Positions 1 to 54,573 of a DNA stretch of 54,573 bases are shown here, one piece after another; position 1 is the first letter of the stretch; every line of letters starts with the position of its first letter. A program made the position numbers and the translations under genes. The notes beneath the pieces are model-generated. The model was not told the DNA's origin, ran no database searches, and worked only from the letters and a program-made list of their open reading frames with translations. Origin of the DNA: a virus. The stretch is from the IMG/VR virus record IMGVR_UViG_3300033141_001018, positions 1-54,573 of that record. One strand, written 5' to 3'.

Positions 1-114
1 GTGAGAGGGTTACACAAACCGAATGGCATAATATTGTCCTTTGGCGCGGTCTTGCCGAAATAGCCGAAAAATACCTACAAACAGGCAGCCAAGTTTATAT
101 CGAAGGTAAAATCA
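1..114. repeat. Terminal overlap, identical to bases 54460-54573
   Basis: Partner copy of the terminal overlap. It begins in the second base of an ssb codon, not at a gene boundary, as expected for an arbitrary cut of a circular map. Confidence 0.95.
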
Positions 115-281
115 AAACCCGGAGCTGGGAGGATGGGGGTGGCAATAAAAAATATATAACCGAAATCATTGGCGATAACATTGTAATGCTGAGTAAAATT
201 CCAGACGAACATAAAGCAACGCCGGAAGATTACGAAAAGCATACAACTGACATTGACGAGAAGGATGATTTGCCCTTCTAA
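3..281 (+). CDS. ssb: Single-stranded DNA-binding protein, C-terminal part (gene wraps around the circle)
   Basis: This is the 3' part of an OB-fold SSB whose start is at 54336; joined across the circle it makes a protein of about 134 residues. SSB coats single-stranded DNA during replication and recombination and recruits partners through its acidic tail. The visible part includes the conserved segment [18 protein letters not shown], the strand [10 protein letters not shown], and the classic acidic tip DDLPF at the end. The length is a little short of the usual bacterial 160-180 residues, as is common in phages. It lies beside an ERF-type annealase and two small paralogues. The family call is firm. 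Confidence 0.95.
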   Translation, partial: ERVTQTEWHNIVLWRGLAEIAEKYLQTGSQVYIEGKIKTRSWEDGGGNKKYITEIIGDNIVMLSKIPDEHKATPEDYEKHTTDIDEKDDLPF

Positions 282-307
282 TTTATAAACAATCTAAATA
301 ACATACC

Positions 308-808
308 ATGAAAGATAAATTCAAAACCTTCCTGCGATCAGAAAAAATGCTCGCTGAATTTGAGTACAACTACAAAGAACACGGCTTTCGTAAAGGTCAA
401 ACCTTTGATGAATTTTTGGATACCACCGAACCTGGAGATTATATTTCATCAGCATTTCAATGGAACAAAACCTCCAGAAGTGAAGACAGCTATGAGCAAG
501 CCCAGAAATTCTATCTTGACCTCACCACTAAATGGTTCAGTTATATGGGAAAAACTTACACAAAAAACCTTAAACCTAAAACCTCAAACCGCCAAAAGAT
601 CATGGCAGCCGTTGAGAGATACCTTAAAGCCTTAAATTCTGGAGATACATTCTATGGCTCAATATTAGCGACATACGCACTCGAAAAGGCAGGATGCAAG
701 GACAAATACCCGGCGACTGTTTTTCGTTACATGAGGCGATTAAAAGAGCTAAAGAAGTTGAATTTTGAATGTGTTGATAAAAGCACAAGTAAGTATATTA
801 AATTATAG
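308..808 (+). CDS. Hypothetical protein with a repeated N-terminal domain and a C-terminal helical domain
   Basis: A 166-residue protein of unknown function directly downstream of ssb. Residues 1-80 resemble two other small proteins here (53050-53262 and 54095-54331): a start like MKDxFxxFLxS, then TFDEF, then a SAF/AAFxW motif, then a W-rich end. The remaining half (about residues 90-166) is a charged helical region, GDTFYGS...VFRYMRRLKEL, that looks like a winged-helix or other helix-turn-helix fold. Placement beside SSB and ERF suggests a DNA-metabolism accessory role; this is inference. Confidence 0.8.
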   Translation: MKDKFKTFLRSEKMLAEFEYNYKEHGFRKGQTFDEFLDTTEPGDYISSAFQWNKTSRSEDSYEQAQKFYLDLTTKWFSYMGKTYTKNLKPKTSNRQKIMAAVERYLKALNSGDTFYGSILATYALEKAGCKDKYPATVFRYMRRLKELKKLNFECVDKSTSKYIKL

Positions 809-832
809 TCTAATTCTAAAATATAAAATCTT

Positions 833-1129
833 ATGAAAACAAAAAGAATAACACTCAAACAGGCATGGCTTGTAAGGAATAATGAAATAACAGAAGGATT
901 TGCATTTAGTATTAATGACGATTCAATATATGGGTATAATGGAATTACCGGGCAGTTTTTCACGCCAGATATGAAGTCATTTGCAAAAGCCGATTATTCA
1001 AATCAAATATTTTATGATCATTTGGCGGCTACAAAACGCCTTAAAGAGGAAAATGAAAGTACTATTGATTATTGTAACCGTGAAATTAAATCACATCAAA
1101 AAACAATAAAAGAAATAACTAATAATTAA
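833..1129 (+). CDS. Hypothetical small protein
   Basis: A 98-residue soluble protein that I do not recognise. The N-terminal 60 residues look beta-rich (ITEGFAFSINDDSIYGYNG), and the C-terminus from about residue 63 is a charged helix, possibly a short coiled coil. It starts at an ATG in an A-rich leader and is followed 3 bases later by the lipoprotein gene, so the two are probably co-transcribed. Confidence 0.7.
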   Translation: MKTKRITLKQAWLVRNNEITEGFAFSINDDSIYGYNGITGQFFTPDMKSFAKADYSNQIFYDHLAATKRLKEENESTIDYCNREIKSHQKTIKEITNN

Positions 1130-1132
1130 CCC

Positions 1133-1477
1133 ATGAAAACAACCCTACTAATTTTCATCTCAATTCTCCCGCTGCTGATGAGCTGCGAAAAGGAGAGTAT
1201 TGAGCCAACGGCAACCCCCTGCGATTCTACTTACGTTATACGCTACTTTGTAAACTCCGATAGTGCTTTTATCCGCTACGGAATGGGAAGCGATTTTAAC
1301 AAGCATTATATATCAGGCCACTTTGATACCACTTTTTACAGTAACGGCAATATTAATCTTATGCTGATGGTGACTTGTTGGCAGTGGCCGATGAACGCCG
1401 GAATACTGGTCAATGATTCAATAATTTGCAACTGCTCAAATGTAAAACTTTTTGAGTGTAATTACTATCTAAAATAA
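1133..1477 (+). CDS. Small phage lipoprotein
   Basis: A 114-residue protein with a lipoprotein signal: charged MKT, a hydrophobic stretch, then a lipobox LLMSC with the lipid-carrying cysteine at residue 18. The following CEKES resembles exported Bacteroidota lipoproteins. The mature part is short, with several cysteines (about residues 30, 83, 99, 101 and 109), so disulphides in the periplasm are likely. Phage lipoproteins of this size often act in superinfection exclusion, but nothing in the sequence proves that. A second lipoprotein lies at 10174-10725. Confidence 0.8.
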   Translation: MKTTLLIFISILPLLMSCEKESIEPTATPCDSTYVIRYFVNSDSAFIRYGMGSDFNKHYISGHFDTTFYSNGNINLMLMVTCWQWPMNAGILVNDSIICNCSNVKLFECNYYLK

Positions 1478-1659
1478 GTGTTAATAACTAATCCATCAAT
1501 TTAGCAAAAAATATCGTATATTGCACTCGTAACATTTAATTGACGCAGTATTGAAAACTCGAATTTTAAATATTGGTAGCCTTTGCAGGACTTCTCTCCC
1601 CACTGGGTTGATTAAGTGTTACACCCTGCACTGGTTACCTTCTTTAATTGTGTAACATT
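1478..1659 (+). promoter_or_regulatory. Intergenic leader with a Bacteroidota-type -7 box
   Basis: A gap of 182 bases between the lipoprotein gene and the HNH gene. It holds TATATTGC at 1517-1524, which fits the TAnnTTTG -7 element with one change; the -33 element is weak. The rest is an untranslated leader of about 130 bases without a clear terminator. It probably starts the transcript for the replication genes. Confidence 0.5.
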
Positions 1660-2049
1660 ATGTATGATAAGCAATATTGTATAATTTGTCAAAGCCGCAT
1701 AAATAGCGGACACCCTGCATATCGAGGGGATAGGGTAACTATTTGTAATGATTGTCTTTTGGATTTAGTTGAGGAATACACGTTTATGAGAGGGTTGGGT
1801 GGTATGCAAGCACTTGTATTAACATACCTTTTAAAATGCCTACCCAAACATAAAAGAATTAATATTACAAAAGCAATTAGAATTGAGGTATTAAAAAAAT
1901 ACAAAATGTCTTGTATTAATTGTGGCTCAACCGAAAGGCTTGAAATAGATCATATAAAGCCAGTAATAAAAGGAGGTACGAATGATCTAAAAAATTTACA
2001 GGTATTATGTAAAACGTGTAATTTAAAGAAAGGTAAAAAATATGAATAA
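1660..2049 (+). CDS. HNH endonuclease with N-terminal zinc-binding segment
   Basis: A protein of 129 residues if started at the ATG at 1660; an in-frame TTG at 1648 is possible but less likely. The C-terminal half is a clear HNH nuclease: CINCG, then LEIDHIKPVIKGG, then LQVLCKTCNLKKG, giving two zinc-binding CxxC pairs and the DH catalytic pair. The N-terminus adds CIIC and CNDC, a second zinc knuckle. HNH proteins cut or nick DNA; in phages they act in packaging, homing or restriction. Beside the replication initiator, with which it overlaps by 8 bases, a homing or replication-linked role is more likely than packaging. Confidence 0.88.
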   Translation: MYDKQYCIICQSRINSGHPAYRGDRVTICNDCLLDLVEEYTFMRGLGGMQALVLTYLLKCLPKHKRINITKAIRIEVLKKYKMSCINCGSTERLEIDHIKPVIKGGTNDLKNLQVLCKTCNLKKGKKYE

Positions 2050-2908
2050 TACATATATTTTACTTTCTCGTTCACTACTCAATAGTGAAGTATTCGCATC
2101 ACAAAAGCTATTAAAGATATGGATTTGGTGTTTATTAAAGGCTAATTATAAAGATAATTTTGTACCACTAAAAGTAGGTAAGGGTGAGAGAACAATAGAG
2201 GTGAAAAGAGGGCAATTTTTATTTGGCAGATTTAAGGCAGAAGAAGAATTATTTATTGATGGATCAACAATATATAAGGCTATAAAAAAATTAGCTGAAA
2301 TAGGCAATATTTCAATACAAAGTAACAACCAATGTTCTGTTATAACTATTAGTAATTATGATACATACCAAGACCCGAAACAATACAAAGTAGCAACCAA
2401 AGAACAACCAAAGGACAGCCAAGTAACAGCCGAAGGACAGCCAAGTAACACAACTAAAGAAGATAAAGAAGGTAAAGAATGTAAAGAAATAGATAGTAAA
2501 TTTGATTTTAAAAATTCCTTTTTAGATTTAGGAGTAGAAAAACAAATCCTTAAAGATTGGTTGAACGTCCGTAAAAACAAAAAAGCAACCAACAGCCTAA
2601 CAGCTTTCAATAAACTAAAATCTAAAATAGAATTATCCGGCTTGTCAGCAAATGAATGTATTAAAATCGCAGCAGAAAATAGCTGGTCAGGATTTGATAA
2701 AGAATGGATAAAAACAGAATCACAGCCTAAGAAAAAAGATCGCAGCGAAAACCCACTTATATATTATACATCAATGCCTATGCCATTAAATCAGGTAACA
2801 GTAGATAAAGACTTCCGAATGGACTGGCTTGATATGGACGGGCAAAAATATCCCGATTGGTTTATTAAAGAAGTTAAAGCATTAGGAAAATGGAACGAGC
2901 AAGTATAA
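2042..2908 (+). CDS. Replication initiator-like protein (winged helix plus C-terminal helicase-loader-like domain)
   Basis: 288 residues. The N-terminal ~110 residues (ILLSRSLLNSEVFASQK...W, KRGQFLFGR, STIYKAIKKLAEIGNI) match the winged-helix domain of phage replication initiators that bind the origin. A low-complexity linker rich in K, E and Q follows (about 118-160). The end contains ECIKIAAENSWSGFDKEWI, the signature seen in DnaD/DnaT-like C-termini ('A..n.W.GF..eW') that contact helicase. The helicase gene is 1 kb downstream. The architecture supports origin recognition and helicase loading; no experiment is implied. Confidence 0.8.
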   Translation: MNNTYILLSRSLLNSEVFASQKLLKIWIWCLLKANYKDNFVPLKVGKGERTIEVKRGQFLFGRFKAEEELFIDGSTIYKAIKKLAEIGNISIQSNNQCSVITISNYDTYQDPKQYKVATKEQPKDSQVTAEGQPSNTTKEDKEGKECKEIDSKFDFKNSFLDLGVEKQILKDWLNVRKNKKATNSLTAFNKLKSKIELSGLSANECIKIAAENSWSGFDKEWIKTESQPKKKDRSENPLIYYTSMPMPLNQVTVDKDFRMDWLDMDGQKYPDWFIKEVKALGKWNEQV

Positions 2909-3648
2909 ATCTGTATAATGCCGACTGCCTACCTGCCATGAAATTAATGCAGGATAATGAGTACGATTTAGCCATTATTGATCCGCCATATGGGATAGGT
3001 ATTGATGGTGATATACGCATAAGGAAACCAGACAGACCAAGTACGTGGAATAAAAAGGATAAATATATCCAAAAAAAATGGGATAATAAAATCCCAAACT
3101 CTGAATATTGGAAGGAGTTATTTAGGATAAGTAAAAACCAAATTGTTTGGGGTGGTAATTATTTTACTGAATATTTAAAACCAAGTAAGGGATGGGTGTT
3201 CTGGGATAAATTATTTGATAAAACATTTAATTTTTCTCATGGAGAATTAGCGTGGACTTCATTTGATAGGCAATTATTAAAGGTAACTAAAAGCAGTAAA
3301 GCGGAAACAAGCGGGGGAAAAGACAGAATACATCCAACACAAAAGCCAGTATATCTTTATAAATGGCTACTTAATAATTATACTAAGGATGTTATTTGTA
3401 AACAATGTGGTGGTAGTGGTGAGGTTGAAAGTTTATCTATTGATTGTGATGTTCAAACCTGTAATATATGTAGAGGTGATGGTGTTGTAAAACCTAAAAT
3501 CATTGACACCCATTTAGGCTCAGGCTCAATAGCGATAGCCTGTTGGGATTTAGGATTTGATTTAACAGCATACGAGATAGATAAGGAATATTTTGATGCA
3601 GCAAGTAAAAGGTTGGATAATTATAAAAGGCAATTACAATTATTTTAA
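2890..3648 (+). CDS. DNA adenine/cytosine-N4 methyltransferase with an inserted zinc motif
   Basis: 252 residues. A DPPYGIG motif (motif IV, residues 31-37) precedes the SAM-binding THLGSGS motif (about 206-213), the order of beta-class amino-methyltransferases that modify N6-adenine or N4-cytosine. IHPTQKPVYL is the typical motif X neighbourhood. Unusually, residues 170-199 between these motifs contain CKQCGGSG and CNICRGDG, a DnaJ-type CxxCxGxG zinc ribbon placed inside the catalytic domain. It overlaps the initiator gene by 19 bases. It probably modifies phage DNA against host restriction; the target site cannot be read from sequence. Confidence 0.9.
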   Translation: MERASINLYNADCLPAMKLMQDNEYDLAIIDPPYGIGIDGDIRIRKPDRPSTWNKKDKYIQKKWDNKIPNSEYWKELFRISKNQIVWGGNYFTEYLKPSKGWVFWDKLFDKTFNFSHGELAWTSFDRQLLKVTKSSKAETSGGKDRIHPTQKPVYLYKWLLNNYTKDVICKQCGGSGEVESLSIDCDVQTCNICRGDGVVKPKIIDTHLGSGSIAIACWDLGFDLTAYEIDKEYFDAASKRLDNYKRQLQLF

Positions 3649-3950
3649 TGACCGACTACGAAACAATAAAGCGCAAACACTCCCACGCTCTTCGAGGTCT
3701 AAAAGAGGTGCAGACTGATCAGGCCGGAAAAGAACTGATAGGTGAAGCGGTAAAATCTTTTAACCTGATAACTAAAATTCAGGAAGAGTATATTTCGCAG
3801 ATTGAGATGGATAATGAGCAGTTAATACTTGAATTGACAGATCAGACAGGAATTAGATTAGAACACACTACACTAAAAATGGCACTATTTAATATTATTA
3901 AACTTGATGAAGTAAGTCAATCATTAAAAGAAATGTTATCAAAAAAATGA
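3648..3950 (+). CDS. Hypothetical helical protein
   Basis: 100 residues, almost entirely predicted helix with heptad-like leucine and isoleucine spacing (QEEYISQIEMDNEQLILEL). It begins on the last base of the methyltransferase stop region and overlaps the helicase start by 4 bases, so it is translationally coupled to both. It could be a helicase accessory or loader protein by position only; I do not recognise the family. Confidence 0.7.
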   Translation: MTDYETIKRKHSHALRGLKEVQTDQAGKELIGEAVKSFNLITKIQEEYISQIEMDNEQLILELTDQTGIRLEHTTLKMALFNIIKLDEVSQSLKEMLSKK

Positions 3951-4879
3951 TAAAAGACGTTACATACCTTGACGACTGCCGCGAATCCATGATAGACGGG
4001 TTCCGGGGTGAACGTGAACGCGACATTATTTCAACCGGGTTTTCTGTAATTAACAAACATTATAACTGGTATAAAAAGGATGTAACTGTATTTGCTGGTA
4101 TCGGGGGGCATGGTAAGTCAACGGTATATTTTCAATTTGCCGTGCTTTTAGCTAAATTCAACGGTACTAAGTTTGCTGTATTTTCACCCGAACAAGACCC
4201 GCCTGATTTTTTCTATGATGATTTAATTCACATGCTTACCGGGTTATATCCTAATAAAAAGTACATGAATGAAGATGTTTATTTCGCTGCCATGAAATGG
4301 GTGAATGAGCATTTTTTCTATGTCTACCCACAAGACGCAAGTCCTTCGCCTGATTATATTAATGACCGTTTTGAGCTACTGATAAAAGACGCGGGCGTGC
4401 AGGGTGTTTGTATTGACCCGTTCGATCAGCTTGAAAATAACTGGGAGGCAACCCAGGGCAGGGATGATCGTTATGTTAGTATGTTTTTAAAGACCTGTAA
4501 GCGATTTGCGATAAGAAACGATATATATTATGATATAATTACTCATACCAATTCTACGGTAACCACAAACGATTTAGGCGACTTTAATATGCCTAACGTA
4601 GGACATATCGCAGGTGGTGTAAAGTGGAATAACAATGCAGATAATATAATATTCACCCATAGACCATTTTCCGAGAGTGACCCGGAAAACAACGAGATCA
4701 TTTTAAAGTTTGCAAAGATTAAAAAGCAGAAAATAGTTGGGGTGCGGGGTGAAGTAACCCTGAATTTCAACCGCCAACGAAATAGATATTTTGATGCAAA
4801 GGGAACGCCTTTTGATGAAGATTACGGGCAGGGTTCTGCTGATATTGATGAATTATTTACAAACGATAATCCATTTTGA
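3947..4879 (+). CDS. DnaB/RecA-fold replicative helicase-like ATPase
   Basis: 310 residues, a single RecA-like motor domain without the DnaB N-terminal domain. The Walker A is GIGGHGKST at residues 51-59; the Walker B hydrophobic strand ends in CIDPFDQ near residue 157; downstream are an HTNST region and GGVKWNNNADNI, which corresponds to the sensor region of DnaB/Twinkle-type helicases. The neighbours (initiator upstream, methyltransferases) support replicative unwinding. A host or separate primase must be assumed because no primase domain is visible in this protein. Confidence 0.85.
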   Translation: MIKDVTYLDDCRESMIDGFRGERERDIISTGFSVINKHYNWYKKDVTVFAGIGGHGKSTVYFQFAVLLAKFNGTKFAVFSPEQDPPDFFYDDLIHMLTGLYPNKKYMNEDVYFAAMKWVNEHFFYVYPQDASPSPDYINDRFELLIKDAGVQGVCIDPFDQLENNWEATQGRDDRYVSMFLKTCKRFAIRNDIYYDIITHTNSTVTTNDLGDFNMPNVGHIAGGVKWNNNADNIIFTHRPFSESDPENNEIILKFAKIKKQKIVGVRGEVTLNFNRQRNRYFDAKGTPFDEDYGQGSADIDELFTNDNPF

Positions 4880-5055
4880 AACTAACTAAAGTAACCAATA
4901 TAAACGAAATTAAGATCGGTAAAACATTCTTTATCGGCTGGAAAAATAAGACCGAAATTGAAGTAATTAGTAAGCCGAAAAACGAACGGGTGGAATATAA
5001 AAGATATTGGGAATTTGTGATTAAAGAAGGAATTGTTTATAAAGAAATAACATAA
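4876..5055 (+). CDS. Small hypothetical protein with probable TTG start
   Basis: 59 codons are open from a TTG at 4876, which overlaps the helicase TGA, to a TAA that overlaps the next ATG. There is no ATG inside, so a TTG start with translational coupling is needed. The sequence (KLTKVTNINEIKIGKTFFIGWKNK...) looks like a real, lysine-rich beta-strand protein, and it fills exactly the gap between two genes. Function unknown. Confidence 0.5.
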   Translation: MKLTKVTNINEIKIGKTFFIGWKNKTEIEVISKPKNERVEYKRYWEFVIKEGIVYKEIT

Positions 5056-5681
5056 TGCGTATACTTTTAGCTTGTGAGGAAAGCCAGGCAGTATGTAAAG
5101 AGTTTCGTAAACTCGGACATGAGGCATATAGCTGTGATCTACTTCCATGCAGCGGTGGGCATCCTGAGTGGCATATACAGGATGATGTGTTAAAAGTAAT
5201 TAAGCAAGGTTGGGATATGATGATCGGATTTCCTCCATGTACTTATATAAGCTATGCAGCAACTTCATCGTGGAATAATCCAGGAAGATTAGAAAAACGG
5301 CTTAATGCACTTGGGTTTTTTGCAAAACTTTGGTTAGCTGATATTGATAAAATATGCTTAGAAAATCCAATGGGGTGTGCCTCCCCCACAATAGCAAAAT
5401 ATTCACAAATAGTGCAACCTTATTATTTTGGTGACACAGAAAGTAAAAGGACTTGTCTTTGGTTGAAAAATTTACCAACACTTAAACACGTAAAAGGGGA
5501 TAATTTATTTGAACAAAACACACACGTAGAACCTAAAATTTATGCTTATTATAAAACTGGGAAGAAAAAAGGGCAACCGATTTATGGTAATAATTATCTA
5601 AAATTTTCAGATGACAGGGGACACATAAGAAGTAAGTTTCCCCTAGGCTTATCAAAAGCAATGGCAGAACAATGGAGCTAA
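5055..5681 (+). CDS. DNA cytosine-5 methyltransferase-like protein
   Basis: 208 residues. MRILLACEESQ at the start resembles the SAM-binding motif I region, GFPPCTY at residues 58-64 is the catalytic PPC motif IV with its nucleophilic cysteine, and ENPMG near residue 103 is motif VI. The target-recognition part is much shorter than in bacterial Dcm-type enzymes, which is common for phage members of this group. It may methylate phage DNA, or be a divergent relative acting on modified bases. It follows the small TTG-start gene with a one-base overlap. Confidence 0.8.
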   Translation: MRILLACEESQAVCKEFRKLGHEAYSCDLLPCSGGHPEWHIQDDVLKVIKQGWDMMIGFPPCTYISYAATSSWNNPGRLEKRLNALGFFAKLWLADIDKICLENPMGCASPTIAKYSQIVQPYYFGDTESKRTCLWLKNLPTLKHVKGDNLFEQNTHVEPKIYAYYKTGKKKGQPIYGNNYLKFSDDRGHIRSKFPLGLSKAMAEQWS

Positions 5682-5691
5682 AAATTAAAAT

Positions 5692-5910
5692 ATGACCGAA
5701 CAAATCCTAAATACCGTACGTTCTTGGATCCTAAAAAACGGCAACCCGCAAGATGCTAACCAAGCTATTCATATCACGAAACTTGAATATAAAGCAAGCA
5801 ATGAGATAATTGATATTGATTTAATATGGATTAGAAGTAAGGGTAAATATGACCGTGTGGAGTTTACCTATAATGAAAAGCTGATTAAGGCTGATATTGA
5901 GTGGAAATGA
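5692..5910 (+). CDS. Small hypothetical protein
   Basis: 72 residues. It appears to have an N-terminal helix and then beta strands (KLEYKASNEIIDIDLIWIR, KYDRVEFTYNEKLIKADIEW). It starts 11 bases after the methyltransferase stop. I do not recognise the family. Confidence 0.65.
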   Translation: MTEQILNTVRSWILKNGNPQDANQAIHITKLEYKASNEIIDIDLIWIRSKGKYDRVEFTYNEKLIKADIEWK

Positions 5911-5928
5911 AAATAATCACCAAAATAA

Positions 5929-5959
5929 TTGACTTTCTTAAATACATTTTGTATATTTG
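5929..5959 (+). promoter_or_regulatory. Bacteroidota-type promoter
   Basis: TTG at 5929-5931, a 20-base spacer, and TATATTTG at 5952-5959. This exactly fits TTG-N20-TAnnTTTG. Transcription should begin around 5964-5967 and enter the structured, apparently non-coding stretch that follows. Confidence 0.75.
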
Positions 5960-5963
5960 CAGG

Positions 5964-6121
5964 GTGTGTTCTAAGAAACGTTATATGATTGACTTAAAAA
6001 ATGTGCTATTAAGTGATGCTTCCTTTCGGATTTACCGGATTAACCGGAGCACGTTAGTACATACGCTTCTTATGAATACACGCTTGTCACCCTCGACTAC
6101 AAACGGGGGTGGCTTTTTTTA
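5964..6121 (+). ncRNA. Candidate small non-coding RNA bounded by promoter and terminator
   Basis: About 155 bases between a strong promoter (5929-5959) and a strong intrinsic terminator (6086-6120). The stretch includes a CGGA-rich hairpin around 6027-6051 (CGGATTTACCGG, then AACCGG). An open frame of 135 codons runs through 5901-6308, but it reads straight through the promoter and the terminator hairpin and its translation shows no protein-like pattern, so I prefer an RNA product. The alternative is a regulatory leader with an attenuator for 6408 onwards. No known RNA family is recognised. Confidence 0.5.
6086..6120 (+). terminator. Rho-independent terminator
   Basis: Stem GTCACCCTCG (6086-6095) pairs with CGGGGGTGGC (6104-6113), 10 pairs with two G-U, around an 8-base loop, followed by seven T. 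It ends the candidate small RNA. Confidence 0.8.
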
Positions 6122-6407
6122 TAAGCTGTATTCAGGTTGTATAAGTTTGCACCTCACAAAAGCACTTCAAAACAATACGGCTTCTATCAACAGTACCCGT
6201 ATGATCTCAAAACTTGGCACTGTCTGCCCGCTTGACAACCGAGTATCCAGTTATGCATACAAATTAGGATATTTTAAAAACTTATATACGTTTATAGCCG
6301 ATATATAGACCAGCTAATAGGTTGGTGGAGGATAGTTGATAGTTAGCTACCAGTATATAACTGGAGGTATAAAAGCGGGTTATGTTTAAAAGTTAAAAAC
6401 AAACAAC
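6122..6407 (+). other. Non-coding stretch before the 6408 gene
   Basis: About 286 bases without a credible gene. It holds a purine-rich leader with related short motifs, AGGTTGGTGGAGG and ACTGGAGGT, just upstream of the next gene, and a TAGCTACCAGT segment. I see no clear promoter box within it. It may be the 3' part of a long leader transcribed by readthrough of the terminator. Confidence 0.4.
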
Positions 6408-6671
6408 ATGAAAAGAATAATTAATTATCTGAAAAGATTAGTAGAAAAAAATTCTTATAGTGAGGGGATTGAAATTGAACAATCATATAGAGAGGAAACC
6501 CTCCGCTATTGTAATTATTACCATACAAAAGAAATGAGCCATGATGAACAAGTTAAGATGTACCGAACTCTTAATAAAGATAAATTAATAGAGATGCTTA
6601 TTGAATGTAATCGCATACTTAATTTATTGACTAATCGGAGGAGAATACACAAAGTTGAAAAAACTAAGTGA
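6408..6671 (+). CDS. Hypothetical charged helical protein
   Basis: 87 residues, rich in E, R and Y, likely helical throughout. It includes a segment MSHDEQVKMYRTLNKDKLIEML resembling small phage regulatory or scaffold-like helices. The start is the first ATG after an A-rich leader ending in AACAAACAAC. The family is not recognised. Confidence 0.65.
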   Translation: MKRIINYLKRLVEKNSYSEGIEIEQSYREETLRYCNYYHTKEMSHDEQVKMYRTLNKDKLIEMLIECNRILNLLTNRRRIHKVEKTK

Positions 6672-6679
6672 CAAAAATA

Positions 6680-6856
6680 ATGAGTAAAAAAACAATTTGC
6701 AATAAACAAACTTTTAAAACAATCAGGCATGCAAAAAGTGTTTTTGAGGATATGCGTGACAAGGGTAAAAATGTGAATTGGATATATTATTGTCCTAAAT
6801 GTCAGGGGTATCATATTACATCATGGACAAAACAACAAATAAAGCAAAGATTTTAA
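6680..6856 (+). CDS. Small zinc-binding phage protein
   Basis: 58 residues from the ATG at 6680; a GTG at 6668 overlapping the previous stop is the alternative start. It contains YYCPKCQGYHIT, a C-x2-C...H pattern widespread in small phage proteins, preceded by a helix (TFKTIRHAKSVFEDMRDKG). Probably a small nucleic-acid-binding protein; the function is unknown. Confidence 0.75.
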   Translation: MSKKTICNKQTFKTIRHAKSVFEDMRDKGKNVNWIYYCPKCQGYHITSWTKQQIKQRF

Positions 6857-6868
6857 AACAAAAAATAT

Positions 6869-7048
6869 ATGAAAAAATATTTAATTTATTCCGGCATTGT
6901 ATTCCCGTTGTGGGGAATTTTAGTATTACTTTATTTGGTTGCAAAGAAAGTAGGATGTGACCATTTGACGGTAAATATAATATATTATATTTCATTTTTT
7001 GCAGTAGTATTAATATCATCATATTTTTCAAAAAAGGTATTAAAATGA
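6869..7048 (+). CDS. Small two-segment membrane protein
   Basis: 59 codons: MKKYLIYSGIVFPLWGILVLLYLVAKKVGC..., then IIYYISFFAVVLISSYFSKKVLK. Two hydrophobic segments (about 5-25 and 37-53) are separated by a polar loop. It overlaps the next small gene by 4 bases. Early-region phage membrane peptides often disturb host functions, but this is not shown here. Confidence 0.65.
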   Translation: MKKYLIYSGIVFPLWGILVLLYLVAKKVGCDHLTVNIIYYISFFAVVLISSYFSKKVLK

Positions 7049-7206
7049 AACCCTCAATCCAACAAACATTAACTTACCTCCACAGCTTAGATAAAACCCC
7101 TGAGCGCGATGAAGCCATCAGTATACTTGAAATATTTATGAAATATGACAGCAATAAAAGTCAGGAATCGTTTGTAGTTTACATGAACCGAAAACGCTGG
7201 CTGTAA
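7045..7206 (+). CDS. Small hypothetical protein
   Basis: 53 residues, soluble and helical (MKPSIQQTLTYLHSLDK...EAISILEIFMKYD). It starts at an ATG overlapping the previous stop (ATGA), which supports coupled translation. The family is not recognised. Confidence 0.6.
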   Translation: MKPSIQQTLTYLHSLDKTPERDEAISILEIFMKYDSNKSQESFVVYMNRKRWL

Positions 7207-7282
7207 TACGTGGACAAAGTGCTAAGTAATGGCGGGTAACTATTTATAATGAAAATAAACTATAATTAAATGTTAACAAAAC

Positions 7283-7313
7283 TTGCAAAATGTAAATAAA
7301 AGCTGTATATTGC
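7283..7313 (+). promoter_or_regulatory. Bacteroidota-type promoter
   Basis: TTG at 7283-7285, a 20-base spacer, and TATATTGC at 7306-7313, one change from TAnnTTTG. It lies in the 148-base gap after the 7045 gene and should drive the set of small genes from 7355. Confidence 0.65.
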
Positions 7314-7354
7314 AGTCAAATTAAAACTTAAAAACTAAGATACAAAACAACCTG

Positions 7355-7525
7355 ATGAAGCTGAACAGGCGTAAAATAGAGTGCAATAGCAATCTCAGAC
7401 CCTTAATTGTGTTGCCAATCACAAGCCGAAGTGATAGTTCAGATGGATTAATAGATGATACAAACCCTACATGGATGGGATTCATAATCAATGATCTATT
7501 CCTTGGCAAGGCAGGTTGTTTTTAA
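7355..7525 (+). CDS. Small hypothetical protein
   Basis: 56 codons starting about 35 bases after the predicted transcription start. The N-terminus is basic (MKLNRRKIE); the rest has acidic and hydrophobic stretches ending LFLGKAGCF. Position directly behind a promoter argues it is real or a leader peptide. Function unknown. Confidence 0.5.
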   Translation: MKLNRRKIECNSNLRPLIVLPITSRSDSSDGLIDDTNPTWMGFIINDLFLGKAGCF

Positions 7526-7542
7526 TAACTTAAAACTAAGGC

Positions 7543-7875
7543 ATGAAACTAATCGACAACCGCACCATACTATTTTCAAAGTACAAGCGCAAAGGTCACC
7601 CCGATCTGCTTTTTGAAAAGGTAGAGGAAATCCAAGAACACTTCCCGAACATTTCAGAGAAAGAGCTGGATAGAATTCACCGCATCAGAACGCTTTATGC
7701 AATGCGTGATCGGAAATTATACGGATTTGTTGAATATTATAAATCAACTTTTGATGATCCGCAATTTACTCACGTTATTGAAGGTGATGAATTTCACATA
7801 AGAGTATGGAAAAACAAAGAATATAAAAACGCCCTTCGCCGGATTAATGGAACTTGGCGGAAGCATCATAACTAA
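7543..7875 (+). CDS. Hypothetical protein
   Basis: 110 residues, soluble and basic, with helices in the middle (EEIQEHFPNISEKELDRIHRIRTLYAMRD) and a C-terminal basic tail (RRINGTWRKHH). It could bind nucleic acid. The leader is A-rich (AACTTAAAACTAAGGC) without Shine-Dalgarno. The family is not recognised. Confidence 0.7.
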   Translation: MKLIDNRTILFSKYKRKGHPDLLFEKVEEIQEHFPNISEKELDRIHRIRTLYAMRDRKLYGFVEYYKSTFDDPQFTHVIEGDEFHIRVWKNKEYKNALRRINGTWRKHHN

Positions 7876-7881
7876 CCTTAA

Positions 7882-7906
7882 TCAGCATCGGGTAAAAGCA
7901 TGCTGA
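7882..7906 (+). promoter_or_regulatory. Hairpin in leader of the next gene
   Basis: TCAGCAT (7882-7888) and ATGCTGA (7900-7906) form a perfect 7-pair stem around an 11-base loop, about 20 bases before the ATG at 7927. There is no T-run, so it is more likely a translational control or processing element than a terminator. Confidence 0.45.
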
Positions 7907-7926
7907 ATACATAAATACATACAGAT

Positions 7927-8202
7927 ATGTTTATTTTAAGAGAACTGAACAAAAGAAGTGAGTATAATACTGCACTTGGCGAAGCCTATCACCTCATAAG
8001 GAGGGGAACGCACAATGAAGAGTTTAAAGAATCAATAAGAGTGTACAAAAAACAATTTGGTGAGATTGAAGATGGCGAATATAAAGCTATATATGCTTTT
8101 ATTGTTGACCAAAAAGGCAAACAGATTCCATTATGGAATAAAGGTGCTGAGCATTACATTATGACCTCAGCGGGTAAAACATTTGCAAACGTATCTTATT
8201 AA
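7927..8202 (+). CDS. Hypothetical protein
   Basis: 91 residues, soluble. An N-terminal helical half (MFILRELNKRSEYNTALGEAYHLIRRG) is followed by a beta-rich half (GEYKAIYAFIVDQKGKQIPLW, YIMTSAGKTFANV). The family is not recognised. It is probably co-transcribed with the DnaA-like gene 9 bases downstream. Confidence 0.7.
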   Translation: MFILRELNKRSEYNTALGEAYHLIRRGTHNEEFKESIRVYKKQFGEIEDGEYKAIYAFIVDQKGKQIPLWNKGAEHYIMTSAGKTFANVSY

Positions 8203-8211
8203 TACTTAAAA

Positions 8212-8499
8212 ATGACTAACAACCCCGACTTAAACTCAATCCTAAGCGACATAACCCGCACTTTAGGCATAAGCCTCAGAGAAATGAAAAAGCATTGCAG
8301 GGAGCAGGAGTATGTCGCAGCAAGGGCAATATTCTACCACTTAGCCACCGAGCAGGGATATATCCAGCAAGTAATAGCAGATAGAATTGGACATTGCCGG
8401 GTGACGGTGTTTCACGGGCTGAAGTTGATCGAGGGAAACACTCTGTATAAAATAGCATTGATAAAATTTAATGACCTAAAAGAGATAAATGAAAAATAA
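8212..8499 (+). CDS. DnaA C-terminal domain-like DNA-binding protein
   Basis: 95 residues. The segment ISLREMKKHCREQEYVAARAIFYHLATE...IADRIGHCRVTVFHGLK has the shape of DnaA domain IV: a basic helix, then 'aR.i..yL', then a GxxHxTV-like turn (here GHCRVTV). DnaA domain IV binds DnaA boxes through that turn. There is no AAA+ ATPase part. It may compete with host DnaA or bind a phage origin. Similarity is judged by eye only; a general helix-turn-helix protein remains possible. Confidence 0.6.
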   Translation: MTNNPDLNSILSDITRTLGISLREMKKHCREQEYVAARAIFYHLATEQGYIQQVIADRIGHCRVTVFHGLKLIEGNTLYKIALIKFNDLKEINEK

Positions 8500-8623
8500 T
8501 ACATACACTGTAAAATGTTCAAGAAAAGAATGCGGTATTGTAACAGATGTAGCCTTTAAAGAATGTGAAAATTGGCATAATAAGGGATGTAAAGATTGTA
8601 TTTTATATAAAAAGAGAAAATAA
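8489..8623 (+). CDS. Tiny cysteine-rich protein
   Basis: 44 codons overlapping the previous gene by 11 bases. It has four to five cysteines (VKCSRKEC, KECENW, KGCKDC), so a small zinc-binding fold is likely. The C-terminus is basic (ILYKKRK). One of several such peptides in this genome; function unknown. Confidence 0.55.
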   Translation: MKNNTYTVKCSRKECGIVTDVAFKECENWHNKGCKDCILYKKRK

Positions 8624-8644
8624 AACAATGAAATTCAAAAAATT

Positions 8645-9007
8645 ATGGAAATAGTTGAAATAAGCAAACGGATAACCGAAAAGATCGAACTGCTTGAAAA
8701 GGGGCGTAAATTAATCTTAGAACGTGCGCACCGCAAAGCCAATGCAGTTGCTAATTATGAAAAGGCACTTGCCATCACTATCGCAAAGCTAAAGGCAAAT
8801 GCTATTGATGATATTCATGGCACAAAAATAGACAACCTTCCAGCTACGTTGATTGAAAAAGTTGCAAAAGGTTTAATATATTCCGAAAAATTAGAAATAG
8901 AAATTGCGGAATCAGAATATAAAGCTGCGATAGTGGGAATGAGTGCGATACAAGCCGAACTGAACGGCTACCAAAGTATAAACAGATTTTTAGAACATGA
9001 AAGCTAA
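8645..9007 (+). CDS. Hypothetical coiled-coil protein
   Basis: 120 residues, nearly all helical: ITEKIELLEKGRKLILERAHRKANAVANYEKALAITIAKLK and LEIEIAESEYKAAIVGMSAIQAELN. The pattern resembles small coiled-coil accessory proteins found near recombination genes in other phages. It overlaps the Lar-like gene by 11 bases. Confidence 0.7.
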   Translation: MEIVEISKRITEKIELLEKGRKLILERAHRKANAVANYEKALAITIAKLKANAIDDIHGTKIDNLPATLIEKVAKGLIYSEKLEIEIAESEYKAAIVGMSAIQAELNGYQSINRFLEHES

Positions 9008-9302
9008 AGAAATGAAAGATGAAAACGGTTTACTGCCTTGTCCGTTTTGCGGTGGCAAAGCAAAAGTAATATCAGGGACAGACCACGTAACAACTTATTG
9101 GTATGTATTATGTCTTCATTGTACAACTTCTCAAACTTCATCAAAAGATTACGATAAAGTAATAAAAAAATGGAACACCCGCCACTCATTGAGTGATGAT
9201 GAAATAAGGGAGGGTGCAAAGAAAATAAGTAAGAATTTTGCCATACAAGAAGTTTGGATAAACGGCGCGATCTGGTATAAAAACAAAATAAACAATGCTT
9301 GA
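8997..9302 (+). CDS. Lar-like restriction alleviation / zinc-ribbon protein
   Basis: 101 residues. LLPCPFCGGKAKV followed about 30 residues later by CLHCTT and then KWNTRH is the pattern of the Lar family (Rac prophage), small zinc-ribbon proteins linked to relief of type I restriction. An extra C-terminal stretch of about 40 residues is not part of the core. Many phage members have no tested function, so the name is a family label. Confidence 0.75.
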   Translation: MKAKEMKDENGLLPCPFCGGKAKVISGTDHVTTYWYVLCLHCTTSQTSSKDYDKVIKKWNTRHSLSDDEIREGAKKISKNFAIQEVWINGAIWYKNKINNA

Positions 9303-9699
9303 AGCTAAAACCATACAAAAGTACAAAGGCAGGTCAGTTGCTTGGTTACTGAAGAAATGTCAATTTTACTTCAATCAGTACATCAGAAAACGGGACGAGG
9401 GTAAGCAATGTATATCCTGCGATTCATATAATACGGCCCATGCTTCGCACTTTTATAATGTCGGTCATTATCCCACTTTACGATTCAATGAGGATAACTG
9501 CCATGCAGGCTGTATGCGGTGTAATACCTATCTGCGGGGAAACCTATTAGAATACCGTGAGCGGCTCATAGTGCGTATCGGAATAGATAAATTTAACAAT
9601 TTAGAGATCGCAAAGGGCTGGGATAAAAAGACTAATCACAAATGGAGCCGCCTCGAATTGATCGAATTACTTGAAAAATATAAAGCTAAATGCAAATGA
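9295..9699 (+). CDS. NinG-like recombination nuclease
   Basis: 134 residues. It has CISCDSYN, then ASHFYNVGHYPTLRFNEDNCHAGCMRCNTYLRGN and YRERL, matching phage NinG (Rap), which resolves branched recombination intermediates and is an HNH-like zinc enzyme. The upstream linker of full NinG is short here. It fits with the ERF annealase and SSB at the other end of the window. Confidence 0.85.
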   Translation: MLEAKTIQKYKGRSVAWLLKKCQFYFNQYIRKRDEGKQCISCDSYNTAHASHFYNVGHYPTLRFNEDNCHAGCMRCNTYLRGNLLEYRERLIVRIGIDKFNNLEIAKGWDKKTNHKWSRLELIELLEKYKAKCK

Positions 9700-9782
9700 A
9701 CACCGAACAAAAATACACAGTCAAATGGTTTACCGTCCTTGCAATCGTATGGATAGGATTTTTATTGATTTTGCTAACTTAA
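9696..9782 (+). CDS. Very small membrane peptide
   Basis: 28 codons, MNTEQKYTVKWFTVLAI..., with one clear hydrophobic segment to the C-terminus. The ATG overlaps the NinG-like stop (ATGA). Its reality rests on position and the hydrophobic pattern only. Confidence 0.4.
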   Translation: MNTEQKYTVKWFTVLAIVWIGFLLILLT

Positions 9783-9787
9783 AAATT

Positions 9788-10177
9788 ATGAGAGTAATAT
9801 TTGTCGGATTACACAATAAACCACACATGGCTGCTTTGGATAGTGGCACAAAGACAGGTAAATTAGTTAATAGGATAATAAATAAATTACCTAATGATAT
9901 TGAGATAATCAGAAGTAATATATTAGATACAGATGAATTGGTTTGTTTTAATGAAACGTATAAATATGCAAATGAGTGGTACTGGACACATCTGCCAACG
10001 ATTGATGATATAATAATATTAATGGGTGCAATGACTCAATTAATTTACAAAAATGACGTGCGTCATATTGGAAATATTATAAGAATTGCGCATCCCGCAA
10101 GTAAGAGAAGTCATAAAGATATGGATGAATTTGTAATTAATACGGCTAAAAAAATAAATAAAATATTAGTAAAATGA
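9788..10177 (+). CDS. Uracil-DNA glycosylase superfamily-like protein
   Basis: 129 residues from the ATG at 9788; an open frame extends upstream but that part covers the membrane peptide. The features FVGLHNKP at the start, SGTKTGKLVNRI, a hydrophobic strand DIIILMGAMTQL and a late IAHPASKRSH resemble the UDG fold, in which an N-terminal Gly-x-x-Pro region binds the base and a late 'HPS' loop enters DNA. The catalytic acid is not obvious, so activity is uncertain. It could repair DNA or act on a modified base. Confidence 0.5.
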   Translation: MRVIFVGLHNKPHMAALDSGTKTGKLVNRIINKLPNDIEIIRSNILDTDELVCFNETYKYANEWYWTHLPTIDDIIILMGAMTQLIYKNDVRHIGNIIRIAHPASKRSHKDMDEFVINTAKKINKILVK

Positions 10178-10725
10178 CTACCATTTTAAGTAACCAATGC
10201 CGAAATCAACTAATATTGATTTTAATATTTTCGATGATATTTACCCTGCTTTCCTGTAAAAAAGACAACGAAGGCTTCACGATTTACACAATTAAAGCCG
10301 GAAACATTCACCCAAACAGGATGCCCTGCGTATTTGTTAATGATCATTCTATCAGTTATTATTTCAAAGTGAACGACACTTATTTAATGGATTTTACTGG
10401 AAATTGGAGTAAGCTGCCCGGAATTAGCGAAGGACACCACCATAAAAACTCGTGCAGATTAGGTTATTTATGCAAAGATGGCCTGAAAATATTTGGAATG
10501 TATGTTTATTGCGATTCTGAGCCGATAAGATTCAGGATTGACACGCTGGAAAATGGAACGTATTTATGCGACATAAGGCATTCAGGCGGGTTTTGGTATC
10601 TTACCCTTAATGGCAAAACTCATACGTGTAAGGCAGGTAAAAAGACAGATATAGGGTATAGATTGTACCCCTGTTTAAAAAGCGGTATTAGCCATGATTT
10701 TATTTGTCCAATTAAATGGAACTAA
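10174..10725 (+). CDS. Phage lipoprotein
   Basis: 183 residues. A long hydrophobic N-terminus (LILILIFSMIFTLLSCKKD) ends in a lipobox LLSC with the lipid cysteine near residue 28. The mature part is beta-rich with several cysteines. It overlaps the UDG-like gene by 4 bases. Like the 1133 gene it would be anchored in the envelope; a role in blocking other phages is possible. Confidence 0.8.
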   Translation: MTTILSNQCRNQLILILIFSMIFTLLSCKKDNEGFTIYTIKAGNIHPNRMPCVFVNDHSISYYFKVNDTYLMDFTGNWSKLPGISEGHHHKNSCRLGYLCKDGLKIFGMYVYCDSEPIRFRIDTLENGTYLCDIRHSGGFWYLTLNGKTHTCKAGKKTDIGYRLYPCLKSGISHDFICPIKWN

Positions 10726-10736
10726 AAACTAAAGAT

Positions 10737-11273
10737 ATGAAAACAATAGCCGAAAAATACCTTACTGATAACAACATTGAAACAGTTTTAGTAGATACGG
10801 GAGGTAAAACTTCTTCTATTCAGGTACATCAAAACGGAAAACAAACAAGTATGGAGCAAGTGCTGGCAGGCTTCGCCAACTTCCTCACACCCATAACGGA
10901 TGAAAACTTTGAAAAGGAAGTCGAAAAACAGGCATTATTAAAATACCCAGACAAGGAAAGAAATTATGATGCAATAACACCACGAAGGATCGCATTTTAT
11001 CAAGGTGCTAAATGGGCGTTATCCCACACCCCACCTCCAACACATGAGAGGGTGAATTGGCAGTCATTAAGGGATAAATACTTCAATGAATGTATTGCCA
11101 GCAGAACTGTAAAAAGTGAAGAGGGTATTCCATACGACCACCAGCAATGGATAAGCTATGCCCCGCACGATTTATTTAAATGGTTTAAGAAACAGATAGC
11201 CACCGAACTAACTACTGATAACATTAGCGAATTGGATAAATGGAAAACGAAAGGAGATAGTGATGAAAGATAA
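10737..11273 (+). CDS. Hypothetical protein
   Basis: 178 residues from the ATG at 10737, which follows a typical A-rich leader; the in-frame ATG at 10716 would overlap the lipoprotein gene. The middle contains ITDENFEKEVEKQALLKYPDKERNYDAITPRRIAFYQGAKWAL, a pattern common in small Bacteroidota phage proteins. It is soluble; the function is unknown. Confidence 0.75.
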   Translation: MKTIAEKYLTDNNIETVLVDTGGKTSSIQVHQNGKQTSMEQVLAGFANFLTPITDENFEKEVEKQALLKYPDKERNYDAITPRRIAFYQGAKWALSHTPPPTHERVNWQSLRDKYFNECIASRTVKSEEGIPYDHQQWISYAPHDLFKWFKKQIATELTTDNISELDKWKTKGDSDER

Positions 11274-11568
11274 ATTAGTAAAAAGCCTTAAACGACAATT
11301 ACAATATCACCATGAAATGAGTGAAGATGAATTGGACGAGAAAATGGGTATCCCTATTTTTATAAAACCAAGTGAAATAGAGTTTATTTTAAACAAGCTA
11401 TCCCACCCATCAGATAACGCAGAATTAATCAAAGCCGCAAAATACCTCCTGAGCCTCCACGCCTGCGAACAGGAAGGAATTGCAAGCGGACAGCCAACGC
11501 AATTGCAGTGGCTTTTAGCTGTGAATAAATTAGAACAAGCATTAAGAGATTTAGAGAAAAAACTATAA
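11263..11568 (+). CDS. Hypothetical protein with Shine-Dalgarno start
   Basis: 101 residues from the ATG at 11263. AGGAG at 11252-11256 stands 6 bases upstream, unusual in this genome. It is acidic and helical (DELDEKMGIPIFIKPSEIEFILNKL; ELIKAAKYLLSLHACEQE). It overlaps the previous gene by 11 bases. The family is not recognised. Confidence 0.7.
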   Translation: MKDKLVKSLKRQLQYHHEMSEDELDEKMGIPIFIKPSEIEFILNKLSHPSDNAELIKAAKYLLSLHACEQEGIASGQPTQLQWLLAVNKLEQALRDLEKKL

Positions 11569-11578
11569 AATTATTAAA

Positions 11579-11773
11579 ATGGCACATTACTGTGATAAAT
11601 GTGGAACACAAACTTTATTAATGTCTGGTTATGCTTATTTAGAAGCTGATGCGGAATCATATGAAAACGGAAAAGAGGAAAAGCCAAGAACAAATATTAG
11701 TACCATAGAGAAACATATAATTGTTCATTTTTGCGAGAATTGCGATGAAATAATAAGAACTTTTAACGAATAA
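11579..11773 (+). CDS. Small zinc-ribbon protein
   Basis: 64 residues with two CxxC pairs, YCDKCGTQ near residue 4 and FCENCDEI near residue 53, separated by a polar acidic loop. This is a typical one-zinc ribbon that may bind nucleic acid or protein. The function is not known. Confidence 0.75.
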   Translation: MAHYCDKCGTQTLLMSGYAYLEADAESYENGKEEKPRTNISTIEKHIIVHFCENCDEIIRTFNE

Positions 11774-11805
11774 TATATAAATTTAATAACGAAAGGAGAA
11801 ACAAA

Positions 11806-12015
11806 ATGAAAAACAAAAATTATCCAAATCACGCATTTAAAAGTAAAAAATTATGGCTCAGGGATGTTAGAAAACGATGGGCTGCTATTAGAAAATTTAT
11901 TCAACATAATAACGAATCAATCAGAATGGGTTTGCTTTATTTGTTGTTAATCTTAGGTGTTTTTATAATACTCTTTCATTTTGTCAGCAATTTCATCAAA
12001 TTGCTGACAAAATGA
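11806..12015 (+). CDS. Small membrane protein whose 3' end lies in a giant inverted repeat
   Basis: 69 residues: a basic soluble N-terminal half (SKKLWLRDVRKRWAAIRKF) and a transmembrane segment MGLLYLLLILGVFIILFHFV. AGGAG at 11794-11798 gives a good ribosome site. The membrane segment is encoded by the left arm of the 68-bp inverted repeat and the stop falls in the right arm. The natural C-terminus may therefore have been changed by the inversion or by an assembly fault. Confidence 0.65.
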   Translation: MKNKNYPNHAFKSKKLWLRDVRKRWAAIRKFIQHNNESIRMGLLYLLLILGVFIILFHFVSNFIKLLTK

Positions 12016-12065
12016 AAGAGTATTATAAAAACACCTAAGATTAACAACAAATAAAGCAAACCCAT
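11926..12065. repeat. Giant near-perfect palindrome: 68-bp inverted repeat with 4-base loop
   Basis: Left arm 11926-11993 and right arm 11998-12065 are exact reverse complements over 68 bases, with CATC between them. The first mismatch is at 11925 against 12066. No ordinary terminator is this long. RNA from here would form a 68-bp duplex, and the DNA could form a cruciform. It might be a replication fold-back, an inversion product or an amplification/assembly artefact. Confidence 0.95.
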
Positions 12066-12162
12066 GACATACCTAATCATAGCAGCCGTAATCGCTTTTA
12101 TCAGTTACACATTTTTAATTATATGGATAGTGAGAAACTATCGTAATGCAACAAGAAAATGA
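12064..12162 (+). CDS. Very small membrane peptide
   Basis: 32 codons beginning at the outer edge of the palindrome: MTYLIIAAVIAFISY..., one membrane segment and a basic tail (RNYRNATRK). It is overlapped by the next small gene (ATGA). Low weight because of size, but the pattern fits membrane peptides in this region. Confidence 0.45.
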   Translation: MTYLIIAAVIAFISYTFLIIWIVRNYRNATRK

Positions 12163-12284
12163 AGATAATATCTAAAATATTAGATGTACTTTTGGATGTG
12201 TTTACGATACCTGCCGGAATATTAATGGGCGGATATGCGGCATTTATTTTAACTAATTATATTTGGAATTTACTTTATCCCTAA
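12159..12284 (+). CDS. Very small membrane peptide
   Basis: 41 codons, MKIISKILDVLLDVFTIPAG..., with a hydrophobic stretch in the second half (GILMGGYAAFILTNYIW). The start overlaps the preceding stop. Function unknown. Confidence 0.5.
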   Translation: MKIISKILDVLLDVFTIPAGILMGGYAAFILTNYIWNLLYP

Positions 12285-12331
12285 AAGTGCTAACTGGTAC
12301 AAAATTTCCCACTAAATAGTTATAAAAACCC

Positions 12332-12362
12332 TTGCATTTCCCACAAAAAATTTGTATCTTGC
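12332..12362 (+). promoter_or_regulatory. Bacteroidota-type promoter
   Basis: TTG at 12332-12334, 20 bases, then TATCTTGC at 12355-12362 (one change from TAnnTTTG). It is followed after about 60 bases by a terminator, so it should make a very short transcript. Confidence 0.65.
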
Positions 12363-12366
12363 AATA

Positions 12367-12449
12367 GTTTAGATAATTTTAGAAAAATGGGATATTTGTA
12401 TGGGTGGTAAAAACCAAGAAAGTCCAACTGGTAGAGTTGGCTCTTTTTA
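12367..12449 (+). ncRNA. Candidate short non-coding RNA or leader-peptide RNA
   Basis: About 80 bases between the promoter at 12332-12362 and the terminator at 12421-12448. The only open frame is 7 codons (ATG at 12387, MGYLYGW). It could be a free small RNA, or a leader with a short peptide and an attenuator controlling 12701 onwards. No family is recognised. Confidence 0.45.
12421..12448 (+). terminator. Intrinsic terminator
   Basis: CCAACT (12424-12429) pairs with AGTTGG (12435-12440) around a 5-base loop, extended by AG/CT with a bulged T, followed by TTTTT. A short but convincing terminator. Confidence 0.65.
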
Positions 12450-12700
12450 ATAGGCTGGTATTCAGCTTCTTCCAAGAAAAAAAATTTAATATGGCATTTC
12501 GGTACTCGGATGCCTGAATTTTATTTAGACTACGTATAAACTGCGTTTGAGTTAATCATTCTAAATAAGGAATGCAACTCACTGTGGTTTAGTCTATTGT
12601 ATCGTTCTTTGAAATATAAGTAATTGATTTACAGGGTTTTAATATCGGGCGTTCGTGACATATCTTTGCAGGACACAATTATTAATTAAACCTGGAACCC
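12450..12700 (+). other. Structured non-coding stretch
   Basis: Part of the 416-base gap between genes (12285-12700). It contains a hairpin GGCAT...ATGCC (12493-12514) and nested stems: TAGACTA (12526-12532) with TAGTCTA (12590-12596), GAGTT (12549-12553) with AACTC (12576-12580), and CATTC (12557-12561) with GAATG (12570-12574). A -7 box, TATCTTTG, lies at 12661-12668. The nested pairing suggests a folded RNA or protein-binding DNA; no gene is present. Confidence 0.5.
12661..12668 (+). promoter_or_regulatory. Bacteroidota-type -7 promoter element
   Basis: TATCTTTG is a perfect TAnnTTTG box 32 bases before the ATG at 12701. The -33 region at the 20-base distance reads TTT rather than TTG, so it is weaker or needs an activator. 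Confidence 0.6.
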
Positions 12701-12955
12701 ATGGAAACATTTACATTTTTTAAGGAAAACAAGATATCGGGAAAATATACCTTAACTATTGATGAATTGAAAGAAAAATTCATTACATGGATGAAGACAA
12801 AAGAAAAAAATTGGATTGAATATTACATATCAACCATAACAGTCTTTTTCATTACCGATAAAGATGGGCTGAACTCATCTATAGAAAATGGAGATTATAA
12901 ACAAATATCTAATTTATTAGATGATGTTAAATTTGAATATTTAGACAATTTATAA
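12701..12955 (+). CDS. Hypothetical acidic protein
   Basis: 84 residues, soluble, with a mix of strands and helices (TFFKENKISGKYTLTIDELKEKFITWMKTKEKNWIEYYISTITVFF). Acidic end. It is first in the transcript from the 12661 box. The family is not recognised. Confidence 0.7.
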   Translation: METFTFFKENKISGKYTLTIDELKEKFITWMKTKEKNWIEYYISTITVFFITDKDGLNSSIENGDYKQISNLLDDVKFEYLDNL

Positions 12956-12971
12956 ATTAAAACCTAAAACC

Positions 12972-13097
12972 ATGAACGAAACACTAATCACTTTCACAGT
13001 AAATCATGCGATCATCACTGCCTTGATTTTAACCTTTGCCACTGCCTTAATTTATGAGGGCGTGAGCAGAATAAAAAAGGGGAGGTCAAATGTTTAA
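12972..13097 (+). CDS. Small single-pass membrane protein
   Basis: 41 codons, MNETLITFTVNHAIITALIL..., one transmembrane segment and a basic tail (SRIKKGRSNV). Preceded by the recurring A-rich leader AAAACCTAAAACC. It overlaps the next start by 8 bases. Function unknown. Confidence 0.55.
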   Translation: MNETLITFTVNHAIITALILTFATALIYEGVSRIKKGRSNV

Positions 13098-13395
13098 CTG
13101 GAAAAAGGAAATTACCCCAGAAATAATAGAAGAGGAAGAAAAGGAAATTACTATTCATTTAAATCCTGAGCAATTCAAAGATTATGTGATAGAATATGAA
13201 ACAGGCAAATTAAAATCAGATGAAGTGCTGATCTTGTTTTGTTACATAATCCAAAAAGGCAAATGGGGGCGCTTTTCATATCCCTGGTTAATCGAATTAA
13301 TGGATCACAGGGTATTAACCCAAACAGGATATGTGAACCCTTACGAGCTAAAAATATACAGGGATACAAAAATTAAAACCAAAATTAAATTTTAA
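13090..13395 (+). CDS. Hypothetical acidic protein
   Basis: 101 residues. Very acidic N-terminus (EITPEIIEEEEKEITIHL), then a mixed domain with KWGRFSYPWLIELMDHRVLTQTGYV. GGAGG at 13081-13085 lies just upstream of the ATG. It is probably cytoplasmic; the family is not recognised. Confidence 0.7.
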   Translation: MFNWKKEITPEIIEEEEKEITIHLNPEQFKDYVIEYETGKLKSDEVLILFCYIIQKGKWGRFSYPWLIELMDHRVLTQTGYVNPYELKIYRDTKIKTKIKF

Positions 13396-13413
13396 CTAAA
13401 AACCTAAGAAACC

Positions 13414-13557
13414 ATGAAAAAAAGAATTTACAAAAAAGAAACATTAAATCCAGCGATGCACGTAATGAGGTGTCCGAAATGTGGGAATATTTGTGCGTCT
13501 ACGAGTGAACGTGAATTACTTCCAGAATGGACGATATGTGATTACTGTGTAAATTAG
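13414..13557 (+). CDS. Small zinc-ribbon protein
   Basis: 47 codons with two cysteine pairs, RCPKCGNIC and ICDYC, and a basic N-terminus (MKKRIYKKE). A one-zinc ribbon. It is the last gene before the intrinsic terminator at 13593. Confidence 0.6.
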   Translation: MKKRIYKKETLNPAMHVMRCPKCGNICASTSERELLPEWTICDYCVN

Positions 13558-13592
13558 CTATAATTAACACATCCCTTGCACTTTCTGCATAC

Positions 13593-13623
13593 AAGCCTTG
13601 TATTAACTTACAGGGCTTTTTTA
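13593..13623 (+). terminator. Rho-independent terminator
   Basis: AAGCCTTGT (13593-13601) pairs with ACAGGGCTT (13610-13618), nine pairs with one G-U, and is followed by a T-run. It ends the 12.7-13.6 kb transcript. Confidence 0.75.
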
Positions 13624-13815
13624 TTAATTTAATAGTGCTTTAGCGCTTTAGTATCACCAATTCCTTCCTGATACACTTATTAAGCCTTCTAAGATACCCT
13701 ACATTTATTCTATAATACCATACCAAAAAGATATTTAAAGCTCTCCAGCAGGCTAAGAACAGCTACAAACTACATTGTACTCTATTTCCTTAGCTTTACA
13801 GCTACAATGGAATGT

Positions 13816-13868
13816 TTAATTACTACACTGAGGTAGTATATTAGTTAATTACTATATGGAGGTGGTAT
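13816..13868. repeat. Two tandem imperfect repeats, each able to form a hairpin
   Basis: Copies at 13816-13839 and 13845-13868, offset 29 bases, read TTAATTACTA..GGAGGTGGTAT and a close variant. The first contains TACTAC...GTAGTA, the second TACTAT...GTGGTA, so the pairing is kept with G-U changes. This is compatible with conserved RNA hairpins or operator sites. Confidence 0.65.
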
Positions 13869-14172
13869 TTAAATTATAGATATAAACTTCTAAGATAAAC
13901 CAGCTCCCAGATCAAGAGGATTCAACATCTGCCATGCTGTCATAATTCGTACCTATGCAATATATTCTATATATAAAGCATTGATAATCAGTAAAACCGA
14001 TGTCCTATAATTATCATTATGATTAATAGGGGTACACCCCCAGCAGAGAAGCGGTGAGAGTGGTTTGGGTATCCCCCCCACATTTTTTCACCCTGTTAAT
14101 TTTTTTTACCCTCTCCTGTAATTTTTTTTGCCACTCTGAGAGCTGATTAGTGATACTAAGGCGCTTTAAGAT

Positions 14173-14185
14173 GTGGAATTTCCAC
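14173..14185. promoter_or_regulatory. 13-bp perfect palindrome, operator candidate
   Basis: GTGGAA-T-TTCCAC lies about 40 bases upstream of the 14227-14257 promoter, a place suited to an activator or repressor dimer. Confidence 0.45.
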
Positions 14186-14226
14186 CGCGTTTTGTCAACG
14201 TTTGCAGAAAATAGTTGCGTTTTTTC

Positions 14227-14257
14227 TTGCTTTGTAGATTTTATTGTTGTATGTTTG
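14227..14257 (+). promoter_or_regulatory. Bacteroidota-type promoter
   Basis: TTG at 14227-14229, exactly 20 bases, then TATGTTTG at 14250-14257. It lies 24 bases before the ATG at 14281 and is the likely start of the 14.3-16.7 kb gene set. TTTGCAGAAA occurs twice here (14201 region and 14254). Confidence 0.75.
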
Positions 14258-14280
14258 CAGAAACTTAAAATTTTAATATC

Positions 14281-14430
14281 ATGGAACAAAAAATAATAGT
14301 ATTAATAGTAACAACCATACCATTACTGATAATAATTGTTCTATCTGTAATGGCACTTCGATGTCTTAATAAATCCGAAAAGGCATTTAGGGAGATATTT
14401 CAAAAAGGTTTAAATAATAGAAAGGAATAA
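14281..14430 (+). CDS. Small single-pass membrane protein
   Basis: 49 codons: MEQKIIVLIVTTIPLLIIIV... forms one long membrane segment, followed by a basic soluble tail (NKSEKAFREIFQKGLNNRKE). First gene behind a strong promoter. Function unknown. Confidence 0.65.
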   Translation: MEQKIIVLIVTTIPLLIIIVLSVMALRCLNKSEKAFREIFQKGLNNRKE

Positions 14431-14443
14431 TTAAAATGATAGT

Positions 14444-14462
14444 ATCTGATTTTAAATCAGAT
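14444..14462. promoter_or_regulatory. 19-bp perfect palindrome in leader
   Basis: ATCTGATTT-T-AAATCAGAT. As RNA it makes a 9-pair stem with hardly any loop, so as DNA it is a better dimer-binding site. It lies 44 bases before the 14506 gene. Confidence 0.5.
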
Positions 14463-14505
14463 TTGGTTTCTTACCACATAAGAATTAAGGCATGAATTTG
14501 TAATT

Positions 14506-14772
14506 ATGAAAATATATGTATTAGTAGAAGTAACGTATGATTATTTTAGGTTTCAGAAAAACCTATGGGCGTCAACAGACCAGTTGGCGGTTGAGCGCTA
14601 CGCACATTCTCTTATTTATGATATTCATAATAAACGTGTGGGGAAGAAAGCGCCAATGTGGAAATTAGAATATTATGACCGTTCTTTGATAGGCGGTAAA
14701 ACCGATTTTAATCATAAGCACGGAGTTTCACATTTATGGATTGATGTTTTTGAAGGCGATAGAACAATTTAA
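14506..14772 (+). CDS. Hypothetical protein
   Basis: 88 residues, soluble: MKIYVLVEVTYDYFRFQKNLWASTDQLAVERYAHSL... It looks like an alpha/beta fold with an N-terminal strand and a helix that resembles small phage proteins reading a signal or sensing metabolites. The family is not recognised. Confidence 0.7.
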   Translation: MKIYVLVEVTYDYFRFQKNLWASTDQLAVERYAHSLIYDIHNKRVGKKAPMWKLEYYDRSLIGGKTDFNHKHGVSHLWIDVFEGDRTI

Positions 14773-14784
14773 AAACTTTAAGAC

Positions 14785-14997
14785 ATGCAAAGAATAGATT
14801 ATCCAGAAGACTGTCTGCGCATACAAATCGTATGCTTAAAGCATAATTATTATTTAACTATCCCGGAGTGCGAGGAAATTTGGGAAGAATATTCTGACAG
14901 CATAGCTGCAAGTTGGCTGTTTTTACCGAAAGAAGATGATATGTTATGGACAATGATAAAAGAATATGTAATTAAGCGGGCGTATGAAATTGATTAA
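14785..14997 (+). CDS. Hypothetical acidic protein
   Basis: 70 residues, helical, acidic in the middle (IPECEEIWEEYSDSIAASWLFLPKEDDM). The EEIWEEYSD...A.WL pattern is common in small phage proteins of unknown function. Confidence 0.7.
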   Translation: MQRIDYPEDCLRIQIVCLKHNYYLTIPECEEIWEEYSDSIAASWLFLPKEDDMLWTMIKEYVIKRAYEID

Positions 14998-15013
14998 CTA
15001 AAACTTTACAACT

Positions 15014-15172
15014 ATGAAAACAAAAAACGAATCTGCAACTGGTCGTTGGATTGATTGCAACAAAGTAAGAAAAAAACTGCTTGAAATGTTTAAAGATATC
15101 GAATCAAAGGAAGACTTTGAGCGCAGAAAAGCATTATCACCCAAATATAAATCTTTAAAACCCCAAAACTAA
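15014..15172 (+). CDS. Small basic protein
   Basis: 52 codons: MKTKNESATGRWIDCNKVRKKLLEMFKDIESKEDFERRK..., helical and basic. The leader is A-rich. The stop TAA is one base from the next ATG. The family is not recognised. Confidence 0.55.
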   Translation: MKTKNESATGRWIDCNKVRKKLLEMFKDIESKEDFERRKALSPKYKSLKPQN

Positions 15173-15173
15173 A

Positions 15174-15344
15174 ATGACAGTATCAAAACTAAGTGGAGAA
15201 ATTAAAAGGCTTATTTTTAAATTTAACGAATTACAGGATTGTGCTATAACAGAAGTTGTAGTAACATCTGAGATTATTAATAAATCCATAGCCGGAGGTG
15301 GTATTCCTGTTTACAGTGTAAAGATTGAGATAGATGAAAAATAG
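15174..15344 (+). CDS. Small hypothetical protein
   Basis: 56 codons, with a helix (LSGEIKRLIFKFNELQD) and two strands (ITEVVVTSEII, GIPVYSVKIEIDEK). The end overlaps the next gene by 11 bases. Confidence 0.55.
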   Translation: MTVSKLSGEIKRLIFKFNELQDCAITEVVVTSEIINKSIAGGGIPVYSVKIEIDEK

Positions 15345-15501
15345 CATTTACATAGTCGACGGCATCGGCTACCGCAATATCAGTGGCTTAATGAGGCGCT
15401 ACGGCTGGGGCAAGGGTGTTTATTCCTACATAGAGCGAAATGCTGTTGATGGGTGCTTTGAGTATAAAGGTGTTGTTGTAAAAAAAATAGAGGTAATATG
15501 A
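15334..15501 (+). CDS. Small hypothetical protein
   Basis: 55 codons: MKNSIYIVDGIGYRNISGLMRRYGWGKGVYSYIERNA... It looks like a compact basic DNA-binding-like fold with a helix-turn near YRNISGLMRRYGW. Function unknown. Confidence 0.55.
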   Translation: MKNSIYIVDGIGYRNISGLMRRYGWGKGVYSYIERNAVDGCFEYKGVVVKKIEVI

Positions 15502-15538
15502 TTGGAAATATAAAATACAAACTTAAAACCTTAAAGTA

Positions 15539-15844
15539 ATGACAAAAGATAAAAATGAAATACCAGAATTTATCAGAGAACTCACAGACAATATATTTAA
15601 GTATAATGATGCCAACGAGGATGATTCTGTATATGCTGTAAAAGTTTTCTTTAAGACAAGAACATATACTTGGTTTGATGGGGAGGGTGTTGTAAATGAA
15701 GATGGTTTATATGTCGTTACAAGGAGTAAAGTTATAGATAAAACACATGAGGAAAAACTATTATCTTTAATTAAAAAGGCACAAACCCCAAAGGGAAATA
15801 TTATTATTGATTGGCTTAAAGAATTACGGGAAGAGGAAGGGTAA
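15539..15844 (+). CDS. Hypothetical protein
   Basis: 101 residues, soluble, mixed alpha/beta (SVYAVKVFFKTRTYTWFDGEGVV), acidic at both ends. The family is not recognised. Confidence 0.7.
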   Translation: MTKDKNEIPEFIRELTDNIFKYNDANEDDSVYAVKVFFKTRTYTWFDGEGVVNEDGLYVVTRSKVIDKTHEEKLLSLIKKAQTPKGNIIIDWLKELREEEG

Positions 15845-15868
15845 AAGTATAATTGCCATTAATAATTT

Positions 15869-16054
15869 ATGATATTAACAATAACATACAAGGATTTCAC
15901 CTTTAATGTTCACGGTAAGCAGACCGATGACGGTTTTGAGATTGACAAATTATTTTACAAAGGCGTTGATTTCACGGAAGTAATTTTGGCAGTTATTGAC
16001 GAAAAGGAAATAGAGTTATTGTGTCTTGAAAAGATAAATAAAAAGGAGGGATGA
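15869..16054 (+). CDS. Small hypothetical protein
   Basis: 61 residues: MILTITYKDFTFNVHGKQTDDGFEIDKLFYKGVDFTEVILAVIDEKEIELLCLEKI. A beta-rich start and an acidic helix. The family resembles small Bacteroidota phage proteins with an 'F.....Y....D.TE.i' pattern; no function is known to me. Confidence 0.65.
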   Translation: MILTITYKDFTFNVHGKQTDDGFEIDKLFYKGVDFTEVILAVIDEKEIELLCLEKINKKEG

Positions 16055-16055
16055 A

Positions 16056-16310
16056 ATGGAATTTGTTAAAATATTAGAAAAATTAGGAATAGAGAAATAT
16101 GCCAAACGAATACTTAACAGTAATTCTCATGGTGAATTATTCCACATACAACAATATTATGTATTAGCAGACACGTTGCCACAAGGCCATCTCGATTGGT
16201 TCCCTGAATGGTTTGATGAGGTTGTGAAATATGCAGAAGAAAATTGGGAAAGACCTGAATCTGTTTTCCAACATATTGATAAAATATTACTTGATAATTT
16301 AAAAAGATAA
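16056..16310 (+). CDS. Hypothetical protein with strong Shine-Dalgarno
   Basis: 84 residues. AGGAGG at 16044-16049 stands 6 bases from the ATG. The sequence is helical (EFVKILEKLGIEKYAKRILN; LADTLPQGHLDWFPEWFDEVVKYAEENW). The strong ribosome site contrasts with most genes here. Function unknown. Confidence 0.7.
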   Translation: MEFVKILEKLGIEKYAKRILNSNSHGELFHIQQYYVLADTLPQGHLDWFPEWFDEVVKYAEENWERPESVFQHIDKILLDNLKR

Positions 16311-16323
16311 ATAAATAAAGAAA

Positions 16324-16581
16324 ATGAAAAAAGTAAAAAAAGATTATTTCGTTTACGATATGGATACACCCCACCACTTTGTTATTTTAGATACAACGCG
16401 GGAGGATATACATGATAGGGTTACGGCATACAGGATATATAGGAGAAGGAGGAACAGGATTGTTTTCTTTGAATTTAAGAATGCTTGGTCTATGAATTTA
16501 TCACAAGAAGAAAGGGATCGTTTTAAACATAAACAGATAATTATTAAAAACCCAAAACCAGACCCAAATACTGAGCCATGA
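16324..16581 (+). CDS. Hypothetical basic protein
   Basis: 85 residues, basic and tyrosine-rich: KKVKKDYFVYDMDTPHHFVILDTTREDIHDRVTAYRIYRRRRNRIVFFEF. Could bind nucleic acid. It overlaps the next gene by 4 bases. Confidence 0.7.
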   Translation: MKKVKKDYFVYDMDTPHHFVILDTTREDIHDRVTAYRIYRRRRNRIVFFEFKNAWSMNLSQEERDRFKHKQIIIKNPKPDPNTEP

Positions 16582-16739
16582 AAACCATAATAGGAATTTT
16601 GCTTATTTTGTCCCCACTTGTTGCTATATTTGTTATTGCGACTATGTTACGTGGTATTTTACTCGCCTTGCTGGTATTTGGGATAACAGCATTTGTTATT
16701 GGGATAATAACATTAGGTCTATACTTGATTATGAAATAA
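16578..16739 (+). CDS. Small two-segment membrane protein
   Basis: 53 codons with two membrane segments, MKTIIGILLILSPLVAIFVI and LLALLVFGITAFVIGIITLG, separated by a short polar turn. It sits directly before the terminase gene. Its size suits a holin, but nothing else supports that. Confidence 0.6.
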   Translation: MKTIIGILLILSPLVAIFVIATMLRGILLALLVFGITAFVIGIITLGLYLIMK

Positions 16740-16752
16740 CATTTAATTGTAA

Positions 16753-18063
16753 ATGTCTAACGTACTTTTCAACCCCGCCTTTCAGCCTGTTTTCGATTCA
16801 ATCCTTAGATACCTGGTGGTTTGGGGAGGCGCCGGGTCAGGAAAGAGCCACGCAGTCGCACAAAAGATAGTCGAAAGATGTACCCGCACTGAAAGACACA
16901 AATTCCTTGTCGTAAGAAAATTCAAAACCACAATCGAGGGCAGCGTGTTCACTTTGATAAAACAAGTTATTAATGACTTTGGTATTTCCAAGCACGTTTC
17001 CATCAACAACACCAAAATGACCTTTACGTTCTCCAACGGGAATGAGATCATCACAACCGGACTTGACGACAGCGAGAAACTTAAAAGTATTCACGGTATA
17101 ACAGGCATTTGGTGCGAAGAGTTTACTGAACTTGAACATGAAGAGTTCAATCAATTAGATTTACGCCTGAGAGGGCGGACAGATTCTTATAAGCAGATCA
17201 TAGGCACGTTTAACCCTATTTCTATTGACCACTGGATTCACGAAAGGTTCTTTGAAAAGCAAAGCGACAAAGTGTTTACAATGTGGTCGAATTACAAGAT
17301 GAACCTGTTTCTGGACGACCAGTACATAGAGGTTCTTGAACAAGAGGTGGCACACGATCCGAACATGAGAAGGATTTATGTCGAGGGCAAGTGGGGAAGA
17401 ATACGTCTTGGAAGTGACTTCTATGCTTGCTTTGATATGGATAAGAACGTAAAACACATTAGTTATAATATAGATCTGCCGATACATATTTCATGGGATT
17501 TCAATATTTCACCGCACATGACGGCAAGCCTGTGGCACATCTACGAGGTAGATAGTGTTTATAATGTCGGGTGCTTTGACATCCTGGCTTTAGAAAACCC
17601 GCTTAATTCCACACAGGATGTTTGCGATGCCTTTCAGGAAAGATACCCTGAATACGAGGTTGGGATTTATGTTTACGGTGATGCTTCGGGCAGGGCAAGG
17701 TCAACGACATCAAAAGTACATAACTACGACATCATAGAACACGAATTAAAATTGTATATGCGTAACTGGTCTATGCGTGTGCCAAAACGTAACCCCCTGT
17801 TTAATACGAGGCGTGATTTTATTAACCGCTGTCTTGGCGGTGGCTATAAAGACATAAATGTATTCTTTGACCCCTCATGTGAATTACTGATTACCGACAT
17901 GATTAACGTTTTGGAGGACGCAACGGGTAAGAAACACAAAAAGATGGTAAAAAACAAAGCAGGGGTATTATATGAGAAATATGGTCACGCCTCAGATACG
18001 ATGGATTACTTACTTTGTAGTGCATTTGAGACAAAATTCAGGGGTTTTGGTAGAAAAACGTGA
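16753..18063 (+). CDS. terL: Terminase large subunit
   Basis: 436 residues, the ATP-driven DNA packaging motor and nuclease. The Walker A is GGAGSGKS at residues 25-32, the Walker B strand is GIWCEEF near residues 117-123, and the C-terminal nuclease half carries acidic residues in HISWDFN (near 245), VYGDASG and ASDTMDYLL. The size is typical for the Terminase_3/PBSX type. It starts the virion gene block. A small subunit is not certain; the 18106 gene is a candidate by position only. Confidence 0.92.
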   Translation: MSNVLFNPAFQPVFDSILRYLVVWGGAGSGKSHAVAQKIVERCTRTERHKFLVVRKFKTTIEGSVFTLIKQVINDFGISKHVSINNTKMTFTFSNGNEIITTGLDDSEKLKSIHGITGIWCEEFTELEHEEFNQLDLRLRGRTDSYKQIIGTFNPISIDHWIHERFFEKQSDKVFTMWSNYKMNLFLDDQYIEVLEQEVAHDPNMRRIYVEGKWGRIRLGSDFYACFDMDKNVKHISYNIDLPIHISWDFNISPHMTASLWHIYEVDSVYNVGCFDILALENPLNSTQDVCDAFQERYPEYEVGIYVYGDASGRARSTTSKVHNYDIIEHELKLYMRNWSMRVPKRNPLFNTRRDFINRCLGGGYKDINVFFDPSCELLITDMINVLEDATGKKHKKMVKNKAGVLYEKYGHASDTMDYLLCSAFETKFRGFGRKT

Positions 18064-18070
18064 TAAAAAC

Positions 18071-18101
18071 TTGATTTTTGGTCAAAAAAGGAATATATTT
18101 G
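18071..18101 (+). promoter_or_regulatory. Bacteroidota-type promoter, near-leaderless
   Basis: TTG at 18071-18073, 20 bases, TATATTTG at 18094-18101, only 4 bases before the ATG at 18106. Transcription should start at or within 2 bases of the start codon, so the mRNA would be leaderless or nearly so. Confidence 0.75.
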
Positions 18102-18105
18102 CAAA

Positions 18106-18429
18106 ATGAAATTTGAAAAAGGACATATAAAGAAAGCTGGTCGTCCTTCCGGGGGTTTGAACAAAAAAACTATCGCTACAAAGACATTTGTGCAAAAGAT
18201 GTTACGAAAAGGTGAAAAGGATTTTGAGAAAGCGTGGAAGGAACTCAAAGATAAAGACTATGTTGAGGTATATATTAAATTATTAGAATTTGATTTACCC
18301 AAAATGGCACGAATAGAAAATGAGAACAAGATGCCGACAAGCATAACAGTAAATATGATTGCGGCAACACCCGAAAAAATTGAACAACAAAATACAATAG
18401 ATATTACACATGAGGAAATTAACAAATGA
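18106..18429 (+). CDS. Hypothetical protein, weak small-terminase or portal-associated candidate
   Basis: 107 residues. GHIKKAGRPSGGLNKKT near the N-terminus is the 'GRPkGs.NK.T' motif common in phage DNA-packaging-associated small proteins. A helix with KAWKELKDKDYVEVYIKLLEFDLPK follows. It lies between terminase and portal and overlaps the portal start by 20 bases. A small terminase role is possible but cannot be stated. Confidence 0.7.
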   Translation: MKFEKGHIKKAGRPSGGLNKKTIATKTFVQKMLRKGEKDFEKAWKELKDKDYVEVYIKLLEFDLPKMARIENENKMPTSITVNMIAATPEKIEQQNTIDITHEEINK

Positions 18430-20242
18430 TAAAGCTATTTCGCTTTTAATCGACATCATTGGTGGCGAAAAAAGACACCGTGATTATGACAGGGTAACAG
18501 AATACGCAAAAAATCTGACAAGACTGATAACCGGAGAAGACATGGCTCCGTTGATGCGAAGGTTTGACCAAAGAGAAAGTGTGAAACAGTTTAAACAGCG
18601 TGAGGACATTACCATGCACATCACAAAGACGGTTTCTAAAAACCTTATGAAGCCGGCCTACAAGATACCACGAAGCAACGGCGTCCAGAGGGTGCTGATG
18701 TACGAAGACGACAACGAAAACAAGAAACTGCACAAACTTGATGGGATTTTAGATAAGTTTTGGGGCGACAAGTCAATGGATCAATACCTGAATAAGAGAT
18801 GGATTGAGCTTACCTACACAGACCCTAATTCTTTTATTGTTTATGAGTGGGGTGAGTTTGATAACACAAAAGAACGGGCAAAACCATACCCGTTTGAGGT
18901 TAGCGCACACGAGGCTATTTATTATCAGTTTGACAATAACATTTTGCAGTTTTTGGTTGTGTTAAATGAGTTTGAGAAAGGTGCGGGTGGGATTCCTGAG
19001 AGGGTACAGGAAGACAACGAGGGTAAAACTGTGCTGAAAAGATATACAATGTACTTTCCGTCATACGCCATTGTCTTTGACCAGTTGAGCCAGGAAGACG
19101 CAGACGAACTTCAAGGTATTTCAGATGAATACATAAAAGGTGCTAAATATATTGAAATTAAAAATAAAATTTACCGCATTAACATCCTGAAATCAGAACT
19201 GGACTTTGTTCCTGCCGCAAGGGTTGGCTTTGAGTACGACATTGTAACAAGGGGGCGGACTTGTATTTCTCCTATTGATGAAGCTATACCGATATTAATG
19301 AAAACCATTAAGGCTAACTCCGAGTTAGACCTTACTATGTGCCTTACTGCGTTTCCGCAGAAAGTACAATATATTGGTGAGTGTAAGGCCGCAAACTGTA
19401 ATAAGGGGCGGTTGCCTGACAACAGCCTGTGTGGTGAGTGTAGTGGTACTGGCTTACAGAAGACATCTACCTCTGCACAGGAAGTAATAGAGCTTTCAAT
19501 GCCAAGAGATAAGGAAGACCTCGTGAGCCTGGATAATATTATTACTTACAAATATCCGCCTGTTGATTTAATCAAATTCCAGGACGAGTATATTAAGAGC
19601 TTGACGGCACAGTGTAAAGAAGCTATTTATAACTCTGAGATTTTTTCCCGCCAACAGATAGCCGAAACAGCAACAGGCAAAAATATTGACCTTCAGAACG
19701 TATATGATGCCCTGTACCCGATGGCTATGGCATATTCTTATATGTGGGGGTTTTCGATAATGACCATCTCAAATATTACGGACATGGACAAAAAACTTGT
19801 CTACTCGTACATATTCAGCCGTGACTTTAAGATGAAAAGTTTAAATGACCTGTATAACGATTTAAAGATGGTGGCAGATTCCAAAGCAGACCCGTTTATC
19901 AAACAAGGCATTCAAGATGACATCGCAAGGATTATTTATACTGACGACCCGATAGGTTACAGGCGTTATAAAACAAAGGAAGCATTCTATCCTTACAGCG
20001 GAAAGACGCAGGAACAGATTGCCATGATTTTATCTACTGTTCCTAATACTAATTTTAGCAGGGTGTTGTGGGAAATCTACGGGTGGATATTTAATGAAAT
20101 TGAAATTGATTACACTAAAAAGAATGTTAGCTTTTACGAGCTTGCACGCTCAAAACAGTGGACGGTAATCGAAAAGCGTGTCAATGCCGTAATTAAAGAG
20201 CGTAAAGAAGAACCGATGCCTGAAATAAAAGAAGTCGAATAA
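18410..20242 (+). CDS. Portal protein-like, with an internal zinc motif
   Basis: 610 residues. Position between terminase and head morphogenesis, length, and the long helical region with ALYPMAMAYSYMWGF and GIQDDIARIIYTDDP fit a portal protein, the ring through which DNA is packaged. Residues 325-349 contain CKAANCNKG and CGECSGTG, a DnaJ-like CxxCxGxG cluster not normal for portals. The sequence is otherwise divergent and the call rests mainly on context and length. Confidence 0.7.
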   Translation: MRKLTNDKAISLLIDIIGGEKRHRDYDRVTEYAKNLTRLITGEDMAPLMRRFDQRESVKQFKQREDITMHITKTVSKNLMKPAYKIPRSNGVQRVLMYEDDNENKKLHKLDGILDKFWGDKSMDQYLNKRWIELTYTDPNSFIVYEWGEFDNTKERAKPYPFEVSAHEAIYYQFDNNILQFLVVLNEFEKGAGGIPERVQEDNEGKTVLKRYTMYFPSYAIVFDQLSQEDADELQGISDEYIKGAKYIEIKNKIYRINILKSELDFVPAARVGFEYDIVTRGRTCISPIDEAIPILMKTIKANSELDLTMCLTAFPQKVQYIGECKAANCNKGRLPDNSLCGECSGTGLQKTSTSAQEVIELSMPRDKEDLVSLDNIITYKYPPVDLIKFQDEYIKSLTAQCKEAIYNSEIFSRQQIAETATGKNIDLQNVYDALYPMAMAYSYMWGFSIMTISNITDMDKKLVYSYIFSRDFKMKSLNDLYNDLKMVADSKADPFIKQGIQDDIARIIYTDDPIGYRRYKTKEAFYPYSGKTQEQIAMILSTVPNTNFSRVLWEIYGWIFNEIEIDYTKKNVSFYELARSKQWTVIEKRVNAVIKERKEEPMPEIKEVE

Positions 20243-20244
20243 TA

Positions 20245-20448
20245 ATGATGGAATTAGAAAAATATAACGGTAAATGGTTTGGTTTTGCAGAAGAATTTAC
20301 TTGTAGAATTACTAATGGTATAGTTTGGATTGAGGAGTACTCGGAAGGCGAATTTACATTGGGGCATATTAAAACAGAACAGCAATTAATTACACTTTAT
20401 GAGATATTGACAGGAAATGTTTGGGGTGACAATTTTTGTAACTACTAA
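20245..20448 (+). CDS. Small hypothetical protein
   Basis: 67 residues (two consecutive ATGs; the second at 20248 is equally possible). Beta-rich: WFGFAEEFTCRITNGIVWIEEYSEGEFTLGHIKTEQQL. It lies between portal and minor head genes. Function unknown. Confidence 0.6.
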   Translation: MMELEKYNGKWFGFAEEFTCRITNGIVWIEEYSEGEFTLGHIKTEQQLITLYEILTGNVWGDNFCNY

Positions 20449-20461
20449 GAATAAAACAGTA

Positions 20462-21250
20462 ATGCAAATAGATGAGTTTGTAGATAAGGTTGAGCAAGAA
20501 GCAGAACAGCTTGAACGTGATCTTTACGATGAGATCATGGCTATCGTTGTTGGGTTGCTTTTCGTAGACGGCAAGGCTGTATTTAATTCAAAGAACATTT
20601 CACTTGTGGGTAAAATCGACAATGCCTTTATCGCCTTCAACGAAAATTCGCAATTACCATTTCTGAAAAGAATAGCGACACACCTGAGAGGGTTGGATAA
20701 ATTCTATGTGGACTATTTTGATTCTTTGGGTGTGGACGCAAAAACCTTCAAAGGTTTTCAGTCTTTAATGACAAGGATGGAAAACTACCTGCAAAGCGTG
20801 TCTGTTTTAGAACCAGTAAGGCAACAGGTAAAGAATTATTTACTTGGTAGTATTTCTTCGCACAGGAGTATGGGGACGATACGTTTGGGTATGAGGGATA
20901 TATTGGGCTTAAAAGACCGTACAGGGGCTTTGAATAGATATTATCGGGCATTTTTGTTCGACACAATAATGCAGTTTGATCGCATACTTTCTAATGCACA
21001 CGCAGAGCAAAACAATTTAAATTATTTTCAGTATAAGGGTGGGCTTATTTCAACAAGCCGTGAGTTTTGTATTAAGCGTGACAGATTAGTTTTCAGGCGT
21101 GACCAAGCTGATGATTGGAAGAATGACCCAACATTACCGGGTTATCCAAACTTGGCAGATTATGACCCGTTGGTTGATCTTGGGCGTTTTAACTGCCGGC
21201 ATTATTTGTTATGGCTGACAGACGAACAAGCTAAAGAGCTTATGAAATGA
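20462..21250 (+). CDS. Minor head / head morphogenesis protein (SPP1 gp7-like)
   Basis: 262 residues from the ATG at 20462; an in-frame upstream ATG at 20417 would overlap the previous gene. The N-terminal two-thirds is helical; the C-terminal end contains SREFCIKRDRLVF, then a loop, then GRFNCRHYLLW, the typical ending of Mu F / SPP1 gp7 minor head proteins ('C...Hp.CR..l'). It follows the portal gene, the usual place. Binds portal and DNA entry region in known family members. Confidence 0.75.
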   Translation: MQIDEFVDKVEQEAEQLERDLYDEIMAIVVGLLFVDGKAVFNSKNISLVGKIDNAFIAFNENSQLPFLKRIATHLRGLDKFYVDYFDSLGVDAKTFKGFQSLMTRMENYLQSVSVLEPVRQQVKNYLLGSISSHRSMGTIRLGMRDILGLKDRTGALNRYYRAFLFDTIMQFDRILSNAHAEQNNLNYFQYKGGLISTSREFCIKRDRLVFRRDQADDWKNDPTLPGYPNLADYDPLVDLGRFNCRHYLLWLTDEQAKELMK

Positions 21251-21462
21251 AAAATATATTTTGTAAGATATGGGGTGGGGTAAAGTGGTTTGTATGTACA
21301 ATATATGGTTTCTATATTATTAGGGGTGTTGTTTCTGATTTTGCAAAAAAACACCCTGAAGAATTTGATAAGATTGTCAAGAGTTTATATATTGATAAAA
21401 TTATTTCATGGATGTCTAAATTGATGGAAAATGAAAAAAGAAGAAGCAATAGAAAAGGCTGA
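21247..21462 (+). CDS. Small membrane protein
   Basis: 71 residues, one segment WFVCTIYGFYIIRGVV near residues 14-30, then a charged tail (KKHPEEFDKIVKSLY...ENEKRRSNRKG). It overlaps the minor head stop by 4 bases. Function unknown. Confidence 0.6.
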   Translation: MKNIFCKIWGGVKWFVCTIYGFYIIRGVVSDFAKKHPEEFDKIVKSLYIDKIISWMSKLMENEKRRSNRKG

Positions 21463-21595
21463 CGAGTACACAGCAGAAACAGGGAAAATTGCACACGTTC
21501 TATTTTTATATGGGACTTACGAATTTTTCTCTGATGATTATTTCAGCAGCGGACATGGTGAGGGACAAATAGTTTATACGACATCATGGGAGTAA
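21431..21595 (+). CDS. Small hypothetical protein
   Basis: 54 codons: MKKEEAIEKADEYTAETGKIAHVLFLYG... similar in outline to the next protein (a helix, then an 'ETGKIA'/'ESTGIT' turn, then aromatic strands). It overlaps both neighbours. It may be a duplicated domain with the 21586 gene. Confidence 0.5.
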   Translation: MKKEEAIEKADEYTAETGKIAHVLFLYGTYEFFSDDYFSSGHGEGQIVYTTSWE

Positions 21596-21861
21596 CAAAA
21601 CAGCAGTTAGAACAGATTAAGGCAATGCGGGCGCTCTTAGGTAGGTGTAGTAACATGGTTGTCGAAGACGGGACTTTGGAGTTAGCTAAAAAGGGTGCTG
21701 ACGAGTTTACGGAAAGCACAGGGATAACGTCAATGGTAATCCGCAAAAAGAATAAATATTTTTGGGTTAGTGAATATTATTTTAAAACCTACAAATATAC
21801 GGGTAAGATTTTTCACACAGCTAAAGCAAACTTAGATAAAGAAATAAATGAAGAAATTTGA
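21586..21861 (+). CDS. Small hypothetical protein
   Basis: 91 residues. The middle, AKKGADEFTESTGITSMVIRKKNKYFWVSEYY, parallels the 21431 protein (ADEYTAETGK...VLFLYGTYEFF). This suggests duplication of a short alpha/beta unit. Function unknown. Confidence 0.6.
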   Translation: MGVTKQQLEQIKAMRALLGRCSNMVVEDGTLELAKKGADEFTESTGITSMVIRKKNKYFWVSEYYFKTYKYTGKIFHTAKANLDKEINEEI

Positions 21862-22015
21862 GTATGAAATTTTTAAATTTGATGAGGGGAATAAGTATGG
21901 CAGTGACCATAACGATTGGATTCGGTTTTTAAATAAACATGGAAAAGACGGATGGGAATGTATTGAAACAGTTGATTCGCCACCATACGCAATATTTAAG
22001 AGGGAGCTTATATAA
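21848..22015 (+). CDS. DUF4177-like small protein
   Basis: 55 codons: FLNKHGKDGWECIETVDSPPYAIFKREL matches the small DUF4177-type pattern ('LN..G..GWE.v.......iFKR'). The biological role of the family is unknown. It overlaps the glycosyltransferase start by one base. Confidence 0.6.
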   Translation: MKKFEYEIFKFDEGNKYGSDHNDWIRFLNKHGKDGWECIETVDSPPYAIFKRELI

Positions 22016-22653
22016 TGCCTAAATTCTCAGTCATAATGCCCTCATTCTTGGGCGAGTACAAACGAGCAGCAAGCAACCGTGACGAAAAGATTGTCAGGGC
22101 TGTTAATTCTGTTTTAACCCAAAAGGATTTTGAGTTGATAATTGTAGCTGATGGCTGTGATAAAACCATAGAGATAATCAGGAACAACTTTTACGGGAAT
22201 AAGAACATTAATCTTTTTAAGATTAAATATAAAAAGGTGCGAGGCTCAAAGCGTAACGCTGGCTCTTCAGGTAGGGCGAGAAACGCAGGGCTTCAGAAGG
22301 CAAAAGGCGAATATGCTATTTATTTGGACGTTGATGATTTGTACCTTGATGGTTATTTGGAATCATTACAAATAGAGATGACCGACTGTGATTGGTATTG
22401 GTTCGATGATATGAGTTGGAATAAAAAGACAGAGCAGTTTGACCGCCATGTTTGTTCGATACATACGCAGGGTCAATGCGGAACATCAAATATTTGTCAT
22501 AAGGTAGATATGAATGCGTGGTGGTGTGAGAAAACAACATATTTACATGATTGGAATTTTATAAATACGTTGAAGGTAATAAGTGATAATTATAAACGCC
22601 TGAACACGGCAGGATTTGGCGTGTGCCATGTTCCGGGATTATTAGACTATTGA
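22015..22653 (+). CDS. Glycosyltransferase family 2-like protein
   Basis: 212 residues, GT-A fold. KFSVIMPSF at the start, RAVNSVLTQKDFELIIVADG (nucleotide-sugar binding), GRARNAGLQKAKGEYAIYLDVDDL with the metal-binding DxD (DVDD), and a later DWNFINTL segment are typical of inverting family-2 enzymes that transfer a sugar from a nucleotide donor. It has no membrane segment. First enzyme of the 22.0-28.6 kb cassette. Confidence 0.88.
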   Translation: MPKFSVIMPSFLGEYKRAASNRDEKIVRAVNSVLTQKDFELIIVADGCDKTIEIIRNNFYGNKNINLFKIKYKKVRGSKRNAGSSGRARNAGLQKAKGEYAIYLDVDDLYLDGYLESLQIEMTDCDWYWFDDMSWNKKTEQFDRHVCSIHTQGQCGTSNICHKVDMNAWWCEKTTYLHDWNFINTLKVISDNYKRLNTAGFGVCHVPGLLDY

Positions 22654-22931
22654 TGGCACTTAAAGACATAGCATACGACATACGAAAGCTAACTCTTGGG
22701 CGAAATTTTACGTTCAAGGAGTTTATGCACTTTGTAGGTCAGGGAAAAAAAGATGCTGCTTCATTGTTGAATCTTTTGGTTATGGACTGCCACGTAGAGC
22801 ATATAGGCGGTGACAAATACAAGATTGCTCACGGTGATGCACGAAAGAATCTGATTGAATCCAGGATTGAATTATGCAAGGTAAAGATAGACGGTTGGCA
22901 TGAACTTTATAAACACTTAAAAACGTTATGA
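22653..22931 (+). CDS. Hypothetical winged-helix-like protein
   Basis: 92 residues from the ATG at 22653 (an upstream in-frame start would overlap the glycosyltransferase by 30 bases). TLGRNFTFKEFMHFVGQGKKDAASLLNLLVMDCHVEHIGGDKYKI has the outline of a winged-helix domain. It may be a small regulator inside the cassette; this is only inferred. Confidence 0.6.
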   Translation: MALKDIAYDIRKLTLGRNFTFKEFMHFVGQGKKDAASLLNLLVMDCHVEHIGGDKYKIAHGDARKNLIESRIELCKVKIDGWHELYKHLKTL

Positions 22932-23233
22932 AAAACAGGGAAAAGATAATTGTGCTAAAGCAGGAAATTGCTCAAAAGAAAGATGCAATAGACGAAGAAT
23001 ATATGGTGCAATTAGGTAAATTATTTCATGCGTTTACCACACAAGAGCTTTTGGATTTGGGGTGGAAGAAAGCATGGACAAATCCGGCATACGCAGGAGA
23101 ACAGATGTTTGAAAAGGGTTCACGATCTGTGAGATTTAAAGAAGGGGTGTTGTTTCTGACTTATGGTGGATGCCCCACTCGTTCTATTTGTGATGTTGAT
23201 GATTTGGAATATTACGAAAAAACAGGTAAATGA
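22928..23233 (+). CDS. Hypothetical protein
   Basis: 101 residues: a charged N-terminal helix (MKNREKIIVLKQEIAQKKDAIDEEY) and an alpha/beta rest. It overlaps both neighbours by 4 bases, so it is coupled to the cassette. The family is not recognised. Confidence 0.65.
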   Translation: MKNREKIIVLKQEIAQKKDAIDEEYMVQLGKLFHAFTTQELLDLGWKKAWTNPAYAGEQMFEKGSRSVRFKEGVLFLTYGGCPTRSICDVDDLEYYEKTGK

Positions 23234-23943
23234 AAAAGTGTCTTTATACAATACATTTTGGTGACCACGATAAGCCGCATGAGCCGTTCAAAAGTGAAGG
23301 GTGGGACTATTTGATGTTTACCAACAGAACTGACATTAAAAGTAATGTTTGGGATATTAGGGTGGTCACAACTCCGTTGCCGGATTATTTAGCGGCACGA
23401 TACGTTTACATTAACTCGCATTTATTTGTTCCCAAAGAATACGATTATTCGCTTATGATTGGCGGGCAGATTCACGTTGACGGTGACTTGAATAAATTAG
23501 ATATCGACTACGGAAAAGATTTCAATATGATGAAGCACCCTTGTAGGACTTGTATTTACGAGGAGGCAAAAATAATAGAAAAAGAGGGCATTGACAATTC
23601 GTTAAATTTTATCCCGCAGATGGCGAGGTATCGTGCAGAGGGTTTCCCTGAAAATTACGGACTAAATGCTTGTGGGATTATTGGCAGGCATAATAATGTA
23701 ACTATGGAAGATTTTGAGCGTGAATGGTGGCATCAAGTGATGACCGGTAGCTACCGTGACCAACTCAGTTTTGATTACGTTAGGTGGAAGCTGGACAATA
23801 TAAGGGTTGAGATTTCTTTGGGTCGAACAATAAAAGCACCCGCGGAAAGTTTAACGGTTCATAATTTCGCAACGCCATATTGGGATTTATTACAAGGTGA
23901 TATATTTTCTGTTTATAAACATGGAACAAACGACAAAGCATGA
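23230..23943 (+). CDS. DUF616-like glycosyltransferase-family protein
   Basis: 237 residues. YTIHFGDHDKPHEP and DYLMFTNRTDI at the start, then KHPCRTCIYEEAKI, then MTGSYRDQLSFDYVRWKL, are features of the DUF616 (TOD1/MUCI70-like) group, regarded as glycosyltransferases of the GT-A fold. It probably transfers or trims a sugar. The enzyme's donor cannot be read from sequence. Confidence 0.7.
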   Translation: MKKCLYTIHFGDHDKPHEPFKSEGWDYLMFTNRTDIKSNVWDIRVVTTPLPDYLAARYVYINSHLFVPKEYDYSLMIGGQIHVDGDLNKLDIDYGKDFNMMKHPCRTCIYEEAKIIEKEGIDNSLNFIPQMARYRAEGFPENYGLNACGIIGRHNNVTMEDFEREWWHQVMTGSYRDQLSFDYVRWKLDNIRVEISLGRTIKAPAESLTVHNFATPYWDLLQGDIFSVYKHGTNDKA

Positions 23944-24665
23944 AAACAATACTCGTATATCCAGACAGGGCGTTTTATCATAAACTTGATGCCATATTAA
24001 ATGTTCTTGGCATTAAGCAGACGAATGATATAAATGACGAGTATGATTATGTGATATATTTCGATTTTAAAAATAGTTATGGGAATGTGGTGGATTTTAA
24101 GTCAGATATACCAGTAATAAACAACACAATTTGTTCTACCGACAAAAAATCAATAGACAAGGCGTTTGAGATTGTTTTTAAATATTCTTCTATTGTCAAA
24201 AGTGGGCGGTGTGTGAAAAAGTCAATTCATCATGCCAATAAGGAATTATCTGGAATATTAGATAAGCCAGACAATGAGGAGGGTTTTATTTACCAAAGGG
24301 TTCTTGGTGGTACGCCAACAAAAGAATACAGGTGTACGATTATTGGTGGTGAGATTGTGATTTGCTGGGAACGCACAGTACCAAGATTACTACATTTCCC
24401 TAAAGGCATAGTTGGTTATTATGATGGTTGCGAGGTGGTAAGTCCGTTTACGTCATTAGAAAGCCAAGATATACTTACATTTTGTGGATTATTTGGGATT
24501 GACTTTGCTGATATTGACATTATGCGTGATGACGATGGGAAATTATATATTATTGATGTAAACGAAACTGCTTCATATAATATATTATATGGCAGACCAA
24601 AAGATGAATTATTATTAATTGCTGAAAAATTTAAGGAGATGCTAAAATGTATGTACAAAAATTAA
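23940..24665 (+). CDS. ATP-grasp ligase-like protein
   Basis: 241 residues. EGFIYQRVLGGTPTKEYRCTIIGGEI gives the central ATP-grasp strand pair; FADIDIMRDDDGKLYIIDVNETASY gives the late acidic metal-binding motif (D...IDVNETAS), as in RimK/D-Ala ligase-like enzymes that join a carboxylate to an amine or thiol with ATP. The substrate-binding N-terminal part is short. It overlaps the PanD-like gene by 19 bases, so the two products may act together. Confidence 0.78.
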   Translation: MKTILVYPDRAFYHKLDAILNVLGIKQTNDINDEYDYVIYFDFKNSYGNVVDFKSDIPVINNTICSTDKKSIDKAFEIVFKYSSIVKSGRCVKKSIHHANKELSGILDKPDNEEGFIYQRVLGGTPTKEYRCTIIGGEIVICWERTVPRLLHFPKGIVGYYDGCEVVSPFTSLESQDILTFCGLFGIDFADIDIMRDDDGKLYIIDVNETASYNILYGRPKDELLLIAEKFKEMLKCMYKN

Positions 24666-24955
24666 TTGCTAAATTAACAACAACTGTAACAGGTGCGAAC
24701 CTTGATTATGACGGCAGTATTACGTTAGGACGAGATTTGATGGCATTAGTTGACTTTAAAGAGTACGATATGGTTCACGTTAATTGTATAGATACGGGAA
24801 ATCATTGGGAAACGTATGTTATTTCGGGTGAGGGCGGAGAGGTTTGCCTGAACGGTGCTGCTGCCAATCATTTCAAAATTGGTGACCGGGTACATATATT
24901 ATTGTATGGCATGACTGATAAAGAAAAAGTATATCCAAAAATAGTGGTATTATGA
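24647..24955 (+). CDS. panD: Aspartate 1-decarboxylase (PanD)-like protein
   Basis: 102 residues; host PanD is about 126. PanD makes beta-alanine from aspartate with a pyruvoyl group formed by self-cleavage before a serine. The cleavage site GS is present at residues 23-24 within YDGSIT, the catalytic lysine in AKL at residue 9, the TY pair near residue 57 and NGAAA near residue 70. However, the arginine that binds substrate (Arg54 in E. coli, in GKRFSTY) is replaced by histidine (GNHWETY). Either activity has changed or substrate differs. The PanD family call is strong; actual aspartate decarboxylation is uncertain. Confidence 0.88.
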   Translation: MYVQKLIAKLTTTVTGANLDYDGSITLGRDLMALVDFKEYDMVHVNCIDTGNHWETYVISGEGGEVCLNGAAANHFKIGDRVHILLYGMTDKEKVYPKIVVL

Positions 24956-25131
24956 AAGCAAGTGATCAATATGGTAAATTCAAAAAAGAGGTTAATAGTA
25001 TATTGCCAACAATTACAGATAATGAATGTTGGGATATGTTTATAACCCTTGGCGGGGCATTGATGTTAAACACGAAAGAAATGTCAGATTCTATTAAGAA
25101 TGTTTTGAATTATAAATTTAAAAAGCTATGA
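24952..25131 (+). CDS. Small hypothetical protein
   Basis: 59 codons: MKASDQYGKFKKEVNSILPTITDNECWDMFITLGGALMLN... It is helical, with a partly hydrophobic middle. It overlaps PanD-like and epimerase genes by 4 bases each, so it is coupled to them. Function unknown. Confidence 0.55.
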   Translation: MKASDQYGKFKKEVNSILPTITDNECWDMFITLGGALMLNTKEMSDSIKNVLNYKFKKL

Positions 25132-26042
25132 AAGCATTGGTAACAGGTGGTGCAGGGTTCATTGGTTCACACCTATGCGAAGCACTTTTAGAAAGAGGTG
25201 ATAAGGTTATCTGTTATGATAATCTTTCGACAGGGAAGACGATAAATATTTCACACCTGAGAAAAAATAAAAAGTTTAAGTTCGTTCATGGTGACGTAAG
25301 GGATCGTAAGGTATTAGATTTCTCCATGAAAGGCGTTGACGTTGTTTTTAACCAGATGGCAGCCAAAAAGACCGTCTGTGAGAGAAGTCCTGTTGAAGAC
25401 TGTGAAATCAATGCAGGAGGCACATTGAACGTCTTACTGTCTATGGTTGACAATGGGGTGAATAAGATTGTACACGCTTCTACCGGGTCTGTATATGGAG
25501 AGGTTGGTGGGATGATAACGGAATTTACACCGCTTAATCCTGTCAGTTATTATGGGGTAAGCAAGATGGCAGGGGAAAAGTACGTGGCTGCCTTTGGCGA
25601 CTTACATGGAATTGAGTACACAATATTGAGGTACTTCCATGTTTATGGTGAAAAACAAGACAACTCCGATCACGGTGGCGTAATACCTATATTCTTACGC
25701 AAAGTTGTTAGCGGGGAGCCTATACTTATTCATGGTGACGGTGAGCAGGTACGTTCATTTACTTATGTCGGTGATGTTGTTCATGCCAACATTGTTGCTT
25801 GCGAAAAGATGGATAACAGGATTTACAACTGTGCTTCAGGGATAAAGGTAAGCATAAATGAGCTTGCAAAGATGGTTCACGAAAGGACTTACGACAGCGG
25901 ACTTGTCTACGGTGACGAGATGTTTGGTGATGTCAGGAACTTTAACATAGACAACTCATTAATAAAAGAAGATTTCTCAATGGAATTTACTAACTTTGCG
26001 GATGGATTAGATAAAACAGTAGAATGGTATGCGGCGTTATGA
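25128..26042 (+). CDS. NAD-dependent nucleotide-sugar epimerase/dehydratase (extended SDR)
   Basis: 304 residues. GGAGFIGSH binds NAD at residues 7-15; the catalytic YYGVSK (about 142-147, YxxxK) and a preceding STGSVYGE serine region complete the active site. GalE-like length and pattern; the substrate is probably a UDP- or dTDP-sugar. Supplies sugars to the glycosyltransferases of the same cassette. Confidence 0.88.
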   Translation: MKALVTGGAGFIGSHLCEALLERGDKVICYDNLSTGKTINISHLRKNKKFKFVHGDVRDRKVLDFSMKGVDVVFNQMAAKKTVCERSPVEDCEINAGGTLNVLLSMVDNGVNKIVHASTGSVYGEVGGMITEFTPLNPVSYYGVSKMAGEKYVAAFGDLHGIEYTILRYFHVYGEKQDNSDHGGVIPIFLRKVVSGEPILIHGDGEQVRSFTYVGDVVHANIVACEKMDNRIYNCASGIKVSINELAKMVHERTYDSGLVYGDEMFGDVRNFNIDNSLIKEDFSMEFTNFADGLDKTVEWYAAL

Positions 26043-26622
26043 AGTAATAAATAAGCTAATACAAAGATATGGCTACAAGCAATATCTGGAGTTGGGGACG
26101 CAGAATAATGTGTGCTTACAAAACGTAGTATGCGAGTTTAAGGTTGGTGTTGACCCTGACCCGACAGAACATAAAGATGAAAACTCCAATGAGTTCTATG
26201 AAATGACGTCGGATGAGTTCTTTGCTCAAAATACAGATATTTTTGAAATTGTTTTTGTTGACGGCTTACATGAAAAGAATCAGGTCGTAAAGGATATTTC
26301 AAATGCCATGTGTTGCATATCACCCGATGGTGCTATCGTGGTTCACGACTGTAATCCACAGGAAGAAAAAAACCAGGAATACCCTATGCCTCATGTCGGA
26401 GATTGGAATGGCACTGTTTGGAGGGCGTGGCTGAAATTCCGCACAGTAAAAGGCTTGAAAATGTTTGTTGTGGACACAGATCAGGGCTGTGGTGTGATAA
26501 TGGACGGTACACAGACACCTCTTGATGATGACAATATTTCATTTGATGAGTTTGTTAAAAACAGGAAAGCATATTTAAACTTGATTTCAATAGACGAGTT
26601 CAATGAAAGTTTATCAGTGTAA
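26029..26622 (+). CDS. SAM-dependent methyltransferase (class I)
   Basis: 197 residues. QYLELGTQNN (motif I), GVDPDPTEH, FEIVFVDGLHEKNQVVKDISNAMCCISPDGAIVVHDCNP is typical of sugar or natural-product O-methyltransferases with the Methyltransf_24-type 'FvDG.H' core. It overlaps the epimerase by 14 bases. It probably methylates a sugar or its linker in this cassette. Confidence 0.85.
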   Translation: MRRYEVINKLIQRYGYKQYLELGTQNNVCLQNVVCEFKVGVDPDPTEHKDENSNEFYEMTSDEFFAQNTDIFEIVFVDGLHEKNQVVKDISNAMCCISPDGAIVVHDCNPQEEKNQEYPMPHVGDWNGTVWRAWLKFRTVKGLKMFVVDTDQGCGVIMDGTQTPLDDDNISFDEFVKNRKAYLNLISIDEFNESLSV

Positions 26623-26731
26623 GACCTGTAAAGACGAAAATGGTAATCTGTTAAAGTTTACATCTCCGGGATGTTCATGTAATGCACGGTGTCCTCGCTG
26701 TAACAGGAAAAATATAAGCAGAGTAAAATAA
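26603..26731 (+). CDS. Tiny zinc-binding peptide
   Basis: 42 codons: YQCKTCKDENG, then GCSCNARCPRCNRKN. Seven cysteines in a short protein make zinc binding very likely. Overlaps the methyltransferase by 20 bases. Confidence 0.55.
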   Translation: MKVYQCKTCKDENGNLLKFTSPGCSCNARCPRCNRKNISRVK

Positions 26732-26766
26732 GTATTTAATTACACAGCAAAACGAAAGGATAATAA

Positions 26767-26964
26767 ATGAAAAAAGAACGGATAAAAGAAAATGTGATTA
26801 AATTCATGAAAGATAAGGACTGTGAGTTTTGTTATTCAGATAAGAATAATCCGTTTCCCGTTTATGATGGCAGGCTTATGGACTTCTTAATAGAGTACCA
26901 CATTTCACAGATAGAGGAGCCTACTGGTGACGAGCAGATAAAGAATTTGGATAATAAATTATAA
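26767..26964 (+). CDS. Small hypothetical protein
   Basis: 65 residues, charged helical: MKKERIKENVIKFMKDKDCEFCYSDKNNPFPVYDGR... AAGGA at 26756-26760 is a possible ribosome site. Ends 2 bases before the glycosyltransferase. Function unknown. Confidence 0.6.
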   Translation: MKKERIKENVIKFMKDKDCEFCYSDKNNPFPVYDGRLMDFLIEYHISQIEEPTGDEQIKNLDNKL

Positions 26965-26966
26965 GT

Positions 26967-27521
26967 ATGAAATTATCAATTTTAATTTGTACAGTACCGT
27001 CAAGGGCAAAAACATTTCTACCGAAGTTGCTTGATAAATTACTTCCGCAGGCGACAAAAGACGTAGAGGTTCTTTGGCTTGGCGATAATAAACAACGCAG
27101 TGTCGGGCAGAAGCGGAACGACTTGCTAAATTTAGCACAAGGGGAATATGTTACCTTTGTAGACGACGATGATGAAATTACTGACGACTACGTAGTGTTA
27201 ATCTTAAAAGGAATAGCGACAGGGAAGGATGCGGTGAACTTCAAGGTGGCTTGTAGTGTAAATGGTAGTCCGTACAAAGATGTGTTTTATGACGCAAGAT
27301 TTACGAAAGACAGGGATTTTAAAGACAGATACGAAAGACGGGTCAATCATATTATGTGCGTGAAAAGAGAGTTGGCGGTAAAAACGGGCTTCCCGAAGAT
27401 TAACTTTTCAGAAGATGCCGACTATGCTAAACGGCTTAGACCATTAATAGGTAGCCAAGCATTTATAAATAAGGTGCTTTATTATTATAATTTTAGTAAT
27501 TCAATATCGGAAACACAATGA
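26967..27521 (+). CDS. Glycosyltransferase family 2-like protein
   Basis: 184 residues. KLSILICTVPSR at the start, VGQKRNDLLNLAQGEYVTFVDDDDEI with the metal-binding DDD motif, then a shorter acceptor half. Short for the family, so acceptor side may be minimal. Second of three family-2 genes in the cassette. Confidence 0.85.
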   Translation: MKLSILICTVPSRAKTFLPKLLDKLLPQATKDVEVLWLGDNKQRSVGQKRNDLLNLAQGEYVTFVDDDDEITDDYVVLILKGIATGKDAVNFKVACSVNGSPYKDVFYDARFTKDRDFKDRYERRVNHIMCVKRELAVKTGFPKINFSEDADYAKRLRPLIGSQAFINKVLYYYNFSNSISETQ

Positions 27522-27697
27522 GTAAAATATTATTAAATCGTAATGAAAGGGAATTAGAGGATGCGTTTATTGCTGGATTTAATGCTGGCAAAAATCCCAC
27601 CGTTGGTGTTTTTGGGAAATATGACAGAGCATTATTCTTACAGTACCTTGATGGATATTATTATGAAGGTTCATTTAAAAAACGTAAACGCAAATGA
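27518..27697 (+). CDS. Small hypothetical protein
   Basis: 59 codons: MSKILLNRNERELEDAFIAGFNAGKN..., with a basic tail (KKRKRK). Overlaps both glycosyltransferase genes by 4 bases. Function unknown. Confidence 0.55.
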   Translation: MSKILLNRNERELEDAFIAGFNAGKNPTVGVFGKYDRALFLQYLDGYYYEGSFKKRKRK

Positions 27698-28395
27698 TAT
27701 TTGATGTAATTTTATTAGCATACTCAAAAACAACGAAGTATAAGCAGATAACAGTTGATTGCATAAAGTCGATAAAGAAAGCAAAGAACGATATTAAGAT
27801 TAATATAATTGTTCTTGAAAGTTTTGATATAGATGTAAAATTCAAAAATACGACAACATATTTCTACCAGCATGGTGACTTTAATTACAATGAATCCATG
27901 AATAAGGGGTTTTCACTTTCAACGAGTGATTATGTGTTTTTCTGTAACAATGATCTCGAGTTTACGGACGGGTGGGCTGATGAATGTTACAAGGTTTTTA
28001 GGATGGGTTATAAATCACTTAGTCCCTACTGTCCTGTAAGTCACCCGCAACATTTCAAGGACGGGAACTTTATACAGGTTGGCTATCAGGTTGGGGTGAA
28101 TATTCCCGGCTGGTGTATAGGGGTGGAAAGGAAAATGTTTAAGAAACTTGGTGGGTTTAACACCGCAGTTGATTTTTGGTATTCAGATAACATCTATGCC
28201 GAACAATTGAAAATCGGTGGAATTAAACACGCTTTAGTGTGTTCTGCTTTTGTAAAGCATTTGGATTTTGGAAGCAAAACATTAAACTCTTTAACCAACA
28301 AAGAACGAGCAAGGCTGACATCAAAGCAGAGAAAGAAATATATTAATGAAGTAAAAAGAATGTGGGATGCCAAAGAAAAAAAAGTATTACATTGA
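27694..28395 (+). CDS. Glycosyltransferase family 2-like protein
   Basis: 233 residues. FDVILLAYSKTTKY at the start, YNESMNKGFSLSTSDYVFFCNNDLEF with an NND in place of DxD, then LGGFNTAVDFWYSDN in the acceptor half. Family-2 pattern with the metal motif altered to NxD, as in several rhamnosyltransferase-like members. Third family-2 gene of the cassette. Confidence 0.85.
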   Translation: MIFDVILLAYSKTTKYKQITVDCIKSIKKAKNDIKINIIVLESFDIDVKFKNTTTYFYQHGDFNYNESMNKGFSLSTSDYVFFCNNDLEFTDGWADECYKVFRMGYKSLSPYCPVSHPQHFKDGNFIQVGYQVGVNIPGWCIGVERKMFKKLGGFNTAVDFWYSDNIYAEQLKIGGIKHALVCSAFVKHLDFGSKTLNSLTNKERARLTSKQRKKYINEVKRMWDAKEKKVLH

Positions 28396-28615
28396 TGTTC
28401 CAAAGCTGATAATGTATGAAGCATTAGACCTTTTGATGTTTTCATTTGTAATTGGCATGAAACGTGGGATGCCTACGGTAACGCTGAAAAGGTGCGTAGA
28501 ACTGTTTATGGAAGATTACAATTTATGTGAAGATAATTACCCTATGGATCATGCAATACTGAAGTGGTATATTATGCACAAAGAATTTAAAGTTTTCCGA
28601 AAACTTGACAAATAA
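28367..28615 (+). CDS. Hypothetical protein
   Basis: 82 residues: basic start (MPKKKKYYIDVPKLIM), a hydrophobic helix (ALDLLMFSFVIGMKRG) and an acidic end. Overlaps the glycosyltransferase by 29 bases. Ends the cassette before the next promoter. Confidence 0.6.
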   Translation: MPKKKKYYIDVPKLIMYEALDLLMFSFVIGMKRGMPTVTLKRCVELFMEDYNLCEDNYPMDHAILKWYIMHKEFKVFRKLDK

Positions 28616-28635
28616 CAATTTATTTACTATATTTG
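28605..28635 (+). promoter_or_regulatory. Bacteroidota-type promoter
   Basis: TTG at 28605-28607, 20 bases, TATATTTG at 28628-28635; ATG of the next gene at 28656. Restarts transcription for the scaffold/capsid block after the sugar cassette. Confidence 0.75.
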
Positions 28636-28655
28636 CGAACTTAAATACTTAAATT

Positions 28656-28934
28656 ATGATTAAAGCAATGAAAGGCAACCTTGAGGGAAATTTTTCTCAA
28701 CGGGCTTGGGATTTAGGGAATCCAGAAAAACACGGATGGGTAAAAGTAGGAGTAAAGTCAGAAGCAGCAACAGTGGAATCACAAAAAATAGATATTGTTG
28801 AAGTTGCAACAGACGAAGACCTGTACCCGACAGACGAAGAGATGAGAGCAGAGTTGACAGCAAAGGGTATAAAATTTCATCCAAAAACCGGACGTGCAAA
28901 ACTTAAAATAAAATACGATGAAAGTAAAAAGTAA
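28656..28934 (+). CDS. Small protein with C-terminal HeH/SAP-like motif
   Basis: 92 residues. The C-terminus (EEMRAELTAKGIKFHPKTGRAKLKIKYDE) resembles the HeH/LEM-type motif of phage proteins, 'LraeL.akGi.fhpktG..kL'. A similar end is in the next gene. The N-terminal part (LEGNFSQRAWDLGNPEKHGWVKVG) is unknown. Encoded just upstream of the scaffold-like gene, so it may bind capsid or DNA. Confidence 0.7.
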   Translation: MIKAMKGNLEGNFSQRAWDLGNPEKHGWVKVGVKSEAATVESQKIDIVEVATDEDLYPTDEEMRAELTAKGIKFHPKTGRAKLKIKYDESKK

Positions 28935-29253
28935 GAACACTGGTGACCTACATGACATAACCCGTAAGCAATGGGATATTATGCGTAAACGTGGCGACAA
29001 CAGGCACTATCAAATCATTGACGACACTGACGAGATTACTCAGGCAAAGATAGAGATTGAGGAAATTTCTGTTACTGAATTTGGTAAAGAAAAAAATGAT
29101 GCTGAGACAGATTACGATAAGCTGGATGAGATAGGTACTGAAATCCTTGAAAAACAAAAGGAATATTATAGAGAGGCATTACGTGAAGCTGACATCTATT
29201 TTCATCCGAATACAGGTTTGAAAAAACTTAAACAAAAATATGAAGAAATATGA
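28918..29253 (+). CDS. Small protein with C-terminal HeH/SAP-like motif
   Basis: 111 residues. It ends EALREADIYFHPNTGLKKLKQKYEEI, paralogous to the end of the previous protein; the middle is acidic and coiled. N-terminus KNTGDLHDITRKQWDIMRKRG is known from phage head-region proteins of unknown role. Overlaps neighbours by 17 and 4 bases. Confidence 0.7.
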   Translation: MKVKSKNTGDLHDITRKQWDIMRKRGDNRHYQIIDDTDEITQAKIEIEEISVTEFGKEKNDAETDYDKLDEIGTEILEKQKEYYREALREADIYFHPNTGLKKLKQKYEEI

Positions 29254-30146
29254 ACGAACAGCAATTAATTTTAAATGTATTTGCAAAATACTTTAACAAA
29301 ACAGACACAGAATTAACGGAATTACTTTACGACAAAGGCGAGGACGAAGTTCTTGCGTTGAAAGATGATGCCTCTACCGTCCTGATAGATATGGATGCAG
29401 AAAAAGTCAAGCGGATACGGGCAGAATCCAAAGGTGATCCGACAAAGAAATTTGACGAAGGGTACAATAAGGCAAAGAAAGAAGTCCTTGAAAAATTTGA
29501 GAAAGATGTCAGGGACAAGTTTGGTATGGATTCTGATAAGAGGGGATTAGACCTTATCGCTGAATTTGGCGAATCAATGAACAGCGGGAACAAGATTACA
29601 CTTGAAAAGATCAAAACAAACCCTGAGTTTTTGAAGTTAGAAAAGGAAATGAACGATAATTTTAAGGTGCAGATTGAGGAATTAAAGGGTGAGTTTGATA
29701 CCTTTAAGAATGGTGTCGAGAAGGGCAAGAGTGTTTCACTTGTAAAAGATAGGGCTGAACTGGCATTTTTAAAACTTAATCCGGTGCTATCTGAAGACAC
29801 GGCAAGGTCTAAAAAGCAAACAGAAATGTTCTTGTCAAGGTTCGAGGGTTTCGATTATGAATTTGTGGACGGAAATATTGTAATAAAAGATGGTGATTCA
29901 CGGCTTGAGGACGGACACGGCAACCCGATAGTTTTTGATGCCTTTGTAAAAAGCGAGGCCGAAAGCTTGTTCGACTTTAAAGTTCAAGATCCGAAAAAAG
30001 CACCGGGAAATAAGTCAGATGGCGGCGGTGACCCGACAAAAAGTATTTTACCGAAAAAAGACTACAATAAAATGGTAAATGATGCCGAAGGTGACATGGA
30101 GAAACTTGTCGAGATAGGCTCAAAATATACCTACGCGGAAGAATGA
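29250..30146 (+). CDS. Scaffold-like protein
   Basis: 298 residues, highly charged and helical: FDEGYNKAKKEVLEKFEKDVRDKFG, LEKEMNDNFKVQIEELKGEFDTFKNGVEK, ending in a flexible GNKSDGGGDPTKS region. Position immediately upstream of the major capsid gene and this composition are the usual features of scaffolding proteins. No protease motif is visible. Role is inferred. Confidence 0.65.
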   Translation: MNEQQLILNVFAKYFNKTDTELTELLYDKGEDEVLALKDDASTVLIDMDAEKVKRIRAESKGDPTKKFDEGYNKAKKEVLEKFEKDVRDKFGMDSDKRGLDLIAEFGESMNSGNKITLEKIKTNPEFLKLEKEMNDNFKVQIEELKGEFDTFKNGVEKGKSVSLVKDRAELAFLKLNPVLSEDTARSKKQTEMFLSRFEGFDYEFVDGNIVIKDGDSRLEDGHGNPIVFDAFVKSEAESLFDFKVQDPKKAPGNKSDGGGDPTKSILPKKDYNKMVNDAEGDMEKLVEIGSKYTYAEE

Positions 30147-30207
30147 TCCGATGGAGATGGCTGCACTCTAAAGCAGATGGAATCTATTAATTTCAATTTT
30201 TTATTTA

Positions 30208-31218
30208 ATGAGTACAACTGCTGGTTATTTCGATGAAACCATTCTTAATGACATTAGAGTACGTGCAGCCCAGATCAAATTTGACGATAGAGTTAAACAA
30301 CAGTATGTAGCCAATTACGATGTAATCAAGGCTGTTCAGGCGGTTCAGACCGCCACTGTTTATAACTCAAAGGCTAAAAGTAAAGTAGTCGATGTTGAGG
30401 TTATCTGGCAAAACGTCTGCGGTCAGACCGTAGAAGACAATGTTACCTGTGTCATTGGTGGTTCTAAAAGCTCTACGAATCTGAAAGAATATGCCCTTAC
30501 TTATGAAAAGGTCGTAAACTTCTCAGAGGACGAAGCTGACTTTGATGATAACGAGTTCGACATCAAGAGTGCTATTGCAAAACAATTCTTGACTGCCGAC
30601 AAGAATATCACAGAGAATTTTGCACAATATTGTGTATCTCAAATTGAAGCCTTCAGAGGCTGGAATGTCGTTACCGCTGGTAAAGGCACTGTTGTAGGTG
30701 CTGACACCTATATTTCTGCTTCCTACTGGAACGCTTCACTTGCTGCCTACTTTTCAAGGGTGGCTATACTAAATCAGTTCACTACACCAAAGATTGTTAG
30801 TGGCAACAACCTATATGAACAAACATGGGTTGCCAAAGCTAATGCCGCCAACGCAGACGGCAAAGGAGATGCTCTTATGTACGGTGGAATGAATATATTT
30901 TTCGACCTGTTCAATATTGACAGTGTTAATGATCCGACCCTGAAAACATATATGCTTTCAATGGGTTCATTGGCGATGGCTTCAAGGGCATTGAATCCGA
31001 TCAACCCTGACAGGACTGACGTTTTCACACGTTGGCAGATGAAGTCTGATTACTTGCCATTTAGTTATGATGTTTATTACACAACTGAATGTACAACTGA
31101 CGACAGAATCCAACATAACTTCAAGATTAAGCTAAATGCTGACCTGTTCAGGAATCCAACTGGTTGTGATGACAACAATACTGGTGTTCTGAGCTTCGTT
31201 TGCGGGACTTCAGATTAA
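30208..31218 (+). CDS. Major capsid protein (probable)
   Basis: 336 residues. Downstream of the scaffold-like gene, compact and non-helical, with motifs (TVYNSKAKSKVVDVEVIWQNVCGQTVEDN; FTTPKIVSGNNLYEQTW; GMNIFFDLFNID) in keeping with Bacteroidota phage capsid proteins. GC is slightly raised and it is followed by a terminator, both expected of a highly expressed gene. HK97-type fold is likely but cannot be proven by eye. Confidence 0.7.
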   Translation: MSTTAGYFDETILNDIRVRAAQIKFDDRVKQQYVANYDVIKAVQAVQTATVYNSKAKSKVVDVEVIWQNVCGQTVEDNVTCVIGGSKSSTNLKEYALTYEKVVNFSEDEADFDDNEFDIKSAIAKQFLTADKNITENFAQYCVSQIEAFRGWNVVTAGKGTVVGADTYISASYWNASLAAYFSRVAILNQFTTPKIVSGNNLYEQTWVAKANAANADGKGDALMYGGMNIFFDLFNIDSVNDPTLKTYMLSMGSLAMASRALNPINPDRTDVFTRWQMKSDYLPFSYDVYYTTECTTDDRIQHNFKIKLNADLFRNPTGCDDNNTGVLSFVCGTSD

Positions 31219-31263
31219 TTGGTATTTACGGTGCAGCATCGTAAGTGCTGTTTTGTTTCATGT

Positions 31264-31290
31264 AAGCCCTGCGAAAGTGGGGCTTTTTAT
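31264..31290 (+). terminator. Rho-independent terminator after capsid gene
   Basis: AAGCCC (31264-31269) pairs with GGGCTT (31280-31285) around a 10-base loop, followed by TTTT. Ends the capsid transcript. Confidence 0.75.
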
Positions 31291-31322
31291 TTATGGTTAT
31301 ACTTATTTTAGGATTAGTGATA

Positions 31323-31330
31323 TATATTTG
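31323..31330 (+). promoter_or_regulatory. Bacteroidota-type -7 promoter element
   Basis: TATATTTG, 16 bases before the ATG at 31347. The -33 TTG is not evident at the 20-base distance, so it is weaker or regulated. It restarts transcription after the terminator. Confidence 0.6.
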
Positions 31331-31346
31331 CTGAAAAATACATATT

Positions 31347-32444
31347 ATGAGTGATTCGGTTTCGTGTTTTGCGGATATTATAGGATTAACCAGAACACCT
31401 TGTAGCGACTATACGGGCTTGTCCGCAGATTATACCACCTCAGATAGCGGGCTTTTCCTTGACGAGATAATTCCTTTGTCTAAGTTTGAGACAATCTTAA
31501 ACTGTAAGGTCGGAGAAAACGTATTTACGTTTATGGAAAAAGCCCGTGATAACGCTATTATTGACTTCCGTATTGATGCCACCACAATTCTTACCGAATA
31601 CAACAAGCTAAAACGCAGACCATTTAAGGGCAGGATTGGGAAGGTCAAGCGTGACGACACTTTGTCTTTGACAGTAGGAAAATACTACGGCTTGGTTTTG
31701 AAGTGTGACGATATTGTGGGGGGTGAGATATTGGTGAGTGACATAGCTACGATGTTTGATACGACAGGCACTATTGACGTATTGGTTTACGACAACCTGA
31801 ATACTTTGCACGGAACATATACTGTTAATACCGTTGCTGATGCGGTGAAAGAAAATACGATTGACACTCTTACCTTACCCATGCACTCTGACTATGTTGA
31901 GAATTTAGAGTATTATTTTATTTTTCTTTACGCAGCGAATACGCCTTATGACAACAAAATTCTCGATGCCTGTGGTTCGCTATGTCCGCCAGCGACAACC
32001 CAAAGCAATAAGCAATTTGGCTTTACCAATTATTTGAAGGCTTCCGGTGTTACCCTGACGGGGGTGGCAGATTTCAGCGACCTGAATCCGGCTTCTGACA
32101 GTAGGTGTTTTGGTTTATCGTTGGGATTAAAGATGCGGTGCAAGGTAGAGGAAATATGGTGTTATGATGAAATGGACTATATCGGTGACACCTTAGATAT
32201 GGCTATGGCGAAAGCTGTCAGATTAAAGGCTGCTTCTAATCTTGTGCGTGATATTGCCCTGAGTGAAAACCTGAATTTTGAAACAATGATTGACGGAGAA
32301 ACTCTTGGCGACATGGACGAAAGGTGGATGGGTGAATACAACGAAATGATAGAATTTATTGTTAAAAATATAGACGTTCAGAAGACCGACTGCTTTGAAT
32401 GTGGTCGTGAAATACTTATGGGGTCTAATACAATGTGGAGTTAA
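31347..32444 (+). CDS. Virion structural protein (connector region)
   Basis: 365 residues, cysteine-containing, mixed fold. Immediately after the capsid gene and followed without a gap by a second structural gene. The end, MDERWMGEYNEMIEFIVKNIDVQKTDCFECG, with two cysteines is distinct. Family is often present in Bacteroidota siphophages without known function. Confidence 0.6.
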   Translation: MSDSVSCFADIIGLTRTPCSDYTGLSADYTTSDSGLFLDEIIPLSKFETILNCKVGENVFTFMEKARDNAIIDFRIDATTILTEYNKLKRRPFKGRIGKVKRDDTLSLTVGKYYGLVLKCDDIVGGEILVSDIATMFDTTGTIDVLVYDNLNTLHGTYTVNTVADAVKENTIDTLTLPMHSDYVENLEYYFIFLYAANTPYDNKILDACGSLCPPATTQSNKQFGFTNYLKASGVTLTGVADFSDLNPASDSRCFGLSLGLKMRCKVEEIWCYDEMDYIGDTLDMAMAKAVRLKAASNLVRDIALSENLNFETMIDGETLGDMDERWMGEYNEMIEFIVKNIDVQKTDCFECGREILMGSNTMWS

Positions 32445-33524
32445 ATGTTATATAAAATAGCGAGAAAATTAACGACAACATATTTAGACGGATTATCTTT
32501 TGCTGACAGGACAGGTGGCTTGGTGCGTGTGATGAGTGATGCGAGGGGGAAGAAGGACACACTGAGGACGTATCCTTGTGAGGTAAACCAGGATAAAGTC
32601 TTAGGCGATAATCAGTATATGCGTAAGCTAATACCCGATTCAGACAAGAAGTCTATTATGTATTGGGAACTTGGGTCTGCACCTGTTGTGGTAGAAGATC
32701 ACAACGCCTATGATATTTACGAGGCTGGGTTGAAGTTGGTCTGTTGGTTTAATTACCAAAAGGTTGACCCCGATATGTATGACCCTGCGTTTTTGATTGC
32801 AGAAATTAAACAGGCGATACCGTTTAAAATTGGCAGCTTTGATTGTCTTACGGTGGTAACCTGTAATTGTACTGGTGAGGACGGTAACAAGGGTGAGATA
32901 TTTTCACCTTATACGTATCACGAACCCGAAAGTCAGTTTTATAAATACCCGTATGATTATTTTGTTTTGAACTTTGATATTAGTTACCGGGTTGTAAGAA
33001 ATTGTTATGAGGAAGGACTTAGTGCGTTGCCTGTTGACCCGATATTAATTACAATGAAAAGTGCCGAAAATAAGTCTATAAGTATTGCTGGTGTTTCTGG
33101 TAGGGAATATCAGATGGAGGTTTACGGTACAGGTGACGTCAGTATATTAGCAAAGGCGTTGTATGAATTTTCCGGTGAAACGCAGACATACGTATTTCAT
33201 AATGCTGTTGTTGCAAATTCGTTTTTTAAAATAGATTATGGCAGGGAATATATAAGAAAGATTGTTGCTACGCGCCAGGCTATTATAAATATTACAATCC
33301 CTAATGATGACAATATTCGATTGGAGCATATTAATTTAAGCGGGAATGATATAAGTATAGAAGCATATCTTATTGCGTTAATATTGCACTTATATAATAC
33401 TGATGTTAATAATGGATTCTTGGATATTAGGGGTGGTACTAACGCAGTAATAACAGATGGTGTTACTTTGGCTTACATAGCTGCTATGGAAGCAAACAGA
33501 AATTGGGTAATAGAACATAACTAA
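32445..33524 (+). CDS. Virion protein with C-terminal leucine-rich-repeat-like part
   Basis: 359 residues. The N-terminal half resembles neck/tail-joining proteins by position. The C-terminal ~95 residues (SFFKIDYGREYIRKIVATRQAI..., RLEHINLSGNDISIEAY) look like bacterial leucine-rich repeats (HINLSGNxIS). This could be a surface-exposed domain added to a neck protein. Not recognised otherwise. Confidence 0.55.
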   Translation: MLYKIARKLTTTYLDGLSFADRTGGLVRVMSDARGKKDTLRTYPCEVNQDKVLGDNQYMRKLIPDSDKKSIMYWELGSAPVVVEDHNAYDIYEAGLKLVCWFNYQKVDPDMYDPAFLIAEIKQAIPFKIGSFDCLTVVTCNCTGEDGNKGEIFSPYTYHEPESQFYKYPYDYFVLNFDISYRVVRNCYEEGLSALPVDPILITMKSAENKSISIAGVSGREYQMEVYGTGDVSILAKALYEFSGETQTYVFHNAVVANSFFKIDYGREYIRKIVATRQAIINITIPNDDNIRLEHINLSGNDISIEAYLIALILHLYNTDVNNGFLDIRGGTNAVITDGVTLAYIAAMEANRNWVIEHN

Positions 33525-33991
33525 TGTACACACAACACGGACAAACACAGAGGAGTAACTTGCTAAAGATAGCTAATTTTGGCGAGGTATTAATGCCGTT
33601 ATTAAGACCGATTATGGATAAGATACCGGCAACGGTCGTCAGTCGTACATTGTCGTCAGGTTCGGGTGCTAAGAAGAAATATTCTACGCCTTATAGTAAA
33701 AGCTGGGCGAGAAAAAGACAGGCAGCGGGAAGGCAGTTGGGGTTGAAAGACTTTTTCTTTAGTGGTGAGATGTGGAAATCTTATAAGGTGACAAATGAGG
33801 AATCAACGGGAACGAAGATTACTTATACGCTTTCTTCTGATGGTGGGATGGCAAGTAACGGTAGTCATCTTGTGGATGTACATAGCGACAAGGAAAGTCA
33901 AAATATTTTAGATATTACTGACGATGAATGGAAAAAGGTCGAGGATGAAATGTTTGCAATGGTTGAAAAAGCATTTAGCAGATACTTATGA
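33524..33991 (+). CDS. Head-tail completion protein (gp10-like, probable)
   Basis: 155 residues. Basic middle (SYSKSWARKRQAAGRQLG-like), then SYKVTNEESTGTKITYTLSS and HSDKESQNILDITDDEWKKVEDEM. This outline matches phage virion morphogenesis / HK97 gp10-type tail completion proteins. Overlaps neighbours by 1 and 4 bases. Confidence 0.6.
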   Translation: MYTQHGQTQRSNLLKIANFGEVLMPLLRPIMDKIPATVVSRTLSSGSGAKKKYSTPYSKSWARKRQAAGRQLGLKDFFFSGEMWKSYKVTNEESTGTKITYTLSSDGGMASNGSHLVDVHSDKESQNILDITDDEWKKVEDEMFAMVEKAFSRYL

Positions 33992-34263
33992 TTTGGGACA
34001 GTATTTTATTAGCGATAGCAGGGTGGGTATTTGTGATGATACTAACGAAGGAAGGAATGATATTTGGATGGTGGGGTAAGCTGATTCTTCGCTTTCCAGA
34101 ATGGTTGAGTGAGCCTTTGGGCGGGTGTGAATATTGCATAGCGGGGCAGATGGCTTTATGGTGGTACTTATGGAAATATGGGTTTAACATTGAGATAATA
34201 TTATTTATAAGTTTAACAATTTTTATAGTTGAAATAATTAACGTATGGAAACAAAACAATTAG
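33988..34263 (+). CDS. Small membrane protein, DUF1360-like
   Basis: 91 residues with two or three hydrophobic segments (ILLAIAGWVFVMIL; IILFISLTIFIVEII) and GGCEYCIAGQMALWW, similar to the cysteine-aromatic motif of DUF1360-type membrane proteins. Why it lies among tail genes is not clear. Confidence 0.65.
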   Translation: MIWDSILLAIAGWVFVMILTKEGMIFGWWGKLILRFPEWLSEPLGGCEYCIAGQMALWWYLWKYGFNIEIILFISLTIFIVEIINVWKQNN

Positions 34264-34772
34264 AAACAAAAAGAATTGACTTCGAGAAAAAGGAGTTTGT
34301 GGCTAACGGTGTCACATATTCTTTCAAGGCAGAAACGATGTCTATTGAGCGGTTCATTGAGTTTGAACGCTTACAGGCTCATGTAGGGTTTGGCAAGGAT
34401 TTTAAGAACATCTACGACAAGCTAAAGACGGCCTATGGCAATATGAATAAAAGCAAGGTGGCTGATGCTGCTGTGATTATTCATAACCTGCTCAATGGAA
34501 TAGCTGAACATTTGGATAAGCGAGATCATCCAATATTGCAGTTGTGTGCGTTGTTCATTAACACTAAGGACGAGGACAAAACTGTTTTTGACGAGGGCGT
34601 AACACAAGAAAAAATTGACAACTGGAAAAAGGAGGGTTATGCCATAGAGGATTTTTTTCAGTTGGCTTTCAATTTCGTAGAAGGCTTTATTCCCGCTTAC
34701 AACGAGACTATCCAAGATATTTCTCAAAAGGCGGAGAAAGCAGTGAACAATACTACAAAAAAGTCGTCATAG
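34245..34772 (+). CDS. Tail assembly chaperone (G-like, frame 0 product)
   Basis: 175 residues, soluble, acidic and helical, directly upstream of the tape measure gene. Such genes make a short and a frameshifted longer chaperone that coats the tape measure during tail assembly (lambda G/GT type). The slip site A AAA AAG is at 34757-34763, 7 bases before the stop. The class is inferred from order and frameshift, not from sequence similarity. Confidence 0.8.
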   Translation: METKQLETKRIDFEKKEFVANGVTYSFKAETMSIERFIEFERLQAHVGFGKDFKNIYDKLKTAYGNMNKSKVADAAVIIHNLLNGIAEHLDKRDHPILQLCALFINTKDEDKTVFDEGVTQEKIDNWKKEGYAIEDFFQLAFNFVEGFIPAYNETIQDISQKAEKAVNNTTKKSS

Positions 34773-34921
34773 ACATTGATAATTTGTGGAATGGGCTATT
34801 GTTGAGGGCGGCTAAGAGCAGCCCGATAACATACACGGAATTGAAAGCATTACGGGTAGATGATTTTTTTAAACTTTTAATAACAAATGCTGCGCAACAA
34901 AAAGAAGATAAAGCAAAATGA
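34757..34921 (+). CDS. -1 frameshift extension of the tail chaperone (GT-like)
   Basis: The -1 frame is open for 54 codons with no start codon and ends with a TGA overlapping the tape measure ATG at 34918. Translation after the slip gives VVIDIDNLWNGLLLRAAK...ALRVDDFFKLL..., a credible acidic/helical end. The slip heptamer A AAA AAG (34757-34763) is in the right phase. Expected fusion: 173 codons plus 52, about 225 residues. GGGCT at 34793 could pair with AGCCC at 34820 as a stimulator. Confidence 0.8.
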   Translation, partial: KKVVIDIDNLWNGLLLRAAKSSPITYTELKALRVDDFFKLLITNAAQQKEDKAK

Positions 34922-37900
34922 GTGAAAGGACTTTAAAGATAAATCTTGAGATAGCGCAGATGCAGACTGCGATTAAAGACCTTGTTTCGTCTGTTGATCG
35001 TCTTAATGCATCTATTGATAAGATGGGTCAAAGGACTACGAGATCAATGACGAGTGCTGCTACGAAAACAAAGAAAGTTCGTACTGAGGCTGATAATCTC
35101 CGTCAAACACTGAAAGGGCTGGAACGAGATGCTGTTGACTTTAAAAAGAAGATGGATGCAGCAACAGACCGCAAAAAGGTAAATTTGTTCAAAAAAGAGT
35201 TAAAAGAAACAAAAATAGCGATACGTCAGACGAAGACTGAATTGGCGAAGATGGGTACAACTGGTGCTGCTGCTATGAGTAAGGTTAATAAACAGGTTTC
35301 ACTTGGTCGTCAGCTTTTTTTAAGGTTACGTTCTGTTATGCTTACCGTTTTTGGTGCTTATGCAATTATTCAGGGCATAAGAAATACAATAAATGCAGTT
35401 AAGGACTTTGAGCTTGCTATGGCGAAGGTTGCCGCTATTACTGGTGCTACTGGTAAGGAATTAGAAAAGTTGTCAAATACGGCAAAGGCGTTATCATTTG
35501 AAAGTATATTCGATCCGGCAGAGATAGCATCTGTTCAGGTTCAGTTGGGTAAATTCGGATTTACTATAAACGAGATAAATAGTGCATTGAGTGGTGTTGT
35601 AAAATTGGCTACCGCTACTGGCGAAGAACTTGGTAGTTCTGCTTTGCTTATAGCATCATCATTGAGGGCGTTGGGTCTTGAGGCATCTGAAACAACAAGG
35701 CTTGTAGATGTTTTGGGTAAGTCATTTACATCATCTGCTTTGGATATTAATAAATTCAGAGAGAGTGCTAAATATATATTACCACTTGCAAGGCAGATGA
35801 ATTGGTCATTAGAGGAGGTTACTGCAACTCTTGGAAAATTAGCTGATAGCGGAATAAGTGGGTCACTTGCCGGAACAGGTATGAGGCAAATGTTTATACA
35901 GTTAATGGATGCAACGTCAGATATGTCCCAAATGCTTGGTGCTGGAATAAGGACGTTTGATGAATTTTATAATGCGTTAGAAGATGCGAAGAATGAAGGT
36001 ATAGCGTTTGATAATATTTTAGCAACAATACCAATCAGGGCAAGGACTTTGTTTACTGTTATATGGAACAACATAGATGCTATACGGGAATATAAAAAGG
36101 TTCTTAATGATGCGAGTGGTTCTATTGATGAGATGGCTAATATACAAATGGAAACATTGGCATATCAGATTGAGCGTACCAATGCTTCGTGGAAAGCCCT
36201 TGTTGTTTCAATACAGGAGGGCGGTGGGTATATGCAAACAGTGTTTGAGGGTTTAGCAAATACGTTAAAAGGGATAGCGATGGCAATAAATCCAGCGGCT
36301 ATGGGTGCAATCGAAGCATCGGAGGCATTTGAGAAATTTAAGGCATCGCTTCGGGTTACTGGTGATGAGTTCAATGTTAATAGGATAACATACCGAATTG
36401 ATCTTATGGCTGACGCAATAGCGAAAGCCGAAGGAAGACTTAACGATTTAAACGGTCAGTATGATTTTCTGCTGTTGAAATACACAAAATTTACACCAGT
36501 CGGTGCAATAGCGTGGTTAAAATTAACTGCCGACATAGGAGAAGCAACTGCAAATGTTGTAAAATTGAAAGAAGAACAAAAACTTCTTATGGAGTATAAG
36601 GGTGAGGCTGAGATATTTAATTTTCTTGAGGGCTACAAAAAAAGGGTTACTGATATTTATGAAGCGTTAGAAGGACAAGACAAACAAAAGGCGTTTGATG
36701 AGTTTAAGGCAGAATACAAGCGTGTGCAGGATGAGATTTCAAAGTTAGCTACTGAGGCTTATTTAAGGAATGATGAAGTTCGGATGGCGTTTCTTGTTAA
36801 TTCTTATGAGGAATATGAGAAGTGGGGTGAGAAAGAACTTGCAATCAGGTCTGGACATTTGGCAACATATCTTGGATTGTTGATGGAGGTTCACGAAAAC
36901 ATGATTAAAAACAAAAGGAAGCTATATTCATTACAGCAAAAACTTGAATTGGAAAGGAATGAAAATGCAATACAGTCTGAACTTGAAAGAGAACTTGAGA
37001 TTTTAAGGATAAACATAAAATACGCAAGGTTGAATTATAAGTTAGACCTTGAAAGCGGGAATCTAACTACAAAACAAGCAAAGGTTGTTAATGATTTATT
37101 GCTTGAACTTGAGGAAAAACATCAACGTGAGAAATTAGAACTGATAACCAAATATGATGATAAGTATTTAAATGGATTAAAGGCGAAATTTGACAAATTA
37201 GTACAGCTTGAAAAATTAAGACACGACACAGAAATACAATTATTAAAGAATGCTGGTGCTACAAAAGAGGAGTTAAGGAGAAAGCAGATTGAGTTTGATA
37301 TAAGGCAACAAGAAAAACTTATAACATTTCTTGAGCGTTCCGGTGCTGCTGCGATAGAATTACAAATTGCAAGGGAGGAATTGGCAAAACTAAATGCGAT
37401 GCTCGCAGACCCGTCAACCGCCAATGATGTGGAAAGAAATATAAACAAGGAAATTAACGCTTACAAACGCCTTGCCTCTGAAGTTATTCGTTCACTCGAA
37501 ACCATTGTTGATGCACAGGTGGACACAACAGAAAGAATTGTTAGTGATTTGAATACTCGTATAGCGGAAGTTCAAAGGGAATTAGAGATAGAGAACGACC
37601 TTTATATGGAAGGTTATGCTAACAATGTAACACTAAAGAAAAAGGAATATGAGGAATTGCAACAAATGCGTCTTGTTGCAATGAAAGACCGTGAGGCTGC
37701 ATTAAAGAAACAACGTGCATTAGAAGCTGCTTCACAGGCTATTAACCTTGCGTCTGCGGTTGCGAGTTTAATGAAAATATATGCACCTGTTCCGTGGGTC
37801 GGATTTGCTTTGGCTGCTGCCGCTGTTGCTGCATTTCTTGGGTTGTTTTCTGCATCTAAAAAGAAAGCAGAGGGTATGACGTCTTACGGTAGTGGTGGAG

Positions 37901-38217
37901 AGGTGGACGGTAAGTCACACTCACAGGGGGGAACTATAATCGAGGCCGAACGTGGCGAGTTTGTAGTTAAAAAGAGTATGTATGTCAAACATCCTGAACT
38001 TGTAAGGGCGATAAATGAAGACAATCTTCCAATAATAAATCAAAACGTATTAAACTCAGCGTCTTTTGAAAGAGGGGATAAGACAATTATTGATACTGCA
38101 ATTTGGAATAAGATTTATGACTTACTTGAATCGGATTCAAATAAACAAACTGTTTCTGTTCATAACGGTAAGCAGATAGTTAAAAATGGTATTAAAACAA
38201 GAATAACGAATGTATAA
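34918..38217 (+). CDS. Tail tape measure protein
   Basis: 1,099 residues. A helical N-terminus (first 130 residues), a core of about 165-330 (AMAKVAAITGATGKELEKLSNTAK, VDVLGKSFTSSALDINKF) matching the TP901-type PhageMin_Tail domain, a hydrophobic segment near 135-158, long coiled coils (about 600-920), another hydrophobic stretch near 945-985, and a C-terminus with SGGEVDGKSHSQGGTII and RGEFVVKKSMYVK. Tape measure length sets tail length, so a long tail is implied. This is the firmest tail gene. Confidence 0.93.
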   Translation: MSERTLKINLEIAQMQTAIKDLVSSVDRLNASIDKMGQRTTRSMTSAATKTKKVRTEADNLRQTLKGLERDAVDFKKKMDAATDRKKVNLFKKELKETKIAIRQTKTELAKMGTTGAAAMSKVNKQVSLGRQLFLRLRSVMLTVFGAYAIIQGIRNTINAVKDFELAMAKVAAITGATGKELEKLSNTAKALSFESIFDPAEIASVQVQLGKFGFTINEINSALSGVVKLATATGEELGSSALLIASSLRALGLEASETTRLVDVLGKSFTSSALDINKFRESAKYILPLARQMNWSLEEVTATLGKLADSGISGSLAGTGMRQMFIQLMDATSDMSQMLGAGIRTFDEFYNALEDAKNEGIAFDNILATIPIRARTLFTVIWNNIDAIREYKKVLNDASGSIDEMANIQMETLAYQIERTNASWKALVVSIQEGGGYMQTVFEGLANTLKGIAMAINPAAMGAIEASEAFEKFKASLRVTGDEFNVNRITYRIDLMADAIAKAEGRLNDLNGQYDFLLLKYTKFTPVGAIAWLKLTADIGEATANVVKLKEEQKLLMEYKGEAEIFNFLEGYKKRVTDIYEALEGQDKQKAFDEFKAEYKRVQDEISKLATEAYLRNDEVRMAFLVNSYEEYEKWGEKELAIRSGHLATYLGLLMEVHENMIKNKRKLYSLQQKLELERNENAIQSELERELEILRINIKYARLNYKLDLESGNLTTKQAKVVNDLLLELEEKHQREKLELITKYDDKYLNGLKAKFDKLVQLEKLRHDTEIQLLKNAGATKEELRRKQIEFDIRQQEKLITFLERSGAAAIELQIAREELAKLNAMLADPSTANDVERNINKEINAYKRLASEVIRSLETIVDAQVDTTERIVSDLNTRIAEVQRELEIENDLYMEGYANNVTLKKKEYEELQQMRLVAMKDREAALKKQRALEAASQAINLASAVASLMKIYAPVPWVGFALAAAAVAAFLGLFSASKKKAEGMTSYGSGGEVDGKSHSQGGTIIEAERGEFVVKKSMYVKHPELVRAINEDNLPIINQNVLNSASFERGDKTIIDTAIWNKIYDLLESDSNKQTVSVHNGKQIVKNGIKTRITNV

Positions 38218-40093
38218 ATTCGAGATACATAGGAATCCGAACACGCCACGAACGGATTCATATACTGATACCGTTAGGTATGATTCTGATGATTATGTTT
38301 TTGAAAGAATGATTACCCCTGTATGGAATAATCTTTCTTTTAAATGGGGAAAGGATGACGGCAGGGCTTTCTTTAGAAAAAAACTTGATGGTGATTTTTC
38401 TCTTATTGCAGATGATTATGATTGGGTTAATGAAATAAGACTTGGTTCTGATAGTGGGAAGTACAGAATACTAATAATAAAAGAGAAACAAAACGGTGTT
38501 TGGATAGAAGTATGGCGTGGGTTTTTTAGTATTATTGTCGGTAAATGGAATCTTGATAATTGTTCTGTAAGGTTTTCTGATTTGATTGTGTGGGATGAAT
38601 ACACCATCTTGCTTGAGAACATGGAGAAGGAGAAGAATCTACTTGATGTTCAGGCTGCATTTTTCTCTTTACACTATTATGAAAACGAATATAAATACGA
38701 TACGTACACAACAAGTGGCACTGAAACTATTGAAACTGACGGATGTCATGGTGAAAATAATGGATTTAGAAGTCCCACAATCGCAGAGGCTTTCATAGAT
38801 GATAATTACGTATTGGTTGAGAAGGGTGTTGTTTTTTATGGTGTGAGTGGTGGGTTTGACCCGGAAGACCCAAGTCAATGGGATGATAGTTATATTTTCA
38901 ATTATACGTATGAATATAGAAGGGATTATGTTATTCAGGTAAATAATCCCGGCGGGTGGACGGACTTGGGTGTTTATCCCCCTGATAGCGGTAATCCAGA
39001 ACATAAATACGTAAGAAATTATAGGGGAATTACTGATGTTTCGTATTCTGCTACGGCGTATAACCCGTTTTCGTATTATTGGATGGATAGTCTTGGTGCA
39101 ATATTTACTTGTGATTCATATAGAAACAGGGATTATTTTCTCATAACAAGCGCAGAGGATTTAACCAGTAGCACGAACAGGGCAAGACAATTTAGGGATG
39201 TTGTTTGGTTTATGTTAGATGAGTATGGTATATCACCAGATTTTAGCTTTAAAAGCTCATTCTTTAACAATTTAACAAATCCAATAACAGGGGAATTGAA
39301 CGAGCTTCGATTTCTTCATATATTTCAGATAACAGACCTAACGGATACAAGCAACCCCGCAACAAAAGCGCTTTATTCTTTTAATGATATTGAAAAGTGG
39401 ATAAAGTTATTAAACTGTTATTGGTACATCAATTCCGATGGCGAATTTCAAATAGAGCATTTAAAATATTTTAATAATGGGTTATCGTATGGCGATCAAA
39501 CATACGATATAGAAATTCCAAAGTCGGATAAAATAATAAAGAAATTTTCGTATAAAAATAAATCACTTCCGAGAATTGAGAGTTTTATTGTAAACAATGT
39601 TGGTATAGATGATTTTTGGGGTGTCCCAATGGTGTATGCGTCTTCTCTTGCTAATTGGGGCGATGACAATATTATTGATTACGATTTTGATATATTTACA
39701 GATATGGCGTATGTTTTAGAACACCAAGATTCGGTTGGGAAGGATGGATTCGTGCTTGTTGCAGTAGAACTTACTGATAATGGGTTTTATATTATATCAG
39801 ATATTGGGGAAATTACAGGCATGGTTATTTTGAATGAACCGCTTTCTGCGTCTGGCGTACAAGAGAATTACTGGAAATATGGCAGACCCCTCGATGTTGG
39901 ATTTATGAATAATAAAAGCACTGTATTTGATTCAGTGGAAGGTAATTTTATACAGGATGAAATTATTACTAATTATTGTGATGAACTTGACCCGTACAAA
40001 TTAGTAAAAACAGAATACGGTGAGGGGAGAATTGAAACCGCAAGTTTAACATTAAAAGACAAACAGCTTACGCTTTCCTTATCTTATCAATAA
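38210..40093 (+). CDS. Tail protein (distal tail or baseplate-like)
   Basis: 627 residues, directly after the tape measure and overlapping it by 8 bases. Beta-rich with aromatic repeats (YNYTYEYRRDYVIQ-type). The place matches the distal tail or tail-associated protein of long-tailed phages. No enzymatic domain is visible. Confidence 0.65.
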   Translation: MYKFEIHRNPNTPRTDSYTDTVRYDSDDYVFERMITPVWNNLSFKWGKDDGRAFFRKKLDGDFSLIADDYDWVNEIRLGSDSGKYRILIIKEKQNGVWIEVWRGFFSIIVGKWNLDNCSVRFSDLIVWDEYTILLENMEKEKNLLDVQAAFFSLHYYENEYKYDTYTTSGTETIETDGCHGENNGFRSPTIAEAFIDDNYVLVEKGVVFYGVSGGFDPEDPSQWDDSYIFNYTYEYRRDYVIQVNNPGGWTDLGVYPPDSGNPEHKYVRNYRGITDVSYSATAYNPFSYYWMDSLGAIFTCDSYRNRDYFLITSAEDLTSSTNRARQFRDVVWFMLDEYGISPDFSFKSSFFNNLTNPITGELNELRFLHIFQITDLTDTSNPATKALYSFNDIEKWIKLLNCYWYINSDGEFQIEHLKYFNNGLSYGDQTYDIEIPKSDKIIKKFSYKNKSLPRIESFIVNNVGIDDFWGVPMVYASSLANWGDDNIIDYDFDIFTDMAYVLEHQDSVGKDGFVLVAVELTDNGFYIISDIGEITGMVILNEPLSASGVQENYWKYGRPLDVGFMNNKSTVFDSVEGNFIQDEIITNYCDELDPYKLVKTEYGEGRIETASLTLKDKQLTLSLSYQ

Positions 40094-40106
40094 TTATTTA
40101 TTGTTA

Positions 40107-40137
40107 TTGTATTGGCGTAGTAATTAATATATTTTTG
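40107..40137 (+). promoter_or_regulatory. Bacteroidota-type promoter, near-leaderless
   Basis: TTG at 40107-40109, 20 bases, TATTTTTG at 40130-40137, with the ATG only 5 bases later at 40143. Transcripts would have almost no leader. Confidence 0.65.
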
Positions 40138-40142
40138 CATTT

Positions 40143-40655
40143 ATGGATATAAATTCTGGTCTTATTCTTCCTTTTCGTTTCTATGACGACATAGAAAAGC
40201 AAAGCCGTTACAAAGGATGTGGGCGTTATGACGCAGACGATATTACACATTTCGAGTACCTGATAAGTTACGGCTGTCGTTTGTTGCCTTTTCAGATTAA
40301 GAGGGCTTCTGACCCGTCCACGACAACGAATTTATACATTACAAATGTAATGACCGAGGTTGAAACAAATATAACTACTTATGTAAACGCTGCGGATTGG
40401 GATATTAGGACGATAGGCGAATACGATTATATAACATTTTTCGGCAACAATGACATTTTGGATGGCGATGATTGCGTAATTGATGAGTGTGTTTATTACG
40501 CAAGGTTCAATGATGGGACGAACGACTGGTATTCGGAATTATTCCAAATAGTGCAAAGTGGATTTGATGCAACAGAATATAGGATTTGGAGCAAGGCACG
40601 GGGCTGCTTCCGTGAATGGCAGGATGGTGAATTAAGAATAATAAAAAACGATTGA
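40143..40655 (+). CDS. Tail-region structural protein
   Basis: 170 residues, beta-rich, with cysteines spaced along it (RYKGCGRYDADD; YGCRLLPFQIKR; ECVYYARFNDG). Follows a promoter. Family unknown; probably part of tail tip or fibre base. Confidence 0.6.
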   Translation: MDINSGLILPFRFYDDIEKQSRYKGCGRYDADDITHFEYLISYGCRLLPFQIKRASDPSTTTNLYITNVMTEVETNITTYVNAADWDIRTIGEYDYITFFGNNDILDGDDCVIDECVYYARFNDGTNDWYSELFQIVQSGFDATEYRIWSKARGCFREWQDGELRIIKND

Positions 40656-40656
40656 T

Positions 40657-41334
40657 ATGGCTGATAAATTAATAAACGAATTAACGTTACTCCCTTCGGG
40701 AGATGTCGAAGGTGCTGATTTGTGTGAGATTCAAGAGGCAGACCAGAATGTAACGAAAAAGATTACGGTAACAGTTTTAAATGAACTTGAAAAGGCAGAA
40801 AGGGTGGCACAGGATAATGTGATAGAGGCTTCCGTTGGACTTAGTGCTGCTGGTGCTTATGTGCCACCTGTGGGAAGCAATTATCTTGATGCTTCTACTG
40901 ACGTTATGGATGCGCTTGACATTTTGGATGGTGCAATAGGTTCTAATTTAGTTGTAACTGAGGCGGTAAATATCAATGCTGCAAATCTGAATAACGCTGG
41001 CGTTGCACCGTTTGAGATTATTGCTGCTCCCGGTGCTGGATATTACATAGAAGTGGTTTCTGTTTCTTGCAGCCTTGATTATGATTCGGTTGCTTTAGAA
41101 TGTGGTGCGCAGAAATTTGTTTTAGAGTACGACACAAGTGCTAATCATTTTGTCGAGTGGGCGAATGCTTTCATTGAAGGTGCTGCTGATGATGTGGCGA
41201 AGGGAACGTGGACTTCTGAGGTTGATATTCCTGTGAATAAAAAGGTTCAGGCAACCTTTGACGGTGCTGCCAATCCAACAGCAGGTGACACAAGGGTAAC
41301 AATCAATATTACTTATATTATTTGGGATATATAA
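40657..41334 (+). CDS. Tail fibre-like structural protein
   Basis: 225 residues. The start (DKLINELTLLPSGDVEGADLCEIQEADQNVTKKITVTVLNE) is a pattern shared by phage fibre N-termini. The rest is beta-rich and repetitive in A, N and V. Shares its last base with the next start. Confidence 0.6.
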   Translation: MADKLINELTLLPSGDVEGADLCEIQEADQNVTKKITVTVLNELEKAERVAQDNVIEASVGLSAAGAYVPPVGSNYLDASTDVMDALDILDGAIGSNLVVTEAVNINAANLNNAGVAPFEIIAAPGAGYYIEVVSVSCSLDYDSVALECGAQKFVLEYDTSANHFVEWANAFIEGAADDVAKGTWTSEVDIPVNKKVQATFDGAANPTAGDTRVTINITYIIWDI

Positions 41335-41882
41335 TGTATAGACCAACACACATATCAACTTCTGACCCTACGGTTAATGACGACTATGGTGATGGATTCC
41401 GTCAAGGTAATTTTTGGTGGAACAAGGATGATAATACTTTATTCTTTTTGGAAGACCATACAACGGGTGCTGCGGCGTGGGTTGAATCCACTGGTGCTGC
41501 TATCAGCGATTGGGCTAACTGGACACCTACATTTATATGGACGGGGAATACACCTGTTGGGATAACCTATGTGGCGAGATATATTGTTGTCGGGAACAAG
41601 GTAAATTTTACTTTGGATGTTTCTGCTACTGCCGGCGCTGTCGGGAATCTCACAAATATGGAATGTACGCTTCCTGTAACACCCATTGATTTGGATAACT
41701 TTCTTCCTGTGACCTGCTATCATAAATACGGGGCAACATGGCAGAGGGTGAATGTTCCGTATGTTGACGGAACGCAAGCTGTTGATGCGAATAGGAAATT
41801 ATATCACGGTTATTTTTCTCCGGTAGCCGTAGATGTGGCGTTCAGATTGATATTTGAAGGCTTTTACGAACAAAAAACATAA
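41334..41882 (+). CDS. Fibre/collar-like protein
   Basis: 182 residues from the ATG at 41334 (overlaps the previous TAA). YGDGFRQGNFWWNKDDNTLFFLEDHTTGAAAW is a motif from phage fibre and collar proteins. The remainder is beta-sandwich-like. Confidence 0.6.
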   Translation: MYRPTHISTSDPTVNDDYGDGFRQGNFWWNKDDNTLFFLEDHTTGAAAWVESTGAAISDWANWTPTFIWTGNTPVGITYVARYIVVGNKVNFTLDVSATAGAVGNLTNMECTLPVTPIDLDNFLPVTCYHKYGATWQRVNVPYVDGTQAVDANRKLYHGYFSPVAVDVAFRLIFEGFYEQKT

Positions 41883-41884
41883 AT

Positions 41885-42328
41885 ATGTATAACCCGATAA
41901 TTATAAAAACACAAGACCCTATAAATGAGTTTAACGGTATTTGGCTAAACAAGGAAAGTGGTGCTTTGTTTGTATGGGCTGATAAGCCTGTATTAATAGG
42001 CTTTGCTAAAGACGGACATTTGCTTAAAGTTGACAATTTTTCGGCTGAATTTGAATATACCGAAAAACGCAACGAACAGGAATACTCTATCACTTACGAG
42101 TACGGGAAAGTGCCGTTATTAATTTTGGCAAAGATAGAAAACTATATTTATCAGGGCAGTGACATTTCCATTAATTTAGGCGGAGAATACGGGTGTTTAT
42201 CTCCGCAGGATAAGTTTGTTATCGTAGCACAAAACGGCAACGTAGAAATTGGCTCAGACCTGACAATAGAATGTGAGCCAACGGCAGGGAAAATAAGCAT
42301 AGTATTAACTGTAATAAGTTATGAATAA
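41885..42328 (+). CDS. Tail-region structural protein
   Basis: 147 residues, beta-rich (YNPIIIKTQDPINEFNGIWLNKESGALFVWADKP). It has the outline of a small fibre-associated protein. Overlaps the next gene by 8 bases. Confidence 0.55.
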   Translation: MYNPIIIKTQDPINEFNGIWLNKESGALFVWADKPVLIGFAKDGHLLKVDNFSAEFEYTEKRNEQEYSITYEYGKVPLLILAKIENYIYQGSDISINLGGEYGCLSPQDKFVIVAQNGNVEIGSDLTIECEPTAGKISIVLTVISYE

Positions 42329-43313
42329 TTATATCTTAATAGAATATTCCAACTCAGTAGACTTTGGTGATATTGTTTATCACAATACCTTTGGAAATAA
42401 GGTCTTTCTTAAAGCCGATGTTTCTAAGCCTGAATACGAATTATTGGAGGAGGGCATAGAGAACGGCGATGGTGAGTTTGAGCCTACATTTCAAAAGTGG
42501 GCGAAGAAATATTCTATCAGGTTTTATGCACAAGAATTTCAGGTGGATGCTCTTACGTTGATGGCTTTACACAACCAGATAACCATAACTTTGAAAAACG
42601 GTGAATCTTCTAATGCCTCAGACATAGAGGTGACGCCCAAATGGGATACAGATATTGAGTGTTGGGCTGAAGTGACTATTAAGTTTACCACAAGTTACAT
42701 CCTAAGAAAAGGCTGTGATACAAACATGGATTCGGGTTGTCAGCAATCTGTTGTTTCGGCTCTTATGTCTGGTGTTGCGGTTGCACCACAGGACGCCGAT
42801 GATGGTGCACAGGGAGAAAGGTATTGGGATGGCACTGACCCTGTTAGCTCCGGGACTATAATGTTTTTCTATACCGCATTGGAAGGTGGAAGCAGTGTGT
42901 ACACAGGTGACTCGCTTGGGTTTTATCAATATAGCTCAACAAATGGATGGGAATTAATTGAAATAGAAAATGGTCAATTTGGCGAAACGGGATTGACAGA
43001 TTGTCTATTTCTTGTTAAATCACTGCCATATTATTATAAACTCCCATTTATACGTTCTATTACTGATGATGGCGGTGGCGATTGTACAATTTCTTGTTAT
43101 GGCATTGGTGTAGAAAGTGATTTTTACCAAGCACAGAAGAGTGTTCACGCTGCTGATGTATGGACTGATCTGGGTGACCCACAATTAGCATCCGTGTTTA
43201 ATGATGGGTTTCAATTAAGCCCCACTGCCGGCGATTGGGACTTTCGTATAAAGTGGTACACGCACTCTTGTGAGTATGGATATAGTAACGAAGTAAATAA
43301 GGTTGTAACATAA
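42321..43313 (+). CDS. Tail-region structural protein
   Basis: 330 residues, beta-rich, serine- and cysteine-containing (TNMDSGCQQS; TGDSLGFYQYSSTNGWELIE). The end includes SCEYGYSNEVNKVV, a fibronectin-like closing strand. Function unknown; structural by position. Confidence 0.55.
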   Translation: MNNYILIEYSNSVDFGDIVYHNTFGNKVFLKADVSKPEYELLEEGIENGDGEFEPTFQKWAKKYSIRFYAQEFQVDALTLMALHNQITITLKNGESSNASDIEVTPKWDTDIECWAEVTIKFTTSYILRKGCDTNMDSGCQQSVVSALMSGVAVAPQDADDGAQGERYWDGTDPVSSGTIMFFYTALEGGSSVYTGDSLGFYQYSSTNGWELIEIENGQFGETGLTDCLFLVKSLPYYYKLPFIRSITDDGGGDCTISCYGIGVESDFYQAQKSVHAADVWTDLGDPQLASVFNDGFQLSPTAGDWDFRIKWYTHSCEYGYSNEVNKVVT

Positions 43314-43385
43314 ATTTATTTATTGTTATTTTTTTGACTAACTTTTTAGTATAATATTGTATAAAATTTTTAAAATTAATTTATT

Positions 43386-43940
43386 ATGAGTTTAAACAAT
43401 CCAACTTGTCCTACTGGCTGCGATAGCTACTTAGTGGACGTTGATTTTGATTTTTGTGATCCTAACGTGTTGTTCGGTGAGATAGATCACATCTACCTGA
43501 AAGCCCGTGATGGGTCTGATCTTTTAGATTGGGAAAGTCTTGCTGTATGGAATGACCGTAAGGCTCTTGACCCGGCAACGGACACCGACGCCATCATTGA
43601 TCTGGTGGTCATTGCTGACTTGCCGCCTGCCGAAACAGAAGAAATAGAAATTTCTTTGGGTCGTAAGATTCAGTCGCCCGCTTCATTTGTTATCAATTTT
43701 GAGATAGATGACGTAAGTGACGACAACTACGAACTGATGCGGTGGCTGGAATGCAACCTTGTCGTTGATTCTTGGTTTTCTGCCAACGAGGCTCTTTTTG
43801 GTGGCAACCCCGGAATCGAATGTACACTTCAGGCGAAGTATCAAATCGAAAGAGGACAAAAGTCAATTCAAAAAATTGTGGGAACAGTTAAATGGGAGAG
43901 TAAATTCTCTCCGCCACGTACTACTAACCCAATGGTTTAA
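43386..43940 (+). CDS. Structural protein
   Basis: 184 residues: SLNNPTCPTGCDSYLVDVDFDFCDPNVLFGEIDHIYL, cysteine-rich start, mixed fold. The place and composition leave major tail protein as one option, but no family is recognised. A weak -7-like TAATATTG is at 43352. Confidence 0.55.
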   Translation: MSLNNPTCPTGCDSYLVDVDFDFCDPNVLFGEIDHIYLKARDGSDLLDWESLAVWNDRKALDPATDTDAIIDLVVIADLPPAETEEIEISLGRKIQSPASFVINFEIDDVSDDNYELMRWLECNLVVDSWFSANEALFGGNPGIECTLQAKYQIERGQKSIQKIVGTVKWESKFSPPRTTNPMV

Positions 43941-43952
43941 AGGAGGTAAAAA

Positions 43953-44336
43953 ATGGCTGATAACTTTATAGATTGCACAACCAACTCGTTTGGGATGCCT
44001 ACTTTGCTTGCTTCATTGTTTGCAGAGGTAATGAATATAGCTCTGCTGGGAACGGGTCAGTACGCTTTTCGTGTTGTGACGAAGACCGCTGGTGACAGTG
44101 GTGTTATTGTCTGTAACACAAAGGACGACTTCGTGGAGTTGTTCCATCAAGCCCTTGAAATGGCTGACGACAACAAGCCCGCCTTGCGGGTAGTAATTAC
44201 CGACAGGGCTAATGGTGTTTCCCTGAAAGACGTTCCAGACTGTACAGACTACGAAAGCATTGGTCTGTTTGCGAGGAACACATTTATTTATGATTCTGAC
44301 GGGAATGTAGCCTTTAACCTTGCTAATATAACTTAG
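43953..44336 (+). CDS. Structural protein with a perfect Shine-Dalgarno
   Basis: 127 residues. AGGAGG at 43941-43946, 6 bases from the ATG, is the strongest ribosome site in the virion block. Sequence: CTTNSFGMPTLLASLFAEVMNIALLGTG... alpha/beta. High expression is suggested. Confidence 0.6.
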   Translation: MADNFIDCTTNSFGMPTLLASLFAEVMNIALLGTGQYAFRVVTKTAGDSGVIVCNTKDDFVELFHQALEMADDNKPALRVVITDRANGVSLKDVPDCTDYESIGLFARNTFIYDSDGNVAFNLANIT

Positions 44337-44338
44337 CT

Positions 44339-44716
44339 ATGGCTTATGTAACTTGTGCCAACAATCTTGACGTAGAAACATTGTTGAGGATGGTTGCCGT
44401 TGACTCAGACGGTGACGCATATATTACCTGTGATAATGATGAATTAAGCATAGAAGATTTGCTTAAACTTATTATCGTAGTGGACGATGACGGTAATCCG
44501 GCTATTGCTGTATTTGTTGATAGTGCAGCCCCTATGGATTTCACCACCATTTTAAACCAAACGGCTTTTGACACTACGGGGACGTTAGTTTTAAATAATG
44601 GTTATAAGATTTTCGTTGATGGACAGTATCAGTCTTGGGGACACACACGGGCTGGGAATGTGGTAACTTTTGCTGTGCCATTTGCTATCGGACACGAAGT
44701 TTCGATACAATTATAA
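44339..44716 (+). CDS. Structural protein
   Basis: 125 residues. Two short related units: ANNLDVETLLRMVAVDSDGDAYI and DNDELSIEDLLKLIIVVDDDGNPAI, an internal duplication of a 'leucine-DxDGxxxI' motif. The rest is beta-rich. Function unknown. Confidence 0.6.
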   Translation: MAYVTCANNLDVETLLRMVAVDSDGDAYITCDNDELSIEDLLKLIIVVDDDGNPAIAVFVDSAAPMDFTTILNQTAFDTTGTLVLNNGYKIFVDGQYQSWGHTRAGNVVTFAVPFAIGHEVSIQL

Positions 44717-44745
44717 TATAAAAAGGAAAGTTTGGTCATTTCTGA

Positions 44746-44764
44746 TAGCCCTTGTTTGGGGCTA
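44746..44764 (+). terminator. Hairpin between structural genes, weak terminator
   Basis: TAGCCC (44746-44751) pairs with GGGCTA (44759-44764) around a 7-base loop. No T-run follows, so termination would be weak; processing or attenuation is possible. Confidence 0.4.
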
Positions 44765-44797
44765 CTTAGGTATGACAATTTTTAAATAATCAATGAT

Positions 44798-46720
44798 ATG
44801 AAAAAAATACTATTATTTTTTGTTGCGATAGCGATAGCTGTTGTAACATTTGGGCAAATAAAGTCTAATTCATGGACTATGCCAACACTTGCAACAGACT
44901 TTGCGATTGCAATACCAGCCTATTCTACGATTTCCGTTCAGAGTAACGACAATGTTTATCTTGTGACGAGCTACTATACTACCGCTCATGATATGAGTGA
45001 TGTAATTACTGACGGCAACTATGTAGATTTGACTGCTGGTGGTGGTGCTGGATTTTGGGAAAGCAATGCACCGGGATTTATTTCTGCGATTGCTGGTGTT
45101 ACCACCGTTCAGATAGGTTCTGATGGTGATAACTGGAATGGAGTTTTGCAGTTTGTTTCCGATGATGGGGACTTGATAAACGTAGCAATCGACAATTCTG
45201 ACCGATTAGCGTTTACTGGCGGTAATGTTGGGTTTGGCACTGCCACTCCCGCATATCCAGTTGATGTGAGCGGGAGTATTAACCTTACATCTGAGTACAG
45301 AATAAACACCAATATAGCTATTGATGATGGTGGTGGTATTTTAATTTTCGGGAATACGGGAAATTACGATGAGGGACAGTACGGTGTTGATGGTGTTATG
45401 ATGCTTACAAACTCAAGCGGTGCTGACTATCTTGCGTTTTATGTTACCGGAGCTGGCGAAGAACGTATGCGAATAATCGCAAATGGAAACGTAGGAATTG
45501 GCTTAATAGCACCAACAGAAGAACTTGAAGTTGTTGGAACTGTTAAAGCTGATACTCTTATTGCTGATGTAATACTTACTGATAAACTTGGTGCTGGATC
45601 TTATGGTGGTAATTTTGCCACGTTGTATTCTGACACCCTATATGCAGGCAGAGATACAGCAGCCACTATGCCTAACGGTGTTATGGTTGCTGATTCAGCT
45701 ACCGGACAGATGTATTGGATCGATAAAGATAGTGTTGGTTTTATTGATCCCATGACGACAAGGGGTGATATATTGGGACGTAATGCCAGTAATTTGACGA
45801 CACGTTTAGGTATTGGTGCAAATACTCATGTATTAACTTCCGATGGTACTGATTATACTTGGGCTGCTGCTTCGGGTGGGGGTGATACTTCTTATTTTAC
45901 TTTAGCCAATCAGCGGATTACAGCAAAAACAGGTGTAACTTCTATGGATATTGATACTGTTATGTATGCCAGTGATGCGTATATTCATTCCTCTGGCACG
46001 AATGAGTTATATGCTAAAGCTGGAAATAAACTTGATTTAGATGTAGGGACGTCAAATATTATAGTACAGACAACCAGAGTACAAATTGCTTTAGGTCTTA
46101 CTGCGGATGTTATAGTTACGGATGTTGGTGTAAGTATAAAAACTGCTGCAAATCCCACAGAAGCCCTTGAGGTGCAAGGTAATATTGCAACCGTTGGCGG
46201 TAATGATACTATTAAGAATTACGGAAGTGGTGATTACGCACACTTTGAAGATGTGTTGGTGGATGATGATTTAACGGTAACAGGTAATATAACTTCCGAC
46301 CCGATGCTTTCCTGTTATGCGTTTGCTGATAGCTCTGTTCTTATCGCTTTGACCCAAAACACATGGACAAGGATAACAAATACTGCTAATACCTTGTTCA
46401 CATCTAAGGTAGCTGAAGACTTTACCAACATAGCAGACACGATTAAAGCCACCGATTCATGTGCTTATGCTTCTATCTATTTTTCAATAAGTGCTGAATT
46501 TTCAGCAAGTGACGCTTATAAAATGAGGGTATTAAAAAACGGAACAACTCAACTTGGATGTGCAGCATTTACTGGCAAGGTAGACGTGACAAGTTTTTCA
46601 AGTAAGTGTATAACACCCGTTGCCGTAAATGATTATTTTGAGCTTCAAATTGTTAATACAACCGACAACGATGATGCAACGGTTGTTTGTGGAAGGATGG
46701 TAATTATTAAAGAGTTCTAA
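44798..46720 (+). CDS. Fibre-like protein with signal-peptide-like start and NVGIG repeats
   Basis: 640 residues. The N-terminus MKKILLFFVAIAIAVVTFGQ is a good Sec signal peptide. The body has repeats GNVGFGTATPAYPVDVSGS, GNVGIGLIAPTEELEVVGT and a third, weaker one, the 'NVGIGTxxPxxxLeVxG' unit frequent in Bacteroidota fibres and secreted proteins. A C-terminal beta domain with SFSSKCITPVAVNDYFEL remains. Either a virion fibre or an exported protein; both ideas remain open. Confidence 0.7.
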   Translation: MKKILLFFVAIAIAVVTFGQIKSNSWTMPTLATDFAIAIPAYSTISVQSNDNVYLVTSYYTTAHDMSDVITDGNYVDLTAGGGAGFWESNAPGFISAIAGVTTVQIGSDGDNWNGVLQFVSDDGDLINVAIDNSDRLAFTGGNVGFGTATPAYPVDVSGSINLTSEYRINTNIAIDDGGGILIFGNTGNYDEGQYGVDGVMMLTNSSGADYLAFYVTGAGEERMRIIANGNVGIGLIAPTEELEVVGTVKADTLIADVILTDKLGAGSYGGNFATLYSDTLYAGRDTAATMPNGVMVADSATGQMYWIDKDSVGFIDPMTTRGDILGRNASNLTTRLGIGANTHVLTSDGTDYTWAAASGGGDTSYFTLANQRITAKTGVTSMDIDTVMYASDAYIHSSGTNELYAKAGNKLDLDVGTSNIIVQTTRVQIALGLTADVIVTDVGVSIKTAANPTEALEVQGNIATVGGNDTIKNYGSGDYAHFEDVLVDDDLTVTGNITSDPMLSCYAFADSSVLIALTQNTWTRITNTANTLFTSKVAEDFTNIADTIKATDSCAYASIYFSISAEFSASDAYKMRVLKNGTTQLGCAAFTGKVDVTSFSSKCITPVAVNDYFELQIVNTTDNDDATVVCGRMVIIKEF

Positions 46721-46722
46721 AT

Positions 46723-48894
46723 ATGAGAAGGCTAATTATTATTATATTTTTTCTACCGTTTATTTTACAAGGACAAGGAACTGAAAAGATCAGTAACGGT
46801 ACTTTTGATAGTTCAACTGATTGGACTATCATTAACAGTGGTTATACTATTGGTGGGGGAGTTGCTTCTTTTGATGGTATTACCGCTTCTTATTTAAAAC
46901 AGGCTTCAGCTGATATGGTATCAGTTATTGAAGATTCTTTGCGCTACATGATTACTTTTGATATTTCTACGGCTCACGATACTTGTTTTGCGTATATAAG
47001 GATTTACGGCTCTAATCACACCCCTATTTACAAAGTTTTTACCAAATATTATGACGGTTCGTATAAGGTATTTATCACAACACCAAACGGTGGCAATGAT
47101 GGGGGAATAGAATTTTATGCCACTACAACAGGAGACGCTTTCGATATTGATAATATTTCAGTAATTGAACTTCCGGCACTAACAGGTGGGCCATATTTTG
47201 TAGCGACTGCTGCCGAAGGCGGGGATGATATTAATGATGGTAGTATAGGGAGTCCTTGGGCATCTTGGGCAAGAGCTGTTAATGCTGCTGTACCCGGAGA
47301 TACTGTTTACTTCAGAGGTGGGATTTATTATAAGCAACTCAGGGAAAGCTGGCGGGTAAGTTCTGATGACGGCCTTGGATTAGATGGGGAACGTGGAAAT
47401 CCAATATCCTATATCGGGTATCCTTCAGATATTACAGGAGGTGATTCTATTATATTTGATTGCTCATTAATGTATATTCCTTTTCCTGATACAGTTGGAA
47501 TTGAAGCTGAACCGCCTACTGCAACTACTAAAAGTGTTGCAGGGCTTCTATGTGATGCTGATTTTATTGTTTTTAAAGGATTTACTATTAGAAATGTTTA
47601 TCAAAAACGCAGATATGTACAGACCACAGGATTCAATATGTCTTCCGCTAATAATTTAAGAGTTGAAAATGTTGTATTACACGATGTATCAGGACATGGG
47701 TTTTATTATAGTCCCTGGTGGTCGTCTGACGGTAGAGATTCAACAATATTTTTGAATAATGATGCTTATAATTGTGTGGATTCTTTTTCGATTAATGTTG
47801 CAAATTATAGGGACTTACCAGGTTCACCACAAGCAGGCACTTGGGGTAATGGATTTATGATAACAGTTGTTGATAAAATTCATGCAGACACAAGTTCCTA
47901 TGTTCAATTCTTAAATAACAGGGCATGGCATAATGCAGACGAAGGTATAAATTTCACCTCATTAGGAACTTCATATATTCAGGATAATTGGTCTTTTGCT
48001 AATGGATATTATCTATCACATGGTGTATATGATGGGCAGACATCGGGCAACGGATGGAAAGCGAATGGTGCGTATTTTGAAGGATATTCAGATTCTCTTA
48101 TAGTTCAATATTATTTTTATAACAATTTAGCAGCGTTTAATTTTGGTTACGGTCATGGCGAGAATAATAATGGGAAGGTATCGCTAAATAGAGAAGTCTA
48201 CAGTAATACAATGTATAAAAACTATATTGGCTTTCAAGCATTAGATCAAGGCGATACAAGAGAGTATGGTTTGTATAAGAATAAATACGTTAATAATATA
48301 TCTTATGATAGCAGATATGCAGAATTAACCGTTGGTGCGGAAGGTCACATGTATGTCAATGAGTATAACTCATGGACTACCCCTCCGGGTGTGACGGTTA
48401 CTGATGCAGATTTTGTAGTAACGGATTCGGCTACTGCGGTTGCGCAAATGAAAGCAGCAAGAAAAGCAGATGGGTCTTTACCGGATATTACATTCTTAAC
48501 CCTTGTATTAGGTTCTGATTTAATAGATGCAGGTACAAATGTTGAGCTGCCGTATTATGGCGCTGCACCAGACCTGGGATATAACGAATATGAACCCGGT
48601 GGTTCACCCACTCCACCAGTGGCGGGCTTTACCGCAAACAGCACTTCAATATTAACAAGAGATTATGTAGTATATACGGATACTTCTACCAACACTCCGA
48701 CAGGCTGGGATTGGACTTTTGAAGGCGGTAATCCTTCAGCGAGTAACGCACAAAACCCGACTGTATATTACTATACTCCAGGCGTGTTTGATGTAAGTTT
48801 AACAGCCTCTAACGGTGACGGAGGTGATAGTAAAGAGGAGATTGATTATATTGATGTTACTAAAAGTTATAAAATTTCAATAAAAATAAAGTGA
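46723..48894 (+). CDS. Parallel beta-helix protein with PKD domain (possible depolymerase)
   Basis: 723 residues. MRRLIIIIFFLPFILQGQGT is a signal-peptide-like start; residues ~20-150 look like a carbohydrate-binding beta-sandwich; residues ~160-520 form a right-handed beta-helix pattern (PGDTVYFRGGIYY; FKGFTIRNVYQ; NLRVENVVLHDVSGHGFYY) typical of pectate-lyase-like enzymes and phage tailspikes; the last ~85 residues are a PKD domain (PPVAGFTAN...PTGWDWTFEGG). It could degrade host capsule. Confidence 0.75.
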   Translation: MRRLIIIIFFLPFILQGQGTEKISNGTFDSSTDWTIINSGYTIGGGVASFDGITASYLKQASADMVSVIEDSLRYMITFDISTAHDTCFAYIRIYGSNHTPIYKVFTKYYDGSYKVFITTPNGGNDGGIEFYATTTGDAFDIDNISVIELPALTGGPYFVATAAEGGDDINDGSIGSPWASWARAVNAAVPGDTVYFRGGIYYKQLRESWRVSSDDGLGLDGERGNPISYIGYPSDITGGDSIIFDCSLMYIPFPDTVGIEAEPPTATTKSVAGLLCDADFIVFKGFTIRNVYQKRRYVQTTGFNMSSANNLRVENVVLHDVSGHGFYYSPWWSSDGRDSTIFLNNDAYNCVDSFSINVANYRDLPGSPQAGTWGNGFMITVVDKIHADTSSYVQFLNNRAWHNADEGINFTSLGTSYIQDNWSFANGYYLSHGVYDGQTSGNGWKANGAYFEGYSDSLIVQYYFYNNLAAFNFGYGHGENNNGKVSLNREVYSNTMYKNYIGFQALDQGDTREYGLYKNKYVNNISYDSRYAELTVGAEGHMYVNEYNSWTTPPGVTVTDADFVVTDSATAVAQMKAARKADGSLPDITFLTLVLGSDLIDAGTNVELPYYGAAPDLGYNEYEPGGSPTPPVAGFTANSTSILTRDYVVYTDTSTNTPTGWDWTFEGGNPSASNAQNPTVYYYTPGVFDVSLTASNGDGGDSKEEIDYIDVTKSYKISIKIK

Positions 48895-49187
48895 TGGATG
48901 AAAAAGAAATTTGTGAATTAAAAGAGGCGGTTGACGCACTGCACAAAAAACTCAAAAAGGAAAACAATTCTGGCATACAAAGATTTATAATAGGTACGTT
49001 TGCCATATTTTTAATTACACTAATTTTTTATTCTGGCTTCACTTATCGAGATATTCAGATATTAAAAGAAAACTCAATACCAAATGCTGACTGGCTTGAT
49101 AACGAGGCGAAAACATCGGCTGTTTACAATAAGGTTTTTAAAATACCGTCTGAATATACGACAAGGGGCGGGTTAATTAAAAAATGA
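48894..49187 (+). CDS. Small membrane protein with coiled-coil start
   Basis: 97 residues from the ATG at 48894. MDEKEICELKEAVDALHKKLKKENN is a coiled coil, then a membrane segment (IIGTFAIFLITLIFYSGF), then a soluble tail. Holin-like or spanin-like accessory by position, unproven. Confidence 0.65.
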   Translation: MDEKEICELKEAVDALHKKLKKENNSGIQRFIIGTFAIFLITLIFYSGFTYRDIQILKENSIPNADWLDNEAKTSAVYNKVFKIPSEYTTRGGLIKK

Positions 49188-49214
49188 AATTTACAAACTA
49201 TTAATACCAAAGAA

Positions 49215-49436
49215 ATGAAAACAAAAGATATTTTTATGTACGGACTTGGTGCACTAATAGTGTGCGGGTTCTTTGGTGTTGTCATTTTACTGATGTTTAT
49301 TAGGATGCCTGAGCCAAATGAAAAGGTATTGTACATGGTGCTTGGTGGCCTTATTGTTCAGTTCGGAAATGTAGTGACATATTTTTACGGAAGCTCAAAA
49401 GGTAGTGCTGATAAAAATGAAATGCTAAAAAAGTAA
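49215..49436 (+). CDS. Small two-segment membrane protein, holin candidate
   Basis: 73 residues: segments MYGLGALIVCGFFGVVILLMFI and VLYMVLGGLIVQFGNVVTYFYG, and a charged tail SSKGSADKNEMLKK. This topology and the 'F.GSSKgSa.K...L' end are typical of small holin-like proteins in phage lysis regions. Confidence 0.65.
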   Translation: MKTKDIFMYGLGALIVCGFFGVVILLMFIRMPEPNEKVLYMVLGGLIVQFGNVVTYFYGSSKGSADKNEMLKK

Positions 49437-49489
49437 CTTAGATTCATTATAAATTAAGGACAAAAAGTATCAATTCGGGGAAAATGTAT

Positions 49490-49497
49490 TATATTTG
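49490..49497 (+). promoter_or_regulatory. Bacteroidota-type -7 promoter element
   Basis: TATATTTG in the 253-base gap before 49690. The -33 TTG is not at 20 bases, so strength is uncertain. Confidence 0.55.
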
Positions 49498-49539
49498 TAA
49501 AAATGTCCTTTGAAAGAAATTATTGCTGATAATGAATAG

Positions 49540-49566
49540 ATAGGCAGGCGCATGCAGTTTGCCTAT
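49540..49566 (+). promoter_or_regulatory. Hairpin in long leader
   Basis: ATAGGCA (49540-49546) pairs with TGCCTAT (49560-49566). The leader to 49689 is also GC-rich towards its end (GGCGGCGTTCCCGAAGGACG), so a structured 5' leader of about 190 bases precedes the 49690 gene. Confidence 0.5.
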
Positions 49567-49689
49567 TAAAAGCGTTATGTACAAGCGTTTTCAAAAACTG
49601 CAAGCCTAAAACAGGGCGAGGATATACGCGAGACCGAATCCGGCGGCGTTCCCGAAGGACGTTTATTTTAAAAACTAAAACTTAGAACC

Positions 49690-49881
49690 ATGAAAACATT
49701 TATTAAATTAGTTGCTGGATTCGGGGCAATATTTGTAATTATTATTCTGCTTTCTTTTCCAACTATGTGGTTATGGAACTGGCTAATGCCTGAAATATTT
49801 GGGCTAACTACAATAAATATTTGGCAAGCACTTGGTATAATGATATTATCACATATATTATTTAAGCAATCAAAATCCTAA
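49690..49881 (+). CDS. Small membrane protein, holin candidate
   Basis: 63 residues with two membrane segments (IKLVAGFGAIFVIIILLSFP; INIWQALGIMILSHILF). Preceded by AAAACTAAAACTTAGAACC. The position in the lysis-like block makes it a holin candidate. Confidence 0.6.
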   Translation: MKTFIKLVAGFGAIFVIIILLSFPTMWLWNWLMPEIFGLTTINIWQALGIMILSHILFKQSKS

Positions 49882-49885
49882 ACCC

Positions 49886-50527
49886 ATGAAAATAATAAAC
49901 TACTTATTTTTATTTGTGATTATCGGAATGATGGCATTAGCTATTATGCGAGAATGTTCACACAAAAAGACACGAACGAAACTCGAAACCTGCGAAACTA
50001 AATATAATAATTTGCATAACGCCAAATCTGAAACCATTGTAAAATACGACACCGTTAAAATACCGTATTATATCACAAAGACAAAGTTTCATGCAGTGGA
50101 TTCTGTAAAAGTTTATTCAATCTATGCCAAACGAGTTGACGACTTTATGGGTGACTTTGATTTTGATACGATACCTATTTATACCAGAACATACGAGGAT
50201 ACCCTTACAACGCCTGATTTCAAATTACCTTATAAACTAACGGTTGAAGGCTACCTGAAAAGCATTCAGTTTGCGAATTACGAACTTTATACTAAATCGG
50301 AAACCATCCAGCATATCGTTGAAGTTGAAAAGATCAAAGAAATAAGACGTAATCATTTATACGGCTACCTGATGGCGGGCAATGACCTGCAAAAGTGGAC
50401 AAGCTGGACAGCCATAGACGTTGGTCTGATGTTTCAAAGCCGGAGAGGTTGGGGTTTATCGTTAGGTTACATGAGATATGCAGATGAAGATTTTGCAAAG
50501 GTAGGATTTATAATGCTATTGAAATAA
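49886..50527 (+). CDS. Membrane-anchored protein with beta-rich C-terminus (spanin-like or DUF6808-like)
   Basis: 213 residues. MKIINYLFLFVIIGMMALAIMREC is a membrane anchor; a helical coiled part (KTRTKLETCETKYNNLHNAK) follows; the last 60 residues are beta-strand-like (GYLMAGNDLQKWTSW; GLSLGYMRYADEDFAKVGFIML), reminiscent of an outer-membrane barrel end. Such proteins are common next to holins in Bacteroidota phages and might be unimolecular spanin-like. Confidence 0.6.
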   Translation: MKIINYLFLFVIIGMMALAIMRECSHKKTRTKLETCETKYNNLHNAKSETIVKYDTVKIPYYITKTKFHAVDSVKVYSIYAKRVDDFMGDFDFDTIPIYTRTYEDTLTTPDFKLPYKLTVEGYLKSIQFANYELYTKSETIQHIVEVEKIKEIRRNHLYGYLMAGNDLQKWTSWTAIDVGLMFQSRRGWGLSLGYMRYADEDFAKVGFIMLLK

Positions 50528-51177
50528 TGGGACTAAATAAATCAAACGGAAATATGTATGAGTGGGTTACTCACACGTGGAATACGATTAAAGGCGCGTG
50601 TCCGCATGATTGCTCCTATTGCTATATGAAACGCTTCGGAGAACAAAGGCCCGTTAGGTTTGATGAAAGTGAGCTTAAAACCGATTTAGGAAATGGTAAC
50701 TTTATATTCGTTGGTTCGAGCTGTGATATGTTTGCGGATAAAATTCCTGAGCATTGGATTTTTGATACTATTAACCATTGTGATAAATTTGAAAACAGGT
50801 ATTTATTCCAGACCAAAAACCCTAAAAATATACGCAGGATAATGCCGCTTAATACAAATATTTGCGTGACAGTTGAAACAAACAAACACTATCCCGAAAT
50901 CATGCAAAACAGTCCAAAACCATTTGACCGTTTCAATGAAATGGTATTGATAAGGCAGCCACTTTATATCACAATAGAGCCTATAATGGATTTTGATTTA
51001 CAGGAATTTGTTAATCTTATTGCCGGATGCTCACCTGTACAAGTAAATATCGGAGCAGATTCAGGAAATAATAACCTACCGGAACCAGGCAAGGAAAAGA
51101 TTTTGGAATTAATCAACGAGCTTGAAAGGTTTACAATAGTAAAACAGAAGAAAAATTTAAAGCGATTAATAAAGTAA
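50527..51177 (+). CDS. DUF5131-like radical-SAM protein (phage gp37/gp68 family)
   Basis: 216 residues. The CPHDCSYCY motif near residues 25-33 is a radical-SAM cluster signature (CxxxCxxC). THTWNTIKGACPHDC and VTVETNKHYP and PLYITIEPIMDFD fit the DUF5131 gp37/gp68-type family. Members are radical SAM-like and their reaction is unknown. Starts with one-base overlap; ends just before a terminator. Confidence 0.8.
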   Translation: MGLNKSNGNMYEWVTHTWNTIKGACPHDCSYCYMKRFGEQRPVRFDESELKTDLGNGNFIFVGSSCDMFADKIPEHWIFDTINHCDKFENRYLFQTKNPKNIRRIMPLNTNICVTVETNKHYPEIMQNSPKPFDRFNEMVLIRQPLYITIEPIMDFDLQEFVNLIAGCSPVQVNIGADSGNNNLPEPGKEKILELINELERFTIVKQKKNLKRLIK

Positions 51178-51185
51178 TTTAAGGC

Positions 51186-51209
51186 ACTGGGCGTTCTGCT
51201 CAGTTTTTT
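51186..51209 (+). terminator. Rho-independent terminator
   Basis: ACTGGGC (51186-51192) pairs with GCTCAGT (51198-51204) with one G-U, followed by TTTTT. Immediately after the DUF5131 stop. Confidence 0.75.
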
Positions 51210-51242
51210 CATGGCGCATTAAGCGCGATTTAGGTTTTGGTT

Positions 51243-51277
51243 ACCTCCTGCGTTTTGGTTTTCGCAGGAGGTTTTTA
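51243..51277 (+). terminator. Strong Rho-independent terminator
   Basis: ACCTCCTGCG (51243-51252) pairs perfectly with CGCAGGAGGT (51263-51272), 10 pairs, followed by TTTTTAATT. Second terminator within 70 bases. Confidence 0.85.
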
Positions 51278-51289
51278 ATTAAAGAAAAC

Positions 51290-51320
51290 TTGCTTTTTAA
51301 TATTAATTGGTTTATCTTTG
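51290..51320 (+). promoter_or_regulatory. Bacteroidota-type promoter
   Basis: TTG at 51290-51292, exactly 20 bases, TATCTTTG at 51313-51320. About 95 bases before the homing-endonuclease-like ATG. Confidence 0.75.
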
Positions 51321-51416
51321 TTTCGGGCTAATGTGGATTTTGCAACCCACAGACACCGTGACGTTCAGACACGCTGCCCATTCTTTTCCTTCTGAACGTC
51401 ATTTAATCTGAACAAA

Positions 51417-51938
51417 ATGCAAACAAAAGAACAAAAAAGAATCCGTGAAAATAAGTGGATGGTAAAATATTTCAGAACAAAACGCGGACTAATTACTAAA
51501 ATTTATAACCAACAAAGATCAAGCTCAAGAATTCGTAATCAAATACCTCCAGAATATACTCTTGATGAATTAAGAGAATGGATGCTGTCAAACAGTAAAT
51601 ATCATATACTTTTTGATATATGGGTAAAATCTGACTATCAGAAAATGCTTATTCCTTCATGTGACAGAAAAGATGATTACAAACACTATACTCTTGATAA
51701 TTTACGCATTGTCACATGGAGAGAGAATGAACAAAGTGGATACGATGATAGAAGGAATGGTATAAATACAAAAAGCGCAACCCCTGTTGTTCAAATGACA
51801 ATTAATGGTGAATTTGTCGCTGAGTATTATTCGATAAAACAGGCGGGGAGGGAAACGGGAATACACTATTGTAATATATCATCCGTTTGTACTGGTAAAT
51901 TAAAAACAGCAGGTGGGTTTTTATGGAAACATGCCTAA
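51417..51938 (+). CDS. HNH/NUMOD1-type homing endonuclease-like protein
   Basis: 173 residues. IPSCDRKDDYKHYTLDNLRIVTWRENEQ resembles the HNH-type 'psCDRiDds.gYt.dNlr.Vtw..N', and the C-terminus (VVQMTINGEFVAEYYSIKQAG...GGFLWKHA) is a NUMOD1 DNA-binding module. Such genes spread as freestanding homing endonucleases. It sits alone between two terminators and a downstream promoter. Confidence 0.82.
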   Translation: MQTKEQKRIRENKWMVKYFRTKRGLITKIYNQQRSSSRIRNQIPPEYTLDELREWMLSNSKYHILFDIWVKSDYQKMLIPSCDRKDDYKHYTLDNLRIVTWRENEQSGYDDRRNGINTKSATPVVQMTINGEFVAEYYSIKQAGRETGIHYCNISSVCTGKLKTAGGFLWKHA

Positions 51939-52049
51939 TATTATTTAGAATTATTATTTATAACACAATTCATGGGGTTGTAACTTGTTAATAATCAAGC
52001 ATAAGGTAATATAGAATCATTCTAAAGTCGAAACGCTTACTTTTCAATA

Positions 52050-52057
52050 TATCTTTG
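52050..52057 (+). promoter_or_regulatory. Bacteroidota-type -7 promoter element
   Basis: TATCTTTG 24 bases before the ATG at 52081. The -33 element is not clear. Confidence 0.6.
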
Positions 52058-52080
52058 TTTCATAATTAAAGCCTAAGACC

Positions 52081-52227
52081 ATGAAAACAATTAAAATCAA
52101 AAGTACATCAGAACTTCAAGACCACTTATCAAATCTGATGCTCGGAATTGCAACCGCGATAATAGAAAAGGAAGGTGTTTATACTTGTACGATAGATGGA
52201 GTGAAAACCAAATTTGAATTAGTATAA
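52081..52227 (+). CDS. Small hypothetical protein
   Basis: 48 codons: MKTIKIKSTSELQDHLSNLM..., alpha/beta. The leader AATTAAAGCCTAAGACC is the recurring A-rich type. Function unknown. Confidence 0.6.
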   Translation: MKTIKIKSTSELQDHLSNLMLGIATAIIEKEGVYTCTIDGVKTKFELV

Positions 52228-52237
52228 ACCTAAAATC

Positions 52238-52579
52238 ATGGAAACAAAGGAAATATTATTAAAAGAGATTTTAAAGCTCGAGGCAATGCAATCAGATATC
52301 GGTGTAACTATTAGTAAAAAATGCAAGGAATATGCCGATAAATTTTCAGAATATAAAAAAGGAAATAAAGTAAAGGTTTATTATAAATATGATAATACGC
52401 TTGTTTGCTACGGTATTATTTCAATGGTAAAATTTTCAGGACATGGATTTGCTTATGCTGTACAACCGACAAAAAAGGACTTTTCTAAAAGCAAAAGGCA
52501 TATATATGCTATCTGGATTGAGGCTTCTGGAATTTACAAATTAGAGTTACATAAAATCAAAAATCATGGAAGAAACTAA
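52238..52579 (+). CDS. Hypothetical protein
   Basis: 113 residues: helical start (KEILLKEILKLEAMQSDIGVTISKKCKEYADKFSEYKKG) and a beta-barrel-like second half (KVKVYYKYDNTLVCYGIISMVKFSGHGFAYAVQP) similar to small KOW/SH3-like folds. Overlaps the next gene by 14 bases. Function unknown. Confidence 0.65.
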   Translation: METKEILLKEILKLEAMQSDIGVTISKKCKEYADKFSEYKKGNKVKVYYKYDNTLVCYGIISMVKFSGHGFAYAVQPTKKDFSKSKRHIYAIWIEASGIYKLELHKIKNHGRN

Positions 52580-53045
52580 ATGCGCTTTTTGCAGCGAACC
52601 CTCAACCGACATCATACAGGTAACCGATTCAGACGGCATCCAGCATCCAATGTGCCGGGAATGTTTAGAGCATCCCGATAGCGATGTGATGTGTCAATGC
52701 GGCTCAACTGACTTTATAAAACGCAGGGAAGGATTTATGGAATGTGAAGACTGTCATATTATTTTAGAAGAAAACAATTTTTTTTATCTAAGCTGGAGTA
52801 TGCGAAAATTACAGGAAAATTACAAGCAAAGCCGGATTGATTACAAAAGAGATTCAGAACTTTGCGATATTGTTTTTAAGCTCATAAGAGCCGAATTTGA
52901 CAAGGTTGGTACTCAGATACCCTCACACCTATATCTCACCTTAGAGCTGCTTAAATTAACTCAGGCGGCTAAAAGGCTGGTTATCGGCAGAGCGATAATT
53001 GACAGGGATAAAGTTAAGGAAATGGAAAACGATTTAAAAGACTAA
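52566..53045 (+). CDS. Zinc-finger protein
   Basis: 159 residues with several cysteine pairs: KCAFCSEP, CRECLEHP, MCQCGSTD and ECEDCHI, suggesting two zinc ribbons in the first 75 residues. The last half is helical and charged. Nucleic-acid binding in replication/recombination is likely by position. Confidence 0.75.
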   Translation: MEETKCAFCSEPSTDIIQVTDSDGIQHPMCRECLEHPDSDVMCQCGSTDFIKRREGFMECEDCHIILEENNFFYLSWSMRKLQENYKQSRIDYKRDSELCDIVFKLIRAEFDKVGTQIPSHLYLTLELLKLTQAAKRLVIGRAIIDRDKVKEMENDLKD

Positions 53046-53049
53046 AGAT

Positions 53050-53262
53050 ATGAAAGAAGAGTTTATAAAGTTTTTAAAAAGCAAAAGGAAATTTGCAGAG
53101 TACATGCGTGAACTTGAAAAATGCAGAGACGAAGGTTTTGATGTTTTCTTAAAATATACCGCCCGTAGCAACTGGGTTAGTGCTGCCTTTTTTTGGCCAG
53201 CTAATACGGTTGAATTATGGAGTAAAATTAGTGACGAATGGGTTAAAATTGTAGAAAAATGA
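53050..53262 (+). CDS. Small paralogous domain protein (copy 1)
   Basis: 70 residues: [22 protein letters not shown]..., NWVSAAFFW, WSKISDEWVKIVEK. Matches the N-terminus of 308-808 and the protein at 54095-54331. The three copies surround ssb, so a common role there is likely. Confidence 0.75.
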   Translation: MKEEFIKFLKSKRKFAEYMRELEKCRDEGFDVFLKYTARSNWVSAAFFWPANTVELWSKISDEWVKIVEK

Positions 53263-53372
53263 ACATCCCCGCCTACATACAATATTACAAGGCCCTGAAA
53301 CGCAAACGCAGATTAAGGGCGCCGGAGCAGGCACGACTTGAAAGATTACAAACCTTAAATACAAAACAATGA
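53259..53372 (+). CDS. Very small basic peptide
   Basis: 37 codons: MNIPAYIQYYKALKRKRRLRAPEQARLERLQTL..., basic and helical. It overlaps both neighbours by 4 bases, which supports coupled translation. Confidence 0.45.
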   Translation: MNIPAYIQYYKALKRKRRLRAPEQARLERLQTLNTKQ

Positions 53373-53965
53373 CACTCGAATCAAAATCAATCCATGAAAA
53401 GCTGTTTATAATTCAGCAGGAAATCGGAGCTATTACAAAAGGTTCTGAAAACCCATTTTACAAATCAAAGTATTTCGATATTAACGAGTTGATCGGGCAA
53501 CTTATGCCACTACTTAAAAAGCATAAACTGCTACTTTTACAGCCGTTAGTTACAAATGAATTTGAGCAAAACGGAGTAGAAACTCAGTTAATAGAAGTGG
53601 AAACCGGCTCAATGGTTAAATCATTCTGCAAGTTCCCTGATATGAACGACCCGCAAAAGATGGGTAGTGCGATTACTTATTTGAGACGTTATACATTACA
53701 GTCCTTACTTGGCTTACAATCCGAAGACGATGACGCCAACAAAGCAAGTGGAAGGGATAACCCGATTAAAGATTATCAAAAAACAAAAATAGACGGGCTT
53801 ATTCATACTTCTACTATCGAAGAAAGCGTAAAGGAGCAGATAGAATCTGATATGGATAATATGACATTTGACCGTGCAAAAAAATGTATTATCTATCTTC
53901 AGGAAAATCAAAAGCCCACAATGAATGAAGAACTTGACAGTAAATTAAATGAACCCGGAACTTAA
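53369..53965 (+). CDS. ERF-type single-strand annealing protein
   Basis: 198 residues. SIHEKLFIIQQEIGAITKGSENPFYKSKYFDINELIGQLMPLL... then GSAITYLRRYTLQSLLGLQSEDDDAN is the ERF family signature (P22 Erf, ssDNA annealing). It supports recombination together with SSB and NinG-like nuclease. The end is short and acidic. Confidence 0.92.
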   Translation: MTLESKSIHEKLFIIQQEIGAITKGSENPFYKSKYFDINELIGQLMPLLKKHKLLLLQPLVTNEFEQNGVETQLIEVETGSMVKSFCKFPDMNDPQKMGSAITYLRRYTLQSLLGLQSEDDDANKASGRDNPIKDYQKTKIDGLIHTSTIEESVKEQIESDMDNMTFDRAKKCIIYLQENQKPTMNEELDSKLNEPGT

Positions 53966-54098
53966 CAAAATAATAGAATATCAGCCCGATGAAGTAAAAC
54001 TAAAATGCTTCTGCGGGAGCCAGAGTTTCAAGCGAATTAATAACCATGTGGTGCAATGCGTCTTGTGCGGTTGTACATTCCAAAATACGACATTATGA
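53949..54098 (+). CDS. Tiny zinc-ribbon peptide
   Basis: 49 codons overlapping the ERF gene by 17 bases: KCFCGSQSFKRINNHVVQC, then VLCGCTF, two cysteine pairs. Overlaps the next gene by 4 bases. Confidence 0.6.
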   Translation: MNPELNKIIEYQPDEVKLKCFCGSQSFKRINNHVVQCVLCGCTFQNTTL

Positions 54099-54331
54099 AA
54101 GATGAATTTATTAAATTTTTGAAGTCAAAAAGGATATTTTCTAAATTTGAGAGAAACCTTAAATCTGATAGAGATATAACATTTGATGAATATTCTGATA
54201 GTAAGAGTGAGGAGGGTGGAATTGATTTATTAATAAGTGCCTTTTATTGGGATCAGACCCCAGAAAACTATGACTTTTGGGATGAAATTGATGAAGATTG
54301 GCGTAAAATCGTAAACAACACTAAAAAATAA
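54095..54331 (+). CDS. Small paralogous domain protein (copy 2)
   Basis: 78 residues from the ATG at 54095 (an upstream in-frame ATG at 54056 lies inside the zinc-ribbon gene). [22 protein letters not shown]..., [23 protein letters not shown]. Related to 53050-53262 and the start of 308-808. Four bases before ssb. Confidence 0.8.
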
Positions 54332-54335
54332 AGAC

Positions 54336-54573
54336 ATGATAAACAAAGTAATTCTAATTGGGAACTTAGGAAAAGACCCAGAAGTCAGAACCCTTGAAAA
54401 CGGTACAAAGGTTGCCAACTTCTCAGTAGCAACCTCAGAATCCTACAAAAACAAAGAAGGTGAGAGGGTTACACAAACCGAATGGCATAATATTGTCCTT
54501 TGGCGCGGTCTTGCCGAAATAGCCGAAAAATACCTACAAACAGGCAGCCAAGTTTATATCGAAGGTAAAATCA
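54336..54573 (+). CDS. ssb: Single-stranded DNA-binding protein, N-terminal part
   Basis: The first 79 codons of [22 protein letters not shown], then [12 protein letters not shown], then the WHNIVLWRG segment. The gene is cut by the window end and continues at base 3, after removing the 114-base overlap. Standard OB-fold SSB start. Confidence 0.95.
54460..54573. repeat. Terminal overlap, identical to bases 1-114
   Basis: The last 114 bases equal the first 114 and both are internal ssb sequence in the same frame, so the simplest reading is circular or circularly permuted DNA with an assembly overlap, giving a unit of 54,459 bp. Confidence 0.95.

Follow-up and report, generated by a model that had tools for sequence, protein, structure and literature searches.

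How did a perfect palindrome of 140 bases come to lie among a run of very small genes in a viral genome? The palindrome, to which a sequence-only reading had drawn attention, lies in the 54,573-nucleotide contig IMGVR_UViG_3300033141_001018, which was analysed over its whole length (hereafter the window). It comprises arm 1 (11926-11993, plus strand), a 4-base loop, CATC (11994-11997), and arm 2 (11998-12065, plus strand), which is the exact reverse complement of arm 1; the 68-bp perfect arms and 4-base loop described in that reading were thus confirmed, with 68 of 68 positions complementary (100%). The tip of the structure is the short inverted repeat GCAATTT CATC AAATTGC. Among hairpins with a loop of up to 30 bases, it is the only one in the 54.6-kb window with an arm of at least 14. 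A chance origin is excluded, since the longest arms in ten order-3 Markov simulations of the window were 10-12 and the longest stem in a comparison set of 62 other loci (687,186 bases, mostly phage contigs and including the sister genome described below) was 21. This longest comparison hairpin, a perfect 21-bp stem with a 3-base loop (L024, 2191-2235), is probably a terminator. At 6831-6848, just 5' of a further small ORF for a hydrophobic protein, an 18-base piece of the arm recurs exactly. Among random 68-base segments, about 1 in 400 matches over as great a length, and we do not claim that a donor was copied from there.

The window has identical ends of 114 bases (1-114 and 54460-54573), and by this overlap its sequence is that of a circular contig. 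It encodes predicted DnaD-like helicase loader, DnaB-like helicase, Erf-like annealing and NinG/Rap-like nuclease proteins, together with methyltransferases, a terminase and a tape-measure protein, and this gene content identifies the source by sequence as a tailed phage. The best full-length matches of the terminase were to Flavobacterium phages, at approximately 30% identity. A terminase search also recovered a much closer relative, IMGVR_UViG_3300033150_000500 (55,447 bases; the sister), whose terminase protein is 99% identical to that of the window, and a search with the portal protein returned the same sister plus one relative at 31%; searches of the latter for the small proteins of the locus found none. 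The sister also has ends overlapping by 114 bases (L010 1-114 and L012 15334-15447; the genome is covered by L004 and L010-L012), and both contigs behave as circular maps as judged from their ends. Because the overlap is exactly 114 bases in both phages and lies at a different place in each genome, it looks like a property of the assembler rather than a true terminal repeat.

The palindrome spans the junction of two small ORFs on the plus strand. ORF_A (11806-12015, 69 aa) has a basic N-terminus followed by one hydrophobic segment; arm 1 lies in frame within it and encodes MGLLYLLLILGVFIILFHFVSNF, and its stop codon falls inside arm 2, after five codons of that arm. ORF_B (12064-12162) is a small membrane ORF encoding the hydrophobic protein MTYLIIAAVIAFISYTFLIIWIVRNYRNATRK, and arm 2 shares the AT of its start codon. 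The description of the palindrome as lying inside a membrane-peptide gene therefore holds as far as the 18th nucleotide of arm 2, taking in arm 1 and the loop; beyond this point, arm 2 consists of spacer and the AT of the ORF_B start codon. Relatives of ORF_A were found neither in IMG/VR nor in GTDB genomes, and the small proteins of the region gave only weak matches to Pfam (none reaching a curated cut-off) and to PHROGs (none better than E = 0.03). In addition, the protein encoded at 10716-11273 had no match in IMG/VR, and a DNA similarity search of 9000-15000 against a phage collection returned no match. As to which arm is the original, arm 1 is mildly favored because the ORF_A frame continues through it. 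Codon statistics gave -1.8 for arm 1 in the ORF_A frame and -8.8 for the best frame of arm 2, a weak measure here as the neighboring ORF_B and ORF_C also score below zero, and a look at the leader motif before start codons gave CC before ATG at 4.5% versus 2.5%, on too few cases to favor either arm.

The locus was compared with that of the sister. A run of 282 nt, made up of the upstream flank (11528-11805) and 11806-11809, is identical in the two phages, as are 88 nt downstream from 12064, yet a 258-nt block (11806-12063) is absent from the sister. The block, which begins with an ATGA (11806-11809) that recurs at 12064-12067, contains the whole of ORF_A and the palindrome up to two bases short of the end of arm 2. 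The examination of relatives for the second arm that had been proposed for this locus thus gave a two-sided answer: the sister lacks arm 2 except for its last two bases, but it also lacks arm 1 and all of ORF_A, and no ancestor with a single arm was found among the relatives searched. In the window the leader AAAGGAG belongs to ORF_A; in the sister it directly precedes ORF_B. Outside the locus, the two genomes differ by many insertions and deletions across 7.7-16.6 kb, and the early small-gene region as a whole (9000-16600) has the appearance of an insertion/deletion mosaic between the sister phages. Since aligned stretches are typically 84-99% identical and the 370 bases right around the gap are fully identical, the alignment suggests that the presence/absence difference at this locus is recent. 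Given a sister that is identical over 282 and 88 nt on either side and nevertheless lacks the 258-nt block, the feature looks young and, as far as the two sequences indicate, dispensable.

We consider it probable, at roughly two chances in three, that the palindrome is the scar of a recent there-and-back intrastrand template switch during phage DNA synthesis. According to this model, the short inverted repeat around CATC, the presumed turn-round point, would have let the nascent strand fold back, and the folded strand would have copied its own last bases, up to 68 of them, producing a perfect second arm. Its return to the normal template would have come at the ORF_B start codon, with a shared sequence of at least AT; measured against the sister, the microhomology at the return point is AT only. 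Three points weigh against the model: this microhomology is short, no single-armed ancestor was found, and a 68-bp copy is longer than the largest pattern cited below. The geometry of the palindrome, its perfection, its 4-nt loop and its absence from a sister with identical flanks are direct observations; we infer the polymerase mechanism and its direction, the identity of the original arm and the lack of a selected function. A fold-back replication product, one of several origins listed in the sequence-only reading, is the best supported of them because the arms are perfect, the feature looks young and the sister lacks it within identical flanks. The Erf-like annealing protein and the NinG/Rap-like junction nuclease are compatible with annealing-rich replication but are not specific to it.

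The proposed event is a new example of a known mutational kind. Template switching yields perfect stems in one event, and 4-nt loops are enriched among the hairpins compatible with this origin (PMC8794818). The present structure resembles those hairpins in its one-step perfect stem, its 4-nt loop and its status as a young insertion with no counterpart in a close relative, but it differs in size, the copied length of 68 bp exceeding the largest pattern described there (59 bp), and in context, since those hairpins lie in rRNA or microRNA genes whereas this one lies in a phage operon for which no pre-event sequence was found. Intramolecular template switching at inverted repeats has also been described in E. 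coli (PMC7202029). Those quasipalindrome mutations are likewise bacterial and likewise depend on a strand that folds back at an inverted repeat and copies itself, although the reporters correct an existing near-palindrome whereas here a long arm was apparently made from a short seed. The coding palindromes of Nematomorpha mitochondria (PMC6649704) are similar in that long perfect inverted repeats occur in protein-coding DNA; however, in that case the repeats are numerous and both arms encode conserved protein, whereas here there is a single repeat, arm 2 reaches a stop after five codons and the gene is not conserved.

The main competing explanation is that the palindrome was made in the laboratory, as a fold-back or template-switch chimera arising during amplification or end repair and then built into the contig. 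Fold-back and palindromic chimeras sharing the local geometry seen here have been described from short-read libraries and from whole-genome amplification (PMC10908179, PMC6218980), and both the absence of the feature from the sister and the lack of a match for a 21-mer from the arm in any other IMG/VR contig fit such an origin. Nevertheless, a simple chimera of this kind is expected to carry on as the reverse complement of the 5' flank, whereas the sequence here continues into the correct downstream gene. An artefact thus needs two false junctions, one where the strand turns at the loop and one where arm 2 gives way to the right gene. Moreover, ORF_A is likewise missing from the sister, and a real insertion or deletion would still be required to account for it. 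Since amplification can make such molecules, we regard an artefact as unlikely but as a contender of some weight. The origin of the 258-nt block bears on another proposal, in which the sister is ancestral and the block was inserted in a single step: from ATGA the fork would have switched to a foreign template and, after copying ORF_A and folding back, would have resumed at the ORF_B ATG. The exact flanking of the block by ATGA, its content of both ORF_A and the palindrome, the lack of a nucleotide match for ORF_A in the sister and the weakness of its protein matches agree with this scenario. No donor was found, however, and the block is explained equally well if an ancestral ORF_A, lying between two ATGA start-codon repeats, was deleted in the sister. 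The difference may thus have arisen either by that deletion or by gain in the window, and insertion and fold-back in a single step strike us as quite improbable.

Explanations that give the palindrome a function fare less well against the sister. A selected cis element (an RNase III switch, an insulator, a dsRNA source or a cruciform) would be in keeping with the position of the palindrome at an operon junction, where it covers the leader of ORF_B, and with its very stable predicted RNA fold (-104.5 kcal/mol versus a shuffle mean of -24.6). However, the extreme fold is an automatic result of inverted duplication, and as any 68-bp inverted duplication folds this well, its stability is not independent evidence of function. 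The sister lacks the element and has no substitute for it, with no hairpin with an arm of at least 14 anywhere in its genome; there was no match in Rfam, and no second example was found in IMG/VR. The earlier suggestions of a regulated double-stranded RNA source or a functional cruciform are unsupported for the same reasons, the absence of the whole element from the sister and the failure to find a second example, and we judge a selected hairpin of any of these kinds to be very unlikely. In a specific form of this idea, which appears more doubtful still, the phage would stably maintain the perfect 68-bp hairpin across the gene junction because it is of use, for example as dsRNA that host RNase III cuts so that ORF_A and ORF_B are uncoupled, while repeated template switching would preserve the identity of the arms. 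Long near-perfect palindromes also serve as substrates of telomere resolvases (PMC12270096), which raises the idea of an N15-type hairpin telomere or resolution site, or of a palindrome-based replication or packaging signal. No ResT/TelK-type catalytic domain was found in the window (a search for PF16684 gave nothing at E <= 1). In addition, the overlapping ends make the contig circular, and the site is missing from the sister, itself circular and closely related. As the sister has no comparable hairpin elsewhere, the palindrome was also rejected as a shared origin, packaging site, telomere or terminator. Since an apparently complete, closely related phage does without the site, a role as origin, packaging site or telomere is unlikely, and of the readings considered here we give the telomere or signal only the slightest chance.

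If the palindrome is the product of a real template switch, it is an unusually long and fresh scar of this kind in a phage, whose age is bracketed by the sister genome, and one copying accident would have both rewritten the end of a gene and buried the leader of the next. ORF_A would have gained a new C-terminus read partly from arm 2, and ORF_B would be left without the leader it has in the sister, starting instead at the foot of a 68-bp RNA duplex. Because of this loss of the sister-type leader and the position of the start at the duplex foot, translation of ORF_B would probably be reduced. In E. coli, SbcCD cleaves long perfect palindromes, as reported for one of 460 bp (PMC4245961); a 140-bp palindrome may be tolerated for a time and is expected to be short-lived, which is consistent with its perfect arms. 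If the feature is instead an artefact, it serves as a warning about perfect palindromes in phage contigs from metagenomes. Finally, at some distance from the locus, the region between the portal and the capsid-side genes (22015-28395) contains ORFs that by eye resemble glycosyltransferases and a sugar-nucleotide epimerase, and much of this block is 94-99% identical in the sister.
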